From a virus: a stretch of DNA of 39,334 nt. Both the position numbers and the translations under genes were made by a program. This document shows positions 1-39,334 of this stretch, in pieces. The DNA lies in the IMG/VR virus record IMGVR_UViG_3300042888_001544, positions 1 to 39,334 of that record; one strand, 5' to 3'. Under the pieces are notes generated by a model. That model was not told the origin of the DNA and made no database searches. It saw only the letters and a list, made by a program, of their open reading frames with translations. The stretch's first letter is position 1; every line of letters starts with the position of its first letter.

Positions 1-77
1 GAGAAATAAATTTCGTCAAAAGAAGAATTACTCTTCTTTCCGTAAAAACGGTTCGTAAGGTAAATCCCGTAATAACC
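1..77 (+). other. Left edge: upstream coding sequence, frame unresolved
   Basis: Two readings are possible. Frame 2 gives 18 basic residues and stops at TAA 56-58, as expected for the C-terminus of an upstream gene. Frame 3 has no stop from the edge through the ATG at 78, so the next gene could begin outside the window. The sequence alone does not decide between them. No promoter is seen. Confidence 0.3.
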
Positions 78-1988
78 ATGCGCTTAAACGGCCAACAAAA
101 CGTAATAGATTACAAGGCTTTAGCAAAGCGCTCCGGTCTGACACGCAAGTACAGTGTGAAGGTCGGAATACTTGGTACGCATTCTACAATTGGTCAAGGA
201 GCGCAGGCCATCGGTTCGGCAGCCATTCCGGGCAACCTGAGCCCTCTACGAAGCCCTATCAGGTCTGGTGCGTGGGGTGCCCTAACTCCCGGAAAACCAA
301 GAATCCCTGGCGGTACTGGTGGAGCAAATCGTGCTAGTCGTTGCCCAGAGGGGTATCAATACGGCGGTCGTTTTACCGACTCGCGTTTTTCCACATGTGG
401 CGCAAAACTGTTTGACATACCTTCTGCTATTGGTGTGGCAATCGGAGCACTAAGAAGAATAGCCCGTGGCGCTAGAGCAATTGCAGGACAGTCAACCCCA
501 ATCACTGGCGAGACTCCACAAGATTCAATAGTTGATTCAAGACGTCCCCAGATTCCGAGAGTCGGAAACCCCAACCCAGTAGCACGCGCGGCTGCAGCAA
601 AAAACATTGTCTCTCAAATCGGGCAGTCTGATGCGGCTGTCGTAAGAATGGTCAGAAAAGACGGGTTTGCGTTAGAACCAGTAGTTCCAGCACAGGTACT
701 AAGAGCGATTCCAGACAACAGAGACATGGAAGGCGCTGATTACATATTGTCAGTTCAGGGCCTTCCTCAACTAGGCGGAGAAGAACTTGGACTCCTCTCA
801 AATACTGGGGTAACAAAACTTACGTACGTTCTTCCAGGAGGCTCAACGCTGTCCCTTGAAAAGAAGAGACAACTAACTGTTGGTGAAAGAAGAAAACTTG
901 GACGCACGGTTAATGCTGCGTCAAAAATTGACATTACCAATGACCCAACTGCACGATTAAAAGAAGTGGTTGCTCAAACTGGTGACGGAATAGGTTATTC
1001 AGAAAATTTCATAAATGTAAAAAACCCCAATGAAGTTGTTTCCGCAGGTGGGAAATCACTCCCACGATGGGCTGATGAATTGTTTGGTAAGGGCAGAAAA
1101 GCGAAGCCACTAGCCAATGCAGAAAGAGCAACAGACTCAAATAGCGCCGTAGGAAAAAACATAACAAGCGTTGACGCTGCAGTTGACCAAATAATGTCTG
1201 GAAGACCACTTTCGGAAATTGACCCAATGATTTTACAGCAAGCACTTACAAAGGCAAACGTATTCAAGAGACAAAAATTGGACCAAAGAAGAGAATTGCT
1301 TGAAACGCCTAATGGCAATAAGTACATGCTCTATTCCTCGTCTGGAAAATATGAGCACCTTGGTCAAAAACTTGCAAGCGATATCCAGCAGCATCTTGGT
1401 CTTGAGTCGCCAGACGTTTTCTTTGTCGGTGAAGGAGATAAGAGAAAATACATAGTTGAGGATGCCTCTTCTCTAATTAGAGGATTTCAGGTTGACCGCA
1501 GGCGCAAATTCTCTGACTACAAACCAGAAGATGTGGCAAAAATGCTTGTATCCGACTGGCTCACAGACCAGAGAGACAGAGACCCTGGTTCTATAGTTCC
1601 AGTTTCAAATGGAACAGACACGAAACCGGTTGTTACCAATAACTTCACTTCCGGACTTGCGGACCTTGATGAAGTGTCAATTGTTGAGCGTCAAAAACTG
1701 ACCTTCTCTCAATTCATGGATGTAAAAAGAACTGAAACATACTCACAGTATTTTCAAAACCTGCAGCAACAGCAAAGATTTGCCTTCAGAAGAGAGATTG
1801 ACGCTCTACTATTAAGAGCAAGACAATTTAACTTTACACAATTCAAAAATCGCCTTTACAGTGATGGTCGCTTAACTGATGCTGAAAAAGCCCACCTAAA
1901 TATTATTGGGCGTATTTTAGAAACAAGAATTCAAAACTACGCAGGTAGTAGGGAAAATTTAATGGAAATCCTCGGAGTCAAAAAATGA
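78..1988 (+). CDS. Large head-module protein with two-Cys motif and possible degenerate kinase-like region
   Basis: 636 residues from the ATG at 78. The frame is open to the left edge, so the true start may lie further upstream. The N-terminal 90 residues are Gly/Pro/Arg-rich and low in complexity. Next comes a two-cysteine segment (C89 to C107, with GYQYGG and a C-terminal CG) that resembles short Cys modules in two neighbouring proteins. Residues about 405-560 look weakly like a HipA/phosphoinositide-kinase fold: a strand with KYMLY, a helix with ASDIQQHLGL, and a catalytic-loop-like DQRDRDPGS at 497-505. That resemblance is my inference and no standard kinase motif is complete. The stop overlaps the next start by 4 bases (ATGA), so the two are translationally coupled. 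Position just before the capsid genes suggests a virion or head-assembly role. Arg is mostly AGA, unlike the capsid gene. Confidence 0.7.
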   Translation: MRLNGQQNVIDYKALAKRSGLTRKYSVKVGILGTHSTIGQGAQAIGSAAIPGNLSPLRSPIRSGAWGALTPGKPRIPGGTGGANRASRCPEGYQYGGRFTDSRFSTCGAKLFDIPSAIGVAIGALRRIARGARAIAGQSTPITGETPQDSIVDSRRPQIPRVGNPNPVARAAAAKNIVSQIGQSDAAVVRMVRKDGFALEPVVPAQVLRAIPDNRDMEGADYILSVQGLPQLGGEELGLLSNTGVTKLTYVLPGGSTLSLEKKRQLTVGERRKLGRTVNAASKIDITNDPTARLKEVVAQTGDGIGYSENFINVKNPNEVVSAGGKSLPRWADELFGKGRKAKPLANAERATDSNSAVGKNITSVDAAVDQIMSGRPLSEIDPMILQQALTKANVFKRQKLDQRRELLETPNGNKYMLYSSSGKYEHLGQKLASDIQQHLGLESPDVFFVGEGDKRKYIVEDASSLIRGFQVDRRRKFSDYKPEDVAKMLVSDWLTDQRDRDPGSIVPVSNGTDTKPVVTNNFTSGLADLDEVSIVERQKLTFSQFMDVKRTETYSQYFQNLQQQQRFAFRREIDALLLRARQFNFTQFKNRLYSDGRLTDAEKAHLNIIGRILETRIQNYAGSRENLMEILGVKK

Positions 1989-4900
1989 AAAAAGTATCTA
2001 CCCTATTTGATGCGTTGCGTAATGAAAAGTTTGCTATTGCTGTTCAGGACGACTATGGAGTTAAATACTACGGCTCTGAAGGTCAAGCAAGAGAATGGGC
2101 GGACTGGGCAAACTCTTTTAATACCAAGACACTTGACACAAATAATCTTCCAGCAGGAATTATTCAGGGTCCATATAAAAACGTTAGTGAGCATTCTCTC
2201 AAGTCCTTACTGAATGCTTTTGGTAACAACGTTACGGAAATTAACAACTCTTTCACCGACTCTAAGGCGTACTCATATAAAAGTTCCATGAAGATGGATA
2301 ATGGCGCTCGCGTTCCAGCAGTAATGGACACACCAATTGGGCACTTTACTAAATCCCAATACGCAAGCGCAGTAAATTACAAAGGTCTAGTTATTCGTAC
2401 TCAAATCAAAGAAGGAAGTTTTCTTTTTGAGGCAAAAGTAAATAATTATGCATTTAACTTTGAAAACTGGATGTACAACTCAACTCCTTCAAAAGCGGAG
2501 ATTAAATCCCTTCGCAACAGAATTGATACAAACGTAGGTCGTTCTTCGGAAAGACGTTTAGGAATGAAACTGAAGGCCGCCCTCGTTGAAAGAGACGGAC
2601 GCTACAGAATTGGGTATGCACAAACCCTAGAAACCAAGTCGCTTGAAGATTCTCTTGAGGTAAAAGGAATTGGCGAAAGAATAGGCGGAGGAGCACGCAT
2701 CGGAAGAAGAGCGGCTCGTAGTATGGCCATGTTTGACCCAAAGGCTTGGGACGGCGATGGTGACGGCGTAGTTCAAGAAGGTACTCCTTTTGAGAGACCA
2801 GCAATTCCTGGAGTCAACGACAAAACAACTGGTGGAGTTGTTGATGCAGATGCTGCAAAAAAGGCATGGAAAGAATCTCAGAAGACTCCAGGCAGTTCAA
2901 CGCCTTCAAGAGAGTCAAGCCCTAGACGCAGGGTTTCCAACGCAGCAGGCTCAGCAGATAGACAAGTTTTTACTACTCGCACGCCAGCCGCAGCAGGTCG
3001 CAAAATACCTGACTCAAAGCCGATAAGTAGAAGCGGTCTAGCGTCACGAACACAGGCTGATATTGATAAAGAAGTATCAAAGCAAGTCACAGACACGGCA
3101 AAAGAAGTTCTTACCAAGAAATCAACGTCCACCGATTTACGTTCACTGATTAGTGGCCTCGGTCCTGACGGAGCAACAGAACTAAGCAGAGACCAGCAAG
3201 ACAGAATTAACGACATTATTGATGCGTTTGATAATGACGAATATGAAAATAATGAAGATTTTATTTCGGAAATTGCAAATGTTTTGCAAAAAAAGATTCC
3301 CGTAAATCAAAAACCAAAACAAACAGGCATGCGTTCACGTGTTGGTAAAGCACAAATGGATAGACAGGTTCAGGGTCTTGCGTCACGTAGTGGTCGTTCA
3401 AAAACAAAATCAAAACTTAAAGCAACACCAGGCCGTGATGCTGTTGACGAAAAAGATGGTTCCCTTTGGGCTTCACTTACTCCGGAACAACAGGATGTTG
3501 TAAAGAAAAACACACAAGCAGCGTACGACGGACTTCAGACATACATCAAGAAAGATAAATACCTAAGCACGTGGTGGAATGACTTTTTGAGTCTTAATCG
3601 CAAAAAGAAAGCAACTGACGCAGACGGAAAACCCTGGTCCGACCAGTCAAGAATTTCTGGAGAAGCATTTACTTCTTTTGAAGTTGCGTTAAACGGTGCT
3701 CTTTCTGGTGAAAATTCAGACATAGCGTCTGCAGAGTCTGGTCTTGCAGCAATGAGGGCCACTCTGTCCGATGCTGAAATCAAAAAAGCAGAAAATAGAA
3801 TTGCAGCACAGAAAAAAAGAGTTGAAAGACTTCAAAAAGTCTTAGACGACCTTAGAACTTATGACCAAATGGATAAATCTGACGACTGGTCGCTTCTTGA
3901 GCACCTTCACCCAGAACAAAGAAAAAAGTCTTTTGGTCTTGGACTTAGCAAGAGTGAAGCCGACATGACGGTAAGTCCTTTTGCTGATGGAAAACTTCCA
4001 AAGGGAATGAAGGTTGGGGAGCCATCAACCATCTTTGAAGAAGTTGGTGGAATGAAGAGAGCCGCTCCACGACTCATCGGAGAAAAAGGTGACGCAAAAC
4101 TTGAAGACCTTGCAAACAGAATTCTTCGCCCGAATCCGCAAAGAGCAGCACGTCGCGCTGTTAGAAAACAGAAAAAGGCTGGTCGTTCAGGTTTCAGAAT
4201 TGAACAAGAAGACAAACCTGATATTACAAGCAAGATTAAAAAAAGAATTAAAAAAGCCAAACGAGCAGTCAAAAGAACCTTTGGAAAACAAAGAAACGAA
4301 TCAAAAATTCTTAACGGAATCAGAAGAGAACAAACTGTTAGAATTTTTGAAAGAGACCCAGATGGAAAAATTGTTATTGGAAAAGAAACAATTCAACTAC
4401 TTGACGAAGTCGTTAATAAGGCACGCCAGAATAACGGTCGTGGAGAATTCAAGGGTCAAGCAGACGCAAACATGCTCCTTGGTTTCTTGTGGGAAAACAA
4501 TGGCTTCAACAGACAGCCAGCCCGCTTATCGGAAGATGAAGCAATGGCTTTGATTGATGCTGGATGGCACCCAATCAAGAGAGGCGTTTCTGCTGAAGAA
4601 TATGCGGATGAATATTTAACAGAATCTCGCAGAAGAATTACTGGTTCCAACGGAGAAATGGAAGGACCTGGAGAATACTGGTCAAATGCTGTTTCAACAA
4701 ACTGGGATGACCCAAGATATTGGGGTAAACCGACCGAAAGCAATGGATTGTTTGGATTTCTAAGTCCTGATTATAGGGTTGCTTCAAGAGTTGATAGAGA
4801 ACGTATGGCTTCGGAATATCAAAAGTTTGCACAAGCATTTGAAAATGTAATTTCTGTAATGCCCAAAGGCGAAGCAGAAAAAATGGAACCCGCAGATTTC

Positions 4901-5272
4901 ATGAGAGAACTACGTACCGCTCTTTCAAGGAACGTTGCAGACGGCGACCCAGTATGGGATGGCGAAGTTGGACAAATGTGGTCTTCGTTGATGAGTGCTT
5001 ACGAATCATCCAGTGGACCAGAAAAAACACAACTATGGAATGTAATTAATTTTATGTCTACTCAACTTACAAGACAAACAAGATGGGAAAACTATGTTCC
5101 TTTAATTTTAGGCTACGATGGCATTGATACCGGAGACAACACAGTAAGAACTGGTGGAACGGCCGCTGGAAAACAAGTCCTTATTTTCAATAGACAGGGC
5201 CTTGCTGTTCTTGACACGCCAATAAGCATTAAGGGAATTAATGACATTCTTAAGGAAGCAGATAAAAAATGA
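1985..5272 (+). CDS. Large structural-type protein with EF-hand-like tag and coiled coil
   Basis: 1095 residues, function not recognised. The N-terminal 240 residues are globular with no known motif. Residues 250-272 hold the tag FDPKAWDGDGDGVVQ plus EGTPFERP, a Ca-loop-like Asp array (D256, D258, D260) that recurs in two other large proteins here. Residues about 275-480 are Ser/Thr/Arg-rich and disordered-looking, with two GLASR motifs (351-355 and 464-468). A coiled coil lies near 595-630 and a strongly basic Lys/Arg helix near 748-770. The C-terminal 300 residues are folded-looking, with Trp-rich segments. ATGA overlaps join it to both neighbours. Size, charge and context fit a minor head or internal virion protein. 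It could also be a delivered effector whose enzymatic part I cannot identify. Confidence 0.75.
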   Translation: MKKVSTLFDALRNEKFAIAVQDDYGVKYYGSEGQAREWADWANSFNTKTLDTNNLPAGIIQGPYKNVSEHSLKSLLNAFGNNVTEINNSFTDSKAYSYKSSMKMDNGARVPAVMDTPIGHFTKSQYASAVNYKGLVIRTQIKEGSFLFEAKVNNYAFNFENWMYNSTPSKAEIKSLRNRIDTNVGRSSERRLGMKLKAALVERDGRYRIGYAQTLETKSLEDSLEVKGIGERIGGGARIGRRAARSMAMFDPKAWDGDGDGVVQEGTPFERPAIPGVNDKTTGGVVDADAAKKAWKESQKTPGSSTPSRESSPRRRVSNAAGSADRQVFTTRTPAAAGRKIPDSKPISRSGLASRTQADIDKEVSKQVTDTAKEVLTKKSTSTDLRSLISGLGPDGATELSRDQQDRINDIIDAFDNDEYENNEDFISEIANVLQKKIPVNQKPKQTGMRSRVGKAQMDRQVQGLASRSGRSKTKSKLKATPGRDAVDEKDGSLWASLTPEQQDVVKKNTQAAYDGLQTYIKKDKYLSTWWNDFLSLNRKKKATDADGKPWSDQSRISGEAFTSFEVALNGALSGENSDIASAESGLAAMRATLSDAEIKKAENRIAAQKKRVERLQKVLDDLRTYDQMDKSDDWSLLEHLHPEQRKKSFGLGLSKSEADMTVSPFADGKLPKGMKVGEPSTIFEEVGGMKRAAPRLIGEKGDAKLEDLANRILRPNPQRAARRAVRKQKKAGRSGFRIEQEDKPDITSKIKKRIKKAKRAVKRTFGKQRNESKILNGIRREQTVRIFERDPDGKIVIGKETIQLLDEVVNKARQNNGRGEFKGQADANMLLGFLWENNGFNRQPARLSEDEAMALIDAGWHPIKRGVSAEEYADEYLTESRRRITGSNGEMEGPGEYWSNAVSTNWDDPRYWGKPTESNGLFGFLSPDYRVASRVDRERMASEYQKFAQAFENVISVMPKGEAEKMEPADFMRELRTALSRNVADGDPVWDGEVGQMWSSLMSAYESSSGPEKTQLWNVINFMSTQLTRQTRWENYVPLILGYDGIDTGDNTVRTGGTAAGKQVLIFNRQGLAVLDTPISIKGINDILKEADKK

Positions 5273-5598
5273 GTGACAAAGATACGTTTCATGAAAAACA
5301 CTTGGAGTATTCAAAACTAACAAAATACCCTCCCTTTACAATTAGTTTGAAAAAGGCTCGCGAATTTGGGAATGACTTTTTAAAAGAAGAAGACAGGATT
5401 TTTTCTGAAGTTGATTCCGGTAACGAAGATGCATGGGCTCGCGCATTTTCAACAATGGAAGTAAAATGGGATGACGATATTGAGGAAGCACGTCTTTACC
5501 AAAAACGATACGGTGACAATATTCTTGAGGCAAGAAAAGCAGCAATGAAATTAAACAACCTAACCGAAGACGACAAAGACGTTCCTCTGTTTATTTAA
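5269..5598 (+). CDS. Small acidic head-module protein, unknown function
   Basis: 109 residues, starting in a 4-base ATGA overlap with the gene before it and ending two bases before the next ATG. It is rich in Asp, Glu and Lys and predicted mostly helical. There is no Cys pair, membrane segment or recognisable catalytic motif. Placement between two very large proteins and tight coupling suggest a stoichiometric partner or chaperone of one of them; that is inference. Confidence 0.7.
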   Translation: MSDKDTFHEKHLEYSKLTKYPPFTISLKKAREFGNDFLKEEDRIFSEVDSGNEDAWARAFSTMEVKWDDDIEEARLYQKRYGDNILEARKAAMKLNNLTEDDKDVPLFI

Positions 5599-5600
5599 TT

Positions 5601-7976
5601 ATGGAAGATTCGCTTGTTGGTAAAATTGCTGCCGTTAGGCAAGCAGCGGACATGGGCTGCTTCGGCGCGCATCAAATTTCAAATGGCGATTGGCTTCCAT
5701 GCTCATCAACTAAACAGTTTTTGACAATTATGAACGGATTTGATGTCAAGTCAAGAATTTCTCTTGACGAGATGGAGAACTGGTCTTCAATAAGAAAGTC
5801 AAAAGGCAAAAAACGCAAGAAGCGTTGGGAAAAACTTCGCGAGAGAAGAATTCTAGGAATTGAATCACTTGACAACGGTGGTCTTGTTTCTCCAAGAAAT
5901 TCAATGAATATGGTTAATGGTGGCACTAACCCCCCAATAACTTATGGTGCTTCAAATCCTTCAAGCATGTCTACGAAGAGCATTCAGCCAGCATTCATGC
6001 CCAGAGACAATGACCCTGACGTATTTGTGGACATTGAATCAGCAAGAAAAAGAGCACAACAACTTGGATGCATCGGTATAAGTAGAAGAATGTCAAAAGG
6101 CGGCAAAACCGTATGGATGCCATGTACCAACATTACCGACTACAACAATTTGACAGGAATGACTGCTCTTGGAAGAAATAATCTTCAGAAAAGAAATGAA
6201 AAAATAGTCAGAACCGTTATAAAAGAAAATCTTAAAAAGAAAAAAACAACGATTCAAGAAGATATATACGGCAAGGCTCTTGGCCCAAGAATACGAGGCA
6301 TAGCCCGTGCGGCAATGTCTAGATTTGACCCTGATGCTTTTGACGGAGACGAAGATGGAATTATCCAGGACGGAACAGCGTTTGAAAGACCCAACACTCC
6401 GAATGCTCGCATCCCCAAGACTGTAGATAGGGAAGTTTCTCCCTCCGAAGTTTCGGCAGTACGCAAGTGGATGAGTGCCATGACTTCTTCAGATATGGAT
6501 TCCTTCCGAGGCGAACCGATTGAAGCATACGATGGTGTTCCTGGTTCAAGACGTGGCTTGGCATCTAGTGGGCCCGGTTTCATTATTGACCCCAAGGGTC
6601 CAAAACAAATGGGCGGAAGAATGGCACCAAAGCCATTGGCCATAACAGAACTAAGAAACCCAGAAGCCAGTCCGACCAATCCGTTTAGAAATCTTGGTGG
6701 AAGATTGATGAGCAAATTGATTAGAGGAATGGTAAAGCCCGAACACAGACGTAAGCAAGAGAGAACAACCTATCTAATTGGAGGCAATACTGGTTCCGGA
6801 AAAACCACCGTACTTGACGAACACTTAATACCAAAAGGATTGGTTCCTTCACACGAAGAGGCTGCCCTTATTGACCCAGACTTTATTAAGAAAGGTCTTG
6901 TTGGATATGACGATGGACAAGGCGCTGGTCGTGTTCACAGAGAGTCTCAAGCATCAACCGACAAGACAATCAGGGATGCCGTTTTGGACGAACTGGACAT
7001 GGTAATTACGGGTTCTGGGGCATCAAGACAAATCCAACACATGCGTGAAGCGTCTGAGCGTGGTGAAAAAGTAGTGGGCCACTGGGTTCATGTTCCGCAA
7101 CGAGAAGCATCTAGACGCATTAAGAAGAGAGTGGATGAGACCAACAGGTATATACCTGACAACACCGCCCACATGGCACAAAGCATTCCTAAGGTTATTT
7201 CAACAGGCTTTGAAGAAGACTTACTAGACGAGTTCTATTTATGGGACAACGATGTTCCAGCAGGTTCACCACCAAAACTAATTGCAAAAAAATCCAAAGG
7301 AAAAGATTTTGAGATATTTGACCAGTCAAAATTTGAAGAATTTGCTGGAAGTAAAAAATGGGCAGACACGTGGGTGGAAACGTCAGAAGACAGAGACGTG
7401 TCAAGAAAAGGTTTTGAGTCCTCAAGTTACACAGGCAAAGAAGCCGCAGTTGCTTTAAGAGAGTCTGGTTTTGAAGTAATCATTGACAAAAATATAGAAG
7501 TTCGTCTTCCTGCAGGAAGTGATGCAGAAAAATTCTTTATAGAACGAGTTCTACCATATATGCCAAACAAATTTGGAAGAACGAACACACACGCGTCACG
7601 ACTTACCCTGCCAGGGATTCCAATTGTTGAAGACGTACAAAAGTTGCTCGGGGTGAGTATTGATAAAAGAAAAATTGTTGACAAAAACTATCGTAAAAAA
7701 TTTAAAATGCAACTCATGTCAAACGACCTAGAAGTTTTAGCAGAACTTTTTGCTAAAGCCCCTATTGTTGGTCCAAACGGCGAATCAAGGTTTGGCGATA
7801 TGTTGCTTACTAACGTTGGTGTTGAGTTTGATGAAACAGTAAAGCAAATTGCTAAAAAGGCTGGTTTTTTGGAAAAAGAAATTTCAATGTTGATAAGTGA
7901 AGGGTTCACGAAAGAAGATATTGAGAAAATGTCAAAAGAAGAAATACAAGAACTACTAGACGCGCTTCCGGAATGA
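5601..7976 (+). CDS. Virion-module protein with zeta-toxin-like P-loop kinase domain
   Basis: 791 residues. Two short two-Cys modules open the protein: C20/C34 (GCFGAH...WLPC) and C157/C175 (GCIGIS...WMPC). The shared tag FDPDAFDGDEDGIIQ is at 242-256, and a GLASS motif at 319-323. The enzyme-like part follows: Walker A GGNTGSGKT at 394-402, then LIDPDFIKKGL (D425, D427) in the place where zeta-family kinases bind the acceptor, then GAGRVHRESQ and VGHWVHVP, typical of the zeta/AAA kinase core. Zeta toxins phosphorylate UDP-N-acetylglucosamine; the substrate here is unknown. The C-terminal 250 residues are a separate domain I do not recognise. No epsilon-type antitoxin lies next to it. Immediate proximity to the capsid gene suggests packaging with the virion rather than plasmid-style addiction. 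The kinase fold is well supported, the toxin role is not. Confidence 0.75.
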   Translation: MEDSLVGKIAAVRQAADMGCFGAHQISNGDWLPCSSTKQFLTIMNGFDVKSRISLDEMENWSSIRKSKGKKRKKRWEKLRERRILGIESLDNGGLVSPRNSMNMVNGGTNPPITYGASNPSSMSTKSIQPAFMPRDNDPDVFVDIESARKRAQQLGCIGISRRMSKGGKTVWMPCTNITDYNNLTGMTALGRNNLQKRNEKIVRTVIKENLKKKKTTIQEDIYGKALGPRIRGIARAAMSRFDPDAFDGDEDGIIQDGTAFERPNTPNARIPKTVDREVSPSEVSAVRKWMSAMTSSDMDSFRGEPIEAYDGVPGSRRGLASSGPGFIIDPKGPKQMGGRMAPKPLAITELRNPEASPTNPFRNLGGRLMSKLIRGMVKPEHRRKQERTTYLIGGNTGSGKTTVLDEHLIPKGLVPSHEEAALIDPDFIKKGLVGYDDGQGAGRVHRESQASTDKTIRDAVLDELDMVITGSGASRQIQHMREASERGEKVVGHWVHVPQREASRRIKKRVDETNRYIPDNTAHMAQSIPKVISTGFEEDLLDEFYLWDNDVPAGSPPKLIAKKSKGKDFEIFDQSKFEEFAGSKKWADTWVETSEDRDVSRKGFESSSYTGKEAAVALRESGFEVIIDKNIEVRLPAGSDAEKFFIERVLPYMPNKFGRTNTHASRLTLPGIPIVEDVQKLLGVSIDKRKIVDKNYRKKFKMQLMSNDLEVLAELFAKAPIVGPNGESRFGDMLLTNVGVEFDETVKQIAKKAGFLEKEISMLISEGFTKEDIEKMSKEEIQELLDALPE

Positions 7977-8017
7977 AAGTTTCAACAATTACAACAAACA
8001 TGTGATACCTCCACTAC

Positions 8018-8054
8018 AGCCCTTGAAATAAGGTTATTATTTTTTAATAGGGCT
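8018..8054 (+). promoter_or_regulatory. Inverted repeat in the leader of the capsid gene
   Basis: AGCCCT at 8018-8023 pairs with AGGGCT at 8049-8054 across an AT-rich loop. It lies in the 139-base gap between the zeta-like gene and the capsid gene. It could be a weak intergenic terminator or a 5'-UTR structure. No clear promoter is visible in this gap. Confidence 0.3.
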
Positions 8055-8115
8055 TGGTGCTTACCTGGGCCGTCCAATCAATAAACAAAAATAATTCCAA
8101 CCAGGAGAAAATACA

Positions 8116-9477
8116 ATGTCAGACCAAGCAAGACTTACAGAATTGCAATCAACCCTTCGTGCCAAGATGGCAGACAACAAGGCGATTGCAGACTCATTCC
8201 GTATTGAAGAAGGAACCGTTGTTGTCAACGCTCAGCAAAAGAGCGCATTTGACAAAAACATGACCGACATCAAGGAAATCAAGGGACTCATTGAGGGCCT
8301 TGAGGCAATGAACACAGTTGAATCATGGGGCTCACAAGCACCAGCAGAATCAGTTGCAGTTGCTGCAGCAGCAGGCTATTCATTGAAGGGCCTCGGCGCT
8401 TCATACTCAATCGGTGACTTGTTCCTCAACTCACCAGAGTTCAAGACCCTTTTGGGTGGTAAGAATGGCGCAAACATGCCTTCCCCATTCCAACTCGGAG
8501 CATCACTCACAACTCACGGCGCATACGGCGTTAAGGACGTTTACTCAGCACTTCCATCAGGCACACTAGCCCGTGGTGCATCTGCTGACTTCGGTTCAAT
8601 CCAGCGCGACCCAATGGTCATGTCACCACAGCGTGTAAAGCGTGTTCGTGACTTGTTCCCAAGCCGCACCACTTCAGCAGCAGTTATTGAATACTTCCGC
8701 ATGCTTGGTTTCACCGCAACAGGCGGCGGAACCAACAATGCAGGAGTTGTTGCTGAGCGTAACGCAGGAAACACCGCGTTTGCCGCTAAGCCACAGTCCT
8801 CAATGGTATTTGAAGGCCACCAGGCCCCAGTACGCACCATTGCTCACTGGGAAGCAGCACACCGTAACGTCCTTGCGGACGAGCCACAGTTGCGTTCAAT
8901 CATTGACAACGAATTGATGTACGGTCTCCGTCTTCAAGAAGATGCTCAAATCCTCAACGGTGATGGAACTGGCGAAAACCTTACTGGTGTTCTTCAGACT
9001 TCAGGTATCCAGAACTACTCATGGTCAAGCGGTTTGTACTCAGCAACCGCAGGAATGTCAGACACAAAGGCAGACGCAATCCGTCGCGCCGCTACACTGT
9101 CGTTCCTCGCTTACTACGAGCCATCTGGTGTCGTTCTTCACCCGAACGATTGGGAAGACATTGAGTTGACCAAGGATGGCAATGGCCAGTATCTCGTTGC
9201 AGTTTCGGTTGCAATGGGCGGCGAGCCAAAGGTATGGCGTTTGCCAGTCGTTGAGACCCCTGCAATTCCAGAAGGCACCGCACTTGTCGGCGCATTCGGT
9301 ACGGGCGCACAGTTGTACGACCGTGAGCAGGCTTCAATCCGCATCTCAGAGCAGCACTCGGACTTCTTCGTTCGCAACGCAATCGTTGTACTCGCAGAAC
9401 AGCGCCTCGCCCTTGCGGTTAAGCGCCCAGAGTCATTCGTCAAAGTTACATTTGACAACGCTCCAACAGCCGAATAA
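8116..9477 (+). CDS. Major capsid protein, HK97 fold
   Basis: 453 residues. The start is supported by AGGAG at 8102-8106. Residues 1-70 are helical and Gln/Lys/Glu-rich, like the delta/scaffold segment of HK97-type capsid precursors. The body shows typical family features: a long E-loop-like stretch with VAERNAG and FEGHQAPVRTIAHWE (residues about 212-245), the spine-helix segment RSIIDNELMYGLRLQEDAQIL with NGDGTGENLTGVL, and a C-terminal A-domain with VVLHPNDWEDIEL. No prohead protease is recognisable in the window. Codon use differs from neighbours: Arg is almost always CGT/CGC, against AGA in the genes before it, which fits very high expression. A strong terminator follows directly, so it can be expressed as a short, abundant transcript. 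Confidence 0.92.
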   Translation: MSDQARLTELQSTLRAKMADNKAIADSFRIEEGTVVVNAQQKSAFDKNMTDIKEIKGLIEGLEAMNTVESWGSQAPAESVAVAAAAGYSLKGLGASYSIGDLFLNSPEFKTLLGGKNGANMPSPFQLGASLTTHGAYGVKDVYSALPSGTLARGASADFGSIQRDPMVMSPQRVKRVRDLFPSRTTSAAVIEYFRMLGFTATGGGTNNAGVVAERNAGNTAFAAKPQSSMVFEGHQAPVRTIAHWEAAHRNVLADEPQLRSIIDNELMYGLRLQEDAQILNGDGTGENLTGVLQTSGIQNYSWSSGLYSATAGMSDTKADAIRRAATLSFLAYYEPSGVVLHPNDWEDIELTKDGNGQYLVAVSVAMGGEPKVWRLPVVETPAIPEGTALVGAFGTGAQLYDREQASIRISEQHSDFFVRNAIVVLAEQRLALAVKRPESFVKVTFDNAPTAE

Positions 9478-9488
9478 CTACTAAGCGG

Positions 9489-9525
9489 AACCCCGCTCGT
9501 TCCTTTGGGGATGGGCGGGGTTTTT
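9489..9525 (+). terminator. Rho-independent terminator after the capsid gene
   Basis: AACCCCGC (9489-9496) pairs with GCGGGGTT (9515-9522) and runs into TTTTT. It starts 11 bases after the capsid stop. Confidence 0.9.
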
Positions 9526-9547
9526 GCTATATATGGGATAATTCATT

Positions 9548-10096
9548 ATGAAGGAAAACGATGCGTTTAAATTTATTGGAGACATGCCATCTTTCAATGA
9601 ACTTCTCGGTGATGTCTCGTCCCTAACCCCAGAAGACTGGTTGAAATACGTGCAACGTAAAAAAATTGGCGGTGCAGCAGGGGGTAATACTGACACCATC
9701 CCATTGGTCTATGACGTGATGCAAAAACTCAACTCGGACGTAGTGCACGAACATTACAGACAATTTAGTAAGTATCTAGATGAAGTCGTTCTTGCCACGA
9801 TGGAAACAATTGGAGAAGTAAAAATTCAACAATCAATACTGGCAAGACTTAGGGCAAAAACAACTATTCCCAAACATAAAGATGTCGGAAATCCATTAAC
9901 CGCAAAAATCCATAGCCAGACTCACAGAATACACGTTCCAGTTATAACCAATGAAAATTGCATATTTACCATTGGTGATGAATCAAAGAACCTAAAGCCT
10001 GGCCAAATATGGATTGTAGACAACGTAGGAAGACACCATGGTGTCAAGAATAGTGGAGACGAAGACCGAGTGCACCTAATCATAGACGCCATCTGA
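9548..10096 (+). CDS. Aspartyl/asparaginyl beta-hydroxylase-like Fe(II)/2-oxoglutarate dioxygenase
   Basis: 182 residues. The C-terminal half matches the aspartyl/asparaginyl beta-hydroxylase family: HRIHVPVITN (candidate Fe ligand H129), GQIWIVDNVGRHHGVKNSG (candidate Fe ligand H163 or H164) and DRVHLIID, where R174 would bind 2-oxoglutarate. Spacing agrees with human AspH (H679, H725, R735). The N-terminal 100 residues are helical and unassigned. Such enzymes hydroxylate Asp, Asn or Pro side chains of proteins. Phage homologues occur but their targets are mostly unknown. It is the first gene after the capsid terminator and has its own terminator at 10139, so it is a single-gene unit. Capsid, virion effector or host protein are all possible substrates. 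Confidence 0.82.
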   Translation: MKENDAFKFIGDMPSFNELLGDVSSLTPEDWLKYVQRKKIGGAAGGNTDTIPLVYDVMQKLNSDVVHEHYRQFSKYLDEVVLATMETIGEVKIQQSILARLRAKTTIPKHKDVGNPLTAKIHSQTHRIHVPVITNENCIFTIGDESKNLKPGQIWIVDNVGRHHGVKNSGDEDRVHLIIDAI

Positions 10097-10138
10097 ACTG
10101 TGGGACAATTAAGACATGCCACCTTAGGGCTAATCCAG

Positions 10139-10180
10139 GAAATCTCTCGTCCTTGTTTTGAAGGCGGGGGATTTCTTGTT
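10139..10180 (+). terminator. Stem-loop terminator after the hydroxylase gene
   Basis: GAAATC (10139-10144) pairs with GATTTC (10170-10175). An inner CCTT/AAGG stem and several G-U pairs sit around a GTTTTG loop, and TTGTTTAAT follows. Confidence 0.7.
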
Positions 10181-10249
10181 TAATAGGGTTATCTGGGCGT
10201 TTTGCGTTTATGAACTACAATTTGTTCATGACATATAAAGTTGATTGTT

Positions 10250-10414
10250 GTGCCTAGAAGAGACGAAGACGAGCCACTGGACAAATACATCCAATACGTC
10301 AGTAAACTAAGAGGCGCGCCCGACGATTTTGAAGATTGGGCAGTAGACAACAATGTAAAGTTGCCTGCAAAAAAGAAAACAAACAAACCAGAGGATAATT
10401 ATGACGATACCTAG
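10250..10414 (+). CDS. Small charged protein, unknown function
   Basis: 54 codons from GTG at 10250 (beginning MPRRDEDEPLDKYIQ) to TAG at 10412-10414. A TTG at 10241 is an in-frame alternative start. The end overlaps the next gene by 14 bases. The protein is rich in Asp, Glu and Lys with a Lys-rich tail. No clear Shine-Dalgarno lies upstream. It heads a run of four overlapping genes and would be the first gene after the 10139 terminator. Real but uncertain. Confidence 0.5.
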   Translation: MPRRDEDEPLDKYIQYVSKLRGAPDDFEDWAVDNNVKLPAKKKTNKPEDNYDDT

Positions 10415-10598
10415 TCCGGACGCATTCAAAGATAAGGGAACATGGGAAAGATGGAAGAAAAGAAACTCTCCCGGAATGTCACCTGAAGAAATAATTAAGT
10501 CAATGGAAGCAGCGCCGCATCCTTTTACAAAAGACCCAAATAATCCCTTCACAATTCTCAAGAGAGAACGAGAAATAAGAGAAGCCGGCGAACAGTGA
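10401..10598 (+). CDS. Small hypothetical protein
   Basis: 65 residues, with a GAGG Shine-Dalgarno at 10391-10394 just upstream. It contains SPDAFKDKGTWERWKKR and a PFTKDPNNPFTILKRER segment, helical and charged. It overlaps the genes on both sides (14 bases, then a GTGA overlap). Small Trp-containing proteins of this type occur in phage head modules, but I cannot name a family. Confidence 0.65.
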   Translation: MTIPSPDAFKDKGTWERWKKRNSPGMSPEEIIKSMEAAPHPFTKDPNNPFTILKREREIREAGEQ

Positions 10599-10861
10599 TA
10601 CTCAAGCCAGGAACAGACCCAGAAGAAGCCGCAAAACTGAGGGCTTCAATGAATAAAATTCATCAGCAGATTGATGACTTCTTAACACTCAAAGACACTA
10701 TTGAGTCAGACAATCCTGCAAAGGATGCGTGGAAAGCGGTATATGGGTGGGACAATCCAGCGCTTGACGAGAACACAAAAGAAGGCAAAGCGTTGAAAGC
10801 CAGAATAGCAAGAATGTTCGGTAAAGATATTGATACTCAAGAAAAAGACGAGAAAAACTAA
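10595..10861 (+). CDS. Small hypothetical helical protein
   Basis: 88 residues starting at GTG in a 4-base GTGA overlap with the preceding stop. The N-terminal half is an amphipathic helix (EEAAKLRASMNKIHQQIDDFL); the C-terminal part is charged and Lys-rich. There are no cysteines and no known motif. The stop overlaps the next ATG (TAATG). Probably co-expressed with the neighbouring head-module genes. Confidence 0.65.
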   Translation: MILKPGTDPEEAAKLRASMNKIHQQIDDFLTLKDTIESDNPAKDAWKAVYGWDNPALDENTKEGKALKARIARMFGKDIDTQEKDEKN

Positions 10862-11865
10862 TGGATTCAATTTTTTCTTTTGACGAAAGCAAATGGTCTG
10901 TTTTTGATGTTTCGTACTCTATTGAACTCAAAGAACAGTACCCAGAGATTTGGGCTATGTCTGGTGGCTCCAAGTCAGACTACATACATGAAGTCTTGTT
11001 AGAGATATTTGAAAGTGGTGGAGTGGCGACAACACCGGAACAAGTGGAAGTTCTTGAACTGAGAGAATCATGGATTAACAGGCATGTTTACGACAGTCAG
11101 CCAGCAGGTTACGTGGCTCAAGTTAAGTGGCTTGCCGTATCTTCAAATGGCGAAGCGTGGCAGAAAAGAAAAATCAACGAAGAAGTTTCAAAATTCCACA
11201 CAAGAACAGAATGGATTCTTGAAAAAGGTCTTCCCTGCTGGAAGGGCTACGAGCAAGTCGGAATGAAGATGGGGAAAAAGGGGAAAATGGTTCCCAACTG
11301 TGTCCCCATTAAGACCAAGAGCGCTCAACTCAAAGACCCCAAAGGCGGCCTTACCGCCGCAGGACGAAAGTTCTTTAAACGCACGGAGGGGGCAGACCTG
11401 AAACCTGGAGTAAAAGGCGCTGCCAACACCCCAGAGAAGATGCGCAGAAAAGGGTCGTTCCTCACCAGATTCTTCACCAACCCGTCTGGGCCAATGAAGG
11501 ACGACAGGGGACGCCCTACGCGTCTTGCTTTGTCGGCTGCAGCGTGGGGGGAACCTGTCCCTCAGGACGCCTCAGACGCTGCTGCGCTGGCTGCTAAGGG
11601 CCGCAGAATGCTTGATAGGTACGAGAGAGCCAAGAAAAAAGATTCTTTTGAAAACATTGAAACAAAAGTATTTACTGATTCTTCTAATGAAGGAAAATTC
11701 AAGAGTTATATTGATTCTTTAGACGACAAAAAGTTTGAAGAATTATTTCCAGACGATGACCAAAGTAGTTGGAATATACCAACGGAAGAAAAGTGGATAT
11801 TTGATGTTGCTGGTGCTTTCCTGAGAAGGTCAATAACAAACAGACGGCGCAAAAGAAGAAGGTAA
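10861..11865 (+). CDS. DUF6321-like head-module protein with two-Cys motif
   Basis: 334 residues. Residues 1-120 are acidic and unassigned. A two-Cys segment runs from C126 to C147 (PCWKGYEQVGMKM...VPNCVP), a module familiar from many phage and giant-virus proteins. Residues about 158-257 match what I remember as DUF6321: KDPKGGLTAAGRKFF, PGVKG, EKMRRKGSFLTRFFTNP and RLALSAAAWGEP. The function of that domain is unknown, and the accession is from memory. A short acidic segment and a basic tail (RRKRRR) end the protein. TAATG overlap upstream and a 3-base gap downstream place it in the operon. The conserved basic core suggests nucleic-acid contact in the virion or after entry, which is inference. 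Confidence 0.75.
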   Translation: MDSIFSFDESKWSVFDVSYSIELKEQYPEIWAMSGGSKSDYIHEVLLEIFESGGVATTPEQVEVLELRESWINRHVYDSQPAGYVAQVKWLAVSSNGEAWQKRKINEEVSKFHTRTEWILEKGLPCWKGYEQVGMKMGKKGKMVPNCVPIKTKSAQLKDPKGGLTAAGRKFFKRTEGADLKPGVKGAANTPEKMRRKGSFLTRFFTNPSGPMKDDRGRPTRLALSAAAWGEPVPQDASDAAALAAKGRRMLDRYERAKKKDSFENIETKVFTDSSNEGKFKSYIDSLDDKKFEELFPDDDQSSWNIPTEEKWIFDVAGAFLRRSITNRRRKRRR

Positions 11866-11868
11866 ATA

Positions 11869-12321
11869 ATGACCACATGGGGAGAATACAAGGGCGAAAT
11901 AAAGGGTTTCAGGTTTGAAACAAAGGCGGATAAGAAATGCCCTCCAGCGACACAAGACATTGCTATAAACATAAAGAACCGTCAGAAGGCTATTCAGTCC
12001 GCAGCGTATGGACCCCTCAACCCCAAGCAGCCAAACGATAAGTTTTGGCAGGATAAAGCAGATAGATGGGACGTATCTATCCCTTCGGCAAAGAAGCAGA
12101 AATGTGGAAACTGCATTCTTTTCGTACGTTCGCCAAGAATTCTTGACTGCATTGAAACAGGACTCGGGAACGAGTCTGGCGCAGCGTGGGACGTAATTGA
12201 AGCAGGAAAGATTGGCTACTGCGAAGCATTTGACTTCAAGTGCCACGCCGAACGCACCTGCGACGCATGGGTCGTGGGTGGGCCAACCGTAACGGACAAC
12301 GACAGTCGGAAACCAGACTAA
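11869..12321 (+). CDS. Cysteine-rich phage protein, probable metal binder
   Basis: 150 residues. The C-terminal half carries seven Cys in a regular array: KCGNC, then C in ILDC, GYC, FKC and RTC, ending in DAWVVGGP. This suggests one or two structural Zn or Fe-S sites. Residues 1-60 are Lys-rich and may be flexible. I recognise the pattern as recurrent in phage genomes beside structural genes but know no function. The stop overlaps the start of the nuclease gene (TAATG). Confidence 0.7.
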   Translation: MTTWGEYKGEIKGFRFETKADKKCPPATQDIAINIKNRQKAIQSAAYGPLNPKQPNDKFWQDKADRWDVSIPSAKKQKCGNCILFVRSPRILDCIETGLGNESGAAWDVIEAGKIGYCEAFDFKCHAERTCDAWVVGGPTVTDNDSRKPD

Positions 12322-12725
12322 TGACAAACGAAAGATTCTGGTACGGAGCAACCCTGTTAAAAGTTATTGATGGTGACACAATTGAACTCATGATTGACCT
12401 TGGGTTTAATATCCATCACAAAATTCGTGTTCGTCTTTACGGAGTAAACACTCCAGAATCACGCACCAAAGACCTTGCCGAAAAAGCAATGGGTCTTAAA
12501 GCAAAGGCTTATACGCAGGATTGGCTAACCAATCATAAGTGGGTATTTGTTAATACGATTCCCGATAAGAACGACAAATACGGGCGTATTTTGGCTCGTA
12601 TTTTTTCTTCGGACGATATTGATGACCCGACCACCGCTTGTCTCAACAAAGACATTATCCAGTCTGGCTACGCTCGTGAATATTTTGGCGTAGGCGACAA
12701 AACTTGGACTGAGTTTAAGAAATAA
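12321..12725 (+). CDS. Staphylococcal-nuclease (thermonuclease) homologue
   Basis: 134 residues. I chose the ATG at 12321 because it overlaps the upstream stop (TAATG); an upstream in-frame start at 12240 would lie entirely inside the neighbouring gene. The SNase (OB-fold) signature is complete at the N-terminus: VIDGDTIEL (D19, T20 for Ca) and VRLYGVNTPE (R38 and catalytic E46). KYGRILARIF further on supplies the second catalytic Arg. No signal peptide is seen, so it acts in the cytoplasm or virion. Possible roles are host DNA or RNA degradation or nucleotide recycling, matching the ribonucleotide reductase nearby. It is the last plus-strand gene of the head module. Confidence 0.88.
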   Translation: MTNERFWYGATLLKVIDGDTIELMIDLGFNIHHKIRVRLYGVNTPESRTKDLAEKAMGLKAKAYTQDWLTNHKWVFVNTIPDKNDKYGRILARIFSSDDIDDPTTACLNKDIIQSGYAREYFGVGDKTWTEFKK

Positions 12726-12726
12726 A

Positions 12727-12756
12727 AAACCCCACCCCAATTAAGGAGCGGGGTTT
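12727..12756. terminator. Bidirectional terminator between convergent genes
   Basis: AAACCCC (12727-12733) pairs with GGGGTTT (12750-12756). The minus-strand reading runs into TTTTTTATT, so it mainly serves the gene at 12779-13171; the plus strand has a weaker T tract. Confidence 0.8.
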
Positions 12757-12778
12757 CTTACTACTTAGGAGGTAATGA

Positions 12779-13171
12779 TTAGTCGTTTACGCCGTCGGCT
12801 TGAATGTGTGTTGCGTCTGATACTTCAGAAACAGTGAAAGTTGCTGTTGCACCAGTTCCTGCTGTACCAGAACCAACGGTCAAGATATCAAGGTGAACAA
12901 GTGCGCCCTTTGCAAAAGCGAGGTTTGATGCAGTTGCCGAGAGTGTTCCATCTGCTGAAGTTCCAGAGGCTGCTACCGAGAAGGTTGCTGCAGTGTTTGC
13001 TCCAACAAGAAGTCCTGCGGTAAGTGCTGAACCTGCTGGTGCGCCAGTAACTGCCAATGTAGCACCAGTGATTACGCCCTTGTAAGGCATTCTCATGGTT
13101 ACGACGCTGGTTGTTGCAAGCGTTCCTGGGATTGTCAGAGTGATTGTCTGTGGTGCGATAATTGCTGTCAT
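12779..13171 (-). CDS. Beta-rich Ala/Thr/Gly protein, probable capsid decoration or virion protein
   Basis: 130 residues with almost no charged residues, long runs of Ala, Thr, Ser, Gly and Val, and alternating hydrophobic patterns (TITLTIPGTL, TATFTVSEV), typical of beta-sandwich virion proteins. An AGGAG Shine-Dalgarno lies about 7 bases before ATG, so translation should be strong. There are no cysteines and no signal peptide. It is transcribed towards the head module but separated from it by a terminator. Decoration (Hoc/Soc-like) or fibre component are reasonable guesses; no family was recognised. Confidence 0.65.
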   Translation of the reverse strand: MTAIIAPQTITLTIPGTLATTSVVTMRMPYKGVITGATLAVTGAPAGSALTAGLLVGANTAATFSVAASGTSADGTLSATASNLAFAKGALVHLDILTVGSGTAGTGATATFTVSEVSDATHIQADGVND

Positions 13172-13184
13172 TTTGTTCTCCTAT

Positions 13185-13210
13185 GCCGAACTGTTTTTTT
13201 GCCTTTCGGC
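13185..13210 (-). promoter_or_regulatory. Stem-loop before the beta-rich virion protein
   Basis: GCCGAA (13185-13190) pairs with TTCGGC (13205-13210) just upstream of the AGGAG site. It could be a 5'-UTR stabiliser of a highly expressed mRNA. Confidence 0.35.
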
Positions 13211-13253
13211 GCTTAATGTAAATAATACATCATGGGTGACCCCGTGTGCGGAA

Positions 13254-15299
13254 TTACCCCTGATTGTCCTTAATAAATTTTATTTCGCATGAATCCGTTG
13301 TGCAGTAAGACTCCCCGATTGCATCGGCAGCCATTCCTGCATATACGCCCGTGAAGTCAATAGGAAATAATGATTTACCTGCCTCTTCATATACGCTCTG
13401 CTCTATCTGTGTGTACGGCATTTGCGGATAGGTGAAGTTTCCTTGGGGCAAGAACGACACAGTTTTAAGTTGACCGTCATACATGTGGAGTACGGTGCCG
13501 ATGTGTTCTTTTTCTTTCTCTGCGTCAAAGGAAATCGTAACTGACACCGAGTTGTCCGACCAGTAGCGTTGTGCAACTGCTGCTAGTGACATCTTTTCAA
13601 AGATTGTTACGTCCTTTTCGGAGCGACGTGCGTCTGACTTGATTGGGAAGAACACTACGGATGTTGTATCTGGAGATTCCGAGGCAGGCTCAACTCTATA
13701 GTTGGCCATTCTGAACAATGGAAGCATTGGGTCTTCATTAGAGAATCTAATCGCTCTATCAAAATACTCACCGCCTGGAGTCCAATGAACACCAGGAGAT
13801 TCGCCGGCAAGGATAGAAACTGTTCCAGATGGTTTTACTGTTGTCATCTTGATTGACTCACGAATTCCGAGCCACTCCGAGTAAGAAACATCATAATTCT
13901 TTACCGTGTTGTACCCAGTGTCCATCCACTCACGAAGAACTGGCATTCCCACGCGGTCAGCGAAGTTAGCAACACCGGACATTGAAGTACCGATGCGACG
14001 ATTGCGTTGCATGATTGCGTTTGTCTCTTCCCAGTGGGTAGGAAGAAGCGTTACGGTCTTTGCGTAAAGATATGCAAACTTCAAGGTTCGCTTGTAATCA
14101 TCCAAAGAATCATGGCGATTGAGGTATGTCTCCACGAGAGTACAGCACTCATATGACTCAAGAGATTGTTCTGCACATGGGTTATATCCAGCAACACGCC
14201 AGTCTTTGTTGTTTGCAGGGTCTGCAAGACGACCGTATTTACGAGACATGTCAAGCCAGATAACTCCTGGCTCTCCATTGAGCGCAATTCCGTCAACAAT
14301 CTTAGAAAGGTCCTTGCCTACAGAGGTTTCAACGGAGTTGTTTGACATCCATCCCCAACCAAGTGATTCTGGGTCGTATGAGTTGCGCTCAGGAAATACT
14401 GATGAGTTTTTCAAGTTAAGAAATTCATCATCATCCAAACTACCAATCAGCAATTCTGCGGAGCGACGAACGTTTCCAGAAACAACACAAACACCAATCA
14501 TGTTTCCAATGTCTGCAATATCAACCTTTGTAATTAATTGACCATTGCGGTTTTCAAACATCTTTCTAATGTATTTATGCAGTCGTTCTAACGAAGCGTG
14601 ACCAGCAGCAGTACCACCAAATGTTTTGATAGGTGTTCCTGCAGGGCGAATTAGTGAATAATCAAAGATGATTGGTGACTGGTCTTGCTTTAAGTAAGAA
14701 TTAATCAACATGCTGACAGAAGAAACCCAGCCTTCTCGGCTGTCTTCAATGACTTCTGTAACTGGTGGCTTTGTTGGCTCATAGATAGTGAATTCTTTTT
14801 CTGCACCCTTGTTGTCAAAACCAACACCGACACCAAGCATTGATGCTTCCATAAGAAACGCAAAAGGCTTTGCAGGATTGTTCTTTGTCATTTCAGATGT
14901 TGATACAAATGCACAGTTCTGCAACGCAGCAGAGTTTTTCTGAACATTGACTAACGGAGTTCCCATAACCCACAAGCCACGACCAGGTGGAGTCCACTTC
15001 AGGTTAAACAAACGGTCAAACGCTTCTTTTGCAGATGCTTGTGCTTTGGAATCGTTCCAGGGTAGACGATTTGTTTTGCAGTGGTCTTTCTGCAGGGAGT
15101 ACATACCGTTGATTACGCGTTCACAAACATCTGACCATGTTTCTTTTGTTCCGTCTTCTTTTAAGCGCGAATAAGTACGCAAAAAAGTTATTTCTCCTAC
15201 AGAGTTACCGCCGGCATCAACATAACCAAATGGTGCTTTTTTTGTTCTGTAAGAACTAATAAAATCTTCTGATAGGCGGAATGTGAAAAATGAAGACAC
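13254..15299 (-). CDS. Class II (adenosylcobalamin-dependent) ribonucleotide reductase, monomeric RTPR type
   Basis: 681 residues from a GTG start with AGAGGAG 8-9 bases upstream. Key residues line up with Lactobacillus RTPR. C129 (LQNCAF) and C386 are the redox pair. C375 in NPCAEQ is the thiyl radical site, with E377 beside it. C666 and C671 (CTTDSC) are the C-terminal shuttle cysteines with the canonical four-residue gap. Distance C375 to C386 equals that of C408 to C419 in RTPR. The enzyme reduces ribonucleoside triphosphates to deoxy forms without oxygen or a second subunit, using host B12. No thioredoxin or thymidylate synthase is seen here. A TTGTAT-N17-TACAAA promoter precedes it. Phage use of class II enzymes is known in aquatic habitats. 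Confidence 0.93.
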   Translation of the reverse strand: MSSFFTFRLSEDFISSYRTKKAPFGYVDAGGNSVGEITFLRTYSRLKEDGTKETWSDVCERVINGMYSLQKDHCKTNRLPWNDSKAQASAKEAFDRLFNLKWTPPGRGLWVMGTPLVNVQKNSAALQNCAFVSTSEMTKNNPAKPFAFLMEASMLGVGVGFDNKGAEKEFTIYEPTKPPVTEVIEDSREGWVSSVSMLINSYLKQDQSPIIFDYSLIRPAGTPIKTFGGTAAGHASLERLHKYIRKMFENRNGQLITKVDIADIGNMIGVCVVSGNVRRSAELLIGSLDDDEFLNLKNSSVFPERNSYDPESLGWGWMSNNSVETSVGKDLSKIVDGIALNGEPGVIWLDMSRKYGRLADPANNKDWRVAGYNPCAEQSLESYECCTLVETYLNRHDSLDDYKRTLKFAYLYAKTVTLLPTHWEETNAIMQRNRRIGTSMSGVANFADRVGMPVLREWMDTGYNTVKNYDVSYSEWLGIRESIKMTTVKPSGTVSILAGESPGVHWTPGGEYFDRAIRFSNEDPMLPLFRMANYRVEPASESPDTTSVVFFPIKSDARRSEKDVTIFEKMSLAAVAQRYWSDNSVSVTISFDAEKEKEHIGTVLHMYDGQLKTVSFLPQGNFTYPQMPYTQIEQSVYEEAGKSLFPIDFTGVYAGMAADAIGESYCTTDSCEIKFIKDNQG

Positions 15300-15319
15300 T
15301 TACTCGCTCCTCTTTCTAT

Positions 15320-15348
15320 TTGTATGTTTAGGAAATCAATCATACAAC
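15320..15348 (-). promoter_or_regulatory. Promoter of the ribonucleotide reductase gene
   Basis: On the minus strand: -35 TTGTAT (15343-15348), 17-base spacer, -10 TACAAA (15320-15325). It has the same architecture as other promoters in the right half of the window. Confidence 0.65.
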
Positions 15349-15369
15349 CAACACCCTGTTTACACCCGT

Positions 15370-15678
15370 CTAAGCAATGCCCAAATTTTTTGCTTTCTCA
15401 AGTGTTACGTATGAACCTTTATGATGAATAATCACACGTGCTTTTGTGAATGGAGTGATTTGCCTATCTTCGTAGATGTCTTCTTCTACTAAAAATGTCT
15501 GCAGTTCTTTTAATGTTTCAATAACTCCGGTAAGACCAACAATTTTTTTTGGTGGACCATCTTCTCCGTCGCAATCACCTGTAGGGTGACCGCAAACTGG
15601 ACAAGGTTCACGAGTTGCTCTTAGAATAGATATTCCGTCGCCAAGTTTTTCAGTTGCGGAATCTCTAAACATACTCAA
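15370..15678 (-). CDS. Small zinc-knuckle protein, unknown function
   Basis: 102 residues. A CPVCGHPTGDC motif at about 26-36 gives three Cys and one His for a metal site. The C-terminal half is a mixed alpha/beta segment with VIIHHKGSYVTLEKAKNLGIA, which resembles an SPR/L-type positional tag found at the end of several actinophage proteins. No enzyme motif is seen. It is transcribed in the same direction as the reductase gene and lies just upstream of it, though the RNR has its own promoter between them. Confidence 0.7.
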   Translation of the reverse strand: MSMFRDSATEKLGDGISILRATREPCPVCGHPTGDCDGEDGPPKKIVGLTGVIETLKELQTFLVEEDIYEDRQITPFTKARVIIHHKGSYVTLEKAKNLGIA

Positions 15679-15683
15679 TTTTA

Positions 15684-15762
15684 CCTCGCCTGGTTCACCT
15701 GGTCGGTGAACTGTGTCTTATAAACACAGTCTAAACATAAGGTTCAATTCCTTAGGCGAGGA
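15684..15762 (+). tRNA. tRNA-like gene, probable tRNA-Ile(UAU), with atypical variable region
   Basis: Acceptor CCTCGCC (15684-15690) pairs perfectly with GGCGAGG (15755-15761). The T arm is TAAGG/CCTTA around a canonical TTCAATT loop (15738-15754). The D arm is GTTC/GAAC with a GG-containing loop. Anticodon stem TGTGT/ACACA holds the loop CTTATAA, so the anticodon is UAU, which reads AUA. Oddities: base 26 seems missing, the anticodon stem can extend to 7 bp, and the variable region is about 9 nt. CCA is not encoded. It lies on the plus strand between two minus-strand genes and directly abuts the stop of the gene at 15763. Confidence 0.6.
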
Positions 15763-16392
15763 CTAATAGAAAACCTGAAGGTGAAAACCGAGGTTATTAA
15801 TTGCTTCCGCTGCATCGTCTTCATCTTTTTCGTTGACAATATATTGTTCCATTATTGTCTTGTACAAAAGTGCTGGATAACTCTTGTCACGCAATGTTCT
15901 TACCGCTCCGTCTGGATAAACAGTAATCGGCTTAAAAATCATCCTATTTTGGGCTAGATATTCATAAGAAATTGAAACAAGCGTTAGTTCTGCTCCTCCC
16001 ATTTCGTCACTTTCGGCGTGAGTTACAGTAATGCACTCATTTACTCCGGTAGTTTCGTCAAGAAATGCTTTCTGAAGGTCAAGTCCTCGTGTTTTTTCTA
16101 TATCCGGAGAACAGTACCCCTCGGCCACCATGGAGAGGCTGTCAATATCCCAGAAACCCTTAAGAATCCCAAGCATTGCCGCGCATCTTTGAAGCCTGTC
16201 TATTGGTTTTTCCTGCATGTGCTTCTTACTTAACTGCACAATGGCGAGAACCTTGCCATCTTTCCATCCAATAAAATTGAATGCCAAATCTTCCCCGACT
16301 CCTAACTCACTAACAAAACCTTGTTTTGCTAATTGAGCAGATGTCAAGGCTAATGCTATTTTTGAAAATTCGTCTGGGTATAAATCATCCAC
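15763..16392 (-). CDS. Hypothetical protein, possible phage enzyme
   Basis: 209 residues, function not recognised. It is soluble, with no membrane segment or clustered cysteines. Alternating hydrophobic strands in the middle (LAFNFIGW, VLAIVQLS, LTLVSISYEYL) suggest an alpha/beta fold. Start is GTG at 16390-16392: a -10-like TAATGT ends exactly 6 bases upstream, the same geometry as other leaderless starts in this window, and no Shine-Dalgarno is present. It is divergent from the H1-like gene. Confidence 0.65.
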   Translation of the reverse strand: MDDLYPDEFSKIALALTSAQLAKQGFVSELGVGEDLAFNFIGWKDGKVLAIVQLSKKHMQEKPIDRLQRCAAMLGILKGFWDIDSLSMVAEGYCSPDIEKTRGLDLQKAFLDETTGVNECITVTHAESDEMGGAELTLVSISYEYLAQNRMIFKPITVYPDGAVRTLRDKSYPALLYKTIMEQYIVNEKDEDDAAEAINNLGFHLQVFY

Positions 16393-16398
16393 ACGCCC

Positions 16399-16423
16399 AC
16401 ATTAGTGCACTTAATGCTATAGT
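16399..16423. promoter_or_regulatory. Divergent promoter region with palindromic operator candidate
   Basis: Plus strand: extended -10 TGCTATAGT (TATAGT 16418-16423) towards the H1-like gene. Minus strand: TAATGT (16399-16404) towards the gene ending at 15763. Between them is a near-palindrome TTAGTGCACTTAA centred on GTGCAC. A repressor bound there would cover both -10 elements. Confidence 0.5.
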
Positions 16424-16470
16424 CGGGGATGTCCTATGGGGCCAAAAATCTTAACAAAGAAAGACAAGAC

Positions 16471-16761
16471 ATGAGTAAGCAACCAGCAAAGAAAACAGCA
16501 GCGAAGAAGACGGCAACAAAAAAAGCCGCTCCCAAGAAGAAGGCTGCTCCTGCGAAGAAGGCTGCAACAAAAAAGGCAGACCCAGTAAAGCGCGCCTACA
16601 ACAAAGTTGAAAAAGTTGCCAAAGAAAATGGCATTGATTTTGATACTTACGAAGAAAAAGCAATTGAAGCAATTGAAGAAGCGTCAGAAAAAGTAGTCGC
16701 CGAATTTGTAAAAAATCGCAAGGGCTTACTCAGCAAACTGTTTGCTTGGATTAAGAAGTAA
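16471..16761 (+). CDS. Histone-H1-like basic protein with AAKK repeats
   Basis: 96 residues from ATG 16471. An in-frame ATG at 16429 lies 5 bases after a -10 element and would add 14 residues if translation is leaderless. Residues 1-33 are Lys/Ala/Pro repeats (KKTAAKK, KKAAPKK and the like), as in histone-H1-like and HU-tail proteins. The C-terminal 60 residues form an acidic-then-basic helical domain ending in FAWIKK. Probable role: nonspecific DNA binding, for genome condensation or modulation of host chromatin. A long terminator follows, so it is a monocistronic, likely abundant transcript. Confidence 0.78.
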   Translation: MSKQPAKKTAAKKTATKKAAPKKKAAPAKKAATKKADPVKRAYNKVEKVAKENGIDFDTYEEKAIEAIEEASEKVVAEFVKNRKGLLSKLFAWIKK

Positions 16762-16771
16762 AAAACCACTC

Positions 16772-16817
16772 AAAACAACCCCTGGGGCGAAAATTTGTTC
16801 GCCTCGGGGGTTGTTTT
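16772..16817 (+). terminator. Strong rho-independent terminator after the H1-like gene
   Basis: AAAACAACCCC (16772-16782) pairs with GGGGTTGTTTT (16807-16817) over 11 bp. An inner GGCGAA/TTCGCC stem (16786-16803) extends the hairpin. The symmetric A and T arms allow action in both directions. Confidence 0.92.
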
Positions 16818-16863
16818 ATTTATATGCCTAGATACGCTTTCTTTTAATAAAGGAAGGTCTCAG

Positions 16864-17082
16864 ATGGCAAGAACACATGGCAACAAAGAGTTTGCCGCCG
16901 TAGTGCGAGAGATTGAACGCATCGGCTTCAGGGTTGAACAGACCAAGCGTGGCGTTTACAAGATTTACCCGCCACTCAGTATTGGTGGGCGTATGTACAC
17001 AACCCACGGAACACCAAAGGCGATGAAAGCCATCAAAAGCGAGTTTCGTAAAATCTACGGCATTGACTTGGCCTCAATATGA
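16864..17082 (+). CDS. HicA-like small basic protein
   Basis: 72 residues. Start ATG 16864 is fixed by AAGGAAGG at 16850-16857. The pattern IERIGFRVEQTKRGVYKIY, a glycine turn, then TTHGTPKAMKAIKSEFRK follows the dsRBD-like fold of HicA mRNA interferases. The catalytic His that HicA has in its GSH motif is replaced (RGVYK), so RNase activity is doubtful. The overlapping downstream gene is an HTH protein, not a typical HicB. RNA or DNA binding is the safest description. It overlaps the next gene by 4 bases. Confidence 0.7.
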   Translation: MARTHGNKEFAAVVREIERIGFRVEQTKRGVYKIYPPLSIGGRMYTTHGTPKAMKAIKSEFRKIYGIDLASI

Positions 17083-17456
17083 TTTACCCAGAAAAAGAGA
17101 TGTATGGCGTTCTGGAGCCACAACCACCAGAAGTAAGACTGTCGGCAGAGCCGCTTCTTGCTCTTTTTAGGATTGAGGGCTCCGAAAATAGCATTTCGGC
17201 TCTAGCAATGCGCTTAGGAACAGAACGCAACGCCATCTACAGGTGGATAGAGAACGGCATCAACCTCAGAGTCGCCGAAAACATGGCTGAGAAAATAAAC
17301 ACCCATCCTGCCTTGATTTGGGGTCCTGAATATCACATCGCAACCTACATGGAAGCAAACCGTCAAACCATAATGGCACGTAGAAAACGGGAAAAACTCG
17401 TTCTTCGGCGTTCTATTGCGAGAAAGGAAAAGAGAGATGAAAGAATCACACAATAA
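17079..17456 (+). CDS. HTH DNA-binding protein
   Basis: 125 residues in an ATGA overlap with the HicA-like gene. Residues 38-82 form a Cro/cII-type helix-turn-helix: ISALAMRLGTERNAIYRWIENG, then a third helix and the HPALIWGPEY segment. The C-terminal third is a basic Arg/Lys helix. Probable transcription regulator. Sharing an operon with a HicA-like and a LexA-DBD-like protein suggests a small regulatory cassette. Confidence 0.75.
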   Translation: MIYPEKEMYGVLEPQPPEVRLSAEPLLALFRIEGSENSISALAMRLGTERNAIYRWIENGINLRVAENMAEKINTHPALIWGPEYHIATYMEANRQTIMARRKREKLVLRRSIARKEKRDERITQ

Positions 17457-17706
17457 GAAAAAAATTTTCTACAGCCCTGAGCAGACAGCACTAACGCTTA
17501 ACTTTATTGTTGACTTCACCAAAGAACGTGGTTATCCACCGTCCGTTAGAGAAGTGGGCGAGAAAATCGGCGTTAGTTCGTCGTCAACTATCCATAAATT
17601 CATACGTCAATGCGTTGATGCAGGGTACGTAGACCTTGATGCACGCATCCCTCGGTCAATAAGAGTTTCCAAGATAGGCAAAAAGTACTTATCTTCGGCT
17701 CAATGA
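17437..17706 (+). CDS. LexA-type winged-helix DNA-binding protein without protease domain
   Basis: 89 residues from ATG 17437, preferred over 17416 because AAGGAAAAGAGAG lies directly upstream. Residues 13-75 match the LexA N-terminal domain: ALTLNFIVDFTKERGYPPSVREVGEKIGVSSSSTIHKFI, with a wing containing RSIRV. The Ser-Lys autoprotease domain is absent. It could occupy host SOS-box-like sites without RecA-induced release, or control phage genes. It overlaps the preceding gene by 20 bases and ends just before the opposite-strand tRNA-Arg. Confidence 0.82.
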   Translation: MKESHNKKKIFYSPEQTALTLNFIVDFTKERGYPPSVREVGEKIGVSSSSTIHKFIRQCVDAGYVDLDARIPRSIRVSKIGKKYLSSAQ

Positions 17707-17707
17707 G

Positions 17708-17780
17708 TGCCCTTGGTTGGATTTGAACCAACGACCTGCGGATTAGAAGTCCGTTGCGCTATCCACTGCGCCACAAGGGC
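17708..17780 (-). tRNA. tRNA-Arg(UCU)
   Basis: 73 nt. Acceptor GCCCTTG/CAAGGGC is perfect and the discriminator is A. The anticodon loop is CTTCTAA, giving UCU, which reads AGA. The T arm has the GTTCAAATC pattern and the D arm is GCGC-type. CCA is not encoded. AGA is the main Arg codon of the large head-module genes at 78-7976, so the tRNA matches phage demand. It has its own upstream promoter. Confidence 0.95.
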
Positions 17781-17790
17781 TTATGGCTAC

Positions 17791-17819
17791 AATCTAGCCT
17801 CTCCAGATAAAGAATGCAA
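17791..17819 (-). promoter_or_regulatory. Promoter of tRNA-Arg
   Basis: Minus strand: -35 TTGCAT (17814-17819), 17-base spacer, -10 TAGATT (17791-17796). The predicted start is a few bases before the mature tRNA 5' end. Confidence 0.65.
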
Positions 17820-17830
17820 GAAAGGCAAAA

Positions 17831-18328
17831 ATGGCATACAACTACATTGAGGCCTTCACCGAAGGTCATTCTTATAACAAAGTCGTTGCGAAGTATTTAA
17901 TTGACAAAGGAATACCGTGTACTGTCCCCGAACTGCAAATAGCAAAAAATCGTGAAGAGCGCCGGCAGATGACATTGACAGAAAAAGACATTACGCTTGA
18001 TTTATTGCCACATATCTTGGAAGTAAAGAACGTCAGCGTGGAATTTGGTTGGGACCCCAAAGACTTCCCGTTCCCCACAACGATTGTTGACACAGTTAAC
18101 AGTTACGAAGACAAACAACAGAAACCGCTTGCATATATTTTGCGCAGTAAGAAAACTGGCGCAATGCTCGCTGTGGGACCATCATCAAAAGACAGATGGA
18201 AGAACAAGAACCTGTACGACAAGAAACAGGAACTAACAGACAACTTCTACATAGTTGACAAACGTGACTTGCGAAGTATGGATGAACTTGTAGAGCACAT
18301 CCTCAAACTCCAAAAACGTACTTCATAA
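17831..18328 (+). CDS. Possible PD-(D/E)XK-type nuclease
   Basis: 165 residues, start supported by AAGAAAGG 5-12 bases upstream. An acidic residue in ITLDLLPH followed by the strand ILEVKN gives a D-x(n)-ExK arrangement, as in restriction-endonuclease-fold proteins. It is followed by PTTIVDTVNSYED and a KPLAYILRSKKTGAMLAV strand pair, also common in that fold. Such proteins trim or resolve phage DNA (lambda exonuclease or Holliday-resolvase roles). The assignment rests on motif reading alone. Confidence 0.55.
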   Translation: MAYNYIEAFTEGHSYNKVVAKYLIDKGIPCTVPELQIAKNREERRQMTLTEKDITLDLLPHILEVKNVSVEFGWDPKDFPFPTTIVDTVNSYEDKQQKPLAYILRSKKTGAMLAVGPSSKDRWKNKNLYDKKQELTDNFYIVDKRDLRSMDELVEHILKLQKRTS

Positions 18329-18447
18329 CTAGATAAAACATGGCAGTTCCATATATCCACATCTTTATCATCGGTTCTATGTCATTTATAAAACTCATTA
18401 GATAAATCTATCCGCACACATCAACGATGTATTTGTATTTATGGGCG

Positions 18448-19041
18448 TCACTGTTCTAGCCAGTTCTTTTTAATCCATTTAGAAATGAACTCAGCACGCA
18501 ATTTAGAACCCGTAGAACCGTAATGGACCTTATCAGGATTCAATAGAAACCGCCTACTTTGGATAAATCTATCCCAACCAACAACGTGCATATTGGTATT
18601 TCTACTAGCCCTGTCTTTAAGCATTACGTTCCATAAGGTCGCTGAGCGGTTGTTGCCCTTCTTCCAGCCTTTCCACACCGAAACCCAAGCAACATTCTTG
18701 CCTTTAAGTTCCCTCATGACTGCCGAAACGTTATTACCAAAAGCCTCTGGCTTATGAAGGCCAGTATCGTTCGTACCAAGCGCAATCACCCAACAAGCGT
18801 CCTTGTCAACGCGCTTCTTGTAGTACCTGACCGCTTCTAAGCCCGTGTGACGGTCGTTAGGCATCTTCGTAAACACCGACCTACTTCCGGCAGCAGAAAT
18901 TATGGCGTCAGGCAAACCGATTTTTTTATATTCAGCAGCCTGAAACTGTTTTGAATGAAGCGTTAAAGAGTCCCCGATGTGGACCACGTTTGAACATGTC
19001 CCAGGGACATTCATTAGTAGGGAGAACAAAAGACTATACAT
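18448..19041 (-). CDS. SGNH/GDSL hydrolase with N-terminal signal-like segment
   Basis: 197 residues from the ATG at 19041, which has AGGTG about 10 bases upstream; an in-frame ATG at 19059 would add 6 residues. The N-terminus MYSLLFSLLMNVPGTCSN is hydrophobic and may be a signal. Block I VVHIGDSLTL holds the catalytic Ser (residue 25). ALGTND supplies the Gly and Asn oxyanion residues. The C-terminal DKVHYG holds the Asp170/His173 dyad. SGNH enzymes remove acyl groups from lipids, polysaccharides or peptidoglycan. Export would fit an attack on the actinobacterial envelope, analogous to LysB, though this is not a LysB sequence. It overlaps the metallophosphoesterase gene upstream by 8 bases. 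Confidence 0.8.
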   Translation of the reverse strand: MYSLLFSLLMNVPGTCSNVVHIGDSLTLHSKQFQAAEYKKIGLPDAIISAAGSRSVFTKMPNDRHTGLEAVRYYKKRVDKDACWVIALGTNDTGLHKPEAFGNNVSAVMRELKGKNVAWVSVWKGWKKGNNRSATLWNVMLKDRASRNTNMHVVGWDRFIQSRRFLLNPDKVHYGSTGSKLRAEFISKWIKKNWLEQ

Positions 19042-19528
19042 ATCTATCAAGCACCTCATCTAAAAGGATTGGTTTGTAACCAGTCTGTTCAACGCTTACG
19101 CACTGATACCAGGGGTCTGGAAGGGATTCGGAGTGTAAGTGTCCATGAATGTTGCCTTTATAGCGGTATTTCTGGTGGTCAGAGACTGGAATGTGAGTTA
19201 AAACAAATCCGTCGTACGAAAAAGTGCCCATGATGTCATAAAAATATGGGGTGTAAACATTTAAAGGAAGTCTGTCGTGATTGCCCTTTATTAATAATTT
19301 CCTACCATGTAAGAACCGCATCGTTTTGACACCTTGCTTGTCTATGGCAACATCACCAAGGTGGATAACCGTATCCTCAGGGCCTACTGTCTCATTCCAC
19401 AACTGAATCATCTCTTCGTCCATATCTGAAGCGGAATCCCACGGACGTAACTTGTCGCCGTGCTTGGCTGAGAACTCGCAAATGCGTTGGTGTCCCCAAT
19501 GGGTGTCGGCGGTAACAAATATTGACAT
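19034..19528 (-). CDS. Calcineurin-like metallophosphoesterase (phage type)
   Basis: 164 residues. All family blocks are present in order: DTHWGH (residues 8-13), GDVA, GNHD and the C-terminal GHLH, which together bind two metal ions. This short form is common in phage genomes and acts on phosphodiesters or nucleotides; the substrate is unknown. A TACGAT -10 element ends exactly 6 bases before ATG, so the mRNA is probably leaderless, with GGAGAT doubling as a weak ribosome site. It forms a two-gene operon with the SGNH hydrolase. Confidence 0.9.
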   Translation of the reverse strand: MSIFVTADTHWGHQRICEFSAKHGDKLRPWDSASDMDEEMIQLWNETVGPEDTVIHLGDVAIDKQGVKTMRFLHGRKLLIKGNHDRLPLNVYTPYFYDIMGTFSYDGFVLTHIPVSDHQKYRYKGNIHGHLHSESLPDPWYQCVSVEQTGYKPILLDEVLDRYV

Positions 19529-19534
19529 ATCTCC

Positions 19535-19562
19535 ATCGTACCGGAGAGAAGTAGGAACTCAA
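19535..19562 (-). promoter_or_regulatory. Promoter of the metallophosphoesterase-SGNH operon
   Basis: Minus strand: -35 TTGAGT (19557-19562), 16-base spacer, -10 TACGAT (19535-19540), 6 bases from the ATG. Confidence 0.6.
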
Positions 19563-19697
19563 ACGTTTTGTATGGATTTATCCAATAGTGGGCTAGACCT
19601 CAAAATTTGTGGTGTGCCCCCCCACGCACGGCCGGCCCGTCTGAAAAGAAGCCCCGAGAATCGCCTTACGGGGTCAGAAAACGACCACTTATAGTAG

Positions 19698-19751
19698 TTA
19701 TCCACACCCTGTGAATACCACCCCCTGTGGTTGTCCACACCCTGTGGATAA
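19698..19751. repeat. Pair of DnaA-box palindromes, possible origin
   Basis: TTATCCACA (19698-19706) is an exact consensus DnaA box. TTGTCCACA (19731-19739) and TGTGGATAA (19743-19751) are further boxes. The unit TCCACACCCTGTGRATA occurs twice (19701-19717 and 19734-19750), 33 bases apart. Each unit is a palindrome of two inverted boxes around CCC. An origin fits best; a regulator operator is the alternative. Confidence 0.6.
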
Positions 19752-20012
19752 AGGTCAAAGCGAACATCTGTACGACGAACACATGTACTACAGGTACCTA
19801 TGGAAGTGCCTATGGACCCACCATATGAACACCTCATACAAACAGTGTCAAGTAAATAGCCCATCAACCATGACGCCATACCTGATTGTGAATATCACCC
19901 TCTGGCATATCCAAAAGTGCGCCTCTCAAGCACGCTTTTGCACACACATCAATCACATCACCAAGTCGCATCAAACTATTAGTTACACACACTTCACACA
20001 CCACACAGCGAG

Positions 20013-23000
20013 GTGTTCTACAATGAATCAATGCCCTTCTCTTATGACATAGAACCAAACGACTCGTCTCGTCTAAGACGTCACATGTCAAGAGTAAAGA
20101 GTGATGACGCTCAAAGAATAGAAGTCAAAGCACTAGGCATGAACCTAGGTCAACTCGCAAGAGGCGCACAAGTCTTTGACCCTAACGCATACGATGGTGA
20201 TGGTGATGGACTAGTACAAGACAGCACACCCTTTGAAAGACCGGCGGTGTTGTCTAACATTGCCTCCATAGCAAGAGGTCTCTCAAGCACCACGGGTGGC
20301 TACGGGTCATACACACCAGCAGGTTCTTGGACAGTAGGCCTCACCAATGAAGAGGTGGCAGAGAGGGCAATACCTGACAACCCTGCTGTTTTCATTGGCA
20401 TGCTCAACGCTCAAGGCCCCATGGGTAGTACAGATGTGTACCTACTAGAGGCTCTCAACGATGTTATCTTTGACCCTGAGGGCGTTGCTAAAATACGTCA
20501 ATCACTAATTAAAACATTAGATGATAGACCTGCATTACGTTCTGCCTTTGACAGGTTTGGTTGTCCACCCATAGGTCTACACCCCAAGGGCAAGCCATAC
20601 AAAGGTCAAGCACATGGTCATTACGCTATCTTCATTAACGAAGCAGCCATAGATGAGGGCGCAGTATCACGCTGGCTAGGTAAAACACCGGCACTAGCAA
20701 AACTATTCAATGAATCCATGATAGCGCCCAAGATAAAGGGCGTGAAGCGAGCATTCTCAGGAGACAACGCAGAGGACACCATCACTCATGAGTGGGGTCA
20801 CTACTTGAACTACCTAGTAGCAAACATCGCACCAGACGCACAACTGCGTGAACTCGCAGCGGCAATGGCATCAGACTCGTGGGGTTATGCACAGTGGAGA
20901 AGAACAGCATTCACAGCGTTACCCAAAGGGGCAGAAAGATTATTCTCCTACTTTGGCGAGATTACAAGCAGTGAAAACTGGAACAAGAAACATGAACTGC
21001 CCGATGAGGATGTTCCGTTCATCAAGAGCGTGTATGGAACCACATCACCAGTTGAGTTCTTTGCCGAATCAGTGCAAGCATACTTCTCCCCCAACCCTAA
21101 AGATAGTGAACTTCTCAACTACGAAGGAACAGTGATTGTTGAGCAAATGCTTGGCATTAGACAAGTATCTCGTAGTGGATTTTCGTCACAAACAAGCGGT
21201 CTCAAAAGCAGTACGGGTAACTCCATGCGTGGTAAGACGCCACAAGAAATTGCAGACATTGTAGTACCTAAGACCAAAGAGGAAGCAATCGCATTAGCCG
21301 ACGCACATAACGCTTTGCTTGTTGACCCAGGTGGTACTCCATACACCGCATCAGAACCAAACACACTGAAGTTGATTACCCCCAAGGGCATTGACGGTAT
21401 GGACTTCTCACCAGAAGCAGTGTCTCGTATGAAAGAGATGATAGTAGAAGCATTATCAAACAACCCCAACTTCTATGAAGCAGTACAAAGATTCGGCATG
21501 CCACCTGTCATGACAACCAAACCAGGGGAAAGACTAGATGGCTCCTACGCTGTTGCGGGTGTAGAAGGTTTTCCTGCTATCACTATTGACTCTACTGTTA
21601 GGGAAGAAGCCCTAGTCAATGGGTTCCCTAATCGCATGTGGGAAGATGAACCATTCATCAAGGGAACATCACAATTCCTAATGGACCCCACGAGTGATGG
21701 GATGTTCGTTCATGAATGGGGTCATTATCTGAATCGTTTAGTGATGAACGTACACCCAGATGAAGACATGAAAGACTTAGCACGCTTTTGGTGGCTAGAT
21801 ACTTGGGACCTAGATGAATACATACCACGTATTTCAAAACTTCTACGCAGATTCATAAAGCCAGACGACAGAGTGTCAGGTAGATACTCTTACGCTCAGA
21901 GATTCGGTAAAGCAGTAAAAAATAATAAGTCAGTCAACTTCACGGGTTACCCCCATGTAAAGACTCAGTATGGGCAGTCACAACCATCAGAAGCGTTTGC
22001 CGAAGCAGTGACAGCAGTGCTCTCTAGCGACATAGACGAGAAGGATATGGTCAGTCCTGAACTACGCAAGGACGTTCTTGACATACTCGGTTTCTCGCCA
22101 TCAGCAAAAGAAGTAGATAGAGCGGGTAGTTCAGAAGGAAGAAGTGCTGGATTCGCCTCAAAGACAGTAACAAGAGGTCTTGGCGTAAGGCTTATTACCA
22201 AGTCCGACCCGTTCACTCCACTCAATGGTCCTGACTGGCTAAAAGATGCTACGGATGAAGAAATAGCAGAGGCTGTCGTACCTACAAACATGGATGACTC
22301 CATAGCGCTAACCGTGATGAACACGGCGTACGGTGCAGACCCAGCAAATTTTCCCACAGAAGCAACAGTAATTGCTGAACTAGCGGAAAGATTGCTATTC
22401 AAAGCAGAATGCACAGACAGTACGGGTGCCCTAATTCGTGATGCAAACGGAAACGCTGCTTTTGTGTTTGATGTACCGATTGACTTCACTCCAGCAGGTA
22501 GACAAAAAGCCAAAGACATGCTCAGACGAATGATGGCAGAATCACCAGAGTTTGCATGGATGATTAGACGCTTCGGGTGTCCACCGGTATTGATTATGGA
22601 TGAACAAAAACTTACCGACCTAAGAAACCAGGTTCAGGCGCTGCGTGATTCAGGAATGGACATACAGTTGCCTCCCCATCTTGATAGTGACTCTATTGGT
22701 GGTTTTTCAATAGCAACTCTTGGTATTACGCTTAGAACAAAACCAGGCAGAGATGACTTGCCGATGGGCTTCAATAGAGGGATAGCAGCGAGAAGAAGAA
22801 CGGGAAGAAAAATAACTAACCCAGACGGCACCATAGAGGACGAAACAGAACACTGGATGAACAACTTCGGTATTTCTCTTCCTGATGTCGGTATTCATGA
22901 ATGGGGTCACTGGTTTTATTCAACCGTTCTAGGAAACAAATTACTATACAAGACGTATGGAATTAGAGGAAAAATGGGAGACAGACAATCTCGTCTTTCG

Positions 23001-26000
23001 TACCTATTTCCTGGTGTTCCTACTGCGGACGTTGAAAAAATGACAAAAGAATTCCTTGATGCTTTTGACGCAGAGGGTTTTATTCCTTTCAACACCATGA
23101 GTGAAATGCATATTGACTCAATAGCCAAAGCGGCATACAGAAGCATAGGTAACAACTTAAGAAACAGACCACTACCAGAACAACTGGCTGCTGCTCAAAG
23201 GTTCACCGACTTAGTACAAGACTATTTAAATAACGTAGTTAACTCATCACGCGGGTGGTCTCCATCACGCGCACAAGAGTTTGCTGACCAAATAGCGCTT
23301 GAGTTTCCGTACCTAGTAAATGACATGCCTCCACTAATAGCGGGAACCTATGCAACAGCAACTCGTCAAGAACTGTGGGCAGAGGCAGTATTACTATTCT
23401 CTTCACCTGACTCAAAGTTGAAAGCCAAGTACCTAACGCCAGAGATAGAAGCGTTTATTGCTTACGCTTTTGGGTTGAAGCCAGACAGAGACCCCAATAC
23501 TCCATATCAAAAACCTTGGGCATCTCGCAGTGGCTTCTCTTCTTCTTCACGGGTAAGAAGACTTCATGCAGCAGAGGACAGTATTCCCGACAGAGTCTCT
23601 GACAAAGATGACGGGTTAGCAAGCAGAACTACTGGAGCATCAACTGCAAAGATGAGTCGTGAAGCCTCTAGTACTTCACGTTTCACTGTTGGTGACTACG
23701 ACTTTGACATAACCGACGAAGACCTATCTACATACGATTGGGATACCGCCTACGACCAGTGGACAACATGGTCGGGTAACTGGCGTATGCGTCACTTATC
23801 CTCAGCAATGATGGGTATAGAACAGCAACCAACCAAGGGTGGCGAAGAGTCATTATCAACCGTCCACGAGATAATGCGTTCGGGTGAACTGTCAAACGCA
23901 CCAGACCACGTCAAAGAATCGGTTCGTGAATCTCTAATCAACACTCACAAGACTATGGAAAAGATATCCATGGGTGAGACTATTAGTGATAGACCCCTCT
24001 ACAGAGGCTTGGGTTCTGTTCCTGACGATTCAGAGATACTCATGGCAGAACAAGGCGAGACGATAACATTCCCACTTAGTGCTTTCACTCCAGACAGAAG
24101 CCTTGCTACAACGTTTGCTGACATGAATGCCGAGAGTGACAAAAAAGTAATCCTCCAACTCAGAGATGGTGCCCATGTAGCATCTAGCGATTACACGACA
24201 CAAATAAGAGACCTAGAAAGCGACTGGATAGAAGTACCTATTGAATCTGTTACTCAGGGAGAATTTACTGTCGTCTCCAAGAGCGAGAAAGACGGGTACA
24301 CAGTAGTAGAACTGTCTCATGTAAATACGTTTGACCCATTAGCAGGAAGAATGATTCCCACAAACGCTCGTGAAGGTTTTGCTTCTTCCAGTATGAGGCC
24401 AGAGCGACGAGTGTCAGATAGTGCCATCCGTACGCTGACGGACAATATGGACTTCCTTCGTGACAATCCACCAATCGGCAAGGGTGGCAAAGACCTAGAT
24501 GACCAGTGGGCACAGAAGACAATAGAGAAACTACGCAGTGGGGAGATATCCCAAGAAGACGCATTTGACCTAATGAATGTCGTCATTGAGATACTCAACA
24601 ACGGGTTCAACGAAGACCCAAGCCAGAAAGAAAACCCAGACGGCAAACTTCTTGCTTACCAAAAACTATCCAAGCGTCTACGCAGGCTCGCTGTCGGCGC
24701 TATGGACAAAGACGATATGGAAGACTTCCGCAGAGAACAAGGCATTGGTCCTACTGCGATTACGGAACCAAAGCCAGGTCCTTATCCTGGTGGTCGTTTT
24801 GGCTTCTCATCTACGACAGCACGGGAAAATTTGTCTACACGGACAGACCAGCGCATTAGTGACATTGACACACAGGTGGCAGAACTTGAATCCGTCAATG
24901 CTCGCCTGACTAGAGCAATAAGTGAACTTGAAGCCACGGGTAACTGGGAAGGAGTTAAGCATGACGTGTTCATCACCGAAGGCAATGACCCAAAGACTTA
25001 CAGCAAGGAGCAGTTAGAGAGCAACGGCTGGTCTGAAATAGTAGTGCAAGACTCAAGAAATGCTATATCGGCAAGGCAGAGAAAGATAGATGTTCTCAAG
25101 AAAGATAGAGACAGTCTTGAAGATGACAAGAAACGCCTAACCGGTGACTATCCAGAAACAACAGTACTCATTGAGGAGTTGCTTCTTGACGAAGCCAATG
25201 TTGAGAAGGTCAAAGCAAGAGCACTAGAAGTCAGTTCAATGAGTGAAAACCAGAGAATGGAAAGATTCACAGACCCGAACGACCCAAATGCAATATATGT
25301 AGTCCACTACGGAGCAGCAAAACTAGAAGGCGGAGAACTTGACCCTGCTCGCTCACGAGGACAAGTTGGACAAGCAATTATGGGCAATACTCGTCAAATC
25401 AATGACGAAACGGCCAGATATATGGTCGGAAAGCGTGATGATGCCAAGCGGGACATATCCATCCTTGAAGACATGAAGCGTCAGATTGATTCTGATGGAG
25501 TTGTTGATTTTGACGCAATAAGAAAAGCCGACCTCAAGGACCCACAAAGAGTTGGAAGAGCAAGAATGCTGTTGGGTCTTAATCGCAGTGACCCAGAAAG
25601 TTCAACAATCACCCCTGAAGCACGACAGATTGCCAATATTGACGGCGCTATCGGAGACAAGAACATAGTGCTGTCCAGACTTGACAAAGTAGCGGACAAA
25701 TTGGTCGCAGACGACTATCAGTATTCCAGCACATACAGAGCATCATCGTTGCAAGACTTGTTCGGCTCGTATGGAGGAAGATACGCAGAGGGTGACGACA
25801 CAAAACGTTCATCAAACACGGGAATTCACATATTCAAAGTAAGAATTGGCGATGACGCAACCGAAGAAAACAACGTTGGTGAGACTCACCTTGTTGGTAA
25901 ACACACTCCGATTGCTTCTCTTGTTGTAGACAGTAATGCAAGTAGTGACAATCCTGGTCGTGAAATATGGAAGGGTTGGCTTGATTTGGTCATCCAACAG

Positions 26001-26543
26001 GACATCGGCAAGAATGATGCAATAACACTCTCGGAAGATGGAAGAATGCCAGACATGCCAGGACGTGAGATAAGAGGAAAATCGGTTCAATGGGTAGACC
26101 TAGCAACCAAGTCCTTTGTATCCAGTGCTCCGTCATTTGACACCAAGTCACTCAAGTACACAAAACCAGAGTTGCGTGAAAGAATCAAGAACCGTATTAT
26201 GGCTGGTAGCAAAGGTGGAAACCCGGGTCAGTGGTCTGCCCGCAAAGCGCAACTGGTTGCTTTGGAGTATCGTAAAGCAGGCGGTGGCTACAAGGGCGGC
26301 CTGCGTAAGACTCAGCGTTCGCTCAATAAATGGACACGAGAGAAATGGACAACTTCAGATGGAAAACCAGCGATTCGCAAAGGCGGCACTCGCCGTTACC
26401 TTCCTTCTACTGCTTGGAGTCGCCTTACGCCGGCACAGAGAGCGGCGACTAATCGTAAGAAAATCATCGGAAGTCGGCAAGGCAATCAGTTTGTTGCAAA
26501 TACACGAAGTGCAGAGAATGCTTCGCGCAGAGCGAGAAACTGA
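20013..26543 (+). CDS. Giant multidomain protein: three zincin repeats, ADP-ribosyltransferase-like and DUF5872-like domains
   Basis: 2176 residues. Start is GTG 20013; ATG 20031 is an alternative and neither has a well-placed Shine-Dalgarno. The tag FDPNAYDGDGDGLVQ is at 55-69. Three homologous zincin repeats (about 70-385, 395-710 and 740-1165) each open with an EEVAERAIP-like helix and fGxPPv segment, hold HEWGH (H259, H567, H962) and end in a distal ExxxE helix (E348FFAE352; EAFAE; ELWAE), a likely third Zn ligand. Residues 1205-1454 look like an ART: LYRGLG (R1331), FPLSAFTPD (S1356), DWIEVP (E1407); the ExE motif is not canonical. A coiled coil follows 1600. HYGAAKLEGGELDP (1765 on) is unassigned. 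Residues about 2048-2176 match what I recall as DUF5872. G[FL][AS]S motifs at 389, 713, 1174, 1201, 1455 and 1597 mark domain borders. Likely a virion-delivered polyvalent protein. Confidence 0.85.
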   Translation: MFYNESMPFSYDIEPNDSSRLRRHMSRVKSDDAQRIEVKALGMNLGQLARGAQVFDPNAYDGDGDGLVQDSTPFERPAVLSNIASIARGLSSTTGGYGSYTPAGSWTVGLTNEEVAERAIPDNPAVFIGMLNAQGPMGSTDVYLLEALNDVIFDPEGVAKIRQSLIKTLDDRPALRSAFDRFGCPPIGLHPKGKPYKGQAHGHYAIFINEAAIDEGAVSRWLGKTPALAKLFNESMIAPKIKGVKRAFSGDNAEDTITHEWGHYLNYLVANIAPDAQLRELAAAMASDSWGYAQWRRTAFTALPKGAERLFSYFGEITSSENWNKKHELPDEDVPFIKSVYGTTSPVEFFAESVQAYFSPNPKDSELLNYEGTVIVEQMLGIRQVSRSGFSSQTSGLKSSTGNSMRGKTPQEIADIVVPKTKEEAIALADAHNALLVDPGGTPYTASEPNTLKLITPKGIDGMDFSPEAVSRMKEMIVEALSNNPNFYEAVQRFGMPPVMTTKPGERLDGSYAVAGVEGFPAITIDSTVREEALVNGFPNRMWEDEPFIKGTSQFLMDPTSDGMFVHEWGHYLNRLVMNVHPDEDMKDLARFWWLDTWDLDEYIPRISKLLRRFIKPDDRVSGRYSYAQRFGKAVKNNKSVNFTGYPHVKTQYGQSQPSEAFAEAVTAVLSSDIDEKDMVSPELRKDVLDILGFSPSAKEVDRAGSSEGRSAGFASKTVTRGLGVRLITKSDPFTPLNGPDWLKDATDEEIAEAVVPTNMDDSIALTVMNTAYGADPANFPTEATVIAELAERLLFKAECTDSTGALIRDANGNAAFVFDVPIDFTPAGRQKAKDMLRRMMAESPEFAWMIRRFGCPPVLIMDEQKLTDLRNQVQALRDSGMDIQLPPHLDSDSIGGFSIATLGITLRTKPGRDDLPMGFNRGIAARRRTGRKITNPDGTIEDETEHWMNNFGISLPDVGIHEWGHWFYSTVLGNKLLYKTYGIRGKMGDRQSRLSYLFPGVPTADVEKMTKEFLDAFDAEGFIPFNTMSEMHIDSIAKAAYRSIGNNLRNRPLPEQLAAAQRFTDLVQDYLNNVVNSSRGWSPSRAQEFADQIALEFPYLVNDMPPLIAGTYATATRQELWAEAVLLFSSPDSKLKAKYLTPEIEAFIAYAFGLKPDRDPNTPYQKPWASRSGFSSSSRVRRLHAAEDSIPDRVSDKDDGLASRTTGASTAKMSREASSTSRFTVGDYDFDITDEDLSTYDWDTAYDQWTTWSGNWRMRHLSSAMMGIEQQPTKGGEESLSTVHEIMRSGELSNAPDHVKESVRESLINTHKTMEKISMGETISDRPLYRGLGSVPDDSEILMAEQGETITFPLSAFTPDRSLATTFADMNAESDKKVILQLRDGAHVASSDYTTQIRDLESDWIEVPIESVTQGEFTVVSKSEKDGYTVVELSHVNTFDPLAGRMIPTNAREGFASSSMRPERRVSDSAIRTLTDNMDFLRDNPPIGKGGKDLDDQWAQKTIEKLRSGEISQEDAFDLMNVVIEILNNGFNEDPSQKENPDGKLLAYQKLSKRLRRLAVGAMDKDDMEDFRREQGIGPTAITEPKPGPYPGGRFGFSSTTARENLSTRTDQRISDIDTQVAELESVNARLTRAISELEATGNWEGVKHDVFITEGNDPKTYSKEQLESNGWSEIVVQDSRNAISARQRKIDVLKKDRDSLEDDKKRLTGDYPETTVLIEELLLDEANVEKVKARALEVSSMSENQRMERFTDPNDPNAIYVVHYGAAKLEGGELDPARSRGQVGQAIMGNTRQINDETARYMVGKRDDAKRDISILEDMKRQIDSDGVVDFDAIRKADLKDPQRVGRARMLLGLNRSDPESSTITPEARQIANIDGAIGDKNIVLSRLDKVADKLVADDYQYSSTYRASSLQDLFGSYGGRYAEGDDTKRSSNTGIHIFKVRIGDDATEENNVGETHLVGKHTPIASLVVDSNASSDNPGREIWKGWLDLVIQQDIGKNDAITLSEDGRMPDMPGREIRGKSVQWVDLATKSFVSSAPSFDTKSLKYTKPELRERIKNRIMAGSKGGNPGQWSARKAQLVALEYRKAGGGYKGGLRKTQRSLNKWTREKWTTSDGKPAIRKGGTRRYLPSTAWSRLTPAQRAATNRKKIIGSRQGNQFVANTRSAENASRRARN

Positions 26544-26577
26544 CGTTATCCCCAGCAGGAACGAGTTCCGATAGTCT

Positions 26578-26736
26578 TCACCACTTACCTAGTGGGCAAG
26601 CCTCGCCTACAAAACGCACCTTCATAAGTAGTGGGCAACCACAAACCTTGCAGGTCTTCTTCCACTTCTTCATGTGTGGACATTCTTTACAGACTGCGTA
26701 TCTACGAGCAGCGATTGACGCTGATACTTCTTCCAT
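26578..26736 (-). CDS. Mini zinc-binding protein
   Basis: 52 residues, MEEVSASIAARRYAVCKECP onward. Cys pairs CKEC and CKVCGC, plus a late C in EACPLGKW, suggest one treble-clef or ribbon Zn site. Small proteins ending in CPLGKW recur in phages (DUF6171-like, from memory). The ATG overlaps the upstream stop (TAATG on the minus strand), which supports the gene as last in the operon. Confidence 0.75.
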   Translation of the reverse strand: MEEVSASIAARRYAVCKECPHMKKWKKTCKVCGCPLLMKVRFVGEACPLGKW

Positions 26737-27056
26737 TAGCGCATTCTACGCTGACATTTAAGGCAGAACTCCGACCATGGGTAGTACCTGCGCATGTTTA
26801 TGGGGTGAGAACAGTCAATAATTTCAGTGACCTTATCGTTCACCGTGTCTCTAATCATCTGAGACATGGTAACCCCAATCTTCTCCGAGGCTTCCTTCCA
26901 ACGTTCTCTGTCTTTGTTCGTCAAACGAACAAGAATATTCTTGTCGGCAGGACCATCTTCTGGCGAAACCTCGGTAGAAATGGATTTATCTCCATGAGCC
27001 TCACGGTCAATAGCCGAAACTAAATTACTAATCTCTTGGTCTTTTTCACTCATCAA
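26736..27056 (-). CDS. Ribbon-helix-helix-like protein with C-terminal Cys/His motif
   Basis: 106 residues; the second Met (27053) is an equally good start. Residues 40-84 read as Arc/MetJ-type RHH: strand ILVRLT, helix KDRERWKEASEKIG, turn VTMSQMIRDTVNDKV. The C-terminal CSHP...EFCLKC may bind zinc. Likely a DNA-binding regulator of this operon. It overlaps the upstream gene by 11 bases. Confidence 0.7.
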   Translation of the reverse strand: MMSEKDQEISNLVSAIDREAHGDKSISTEVSPEDGPADKNILVRLTNKDRERWKEASEKIGVTMSQMIRDTVNDKVTEIIDCSHPINMRRYYPWSEFCLKCQRRMR

Positions 27057-27648
27057 CTATCTCTGCGTCCTGTATTGGTGCTTGCCCGAGGATACCAGCA
27101 ACCATGTCCGGTGGAAGCACACCCGACATGCCCATGATTTCCAACAGTTTACGAGCCTCTGTCTCTGGGTCAAAGGCGTCAATAGCCGCAGGACGTCCTG
27201 ATTCACCAGCAAGAGTGGCCTTCACCGACTCCGAGCCCCGTACATCCATCTGAACGTTGATATTGGTGGCTTCCATACCTAGAAGTTTTGTTCTTCTGTC
27301 CATGATTGAGAGAACTTGTTGTATGGCTTTGAGGTCTGGCTCTACTGCCACCTCGGTACCGTCATCCATCTTCACCTTTCGGTGCTGAGTCAGTGGCCAG
27401 ATTGCCGCTTGGAGGTTGTCCAGACGCTCTAGTTCCATCCGTAGCACCTCCGGGTATGCCATGAGTGCTTCTCTGTTCAGTTTCTCCAACTGGCGCTGTA
27501 CAGCCCTGTGTACGGAAGCAGACGTCAGGTCAAATCTTCTGGCAATCTCAGATACTGCGACGCCAGCCTGTCTCATCTTGAAGATACGTAAGTCTCGCTC
27601 TGCGATGAACTCTTTAGTCATCACTTTATTATTGCGTTCTTGACTCAT
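27046..27648 (-). CDS. Terminase-small-subunit-like HTH protein
   Basis: 200 residues. N-terminal HTH at about 17-50: FKMRQAGVAVSEIARRFDLTSASVHRAV. A helical dimerisation-type region follows, with LRMELERLDNLQAAIWPL and LKAIQQVLSIMDRRTKLLGM, the pattern seen in many phage small terminase subunits. The C-terminal 60 residues are acidic and flexible. The large terminase is not in this window and the gene sits with replication genes, so a replication regulator is a fair alternative. It overlaps the primase gene by 4 bases. Confidence 0.6.
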   Translation of the reverse strand: MSQERNNKVMTKEFIAERDLRIFKMRQAGVAVSEIARRFDLTSASVHRAVQRQLEKLNREALMAYPEVLRMELERLDNLQAAIWPLTQHRKVKMDDGTEVAVEPDLKAIQQVLSIMDRRTKLLGMEATNINVQMDVRGSESVKATLAGESGRPAAIDAFDPETEARKLLEIMGMSGVLPPDMVAGILGQAPIQDAEIVDE

Positions 27649-29375
27649 TTGTTTACCTTAGCGTACTCCACTACTTCAAACGGGAAAAGCCTACCCCTCT
27701 TAATCTTGGTAGGCCATGGCCTGTCGTCACGAGCACCTCGGAAATGCTTGACATCATAAGTGTACGCCATGCCAGACGAAATGTCAGGAGTTAAGGCAAT
27801 ACCAAACTCTGGCCAGCGAGACCATACCGCAGAACCAAATGGACGCAACTGACGATTAGTCATGCTTTCACCTAGAGGAGCATGGTGTTCCAACCAAAGA
27901 GCACACTGATAAGAGTCTCTGATGTAGTCAAGGTACTTAGCAACCTCTACCGCTACTGCTTCTGCCGTGCGACCACCTGGGTCTACGAAAGCCTTGTAAA
28001 GAGGACCCATAATAAGCAACTCGGGTTTGGTGTCCTCAATGGCACGTTCCAACACTTCTCTATCTTCAGGTTTCATCAAGTCAAAACCTGATGGCTTGAC
28101 GAGTAGTTCTGCTGTCGGAGACTTTGTGTATCCACGAGCAAAAGCAGCATTGTAGATTTCACGAGAGGTACGTCTGATGATGCGCTCTGGGTTCTCCAAG
28201 TCAACAGTTAACGTGCGTACTTGTCGCATCCGCTGATAAGTGAACGGGTGTACGCCGCAACCTGAAAGTATCGCAACCTGTCTAGCAAGCATTGTCTTAC
28301 CAACGCCTTCGGCAGCAACAACAATAACTCGTTCTGTGCGCTCAATCAAATCGTCAATGACCCAATCGTAAGTGTCATCACTGCTCTCGGAAACAAACTC
28401 ACTCCACGATACCAGTCTACCAAAATCTCTCGGCTTCTCTCTGCCTGCTGACATTGCGATGCCTTGCGCTTTTATTAGTAACTGATGCGGCGACAAGTCG
28501 TTACGAAGAAGTAGTTGTTCCAGTTTGCTCTTCGCCTCAACAAAGACGTCAGGGTCAGGCACTGCTTCAACAACTGTCGCAGTTGCAACAACCGGGGCAC
28601 TTGGTGCCGGTGTGTCTTCGTCAACTATTAGAAGTTCATCTATGTCTCCACCAATAGACAAGAAGTCAGTTATGTCTTTTTGCTTTGGTGTGTGCCAAAC
28701 ACGTGCTTCACAACCAGCCTTCAATAACTCACTGCATACAGTCTTTGCATGCGCCATTCCTGGCTCGTCGTTGTCTGCGATAATCTCAACTTCTGCACCA
28801 GCAAGAGCCGACGTATGTATTGGCAACCACTTACCAGCGCCACCTGGCATTGTTGTTGCAATAATTCCTAAGTCCATGAGAGTGTCGGCGTCTTTTTCGC
28901 CCTCAACAACCCAAATAGGGAACCCATCTTTTACAGCATTCATTACTGCTGGAAGATTGTAAAGAACCTTTGGTGTATCACCGAGGGAGTAGTCCCAGCC
29001 ACCACGACCGTCTGGCTTGCGTTGTCGGAATGTTTTCTTTCCAGCACTATCTACATAACGAAGTTTCTGAAACAGAAGTTCTCCGTCTTTATCAGTGTAG
29101 TTGTAAGTCTTGATGAGTTCAAGTTTTTCTTTAGTTCGTTTTTGTGGAGGAAATAAAGATGCTTGTGTCAAACCGATTGATTCACAAATCTCCTTACTGC
29201 TGCAGGGTGAGCCCCGATGACAAGAAACCAGAATGTTCCCAGTGTTTGCATCTTCAGAGATTGAAAGGGACGGGTTGTCGTCATCGTTACGACAAGGACA
29301 CCGTGCTTCCCAACCATTGGAAGTTTCACTAACTCCCTTTAGGCGAGCAAGAAACTCGTCTGTATGTGAAGCCAT
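27645..29375 (-). CDS. DNA primase-helicase: zinc-Toprim-RecA-like ATPase
   Basis: 576 residues. Residues 20-65 are a primase-type zinc region (RCPCRNDDDNPSLSI, VSCHRGSPC). The Toprim domain has VVEGEKDADTL (E158, E160) and, near residue 200, IIADNDEPG. After a Pro/Ala/Val-rich linker (about 265-285), the RecA-like domain has Walker A EGVGKT (K360) and TLTVDLENPE, and LLIMGPLYKA gives a Walker B-like strand. This is the RepA/AAA_25 architecture of many actinophage and plasmid replication proteins. It would prime and unwind DNA at the fork. Start TAATG-overlaps the WhiB stop, so WhiB and primase are coupled. Confidence 0.9.
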   Translation of the reverse strand: MASHTDEFLARLKGVSETSNGWEARCPCRNDDDNPSLSISEDANTGNILVSCHRGSPCSSKEICESIGLTQASLFPPQKRTKEKLELIKTYNYTDKDGELLFQKLRYVDSAGKKTFRQRKPDGRGGWDYSLGDTPKVLYNLPAVMNAVKDGFPIWVVEGEKDADTLMDLGIIATTMPGGAGKWLPIHTSALAGAEVEIIADNDEPGMAHAKTVCSELLKAGCEARVWHTPKQKDITDFLSIGGDIDELLIVDEDTPAPSAPVVATATVVEAVPDPDVFVEAKSKLEQLLLRNDLSPHQLLIKAQGIAMSAGREKPRDFGRLVSWSEFVSESSDDTYDWVIDDLIERTERVIVVAAEGVGKTMLARQVAILSGCGVHPFTYQRMRQVRTLTVDLENPERIIRRTSREIYNAAFARGYTKSPTAELLVKPSGFDLMKPEDREVLERAIEDTKPELLIMGPLYKAFVDPGGRTAEAVAVEVAKYLDYIRDSYQCALWLEHHAPLGESMTNRQLRPFGSAVWSRWPEFGIALTPDISSGMAYTYDVKHFRGARDDRPWPTKIKRGRLFPFEVVEYAKVNK

Positions 29376-29737
29376 TACTTCGCTGCTGCTCTTTCTAAGA
29401 ACTCTCCGCCGTTAGCATCACGAAGTCCTACGCCTCGGAATACTATGCGACCTTCACGTCCGAGTGTTACGTTCTTTGACCAACGCATCTCTGCACGCTG
29501 TTGCTCTTCGTATCCGCCCCAAATACCCCATGGTTCCCACTTAATTGAGTACTCCAAGCACTGTACTGAAATGGGGCAAGAAGAACATACTGCTTTTGCT
29601 TTTGCTGTGTTGACCCTAATTTCGTTTAGTTCTTCACGCTTGCCAGTTTTTTGTAGAGGGAACCACCACTCTGTTGGATAACCCTTGCAGTTACCATTAT
29701 CTGGTGAAAAACTACCCTGTTCCAAATCAACCTCCAT
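29375..29737 (-). CDS. WhiB-family Fe-S transcription factor
   Basis: 120 residues with the complete Wbl signature: C17, C51, C54 and C60 (C-CxxC-x5-C) to hold a [4Fe-4S] cluster, then GIWGGYEEQQR (71-81). The C-terminal basic segment LGREGRIVFRG would contact DNA. Wbl proteins bind region 4 of the host primary sigma factor and are restricted to Actinobacteria and their phages, so this is the best host marker in the window. Phage WhiB (for example TM4 WhiBTM4) can repress host whiB2. It overlaps both neighbours in the operon. Confidence 0.95.
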   Translation of the reverse strand: MEVDLEQGSFSPDNGNCKGYPTEWWFPLQKTGKREELNEIRVNTAKAKAVCSSCPISVQCLEYSIKWEPWGIWGGYEEQQRAEMRWSKNVTLGREGRIVFRGVGLRDANGGEFLERAAAK

Positions 29738-30152
29738 GCTGTTGCCCCGTTATTCTACGCACATCTCTTTCAGTAAGAAAAATTGTTGCGTAACGCATCC
29801 GAAGGTTACCTGCGTCATCCGTCATTACAACATCAACAGCATCAATTGGTATTCCAAAATGTGCAGACAACGATGCTTTCATCATTTGTGTTTCTGTTTC
29901 TATTGATGCAAGTTCGTCATCATCAATAAACGTGTTGCGAGGTTGTGCGATTGCTAAAGAAGCCATAGTGCTCTCTACTTTTTCTGCACGTAAACACCAC
30001 ACGCAAGCAAGTTTTGTTGCTGTCGTTGCTCTCGGCCGTTGTTCTATGTGACCACATGAAAGAACATGGTGATAAGTGACGGCACCCCAACCTCCAACTC
30101 GTCTTATTTCAACGACGTCTCTACGGGGCGCACGGCGGTGTTCTGTCGTCAT
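29727..30152 (-). CDS. Zn-ribbon-like hypothetical protein, first gene of the WhiB-primase operon
   Basis: 141 residues. The N-terminus is basic and has a split metal site: SCGH, then 16 residues later CVWC. The C-terminal half is a small alpha/beta domain (VDVVMTDDAGNLRMRYATIFLTERDV). No family was recognised. It overlaps WhiB by 11 bases and begins shortly after the terminator at 30171. Confidence 0.7.
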   Translation of the reverse strand: MTTEHRRAPRRDVVEIRRVGGWGAVTYHHVLSCGHIEQRPRATTATKLACVWCLRAEKVESTMASLAIAQPRNTFIDDDELASIETETQMMKASLSAHFGIPIDAVDVVMTDDAGNLRMRYATIFLTERDVRRITGQQHGG

Positions 30153-30170
30153 GAGTCATACAATAACAAA

Positions 30171-30196
30171 ACCCCACCCGAATAAACGGATGGGGC
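30171..30196 (-). terminator. Terminator of the SSB gene
   Basis: ACCCCACCCG (30171-30180) pairs with CGGATGGGGC (30187-30196) with one mismatch around AATAAA. The minus strand continues into TTTTGTTATT. Confidence 0.85.
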
Positions 30197-30236
30197 ATTG
30201 ATAAATCGTTATGCGCTCACGGGCGCACTTAAATGA

Positions 30237-30668
30237 TTAGAAAGGTTCGTCTGATGGGACTGTTTCTTTAGTTCGCTTAGGTGTTGGCTTTGCCGATGAA
30301 TCGTTTGACGAAGCACGACGACGCTCAATTGACTCAAGAGAGCCTGTACGGATGCCGATTTCCATCGCTTTGATTTCAATCGTTGAACGCTTTTGTCCAC
30401 TTTCCTTGTCGTCCCATGAACGCTGGTCCAGAGTGCCGACGATTACTACGCCTACGCCCTTTTCAAGTACGTTCACTGAGTTCTCTGCAAGGTATCCCCA
30501 AGCGACGATGTTAAAGAACGAAGTCTTTTCCACCTTCTCGCCGGAAGCGTCTACGTAGTTGTCATTCACAGCAACAGAAAACTTCAATTGAGCCTTCTGA
30601 TTTGTAGTGAACTTCAGTTCTGGGTCTGATGTGAGGTTTCCCACAATTGTTGTTGGTGTAATTGCCAT
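30237..30668 (-). CDS. ssb: Single-stranded DNA-binding protein
   Basis: 143 residues from ATG 30668, chosen for GGAGA 6-8 bases upstream; an upstream ATG at 30701 adds 11 residues. OB-fold hallmarks: TTIVGNLTSDPELKF at the N-terminus, FFNIVAWGYLAENSVNVLEKG, then VVIVGTLDQRSW. The C-terminus is a disordered linker ending SDEPF, an acidic tip of the kind that recruits host replication proteins. Works with the primase-helicase and the SNF2 protein at phage forks. The gene is transcribed alone, between a terminator and a divergent promoter region. Confidence 0.95.
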   Translation of the reverse strand: MAITPTTIVGNLTSDPELKFTTNQKAQLKFSVAVNDNYVDASGEKVEKTSFFNIVAWGYLAENSVNVLEKGVGVVIVGTLDQRSWDDKESGQKRSTIEIKAMEIGIRTGSLESIERRRASSNDSSAKPTPKRTKETVPSDEPF

Positions 30669-30705
30669 GTTGATTTCTCCAATGTTCGGGGGGTTGTCCA
30701 ACTGG

Positions 30706-30734
30706 TTGTAAGACTATCTTCTTATGTGTACACT
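30706..30734 (+). promoter_or_regulatory. Promoter with leaderless start
   Basis: -35 TTGTAA (30706-30711), 17-base spacer, -10 TACACT (30729-30734). ATG 30742 begins 7 bases after the -10, so the mRNA should start at or beside the start codon. It is divergent from ssb. Confidence 0.7.
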
Positions 30735-30741
30735 CGCAACC

Positions 30742-31017
30742 ATGAGTAAGAAAAATGAATTTGAAGTTCGCCTTGACGTTGTAAAGCACATGTCAAAAAT
30801 GCTTCTAGAGATGTCAGAAGTTGACTTTGAAGCAATGAGCCCCGAAGACGAGTTAATAATGTTGGAAGACTTTGAAGAAGTTGCTGGTCACTTACTTGAT
30901 TCCATCGGATTTAAGCCCTCAAATAGTGAAAATGGGGTTAATTTCACTGCAGAATTCAGCATTATTGACCCTGAAAAATATATTACGGATTTTTTAGATA
31001 AAAGCAGTGACTCCTGA
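30742..31017 (+). CDS. Small acidic protein, unknown function
   Basis: 91 residues from ATG 30742; an ATG at 30724 lies inside the promoter and is rejected. The protein is strongly acidic and helical (SEVDFEAMSPEDELIMLEDFEEVAGHLL), with no cysteine. Acidic phage proteins of this size often inhibit host nucleases or polymerases by DNA mimicry, but nothing specific supports that here. A CCCTT/AAGGG stem follows the stop. Confidence 0.65.
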   Translation: MSKKNEFEVRLDVVKHMSKMLLEMSEVDFEAMSPEDELIMLEDFEEVAGHLLDSIGFKPSNSENGVNFTAEFSIIDPEKYITDFLDKSSDS

Positions 31018-31029
31018 CCCTTGCTCCGT

Positions 31030-31113
31030 AAGGGTTTCCCAAGGTCAAAATATGAATCCTTTGCGTACCAAGGGTTTCCTAATGGTTGACTGTGTGACAA
31101 AAATTGGTAAAAT
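31030..31113 (+). promoter_or_regulatory. Direct repeats and promoter before the Rpf-like gene
   Basis: AAGGGTTTCC occurs at 31030-31039 and 31070-31079, 40 bases apart, about four helical turns. Next is a near-consensus promoter: TTGACT (31086-31091), 16-base spacer, TAAAAT (31108-31113). Repeats placed upstream of -35 suggest an activator site. Confidence 0.6.
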
Positions 31114-31119
31114 AGTTAT

Positions 31120-31200
31120 GTTCAGTTAAACACTGACGACGACATAGGCAAGCGCTTGTTATCTGCTTGTTGACCTATCCGCCGAACACTGGAGCACCCA
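31120..31200 (+). promoter_or_regulatory. Structured 5' leader of the Rpf-like gene
   Basis: The 80-base leader can form CAGT/ACTG near its start and ATAGG (31144-31148) with CCTAT (31174-31178). CAAGC (31149-31153) can pair with either of two GCTTG copies (31154 or 31165), giving alternative folds. GGAG precedes the TTG start. No known riboswitch was matched. Confidence 0.4.
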
Positions 31201-31956
31201 TTGACCAAGAAACACTTCCTATTGGCTTTTGCCATCCTCTTTGTTGTATTGATACCCACTGTGGTATTTGCTCAAAGTTCACTACAAGAATTTCCAAACG
31301 GAAACGTTCCAGTAGTGATTGAGGAGGTGACGTCAAAAAACAGTGTATTAATCAGGTCAACTCTCACAAAAACAAAAAAACCAAAAGCAACTACAAAGTT
31401 CTGGGAAGAAGTTGCAGTGTGTGAGACAAATAGCAACTGGCAAGATGGTGGCAAGTGGTCTGGTGGTCTTGGCATCTATCAAGGAACTTGGGAAAACTGG
31501 GGCGGGGACGAGTTTGCCCCTACTCCACCAAAAGCAACCAAAGAAGAACAAATCATTGTTGCCAATAGAGTCTCTACTCAGGGTTACAAAACAATCCGTC
31601 ATCGTGACCCTAAATGGGCAAAGATACACGGCGTTCCCGTCTCTTACGTATGGGAAAAGGAAGCAGTTGGCTTCGGTGGCTGGGGTTGCTACAAATCAAA
31701 GTCAACAGGCAAGTACAGAATGGCTAAGCCTCGCCTTTACTACCACGACAAACCACACTTAGTTCCTCTTGCGCAGTTCTATTTCAACGAGCGAGGCATG
31801 ATTGTTAAAGACTTGCAAACGTTTCTTCGTGTCACGGTGGACGGCCACTACGGGGCTAAGACCAGAGAGGCCCACGTTAGATGGCTAAAACTTAAAGGTC
31901 ACTCCACCGAAGGGGTACCAACAACTCCTTCAAACAGAGTGGTAATTACTCAATAA
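31201..31956 (+). CDS. Secreted Rpf-like transglycosylase with peptidoglycan-binding domain
   Basis: 251 residues from a TTG start with GGAG 6 bases upstream. Signal peptide: KK, then a hydrophobic core, cleavage likely after VVFA (residue 24). Residues 66-160 are Rpf/lysozyme-like: WEEVAVCETNSNW (catalytic E75 after C74), GGLGIYQGTW, EEQIIVANRVSTQGY, then GWGCYK, whose Cys likely pairs with C74. The C-terminal 50 residues form a peptidoglycan-binding domain (IVKDLQTFLRVTVDGHYGAKT). Resuscitation-promoting factors cleave glycan strands and wake dormant actinobacteria. Here the enzyme may act as an exported lysin or alter host growth state. Regulation looks elaborate, with direct repeats, a strong promoter and a structured leader. 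Confidence 0.87.
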   Translation: MTKKHFLLAFAILFVVLIPTVVFAQSSLQEFPNGNVPVVIEEVTSKNSVLIRSTLTKTKKPKATTKFWEEVAVCETNSNWQDGGKWSGGLGIYQGTWENWGGDEFAPTPPKATKEEQIIVANRVSTQGYKTIRHRDPKWAKIHGVPVSYVWEKEAVGFGGWGCYKSKSTGKYRMAKPRLYYHDKPHLVPLAQFYFNERGMIVKDLQTFLRVTVDGHYGAKTREAHVRWLKLKGHSTEGVPTTPSNRVVITQ

Positions 31957-31974
31957 AACTGATACATTCGGTTT

Positions 31975-32316
31975 ATGTACTCATCACCATTTGAAGACCC
32001 AACGTTCAGAGTCCCGGACCTAACAGTTGGAGAAGTTGAACTCCTTCTTAGGGACAACGCGGAAACAATCAAACTGCTTCTCGGCGTAGTGCGTGAATGG
32101 TTTATTCCGATGATGCAGAACTACTCGGAAGAGATATGGTGTGCTGGCTGGCTTCAAGACCTTGAAGTGCGACTTCCTCAAATGGTTCCTTCAGTGGCCA
32201 TCGCCGCGGGACTACTGGGAGAAATTCCTTTCTGGGACGATTCGGTAAAGTTGGAAGACTTTGATGACGACCCAATCCGTTGGAAAAAATACGATGTCAC
32301 GCAAATCGCTGATTGA
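31975..32316 (+). CDS. Hypothetical acidic protein
   Basis: 113 residues, 18 bases after the Rpf-like gene. It is acidic and Trp-rich, with a predicted helical middle (ETIKLLLGVVREWFIPMMQNY) that is hydrophobic but not a clear membrane segment. Function not recognised. It overlaps the next gene by 23 bases. Confidence 0.65.
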   Translation: MYSSPFEDPTFRVPDLTVGEVELLLRDNAETIKLLLGVVREWFIPMMQNYSEEIWCAGWLQDLEVRLPQMVPSVAIAAGLLGEIPFWDDSVKLEDFDDDPIRWKKYDVTQIAD

Positions 32317-32470
32317 CCAATACGGTGCCGAAGTAATACTTCGTTGCAAATGCGGAAATACTCCCTCGCACATGATGGACCTCAAAGCCCCGAGATGCCC
32401 GGTTTGTCGTGAGACTACGGAGATTCTTTTTGGTGAGAACTGGGAATCAATAAAAGACAAATACAGATAA
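32294..32470 (+). CDS. Small zinc-ribbon protein
   Basis: 58 residues from ATG 32294, with GGAAAA upstream; an earlier in-frame ATG (32261) is less likely. CKCG and CPVC, 20 residues apart, form a classic zinc ribbon; a basic N-terminus and acidic C-terminus flank it. Likely binds nucleic acid or protein. Last gene of the Rpf-like operon. Confidence 0.7.
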   Translation: MSRKSLIDQYGAEVILRCKCGNTPSHMMDLKAPRCPVCRETTEILFGENWESIKDKYR

Positions 32471-32473
32471 AAG

Positions 32474-32502
32474 TTGTAACTACAACCTCTTATAGGTATA
32501 AT
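32474..32502 (+). promoter_or_regulatory. Consensus-like promoter pointing into a minus-strand gene
   Basis: TTGTAA (32474-32479), 17-base spacer, TATAAT (32497-32502). The transcript would be antisense to 32502-32822. A 17-codon frame (ATG 32517) lies just downstream. The -35 is part of a GTTGTAACTACAAC hairpin. Confidence 0.55.
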
Positions 32503-32822
32503 TAAGGTAACAGGTTATGAGTAACACGATTCTGATAAATCCAACCTTTGGGTCGTTTATCAAGCATTAAATACTCCGAAGGTCCGAGTCTGGCAACTTT
32601 GCCACACGGATACTTGATTGCTTCACTAGGCGTGTACATCAAACATACAGAGCATCGCTCAACCATTTGATACTCAGGCTTTGGACTCACTCCTATGGAC
32701 ATCGGGTCTTCCACTATCTCAAACTTGTGCGTTAAAAGGTTTGCTTGCACTTCTTCTTCCGAACCAGAAAACGGGACCGCATCTCCGGGCGCAAGTTGAT
32801 ATCTTCCCCCAAACAGGCTCAT
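32502..32822 (-). CDS. Hypothetical protein with Cys motif
   Basis: 106 residues. CSVC and a later YPCG may hold one metal ion. The rest is a mix of short strands (RYQLAPGDAVPFSGS, EYQMVERCSVC). Start overlaps the upstream stop by 4 bases. No family recognised; second and last gene of the 33217 operon. Confidence 0.65.
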   Translation of the reverse strand: MSLFGGRYQLAPGDAVPFSGSEEEVQANLLTHKFEIVEDPMSIGVSPKPEYQMVERCSVCLMYTPSEAIKYPCGKVARLGPSEYLMLDKRPKGWIYQNRVTHNLLP

Positions 32823-33217
32823 GCTCCCACCTCGGGCTCCATGATTTCATCAACAATCAGTTTGGCGTACTTACGGCGTAAGCGCCACAACTTCTCATTT
32901 AGTTCCTTGAACGACCTCGTGTGTCGTGCCTTTGAAGACATGTGCGGGTCAAAAGTCCCGTACTTCTTGAAAGCGATATTGTCAAGGTCGGGCGACTCAA
33001 GAATGATGTCTGAAATCCAGTCGGCTTTCTTGTCCATTGAAAGCATCAGTTCACACATTCCGTCGTAACCGAATTCGTTGTAAACCTTATGTGCAACAAT
33101 GTCGCAATAGTGCTTGCGGTAAATCTGCTCTGATGTTCCTGCGCTCATGAATTGACTAAGAAACTCAGCCATCATCTCGGTTGGTTCACCTTCGGATTCA
33201 AATGATTCTTCGTCCAT
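32819..33217 (-). CDS. Hypothetical helical protein
   Basis: 132 residues, acidic N-terminus and basic, Arg-rich C-terminal helix (KELNEKLWRLRRKYAKLIVDE). Two isolated cysteines are not in a metal motif. Driven by a TTGACA-N17-TAGTAT promoter; GGGGG lies 4-8 bases before ATG. Function unknown. Confidence 0.65.
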   Translation of the reverse strand: MDEESFESEGEPTEMMAEFLSQFMSAGTSEQIYRKHYCDIVAHKVYNEFGYDGMCELMLSMDKKADWISDIILESPDLDNIAFKKYGTFDPHMSSKARHTRSFKELNEKLWRLRRKYAKLIVDEIMEPEVGA

Positions 33218-33234
33218 AAGCCCCCATTGTAGTC

Positions 33235-33263
33235 ATACTAATTATGACACTCGGGTGTGTCAA
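33235..33263 (-). promoter_or_regulatory. Near-consensus promoter with operator-like palindrome
   Basis: Minus strand: -35 TTGACA (33258-33263, full consensus), 17-base spacer, -10 TAGTAT (33235-33240). GTCATA/TATGAC (33233-33248) forms an inverted repeat over the -10. The promoter overlaps the end of the DUF932 gene. Confidence 0.7.
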
Positions 33264-34285
33264 GCAAGCGCAAGGATAATTGACTGTGTTTCTGCCTTTT
33301 TGCGTGAAACCCATGAGTTGCTATCCATTGATGCGATTGCTCGTTCTTCTGGTCTGGCGTCCCGATAATGGTCAAGGTACTCACCAACAGCGTTGTATGC
33401 TGACCAACCATTAAAACCGTAGCCACCAGCATTCTTGTCATTGATGTACAAACCACGAACAAGCAGATGAATGTCGTCAACGTTTTTCTTTTGACGGTCG
33501 GTTTCGTCTTTCTTGTGAGGAAACACACCGTTTACGATTTTATCAAGGGCCGAAGAACCGGCCGGGACTGGTACTTCAAGAAGTTGCTTGGCAGTTCTCT
33601 CAAAACCTGTTGCCCAAATAGTTGAGAGTTTGATTACTTCGGTTGCATCCTCAATTGCGGCTTCTGCATTACGGGTGTGTCGTGCTGTGAAAACTGCGCT
33701 TGCCGCACCAAGTCCTGCGATGACCGTATTCTTGCAGACGGCTCGGATTGATGTGTTTGCGTATGTGATTGCTGTCTTGCCATCGTGTCCATTACGAACA
33801 AGCAGGTAACGCTGAATCTTGTCGTTGATTCCATTTGGGTCAATAATGAGTGCACCCAAGTCAAGACATGCGAAAAACTCACGACCATCGTTTAGTACGC
33901 CACAGGTATCCACGATTGCGTCGCCCGCTGAGGCCCCGACAATCGCTAGCGCACGGTCAAGACAGTCCTTGTTTTGTTGAACTACAAAACGGGTTCCAAC
34001 CGTTGAAAGCCCATCAATAGTTCCGTCTGGATTTACCCGAACTGTCGCACGGCTGTCTGAGATGAATACGGGACTACCGTCGGGATTGCGCAGCGGGTTG
34101 AGGTCATCATCAACTGCGATTACCTTAGTCAAGGCGACATCAAAGTCTGCCTGTGCTGCCGTGAGCATTGCTTCAGCGGTCTGGAGACCAGCCATTGGCT
34201 GTCCGAGTCTGTGCCAAGGGATTTCCCTGTCAGCATAAGCCATCTTGGCTCTACCCATTACGTCTCGTTCTAGTTCATGTGCCAT
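33260..34285 (-). CDS. DUF932 / phage-plasmid-like protein (TIGR03299 type)
   Basis: 341 residues from ATG 34285, with AAAGG upstream; the longer frame to 34411 begins inside the terminator region and is rejected. Family features: MAYADREIPWHRLGQP at the N-terminus, FDVALTKVIA, VGTRFVVQQNKDCLDRALAIV, YLLVRNGHDGKTAITYANTSIRAVCKNT and GFNGWSAYNAVGEYLDHYR near the C-terminus. The family is widespread in phages and plasmids of actinobacteria; its role is unknown, with links to DNA metabolism or anti-defence only suspected. It has its own promoter with a leader of about 25-30 bases. Confidence 0.88.
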   Translation of the reverse strand: MAHELERDVMGRAKMAYADREIPWHRLGQPMAGLQTAEAMLTAAQADFDVALTKVIAVDDDLNPLRNPDGSPVFISDSRATVRVNPDGTIDGLSTVGTRFVVQQNKDCLDRALAIVGASAGDAIVDTCGVLNDGREFFACLDLGALIIDPNGINDKIQRYLLVRNGHDGKTAITYANTSIRAVCKNTVIAGLGAASAVFTARHTRNAEAAIEDATEVIKLSTIWATGFERTAKQLLEVPVPAGSSALDKIVNGVFPHKKDETDRQKKNVDDIHLLVRGLYINDKNAGGYGFNGWSAYNAVGEYLDHYRDARPEERAIASMDSNSWVSRKKAETQSIILALA

Positions 34286-34314
34286 CTCTAAACCTTTCGT
34301 TAGATTTATGAGAA

Positions 34315-34343
34315 AGCATACTACGTAATGATGAAACAAACAA
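34315..34343 (-). promoter_or_regulatory. Promoter of the DUF932 gene
   Basis: Minus strand: TTGTTT (34338-34343), 17-base spacer, TATGCT (34315-34320). Confidence 0.6.
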
Positions 34344-34402
34344 CTCCGCCGGGAAGTTTGTGAGCCCAGCGTTTTGTCTTGCGAGTCAGGGGTGGGACAG
34401 CA

Positions 34403-34437
34403 AAAACCCACCTGTCGGAGGGCAACAGGTGGGTTTT
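34403..34437. terminator. Strong terminator, 13-bp perfect stem
   Basis: AAAACCCACCTGT (34403-34415) pairs perfectly with ACAGGTGGGTTTT (34425-34437) around a 9-base loop. It ends the minus-strand unit of the two small genes upstream and the SNF2 gene region; the symmetric arms can act both ways. Confidence 0.92.
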
Positions 34438-34461
34438 AAACTTGGAGGCTTTACAGCCTTA

Positions 34462-34587
34462 TCAGAATGGGGATTTTGTTTTCTTTTTCATTACACTTTT
34501 TAGTTCCACTCGTGTAATTCGTAGGGCAACGAAGCCCGTGATGATTGCTACTGCTAGCAGGGGGTGAATGTTGATTGCTAAGTCCAT
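34462..34587 (-). CDS. Small single-pass membrane protein
   Basis: 41 residues: a short N-terminus, one membrane segment (about residues 8-24, HPLLAVAIITGFVALRI) and a Lys/Arg-rich tail inside the cell. GAAGG precedes ATG by about 8 bases. It overlaps the gene at 34578. Holin-like or signalling roles are possible, but there is no direct evidence. Confidence 0.65.
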   Translation of the reverse strand: MDLAINIHPLLAVAIITGFVALRITRVELKSVMKKKTKSPF

Positions 34588-34724
34588 TTCTTGACCTTCT
34601 TTCGCACCTTGATTTTGTATCCGTTGAAACGAAGTAGTTCCATGATGTGTTCGGGTATTCCGTCAGTAACCACTATTCCCTTTTGGTTAAGTGCTAGACG
34701 GATGATGTCCTTCTTCTTGTTCAT
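34578..34724 (-). CDS. Small basic protein
   Basis: 48 residues with nearly a quarter Lys/Arg, ending KVRKKVKKWT. A short alpha/beta pattern (IIRLALNQKGIVVTDGIPEH) is seen. ATG lies exactly 6 bases after the -10 TAGTAT, so it is probably leaderless. Overlaps the membrane protein by 10 bases. Confidence 0.65.
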   Translation of the reverse strand: MNKKKDIIRLALNQKGIVVTDGIPEHIMELLRFNGYKIKVRKKVKKWT

Positions 34725-34730
34725 GCCTTC

Positions 34731-34759
34731 ATACTATCGGTAGTAAGAGGTAGATACAA
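34731..34759 (-). promoter_or_regulatory. Leaderless promoter of the 34724 gene
   Basis: Minus strand: TTGTAT (34754-34759), 17-base spacer, TAGTAT (34731-34736), ATG 6 bases later. A GAGGT/ACCTC hairpin overlaps the -35. Confidence 0.7.
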
Positions 34760-34763
34760 CCTC

Positions 34764-36677
34764 TCAAACACCTTTTTTAAATAAACCCATCAGCAGTTCC
34801 CCTAGAGAATCACCTTCAGCAGCGGGACCTCCGTCCACAGCCTGATTCACCACACCACGCTTGCGCTCAATGAGAGAGTAGATATCTTCATCTATCGTTC
34901 CATCACACAGCAGGTAGGTCGCCGTGACTGACGACTTCTGTCCGAGCCTATGACAGCGACTATAAGTTTGGTCTACATCGGCGGGTGTCCACGGTAATTC
35001 CACAAACAAAACATCTTGTGCGACTTGCAGGTTGTGCCCCGTCTTTGCCGCTTGGATTGAGAGGACAATGACTGGTGCTTCTTCACATGGCAATGTCATA
35101 AACTTGTGCTTCTGCGCTTCTATCTCGTTGATGTCCATGCCCCCTTGAATGCGTAGGTTGCCGAACGCAAGTGCGAGTTCATCTACTACATCTCTGTGGT
35201 GAGCAGCGATTACGACTTTGCGTCCTTCGGCAACACGGGACTCCACCCACTCCTTGATGACGGGCATCTTTGCTTTGGCTGACAGACGGCGCAATACAGA
35301 CAGGCGAACTAAGTGCTGATTTGACTCTGCCTTGATTTTTGCAACAACCGCTGCGGAGTTAGGGTTCAGCCCAAGTTCAAGTGCTATCTCTTTTGCTCGT
35401 TGCATGAGGTACTCAACGATGTCAGTTTCGGCTTTTTTGTATTCCTTCATGCCGGCTGCAGTCCCGTCAACAAGCACGGGGTCATGAACAACTGGGGGTA
35501 GGTCTGATAAAACCTGTTCTTTTGTGCGCCTTATGTAACAAGTTGAGCGAAGCAAGTCATTTAGTTCATCAAGATTGCTATGTCCATCAAGATGCCATTG
35601 GCCCCACTTGTCTTTGAAGGCCCCGCAATAGCGTCGGTAAAAACCCCACTCTCCTCCGAACTTATCTAACTTTCCAAGAATGTTTAGTTGGCTTGCGTAC
35701 TCGGCAGGTCGGTTGGTAACTGGAGTTCCCGTCAAACACAGAACAATTCCGTTCTTCGGGGCTGAACGTGCAATCTTCACCGCACTCTTTGTTCGCTGTG
35801 CTGTTGGCGTCTTGCAGTAATGACTCTCATCAAAAACGTAAGACTTGTGGTTTGAGAGTTGCTTTTCCCACTTATTAAGGTTAGAATAACTAATAACAAC
35901 CACATCATAATCAGATGGAAACTCTTTACGGTCTTTTACGACTGCAACCCTGATGTGTGGAAGCCACCTGTTATATTCCGCTTTCCAGTTCAGCACGAGT
36001 GTTGCGGGGCAAACGACGACCGCTGGGTACGAATTACCTACATGTTCCAATGTCGCAATTGCTTGCAATGTTTTCCCCAAGCCCATCTCGTCTGCGATGA
36101 AAGTGCGCCGTGCGTTACTTGCGTAAGCAACCCCTGCCCTTTGATACGGCAATAACGTTCCCGTCAGTCCCGACACTTCAATCTCGGCGTCAGTCAGCCG
36201 TGATGCTTCTCTAAGTTCCGACAGCGATGTGTCTACTTCTTTGAGCATTTCACGAACTTCGTCAGGAACCTGTTGCTTGAAGGTGTCTCCCCACTTCACA
36301 ACGTCGGCAATACTGGTAACCGGGGCTCGCCATGCCATCGTCTTCTTGTCCCAAGTAACTCCTGCCACTTGTTTGACTGACTGAATCATTACTCTGTCAT
36401 AACCAAAAGACATGGTAAGCCATTTGCCGTCGTAGTTAATGCCCTTCGCCTCGTTCTTGTGAGTAGGCAACGTGAATAACAGGACTTCGGGGTCAATGTC
36501 AAAGTCGTTGTCCTGTGCGAACTGCCTTGCTTCGCTGAGACTCACCATCGGGGCTCGCCACACACGTGCGACCTTGTCCCACTTGGCTCCCTTTATCTGT
36601 TTAACCTTTACAACCTGCTCGGGGTCGTAAGGAAAGTCAAGGACTAGGTGGTCATCATCAAGGCTGAGTTTTTTCAC
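34764..36677 (-). CDS. SNF2-family helicase with two HARP-like repeats (SMARCAL1-like)
   Basis: 637 residues, GTG start. Two N-terminal HARP-like repeats: residues 10-68 with GAKWDKVARVWRAP, and 80-140 with GVTWDKKTMAWRAP. The SNF2 core follows: Q-like LLPYQRAGV, Walker A DEMGLGKT (196-203), Walker B DESH (283-286), CLTGTPVTN, and in the C-terminal lobe LVRLSVLRRLSAK, SIQAAKTGHNLQ and DQTYSRCHRLGQ. HARP plus SNF2 proteins anneal RPA/SSB-coated single strands or regress forks, so a role with the phage SSB at stalled forks is likely. A TATGAT element ends 6 bases before GTG, again fitting leaderless translation, though no good -35 is seen. Confidence 0.93.
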   Translation of the reverse strand: MKKLSLDDDHLVLDFPYDPEQVVKVKQIKGAKWDKVARVWRAPMVSLSEARQFAQDNDFDIDPEVLLFTLPTHKNEAKGINYDGKWLTMSFGYDRVMIQSVKQVAGVTWDKKTMAWRAPVTSIADVVKWGDTFKQQVPDEVREMLKEVDTSLSELREASRLTDAEIEVSGLTGTLLPYQRAGVAYASNARRTFIADEMGLGKTLQAIATLEHVGNSYPAVVVCPATLVLNWKAEYNRWLPHIRVAVVKDRKEFPSDYDVVVISYSNLNKWEKQLSNHKSYVFDESHYCKTPTAQRTKSAVKIARSAPKNGIVLCLTGTPVTNRPAEYASQLNILGKLDKFGGEWGFYRRYCGAFKDKWGQWHLDGHSNLDELNDLLRSTCYIRRTKEQVLSDLPPVVHDPVLVDGTAAGMKEYKKAETDIVEYLMQRAKEIALELGLNPNSAAVVAKIKAESNQHLVRLSVLRRLSAKAKMPVIKEWVESRVAEGRKVVIAAHHRDVVDELALAFGNLRIQGGMDINEIEAQKHKFMTLPCEEAPVIVLSIQAAKTGHNLQVAQDVLFVELPWTPADVDQTYSRCHRLGQKSSVTATYLLCDGTIDEDIYSLIERKRGVVNQAVDGGPAAEGDSLGELLMGLFKKGV

Positions 36678-36710
36678 ACCCGCATCATAGCCCAGCGTTT
36701 GCGCTTCACC

Positions 36711-36974
36711 TTACTTATCGCTCAATTGAATGATGTCGCCTGTATCAAGCGTGCTAGTACCACGCTCATTGGCTATGTCCCAACTTGCTTGAAGTGTGTG
36801 CCCCTTACAGTGTCTTTCGGTAATGCCTGAGAGTGTGTCGCCTCGCTCTACTGTCACGCTTGCAGTGGGACACGAGTAGTTGTACTTGCTGTCAATAACG
36901 TTGCTGAATAGCAGGGCTACTGGCACCAATACGATAATGCCAACGGCTATGCGTCTTTTGATGTATTTACTCAT
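36711..36974 (-). CDS. Membrane-anchored or secreted LysM protein
   Basis: 87 residues. KYIKRR, then a hydrophobic segment (about 9-26) serves as anchor or signal. Residues 38-85 are one LysM repeat: VTVERGDTLSGITERHC...GDIIQLSDK, with a Cys pair (C35, C56) probably disulphide-bonded outside the cell. LysM binds N-acetylglucosamine in peptidoglycan. It may be a lysis accessory or superinfection-exclusion factor. Leaderless promoter 6 bases before ATG. Confidence 0.85.
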   Translation of the reverse strand: MSKYIKRRIAVGIIVLVPVALLFSNVIDSKYNYSCPTASVTVERGDTLSGITERHCKGHTLQASWDIANERGTSTLDTGDIIQLSDK

Positions 36975-36980
36975 ATCTTC

Positions 36981-37009
36981 ACTCTATCTGTAATAAAAGG
37001 TAAAAGCAA
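36981..37009 (-). promoter_or_regulatory. Leaderless promoter of the LysM gene
   Basis: Minus strand: TTGCTT (37004-37009), 17-base spacer, TAGAGT (36981-36986), ATG 6 bases later. Confidence 0.65.
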
Positions 37010-37186
37010 CCCCAAACAAAAGAAAGTTATCCACAGCCTTTTTGTAGATTCTTATCAGCCGAAGTCCCGGATTACGGCAGCCAGAAAATATCATCCCTAA
37101 TCTACTAACGGTGGCGGAAAGGAATTCGGAGTAACCGTCTAGACGCAAGAGGACAACGACGGGGCTGCAGCGGGAACGTGCGATAA
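37010..37186. other. Noncoding stretch with DnaA box and inverted repeats
   Basis: An exact DnaA box TTATCCACA lies at 37027-37035. An ACGGT...ACCGT stem (about 37110-37137) is followed by the perfect palindrome CGTCTAGACG. A 36-codon minus-strand frame exists but overlaps the LysM promoter and looks spurious. I see no gene. Confidence 0.4.
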
Positions 37187-37296
37187 AACAAGAAAAAACC
37201 CCAACCCGAAGGCTGAGGTTTATTTCCCATTTCCCGTTAGCGAAACTAATTGTGTGGTCTTACCGAATCCGATTAACCACCGCCAGTTGGCTGGCT
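37187..37296 (-). ncRNA. Candidate small RNA, about 110 nt, with own promoter and terminator
   Basis: Starts about 7 bases after a perfect TATAAT and ends in a terminator. Three hairpins come first: GCCAG/CTGGC (37282-37295), GTGGT/ACCAC (37254-37280) and TTAG/CTAA (37237-37249). The terminator is AACCTCAGCC with GGGTTGGGGTT (37197-37220, G-U pairs), then TTTTCTT. The only ATG frame has 14 codons and starts inside the -10, so it is not coding. No known RNA family was recognised. Confidence 0.6.
37191..37220 (-). terminator. Terminator of the candidate small RNA
   Basis: The minus strand reads AACCTCAGCC, loop TTC, GGGTTGGGGTT, then TTTTCTTG. It may also end transcripts of the gene at 37335. 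Confidence 0.75.
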
Positions 37297-37302
37297 ACTT
37301 CC

Positions 37303-37331
37303 ATTATACGGATAGTAGAAGGCGACTGCAA
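37303..37331 (-). promoter_or_regulatory. Promoter of the candidate small RNA
   Basis: Minus strand: TTGCAG (37326-37331), 17-base spacer, TATAAT (37303-37308). Confidence 0.7.
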
Positions 37332-37334
37332 CCT

Positions 37335-37586
37335 TCAGTCCTTGTTGTTCTCTTCGTACCACAACGTCTTCACCACTTCAGCCACCTTGATGTGGATGTA
37401 GTCTTGGTGGAATGGGTCAAACATGGTGCCTTGAATGTGAGCCGCTATTGCGGGGCGCTCCTTGTGGAGTTTGTTGAAGAACACCTGACCTAGACGCTTC
37501 TGATTCGCTGGATGCTCCCAAGAGGCGTACACTCTATCCACGAACTCTTCGTAGGTACCGTCTTCGTAGTGGTCGTCAAACGTCAT
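37335..37586 (-). CDS. Hypothetical protein
   Basis: 83 residues, helical and acidic with aromatic residues (VYASWEHPANQKRLGQVFFNKLHKERP). No Cys or membrane motif. ATGA overlap with the gene upstream puts it at the end of a four-gene operon starting at 38237. Confidence 0.65.
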   Translation of the reverse strand: MTFDDHYEDGTYEEFVDRVYASWEHPANQKRLGQVFFNKLHKERPAIAAHIQGTMFDPFHQDYIHIKVAEVVKTLWYEENNKD

Positions 37587-37969
37587 TCGCTAACCCCATC
37601 TTCGTCGTATAGTTTCTTTACTGCGAAGTAAGTGCCGACTCCATATATCACAAGGAACGTTACCAATGGCCCGAGAGGCGTTTCCTCGTCCCAGTAAACA
37701 TATTCATCACTGCCGATGTATGTATGGTATGGAATATACTGCTCGTAGTCGGTGTTGTTGAGCAACACGGAATCGCACTGTTCTCCTTCTGCGTAAGAGT
37801 ATCCACACTCATCACCATACACCGGTTCAGCATTAGGGTTGTATGCGTCATTGTAAGCCCAATGCGTAGGTAGAAAAAACTCAGTGGAAAGATGCGACAG
37901 TTTCACAACTCCCGTCAATGCGACTAAAGAAATGAATCCAATACTTAATGAACGCATACTTATGCGCAT
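37583..37969 (-). CDS. Two-pass membrane protein
   Basis: 128 residues from ATG 37969; ATG 37957 is also possible. Membrane segment near residues 5-23 (SLSIGFISLVALTGVVKL) and a second near 98-116 (PLVTFLVIYGVGTYFAV). The 70 residues between are acidic, Tyr-rich and hold two Cys, so this loop probably lies outside the cell with a disulphide. Superinfection exclusion or envelope stress functions are possible; no homologue recognised. Confidence 0.65.
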   Translation of the reverse strand: MRISMRSLSIGFISLVALTGVVKLSHLSTEFFLPTHWAYNDAYNPNAEPVYGDECGYSYAEGEQCDSVLLNNTDYEQYIPYHTYIGSDEYVYWDEETPLGPLVTFLVIYGVGTYFAVKKLYDEDGVSE

Positions 37970-38073
37970 TCGGCGGCCCCGTCTTCGTTCGCTGTTTCGC
38001 ACAGGTAAGCGTTAGCCCATGACTCCATGAAGTCGTCATACGCCTGCATATCTTCCCATGTCCAGTCCTTCAC
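37960..38073 (-). CDS. Very small acidic protein
   Basis: 37 residues (MKDWTWEDMQAYDDFMESWA onward) from a GTG in a GTGA overlap with the upstream stop. Its own stop overlaps the next start by 10 bases. Overlaps on both sides support translation; function unknown. Confidence 0.5.
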   Translation of the reverse strand: MKDWTWEDMQAYDDFMESWANAYLCETANEDGAAECA

Positions 38074-38237
38074 TTGAGTCTCCCCTTGCACCAATCGCAC
38101 TTACGTCCACCGTCTATCGCAGGGTCGTCTCCATAGAGGAGTTCAATGTCGTAGCACTGTGTCTGACTATGAGTCATGCAGTAAATGTATCTGCCGTTAC
38201 GCCATGCTTTTGGTTTACGTGTTTCTTGTACTTCCAT
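38070..38237 (-). CDS. Small zinc-binding protein
   Basis: 55 residues. YCMTHSQTQC and KCDWCKG give four Cys and one His for a metal site. Basic C-terminus. ATG lies 6 bases after the -10 TAAAGT, so translation is probably leaderless. First gene of the operon running to 37335. Confidence 0.7.
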   Translation of the reverse strand: MEVQETRKPKAWRNGRYIYCMTHSQTQCYDIELLYGDDPAIDGGRKCDWCKGRLK

Positions 38238-38243
38238 AGTTAC

Positions 38244-38272
38244 ACTTTACAGGTAGTAAACACTAATACCAA
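38244..38272 (-). promoter_or_regulatory. Leaderless promoter of the 38237 operon
   Basis: Minus strand: TTGGTA (38267-38272), 17-base spacer, TAAAGT (38244-38249), ATG 6 bases later. Confidence 0.65.
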
Positions 38273-38304
38273 CATGGTGAGAAAGATTTATCTAGTCGGC
38301 GGAA

Positions 38305-38478
38305 CTAGCAGAAGTGACTGTCTATTATTGACTGAACCAAGTCGGGGCTCTGTGTCTTCGTTATCGGGATTCGCTCAGCATGGTTGTGAAACAAACAACT
38401 CTCTGACTCCTCAAACCATTTGAGGACATTGGCGATGGTGACATTGACATTGCCTTCGGGAGACACTTCTTTGCTCAT
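38305..38478 (-). CDS. Small hypothetical protein
   Basis: 57 residues from ATG 38478, which overlaps the upstream stop (TGATG); a longer frame would lie inside that gene. Contains a short helix VTIANVLKWFEESES. Function unknown. Confidence 0.55.
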   Translation of the reverse strand: MSKEVSPEGNVNVTIANVLKWFEESESCLFHNHAERIPITKTQSPDLVQSIIDSHFC

Positions 38479-38807
38479 CAGTACAACACGGGCATAACAA
38501 TAATTGGAGTTTGCTCGCCCACCCAAGCCCCGGTGCAGTTGTAACTGATGTACTCTTCTGCTTCTTCTTCGTCCATACCGTCACGAACCATACAGACTTC
38601 CATCATCTTCTCCCATGAGTACACAGCAAGGAACGGTTCGTTTATGCGTTGTGAGAAACCAATGAGTGCGTCCCCAAAGCCGTCCATCAGAAGGGTCGTC
38701 TCGCCCATCGCTTCAAGATGCTCTTGCACCTGAGCGGGTGTCGGGGGTCTCTTGGTTCTCATCATGACATCAGTCGGGTCAAAGTTTTTTGCGTCTTTTC
38801 CTACCAT
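38478..38807 (-). CDS. Conserved phage protein of unknown function
   Basis: 109 residues from ATG 38807; a TTG at 38843 would add 12 residues. The segment MDGFGDALIGFSQRINEPFL, then AVYSWEKMMEV, DGMDEEEAEEYISYN and GAWVGEQTPI is a pattern found in many phages and some bacteria, with no known role. The conserved acidic and aromatic residues suggest a small folded domain rather than a disordered protein. Confidence 0.7.
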   Translation of the reverse strand: MVGKDAKNFDPTDVMMRTKRPPTPAQVQEHLEAMGETTLLMDGFGDALIGFSQRINEPFLAVYSWEKMMEVCMVRDGMDEEEAEEYISYNCTGAWVGEQTPIIVMPVLY

Positions 38808-38824
38808 GCCTTGCAGGTTACAGG

Positions 38825-38944
38825 TTAGAAGCAGGTACGACAACCCGTGCGTCGTTTTCTCTGAAGAAAGCGAGGGCGTGGTTGCGGTTCTTCCTTCGGC
38901 TCTTCCGGCTCTTTCGGAGCCCCGTCGTCTGGTTCATTTGTCAT
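38825..38944 (-). CDS. Small Pro/Glu/Arg protein with C-terminal Cys pair
   Basis: 39 residues from ATG 38944, 6 bases after the -10 TATTAT (38951-38956). Pro/Glu repeats, then a basic end with CRTCF. The longer frame to 39121 runs through a terminator and is rejected. Function unknown. Confidence 0.55.
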   Translation of the reverse strand: MTNEPDDGAPKEPEEPKEEPQPRPRFLQRKRRTGCRTCF

Positions 38945-38963
38945 GTACCCATAATACGTCAAA

Positions 38964-39004
38964 TGCCCCCACCTAAAAGTTTGAACAAAAACAGGGTGGG
39001 GGCA
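38964..39004 (-). terminator. Hairpin, 10-bp perfect stem
   Basis: TGCCCCCACC (38964-38973) pairs with GGTGGGGGCA (38995-39004). The T tract on the minus strand is short (ATTTGAC), so it may be a weak terminator for the gene at 39049. Confidence 0.6.
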
Positions 39005-39048
39005 CTTGCGCCTCAATGAATGGGGGTGTGTGAGGTCTTTTGTAAAAC

Positions 39049-39204
39049 TTAGTCTTCTCGGGGCTTCTCGTCGGGAACTTTTGGAGTAAAGAATGGAGAA
39101 TTCATCTTCGCCTTTTCCCAAGCATCTAGCAACTTCTTTTTAGAGATTGCTATTTCTTCTTCGGTTTCGGCTGGTCGTCTCATCGTGTCACAATAACACA
39201 TCAT
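39049..39204 (-). CDS. Small hypothetical protein
   Basis: 51 residues from ATG 39204 in an ATGA overlap with the upstream stop; ATG 39201 and ATG 39183 are in-frame alternatives. CYC near the start, then a helix EEEIAISKKKLLDAWEKAKM. Function unknown. Confidence 0.55.
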   Translation of the reverse strand: MMCYCDTMRRPAETEEEIAISKKKLLDAWEKAKMNSPFFTPKVPDEKPRED

Positions 39205-39332
39205 CCCGTCTTCCACCAAATTCGGTCGTCTTCGTACTCGTCTTCGTACCCGTATTCCTCTTCTAGTTCTTTATCAAAGCACGGACGACACTTGTTCTTG
39301 ACGCTTACTTCTCGTCGTGCGTAATCAACCAT
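39201..39332 (-). CDS. Small acidic protein at the right edge
   Basis: 43 residues from ATG 39332, two bases from the window edge, so a longer N-terminus cannot be excluded. A CRPC pair is followed by a Glu/Asp/Tyr-rich segment ending WWKTG. Function unknown. Confidence 0.5.
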   Translation of the reverse strand: MVDYARREVSVKNKCRPCFDKELEEEYGYEDEYEDDRIWWKTG

Positions 39333-39334
39333 CT

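What the first reader, a model, noticed from the sequence alone, without database searches (positions are those of the whole stretch)
6780..7300. Zeta-toxin-like kinase encoded next to the capsid gene without an antitoxin
Gene 5601 has GGNTGSGKT and the DPDFIKKGL acceptor-site motif of zeta/AAA kinases, fused to the shared tag. Zeta toxins poison peptidoglycan synthesis by phosphorylating UDP-GlcNAc. In a virion-module protein, the enzyme could instead be delivered at entry or tune host wall synthesis.
Basis: partly seen in the sequence, partly recalled or inferred. Interest (0 to 1): 0.7.

Follow-up and report, generated by a model that had tools for sequence, protein, structure and literature searches.

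The report
Zeta-type kinase cargo beside phage capsid
A phage from an environmental DNA sample carries, in the gene just before its shell gene, a well-preserved enzyme of the zeta-toxin kinase kind that it probably packs into the particle and injects into bacteria, and which travels with a small partner gene that may keep the enzyme in check.

Summary
ORF 5601-7976 (791 aa) holds a zeta-toxin-fold kinase at aa 347-599 (Pfam Zeta_toxin 34.3 bits, cutoff 22.3). The AlphaFold model has pLDDT 91.7, and its closest solved structures are PezT and zeta (Z about 15.6). The Walker lysine, catalytic Asp and lid Arg are invariant in 31 of 31 diverse homologues; dN/dS is about 0.06.

Residues that bind UDP-GlcNAc in zeta toxins are remodelled, so the substrate is open.

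The gene is a cargo slot. Related phages keep a bare 207-245 aa DUF3721 protein directly before the capsid gene. Others, like the window, extend it with zeta or other modules (ArdC-N, polyvalent metallopeptidase, ParB-like, pentapeptide), giving proteins up to 3,273 aa. This is the architecture of 'polyvalent' injected phage proteins. A zeta relative in phage P-SS2 was found in virions by mass spectrometry.

'Without an antitoxin' was premature. A 109-aa helical gene (5269-5598) lies directly upstream in 28 of 29 distinct zeta loci tested by adjacency, and in none of 13 cargo-free loci. It may be an inhibitor or a chaperone; its fold matches no solved antitoxin.

Verdict: a new variant of a known kind. 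The companion gene is the testable novelty.

The parts
5601..7976 (+). DUF3721-tag-zeta kinase protein, 791 aa
   Evidence: ORF; Pfam; homologues
5628..5708 (+). first DUF3721 motif (aa 10-36), carrier region
   Evidence: Pfam PF12518 1.3e-11, two stretches
6054..6125 (+). second DUF3721-like motif (aa 152-175)
   Evidence: second Pfam stretch; pattern position
6324..6392 (+). shared tag FDPDAFDGDEDGIIQDGTAFERP (aa 242-264), between carrier and cargo; DxDxDG loop
6639..7397 (+). zeta-fold kinase domain (aa 347-599)
6780..6806 (+). Walker A GGNTGSGKT (K401 = zeta K46)
   Evidence: K in 31/31; alignment to 1gvn_B
6870..6899 (+). IDPDFIKKGL; D427 = catalytic base D67 of zeta
   Evidence: D425, D427, K430 31/31
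7128..7130 (+). R510 = lid arginine R158 of zeta
   Evidence: 31/31
7398..7973 (+). C-terminal extension (aa 600-791), variable between relatives (0 to about 2,300 aa)
5269..5598 (+). 109-aa companion gene P109, all-helical, candidate inhibitor or chaperone
8116..9477 (+). HK97-type major capsid protein
   Evidence: Pfam Phage_capsid 8.9e-44, phrog_10
1985..5272 (+). 1,095-aa neighbour bearing the same tag; cargo-free relatives have a short (166-247 aa) ORF in the same position

Best explanation
The gene encodes a minor head ('polyvalent') protein. A DUF3721 carrier region, encoded just before the capsid gene, is fused through an acidic DxDxDG tag to an enzymatically competent zeta-fold kinase. 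Likely working: the protein is made late, packed inside or on the head, and enters the next cell with the DNA, where the kinase uses ATP to phosphorylate a nucleotide-type small molecule. That molecule could be UDP-GlcNAc or a related UDP-sugar, slowing wall synthesis, or another nucleotide such as NAD or a defence signal. The 109-aa upstream gene most likely encodes a dedicated partner that holds the kinase inactive, or loads it, in the producing cell. Shown here: fold, catalytic residues, purifying selection, gene position, modular gain and loss, companion linkage. Inferred: packaging, injection, substrate, role of the companion.
For: Fold: AF2 pLDDT 91.7, VIA-align Z 15.8 PezT, 15.6 zeta, 15.5 UNAG-bound zeta. 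K401, D427, R510 invariant 31/31. dN/dS 0.058-0.075 against close relatives. Zeta ORFs lie directly upstream of the capsid gene wherever both are visible, in proteins of 534-3,273 aa. In 37 of 80 capsid relatives zeta is absent, and most of these keep a bare DUF3721 protein or one with other cargo there. At least 5 gains or losses on the capsid tree. Orthologous slots carry ArdC-N, MPTase-PolyVal, ParB-like, NUDIX, DnaJ and sigma-70 region 4 domains, as in polyvalent proteins (PMC5512222). The zeta+MuF protein ORF030 of P-SS2 was detected in virions with 96.5 peptides on average (PMC2784084; domains). P109 adjacent to zeta in 28/29 distinct loci and 0/13 cargo-free loci.
Against: No virion or injection data exist for this clade; P-SS2's zeta domain is only about 27% identical and sits on a MuF carrier. 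Zeta positions E116 and T128 are not conserved and R171 only in 12/31, so UDP-GlcNAc kinase activity is not established. In the tree-based test P109 follows zeta in 4 of 5 independent comparisons (p 0.125, underpowered); contigs of L014 and L138 have zeta without P109. P109 has no PDB match and is not epsilon-like by Foldseek.
Confidence: 0.55

Rival explanations
1. Classical UDP-GlcNAc kinase toxin: the domain phosphorylates UDP-GlcNAc (3'-OH) and inhibits MurA to weaken or stall the host wall at entry or late in infection, as the first reader and Iyer et al. suggest.
For: Best sequence and structure matches are zeta and PezT. T118 position is T/S in 25/31 and R120 position K/R in 26/31. The host is probably an actinobacterium with peptidoglycan: Rpf-like transglycosylase PF06737, capsid kin in Gordonia and Brevibacterium phages.
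Against: E116 (essential in zeta, PMC6356619) is T in the window and Q/T/D/M in the family; T128 (uracil contact) is H; E100 is D.
Confidence: 0.3
2. Kinase with another acceptor (NAD-like, as AvrRxo1; or a nucleotide or defence signal), i.e. a host-takeover or counter-defence enzyme.
For: ATP side and base kept, UNAG side remodelled, the pattern reported for AvrRxo1 (PMC5087710). AvrRxo1 and CthPnkp are the next structural matches, Z 13.7 and 13.4. Slot companions include anti-restriction domains; a viral zeta-fold match is annotated Acb1 anti-CBASS.
Against: Zeta/PezT still score highest in sequence and structure; no acceptor-specific motif of AvrRxo1 was tested.
Confidence: 0.4
3. The zeta domain is a structural or assembly module of the head (scaffold-like); catalysis is irrelevant.
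For: Position directly before the capsid gene, where cultured capsid relatives encode the prohead protease.
Against: Many close relatives lack it; catalytic residues invariant; an S78 protease is found elsewhere in all 11 contigs tested.
Confidence: 0.1
4. P109 and zeta are an ordinary toxin-antitoxin pair for plasmid-like maintenance, unrelated to the virion.
For: Small gene directly upstream, as in epsilon-zeta.
Against: Always inside the head operon, fused to a carrier also found without zeta; P109 has no epsilon-like fold hit.
Confidence: 0.05

Closest known systems
Zeta / PezT toxins (epsilon-zeta, PezAT; PF06414)
   Same: Fold, Walker A, catalytic Asp, lid Arg; small gene upstream
   Different: Fused in a large head-module protein; E116 and T128 equivalents changed; no epsilon/PezA homologue recognised; companion of different predicted fold
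Polyvalent proteins of phages (Iyer et al. 2017, PMC5512222), including zeta fused to MuF
   Same: Multidomain proteins in virion modules with swappable effector domains (zeta, ArdC-N, MPTase, ParB-like)
   Different: Carrier is DUF3721, not MuF or portal; linked 109-aa companion; shared acidic tag at the carrier/cargo border
P-SS2 ORF030 minor head protein (phrog_16619)
   Same: Zeta domain (about 27% identity to the window) in a head-region protein, detected in virions
   Different: MuF carrier; no DUF3721, no P109 homologue
MuF polymorphic toxins (Jamet et al. 2017, PMC5576092)
   Same: Short carrier-only versus long cargo-bearing forms; small ORF linked to cargo-bearing forms
   Different: No MuF domain; small ORF is upstream rather than downstream; temperate lifestyle not shown
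AvrRxo1 (NAD kinase effector)
   Same: Zeta-like fold; ATP side conserved, UNAG side not
   Different: Lower structural similarity; a secreted plant-pathogen effector

Membership tests
Zeta toxin kinase domain (PF06414) | profile match above curated cutoff | tested here: met
   34.3 bits vs 22.3; 31/31 homologues match
Zeta toxin kinase domain (PF06414) | zeta/PezT phosphotransferase fold | tested here: met
   Z 15.8 PezT, 15.6 zeta
Zeta toxin kinase domain (PF06414) | K46, D67, R158 equivalents | tested here: met
   K401, D427, R510, 31/31
Zeta/PezT UDP-GlcNAc kinase toxin | E116 (essential) and T128 (uracil contact) | tested here: not met
   T470 and H480 in the window; family Q/T and H
Zeta/PezT UDP-GlcNAc kinase toxin | R171 in the lid | tested here: inconclusive
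   R516 in the window but alignment has an indel; R in 12/31
Zeta/PezT UDP-GlcNAc kinase toxin | UNAG phosphorylation | not testable with these tools
   needs assay
Epsilon-zeta / PezAT toxin-antitoxin system | epsilon/PezA-type antitoxin encoded upstream | tested here: inconclusive
   linked upstream 109-aa helical protein, but no Foldseek match to any antitoxin
Phage polyvalent protein | several distinct domains in one polypeptide with swapping between orthologues | tested here: met
Phage polyvalent protein | encoded among virion genes | tested here: met
   139 bp before the capsid gene; same order across relatives
Phage polyvalent protein | packaged and injected | not testable with these tools
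   P-SS2 relative detected in virions (literature)
MuF toxin | MuF domain (PF04233) | tested here: not met
   absent in ORF 5601-7976; present in only 3/11 related contigs
AvrRxo1-type NAD kinase | curated NCBIfam model above cutoff | tested here: not met
   NF041405 20.7 bits vs 300; fold match Z 13.7

The most novel reading that the evidence does not exclude
The phage runs a packaged toxin-antitoxin pair: the virion carries a zeta-fold kinase whose dedicated, non-epsilon inhibitor (the 109-aa protein) stays behind in the producing cell, so the kinase is unleashed only in the next host, on an acceptor other than UDP-GlcNAc.
Probability: 0.2. Interest if true: 0.8.

Novelty: new variant of a known kind. 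Interest (0 to 1): 0.5.

Why it matters
Zeta kinases on phage head proteins were predicted in 2017, but I found no functional test in the papers searched. This clade gives natural experiments: otherwise similar phages with a bare carrier, with zeta, or with other cargo in one slot beside the capsid gene, plus a small companion gene that appears with the kinase. That makes two questions directly testable: whether a phage can inject a wall- or nucleotide-directed kinase, and whether it needs a built-in inhibitor to survive making it.

Tried and rejected
Other P-loop family (ABC, PilT, VirB11, Pnkp, adenylate kinase): lower scores than zeta in sequence and structure. Prohead protease in the slot: no S78 in the ORF, S78 found elsewhere in the same contigs. 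MuF carrier: no match. A reading of Table 2 of PMC2784084 that the P-SS2 zeta protein is the capsid protein (its authors' label): rejected, since Pfam finds MuF and zeta and no capsid domain. Known antitoxin for P109: no PDB fold match at E<=0.001. Defence-system match: none in PADLOC. Cellular genomes: one scan of genome contigs gave no relative; it used short patterns only, so cellular homologues are not excluded. Papers: DUF3721 is mentioned in none held; a hit for 'zeta' in an Arthrobacter phage paper was only a phage name.

Full report
OBSERVATION. The window is a 39 kb virus record, a fragment. ORF 5601-7976 encodes 791 aa with GGNTGSGKT at aa 394-402 and IDPDFIKKGL at aa 424-433, at the stated coordinates. 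Pfam finds two DUF3721 stretches (1.3e-11) and Zeta_toxin (2.1e-8, 34.3 bits against a cutoff of 22.3). The tag FDPDAFDGDEDGIIQDGTAFERP lies at aa 242-264 and recurs in ORF 1985-5272, with a third copy near the start of ORF 20013-26543. An HK97 capsid gene starts 139 bp downstream.

THE KINASE DOMAIN. From 18 close loci and 55 more distant ones I built a 31-member alignment (A3). All 31 match Zeta_toxin. A profile search of PDB sequences puts zeta toxin 1gvn_B first at E 3e-12, far ahead of anything else. The AlphaFold2 model has pLDDT 91.7. VIA-align gives Z 15.8 for PezT, 15.6 for zeta and 15.5 for UNAG-bound zeta, then AvrRxo1 13.7 and a bacterial polynucleotide kinase 13.4. The fold is therefore zeta-like and no other P-loop family fits better.

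CATALYTIC AND SUBSTRATE RESIDUES. Through the 1gvn_B alignment and residue roles from PMC3062530 and PMC6356619: K46 = K401, D67 = D427, R158 = R510, each 31/31; K70 = K430 31/31. T118 = S472 (T or S in 25/31), R120 = R476 (K or R in 26/31), E100 = D454 (D in 23/31). In contrast E116, essential for toxicity in zeta, is T470 here (Q16, T11, D3, M1), T128, the uracil contact, is H480 (H in 23/31), and R171 is R in only 12/31 (R516 in the window, with an indel nearby). The ATP side and catalytic base are kept while the acceptor side is partly remodelled, the pattern reported for the NAD kinase AvrRxo1 (PMC5087710). Purifying selection is strong: dN/dS 0.058-0.075 for zeta against L003, L004 and L006. 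I conclude that it is very likely an active kinase whose acceptor cannot be named from sequence.

A CARGO SLOT BESIDE THE CAPSID GENE. Where both are visible, the zeta ORF lies just upstream of the capsid gene, in proteins from 534 to 3,273 aa, with zeta at varying positions. Of 80 relatives found by the capsid protein alone, 43 have zeta and 37 do not. The zeta-free ones mostly keep a bare 207-245 aa DUF3721 protein directly before the capsid gene, or one carrying other cargo. Longer relatives add ArdC-N, MPTase-PolyVal and pentapeptide repeats, DUF5824, NUDIX, DnaJ and sigma-70 region 4, and anti-restriction and ParB-like domains. On a capsid tree of 58 distinct rows the zeta state changes at least 5 times, all forced by well-supported branches. 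This matches the polyvalent proteins of Iyer et al. (PMC5512222), who already list zeta kinases fused to MuF in phages and propose that they weaken the wall at injection. Here the carrier is DUF3721, not MuF.

VIRION EVIDENCE. The only annotated phage hit to the window protein is cyanophage P-SS2. Its 1,499-aa protein has MuF and zeta domains and was detected in purified virions with 96.5 peptides on average (PMC2784084 Table 2, ORF 030). That is direct support for a zeta-bearing head protein in particles, though in a distant relative; it does not show injection, nor whether the zeta part itself remains after any processing.

THE COMPANION GENE. A 109-aa gene ends 2 bp before the kinase ORF. 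Its family (P109) was searched independently, and every locus it returned has a zeta ORF immediately downstream. Among distinct loci with visible flanks, P109 lies directly before 28 of 29 zeta ORFs; in the 29th (L116) the frame is split and P109 precedes the DUF3721 half. It is absent in all 13 cargo-free loci and all 9 of the other class, which includes L138 (zeta on a neighbouring ORF). Five of those nine have an unrelated 86-119 aa ORF in that place. Whole-contig searches found neither P109 nor zeta in 23 zeta-free contigs, although the tool notes that empty answers on fragments prove little. The divergent giant clade also has a P109 relative at the head of the module. Exceptions with zeta but no P109: the contigs of L014 and L138. 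In phylogenetically independent comparisons P109 follows zeta in 4 of 5, never the opposite, p 0.125, too few to be significant. P109 is predicted all-helical at pLDDT 92.3 with no PDB match better than E 4.7. It is under strong constraint (dN/dS 0.067). It could be an inhibitor, a loading chaperone or a clade-specific head part.

HOST AND PHAGE. Capsid kin are Brevibacterium and Gordonia phages at about 48% identity, and the window has an Rpf-like transglycosylase domain, so an actinobacterial host with peptidoglycan is likely but not shown. Cultured capsid kin carry an S78 prohead protease in the slot; in this clade S78 lies elsewhere, in all 11 contigs tested.

VERDICT. A real zeta-fold kinase riding on a modular head protein: a new variant of polyvalent phage proteins. 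Confidence that it is an active kinase about 0.8, that it is in the virion about 0.75, that it is an injected effector about 0.55, that UDP-GlcNAc is the acceptor about 0.3, that P109 is an inhibitor about 0.35. These figures are my judgement, not computed.

Noticed in passing
window 1985-5272, 5601-7976, 20013-26543: Three large ORFs share an acidic DxDxDGxxQ(D/E)GTxFERP tag; in two of them it sits just after the N-terminal carrier region. It resembles a calcium-binding loop or could mark a processing site.
   Followed up: partly
window 78-1988: C-terminal part contains DWLTDQRDRDPGS, reminiscent (from memory) of kinase catalytic loops; no Pfam match.
   Followed up: no
L119 and L150 (giant ORFs before the capsid gene): Single polypeptides combining NUDIX, sigma-70 region 4, DnaJ and zeta domains.
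   Followed up: partly
G041:C1:32851-33291 (72 kb contig with a 100% identical copy of the window's kinase gene): S78 prohead protease domain inside a frame of about 2,179 aa, far from the capsid gene.
   Followed up: no
window 9548-10096: Aspartyl/asparaginyl beta-hydroxylase-like gene (PF05118, 1.5e-14) next to the capsid gene.
   Followed up: no
window 13254-15299: B12-dependent ribonucleotide reductase on the minus strand, close behind the head genes.
   Followed up: no
L121, L171, L157, L126, L120 upstream of the extended DUF3721 ORF: Zeta-free extended carriers have other small ORFs (86-119 aa) directly upstream, possibly different cargo partners.
   Followed up: partly

What the first reader, a model, noticed from the sequence alone, without database searches (positions are those of the whole stretch)
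20013..26543. Giant protein with three tandem zincin repeats plus ADP-ribosyltransferase-like and DUF5872-like domains
HEWGH occurs three times (residues 259, 567, 962), each followed by an ExxxE helix, inside repeats that share flanking features. An ART-like R/S/E arrangement (R1331, S1356, E1407) and a conserved C-terminal domain follow. Tandem triplication of an apparently intact zincin site in one phage polypeptide is unusual. This fits the concept of polyvalent proteins injected with the genome to disarm the host. All three sites keep both His and the Glu, so selection for activity is likely.
Basis: partly seen in the sequence, partly recalled or inferred. Interest (0 to 1): 0.88.

Follow-up and report, generated by a model that had tools for sequence, protein, structure and literature searches.

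The report
Punctuated giant polyproteins in phage heads
The giant phage protein really carries three lethal-factor-like metalloprotease domains and an ADP-ribosyltransferase domain, but the larger surprise is that it and several unrelated giant proteins of the same phage family are divided into modules by one short 'punctuation' sequence that is spelled differently in each phage lineage yet largely the same way throughout one genome, which suggests a phage polyprotein system read by a shared enzyme.

Summary
One open frame (2176 aa) has HEWGH at 259, 567 and 962, in three homologous repeats. Each repeat keeps HExxH plus Tyr-x6-Glu-x3-Glu. Fold and profile searches place the repeats with anthrax lethal factor/PPEP (M34-like); residues ~1205-1454 match ART structures.

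The tandem zincins are not the most unusual part. P0001 is one of three to five giant proteins per genome in a family of uncultured (likely actinobacterial) phages. They share a grammar: N-terminal domain, a DxDxDG 'tag' (FDPxAxDGDxDGxxQ[E/D]GTPFERPA), then modules separated by a short motif, G-[FLM]-[ASR]-S. The motif was never found before the tag (0 in 11,727 aa) and 174 times after it; new contigs gave 1 before and 163 after. Its spelling is lineage-specific but shared across unrelated proteins of one genome (permutation p=2e-4), with different codons at almost every copy. Modules are gained, lost and moved at the motif. One tagged giant carries the prohead protease.

Best reading: head-cargo polyproteins cut at the motif by a phage protease acting in trans. 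Boundary recognition is strongly supported; cleavage, the protease, packaging and injection are inferred. New variant of the polyvalent-protein theme.

The parts
20013..26543 (+). Giant polyprotein P0001 (2176 aa from GTG; probable true start ATG at 20031, residue 7)
   Evidence: single open frame; 92-100% copies in other contigs; relatives L107, L109 and G005 begin at MPF[ST]Y/MPFTF
20175..20246 (+). Tag FDPNAYDGDGDGLVQDSTPFERPA (residues 55-78)
   Evidence: same tag in two other window proteins and in 43 proteins of 13 contigs; 235 relatives in viral contigs
20277..20288 (+). Boundary motif 1, GLSS (89)
20289..21176 (+). Zincin A (93-388); HEWGH 259, Y341, E348, E352
   Evidence: VIA-align Z 9.8, rmsd 3.6, 169 aa to lethal factor 571-772
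21177..21188 (+). Boundary motif 2, GFSS (389)
   Evidence: pLDDT<50 linker; L in place of F in 38-40% relatives
21189..22148 (+). Zincin B (393-712); HEWGH 567, Y653, E660, E664
   Evidence: Z 7.4 to lethal factor over model residues 324-615
22149..22160 (+). Boundary motif 3, GFAS (713)
22161..23531 (+). Zincin C (717-1173); HEWGH 962, Y1113, E1120, E1124
   Evidence: homologous to B; residue set kept; fold not tested separately
23532..23543 (+). Boundary motif 4, GFSS (1174)
23613..23624 (+). Boundary motif 5, GLAS (1201); missing in the 39% relative
23625..24374 (+). ADP-ribosyltransferase-like domain (1205-1454)
   Evidence: Foldseek to Vis ART E=2.2e-4, prob 1.00; VIA-align Z up to 9.4
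24375..24386 (+). Boundary motif 6, GFAS (1455)
24387..24800 (+). Helical segment 1459-1596; a 27% similar segment lies in giant1 of G002 next to its own motifs
24801..24812 (+). Boundary motif 7, GFSS (1597)
24813..26021 (+). Module 1601-2003 (coiled coil plus conserved core); relatives differ completely after about 2003
26145..26495 (+). DUF5872-like basic domain (2045-2161), a separate gene in G001, G011 and G013
1985..5272 (+). Second tagged protein (1095 aa); tag at residue 256, motifs GLAS at 351 and 464
5601..7976 (+). Third tagged protein (791 aa); tag at 248, motif GLAS at 319, then zeta-toxin-like kinase 383-524
8116..9477 (+). Major capsid protein; no copy of the motif
   Evidence: Pfam Phage_capsid 8.9e-44; alignment

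Best explanation
P0001 is one of a set of phage polyproteins. Each tagged giant begins with an N-terminal region (in one of them the head maturation protease) and a Ca-binding-like tag, which I take to anchor or target the precursor to the forming head. Behind the tag, enzyme modules (here three M34-like zincins, an ART, helical modules and a basic DUF5872-like domain) are strung together by short unfolded linkers carrying G-[FLM]-[ASR]-S. One recognition factor per phage reads this motif in all the giants, which is why the spelling is largely uniform within a genome and changes together between lineages. The most likely factor is a phage protease acting in trans during head maturation (first candidate: the S78 prohead protease fused in giant1; second: the zincins) that cuts the precursors into separate enzymes, which are packaged and enter the cell with the DNA. 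Shown: domains, tag, motif, order, lineage-specific concerted spelling, modular exchange at the motif, the protease as one tagged protein. Inferred: cleavage, which protease, packaging, injection, host targets.
For: Motif enrichment: G[FL][AS]S occurs 7 times in P0001 versus 0.24 expected, maximum 3 in 2000 shuffles. Blind discovery of repeated gapped 4-mers gives GLAS (25 copies, five proteins), RGMxS (15), GLRS (15), GMRS (27 in G009), STRS (23), GFxSxT in different genomes; -log10 P 12-54 versus at most 7.5 in shuffles. The motifs are confined to the giants in most genomes (0 in other proteins of at least 200 aa), and codon strings are nearly all distinct (25 of 25, 15 of 15, 25 of 27), which speaks for selection on the peptide and against gene conversion. 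Between-family agreement within a genome is 0.73 versus 0.42 for F/L/M and 0.69 versus 0.36 for A/R/S, p=2e-4 each. Order: 0 motifs before the tag in 11,727 aa, 174 after in 57,462 aa; in new contigs 1 versus 163. Blind top motif of the same form, above shuffles, in 32 of 41 new loci (my count). Modularity: L006 and L009 differ by one 564-aa module exactly between two motifs, flanks 91-99% identical; one zincin module starts 14 and 13 aa after the motif in two different polyproteins of two genomes (57% identity), and one 151-aa unit ending at the motif occurs three times in two G009 proteins. All seven motifs lie in pLDDT<50 stretches. Giant1 starts with Peptidase_S78, E=1.7e-12 (phrog_80 1e-28). 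Precedent: the SPN3US prohead protease cuts 14 A-X-E sites in nine head proteins (PMC10052503); processing of polyvalent proteins by zincins was predicted (PMC5512222).
Against: No cleavage product has been seen; everything is sequence inference. The major capsid protein, normally a substrate of the prohead protease, has no copy of its genome's motif. In the window lineage two smaller giants use L while P0001 and giant1 mostly use F, so uniformity is not complete. The window alone is too small for blind discovery (6.5 versus shuffle maximum 6.6); the case rests on relatives. Nine of 41 new loci show no such motif, G008 is unclear, and G010 uses STRS. The junction before the DUF5872 domain in P0001 lacks the motif. 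Cultured relatives by protease (Gordonia, Brevibacterium, Streptomyces phages) have large head-region proteins without tag or motif. Pfam finds no zincin or ART in P0001.
Confidence: 0.6

Rival explanations
1. The motif is a docking or packaging peptide, not a cut site: a phage scaffold or capsid-lining protein binds each copy and holds the long protein inside the head; the protein is delivered whole.
For: Trans recognition explains the concerted spelling equally well. Phage N4 virion RNA polymerase, which has a zincin domain, is packaged unprocessed (PMC5512222). The capsid protein lacks the motif.
Against: Docking does not require a copy at nearly every module boundary in disordered linkers, nor explain why the tag, the better targeting candidate, precedes the first motif.
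Confidence: 0.2
2. The three zincins cut P0001 themselves (self-processing, as proposed for polyvalent proteins by Iyer et al.), and the motif is their site.
For: Complete M34-like site in A, B and C; prediction in PMC5512222.
Against: G002, G006 and G009 have the motif in four to five giants without a recognised P0001-family zincin protein in the stretches examined; their giant2 has HExxH but no Y-x6-E-x3-E. Any such cutter would have to act in trans.
Confidence: 0.15
3. The motif is only a flexible linker that serves as a recombination joint; modules are swapped there and no protein reads it.
For: Modules are exchanged at the motif.
Against: Copies differ at the DNA level while the peptide is kept, and spelling follows the genome rather than the module. 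A neutral linker predicts neither.
Confidence: 0.05
4. Ordinary polyvalent protein: zincins and ART attack host proteins after injection, and the repeats have no common logic with other genes.
For: Domain set matches the published class; ART and zincin folds.
Against: Leaves tag, motif and their sharing by three to five proteins unexplained. It is compatible with, and included in, the best explanation as the fate of the released modules.
Confidence: 0.1

Closest known systems
Polyvalent proteins of phages and conjugative elements (Iyer et al. 2017, PMC5512222)
   Same: Large multidomain proteins mixing zincins, ARTs, kinases and nucleic-acid-binding domains; zincin processing already predicted; one to five zincin domains reported.
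   Different: The words 'linker' and 'tandem' do not occur in that paper's main text, and I found no boundary motif, shared tag or concerted spelling across several proteins in the parts I read.
Prohead-protease maturation of internal head proteins (SPN3US gp245, phiKZ, T4)
   Same: One phage protease reads a short motif (A-X-E in SPN3US) in several head proteins in trans; some are ejected into the host.
   Different: There 13 of 14 mapped sites remove N-terminal propeptides (PMC10052503); here up to about 11 sites per protein would separate successive modules, and the motif lacks the Glu.
M34 metallopeptidases (anthrax lethal factor, PPEP/Zmp1)
   Same: Fold, HExxH and Tyr seven residues before the third ligand Glu.
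   Different: Phage-encoded, tandem, about 12-19% identity, no secretion or receptor parts.
R-S-E type ADP-ribosyltransferases (Vis, ExoS/ExoT)
   Same: Predicted fold of residues 1205-1454.
   Different: The proposed catalytic Glu is not fixed in the family.

Membership tests
Polyvalent proteins | several domains of disparate biochemical activity in one polypeptide | tested here: met
   zincin and ART folds, DUF5872-like domain
Polyvalent proteins | delivered into the host with the DNA | not testable with these tools
   needs virion and infected-cell proteomics
M34-like zincin peptidases | HExxH with a downstream Glu ligand and a Tyr seven residues before it | tested here: met
   invariant H,E,H,Y,E,E in 15 domains of types A, B and D; C has Y1113 and E1120
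M34-like zincin peptidases | fold of lethal factor domain IV / PPEP | tested here: met
   A: Z 9.8 over 169 aa, top 36 rows all of this family, next row 6.1; B: Z 7.4; Foldseek alone not significant, E>1; profile to lethal factor E=9e-4. C not tested on its own.
M34-like zincin peptidases | proteolytic activity | not tested
   assay needed
R-S-E ADP-ribosyltransferases | ART fold | tested here: met
   Vis E=2.2e-4, prob 1.00; Z up to 9.4
R-S-E ADP-ribosyltransferases | conserved Arg, Ser and catalytic Glu | tested here: inconclusive
   R1331 invariant; S1356 and E1407 not kept in 28-41% relatives; E1411 invariant
DUF5872 | score above Pfam's curated cut-off | tested here: not met
   20.2 versus 27.5 bits; PHROG relatives strong
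Prohead-protease-processed head proteins | phage head maturation protease present with head genes | tested here: met
   Peptidase_S78 in giant1 next to the portal gene in near-identical genome G012
Prohead-protease-processed head proteins | capsid protein and cargo share the cleavage motif | tested here: not met
   no motif in the capsid protein N-terminus; so filed only as 'works like'
Prohead-protease-processed head proteins | observed cleavage at the motif | not testable with these tools
   mass spectrometry needed

The most novel reading that the evidence does not exclude
A phage counterpart of the RNA-virus polyprotein: four to five giant head-cargo precursors per virus, cut by one trans-acting phage protease at some 10-30 copies of a lineage-specific short motif, with cleavage site and protease co-evolving so that each lineage has its own 'punctuation' code and enzyme cassettes can be exchanged freely.
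Probability: 0.55. Interest if true: 0.88.

Novelty: new variant of a known kind. Interest (0 to 1): 0.77.

Why it matters
It has been proposed since 2017 that phage polyvalent proteins are processed into working units, but as far as I could find no general site or rule was known. Here the rule can be read from sequence: where the units begin and end, that one factor probably reads all of them, and that its specificity has changed several times. This makes the processing question directly testable with peptides and candidate proteases, gives a marker (tag plus motif) for finding head-cargo effector arsenals in uncultured phages, and lets unknown modules be cut out at their true boundaries for structure prediction and assay.

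Tried and rejected
Rejected: assembly artefact or chimera (same frame in independent contigs). Rejected: gene conversion or DNA-level repeats behind the motif (codon diversity). Rejected as a general feature of actinophages: Gordonia DalanDe and GMA6, Brevibacterium Cantare and Streptomyces Gilgamesh, found through the protease, have neither tag nor motif. Led nowhere: Pfam and solved-structure sequence searches with the whole protein; tag against isolated phages, no match; giant2 against isolated phages, no match; zincin alignment against bacterial and archaeal genomes, no relative; motif in the capsid protein; literature on DUF5872, one passing mention; literature searches for an earlier description of the motif or of multi-site processing of phage polyvalent proteins, none found in the open library. 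The C-part structure model is weak (mean pLDDT 50.5), so only the ART part is used. Too weak to use alone: blind discovery on the window by itself; G008.
Full report
Observation. The frame 20013-26543 (+) is open over 2176 codons. HEWGH stands at residues 259, 567 and 962; no other long frame of the window has HExxH. Repeats A and B are homologous end to end (BLASTP E=2e-26) and B and C over their N-terminal part (E=2e-9). The frame is found again at 92-100% identity in other IMG/VR contigs, at 72% in L005/L006/L008/L009, and at 36-40% over the zincin region in further contigs. The window is a 39-kb linear virus record with a capsid gene (Phage_capsid 8.9e-44) and a WhiB gene (9.2e-13). WhiB points to an actinobacterial host; that is inference.

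Zincins. A 15-row alignment of A, B and D-type domains leaves ten invariant columns: G and S of the boundary motif, one Leu and one Pro, H, E, H, and Y-x6-E-x3-E. The same set is present in C (Y1113, E1120, E1124) and in relatives; a shuffled P0001 gives 0.27 such Y/E patterns in its whole length. AlphaFold2 on residues 80-1200 gave three folded blocks (mean pLDDT 63.6). Foldseek hits were not significant but dominated by lethal factor and PPEP-1. VIA-align put A on lethal factor 571-772 with Z 9.8, rmsd 3.6 over 169 residues; the top 36 rows were all M34, the next unrelated row 6.1; B aligned at Z 7.4. A sequence profile reached lethal factor at E=9e-4. The Tyr and third-Glu spacing is that of lethal factor and PPEP (general knowledge). 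A, B and C are therefore M34-like zincins with complete sites; activity is untested.

ART and C-terminus. Residues 1205-1454 match the Vis ADP-ribosyltransferase (Foldseek E=2.2e-4, probability 1.00) and other ARTs (VIA-align Z up to 9.4), in a model of otherwise low confidence (mean 50.5). The C-terminal 130 residues are a mobile basic domain found also in marine phages; in G001, G011 and G013 it is a separate gene just downstream of the giant.

The motif. Six of the seven G[FL][AS]S copies in P0001 stand at or beside the edges of the domains and the seventh 27 residues after one of them; chance expects 0.24 copies. Two further window proteins (1985-5272 and 5601-7976) carry the motif and share with P0001 the tag FDPxAxDGDxDGxxQ[E/D]GTxFERP. 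Following these proteins into relatives gave 13 contigs, up to 132 kb. Each well-covered one has three to five giant proteins of the same style: a protease-tag giant next to the portal gene, a zincin-bearing giant2, two tagged proteins upstream of the capsid gene, and in some a P0001 homologue.

Blind discovery. Without assuming a motif, I counted all gapped 4-mers in the giants. The best one was GLAS in G001 (25 copies in five proteins, 0.31 expected), RGMxS in G002 (15), GLRS in G006 (15), GMRS in G009 (27 in five proteins, 0.11 expected) and G007, SGLxS in G003, STRS in G010 and GFxSxT in G011-G013. Scores (-log10 P) were 12-54, against at most 7.5 in shuffles. In most of these genomes the motif was absent from all other proteins of at least 200 aa, and the codons differed at nearly every copy. 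The window on its own is too small to pass this blind test (6.5 versus 6.6).

Concerted spelling. Within a genome, different protein families agree in the F/L/M residue (0.73 versus 0.42 by permutation) and in the A/R/S residue (0.69 versus 0.36), p=2e-4 each. In the 39% relatives of P0001 the aligned boundaries 389, 713, 1174 and 1597 have L where P0001 has F. The same C-terminal module of giant1 follows GLAS, GMRS or GFSS according to the genome. A reader acting in trans is the simplest cause.

Grammar and cassettes. In 43 tagged proteins the motif never precedes the tag (0 in 11,727 aa; 174 in 57,462 aa after it). A tag search of viral contigs found 235 relatives. In 41 loci from contigs not used before, the blind top motif was of the form G-[FLM]-[ASR]-S, above shuffles, in 32 (my count from the table; several contigs are near-duplicates), and the order rule held (1 before, 163 after). 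L009 differs from L006 by a 564-aa module lying exactly between two motifs. One zincin module starts 13-14 residues after the motif both in giant2 of G001 and in the P0001 homologue of G011; a 151-aa unit ending in the motif is used three times in two G009 proteins. G001 and L107 carry a Nudix-like sequence (my reading of GALSLPGGLQDE, not searched) between two motifs. All four motifs of the first structure model and all four of the second (one site is in both) fall in stretches with pLDDT below 50, which cover 25% and 57% of the models.

Mechanism. A signal at module edges, read in trans, located in unfolded linkers, in precursors one of which carries the head maturation protease (Peptidase_S78 1.7e-12; phrog_80 1e-28), most likely marks cleavage. 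SPN3US gives the precedent (PMC10052503); zincin processing of polyvalent proteins was predicted by Iyer et al. (PMC5512222). Which protease is open: the capsid protein lacks the motif, which counts against S78; lineages without a recognised P0001-type zincin protein still have the motif, which counts against the zincins of P0001 as the general cutter. Docking without cleavage remains possible. My split of belief: motif read in trans as a boundary signal 0.9; that the reading is cleavage 0.7; that S78 is the cutter 0.45; packaging and delivery 0.7.

Novelty. The protein itself is a new member of the polyvalent class. The tag, the punctuation motif and its genome-wide concerted spelling I found described nowhere in the open papers searched, and isolated phages in INPHARED give no match to the tag. 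I therefore rate it a new variant of a known kind.

Noticed in passing
G011:C1:76219-76848 (in L089), G013:C1:54622-55284 (in L094), G001:C1:27696-28355 (in L068): The DUF5872-like domain that ends P0001 is a stand-alone gene directly after the giant in three related genomes, so it has been fused or split.
   Followed up: partly
window 5601-7976: Tagged protein with a zeta-toxin-like kinase module (PF06414, 2e-8) and two DUF3721 stretches, the better one at its N-terminus; in G011 and G013 the homologue gains a C-terminal zincin (HEWFH).
   Followed up: partly
window 10861-11865: Protein with DUF6321 (1.3e-29) just after the capsid gene, another small domain of unknown role.
   Followed up: no
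window 78-1988: 636-aa protein just upstream of the second tagged protein, with no Pfam or PHROG match; proteins of the same size stand at the same place in the relatives.
   Followed up: no
giants of G007, G010, L182, L183, L185: Giants of some lineages contain pentapeptide-like ANLxxA repeats besides the motif.
   Followed up: no
G010 and G008: The most distant lineages use STRS (23 copies) or an SRSxR-like string instead of G-[FLM]-x-S, perhaps a further change of the same code.
   Followed up: partly
Gordonia phage DalanDe gp27 (L095:14635-19536), Streptomyces phage Gilgamesh gp48 (L098:2764-16638): Cultured actinophages also have very long head-region proteins (1633-aa protease fusion, 4624-aa protein), without tag or motif.
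   Followed up: partly
window 20009-20031: The GTG start of the frame overlaps a GAGGTG Shine-Dalgarno-like string; ATG at 20031 fits the start of relatives.
   Followed up: partly
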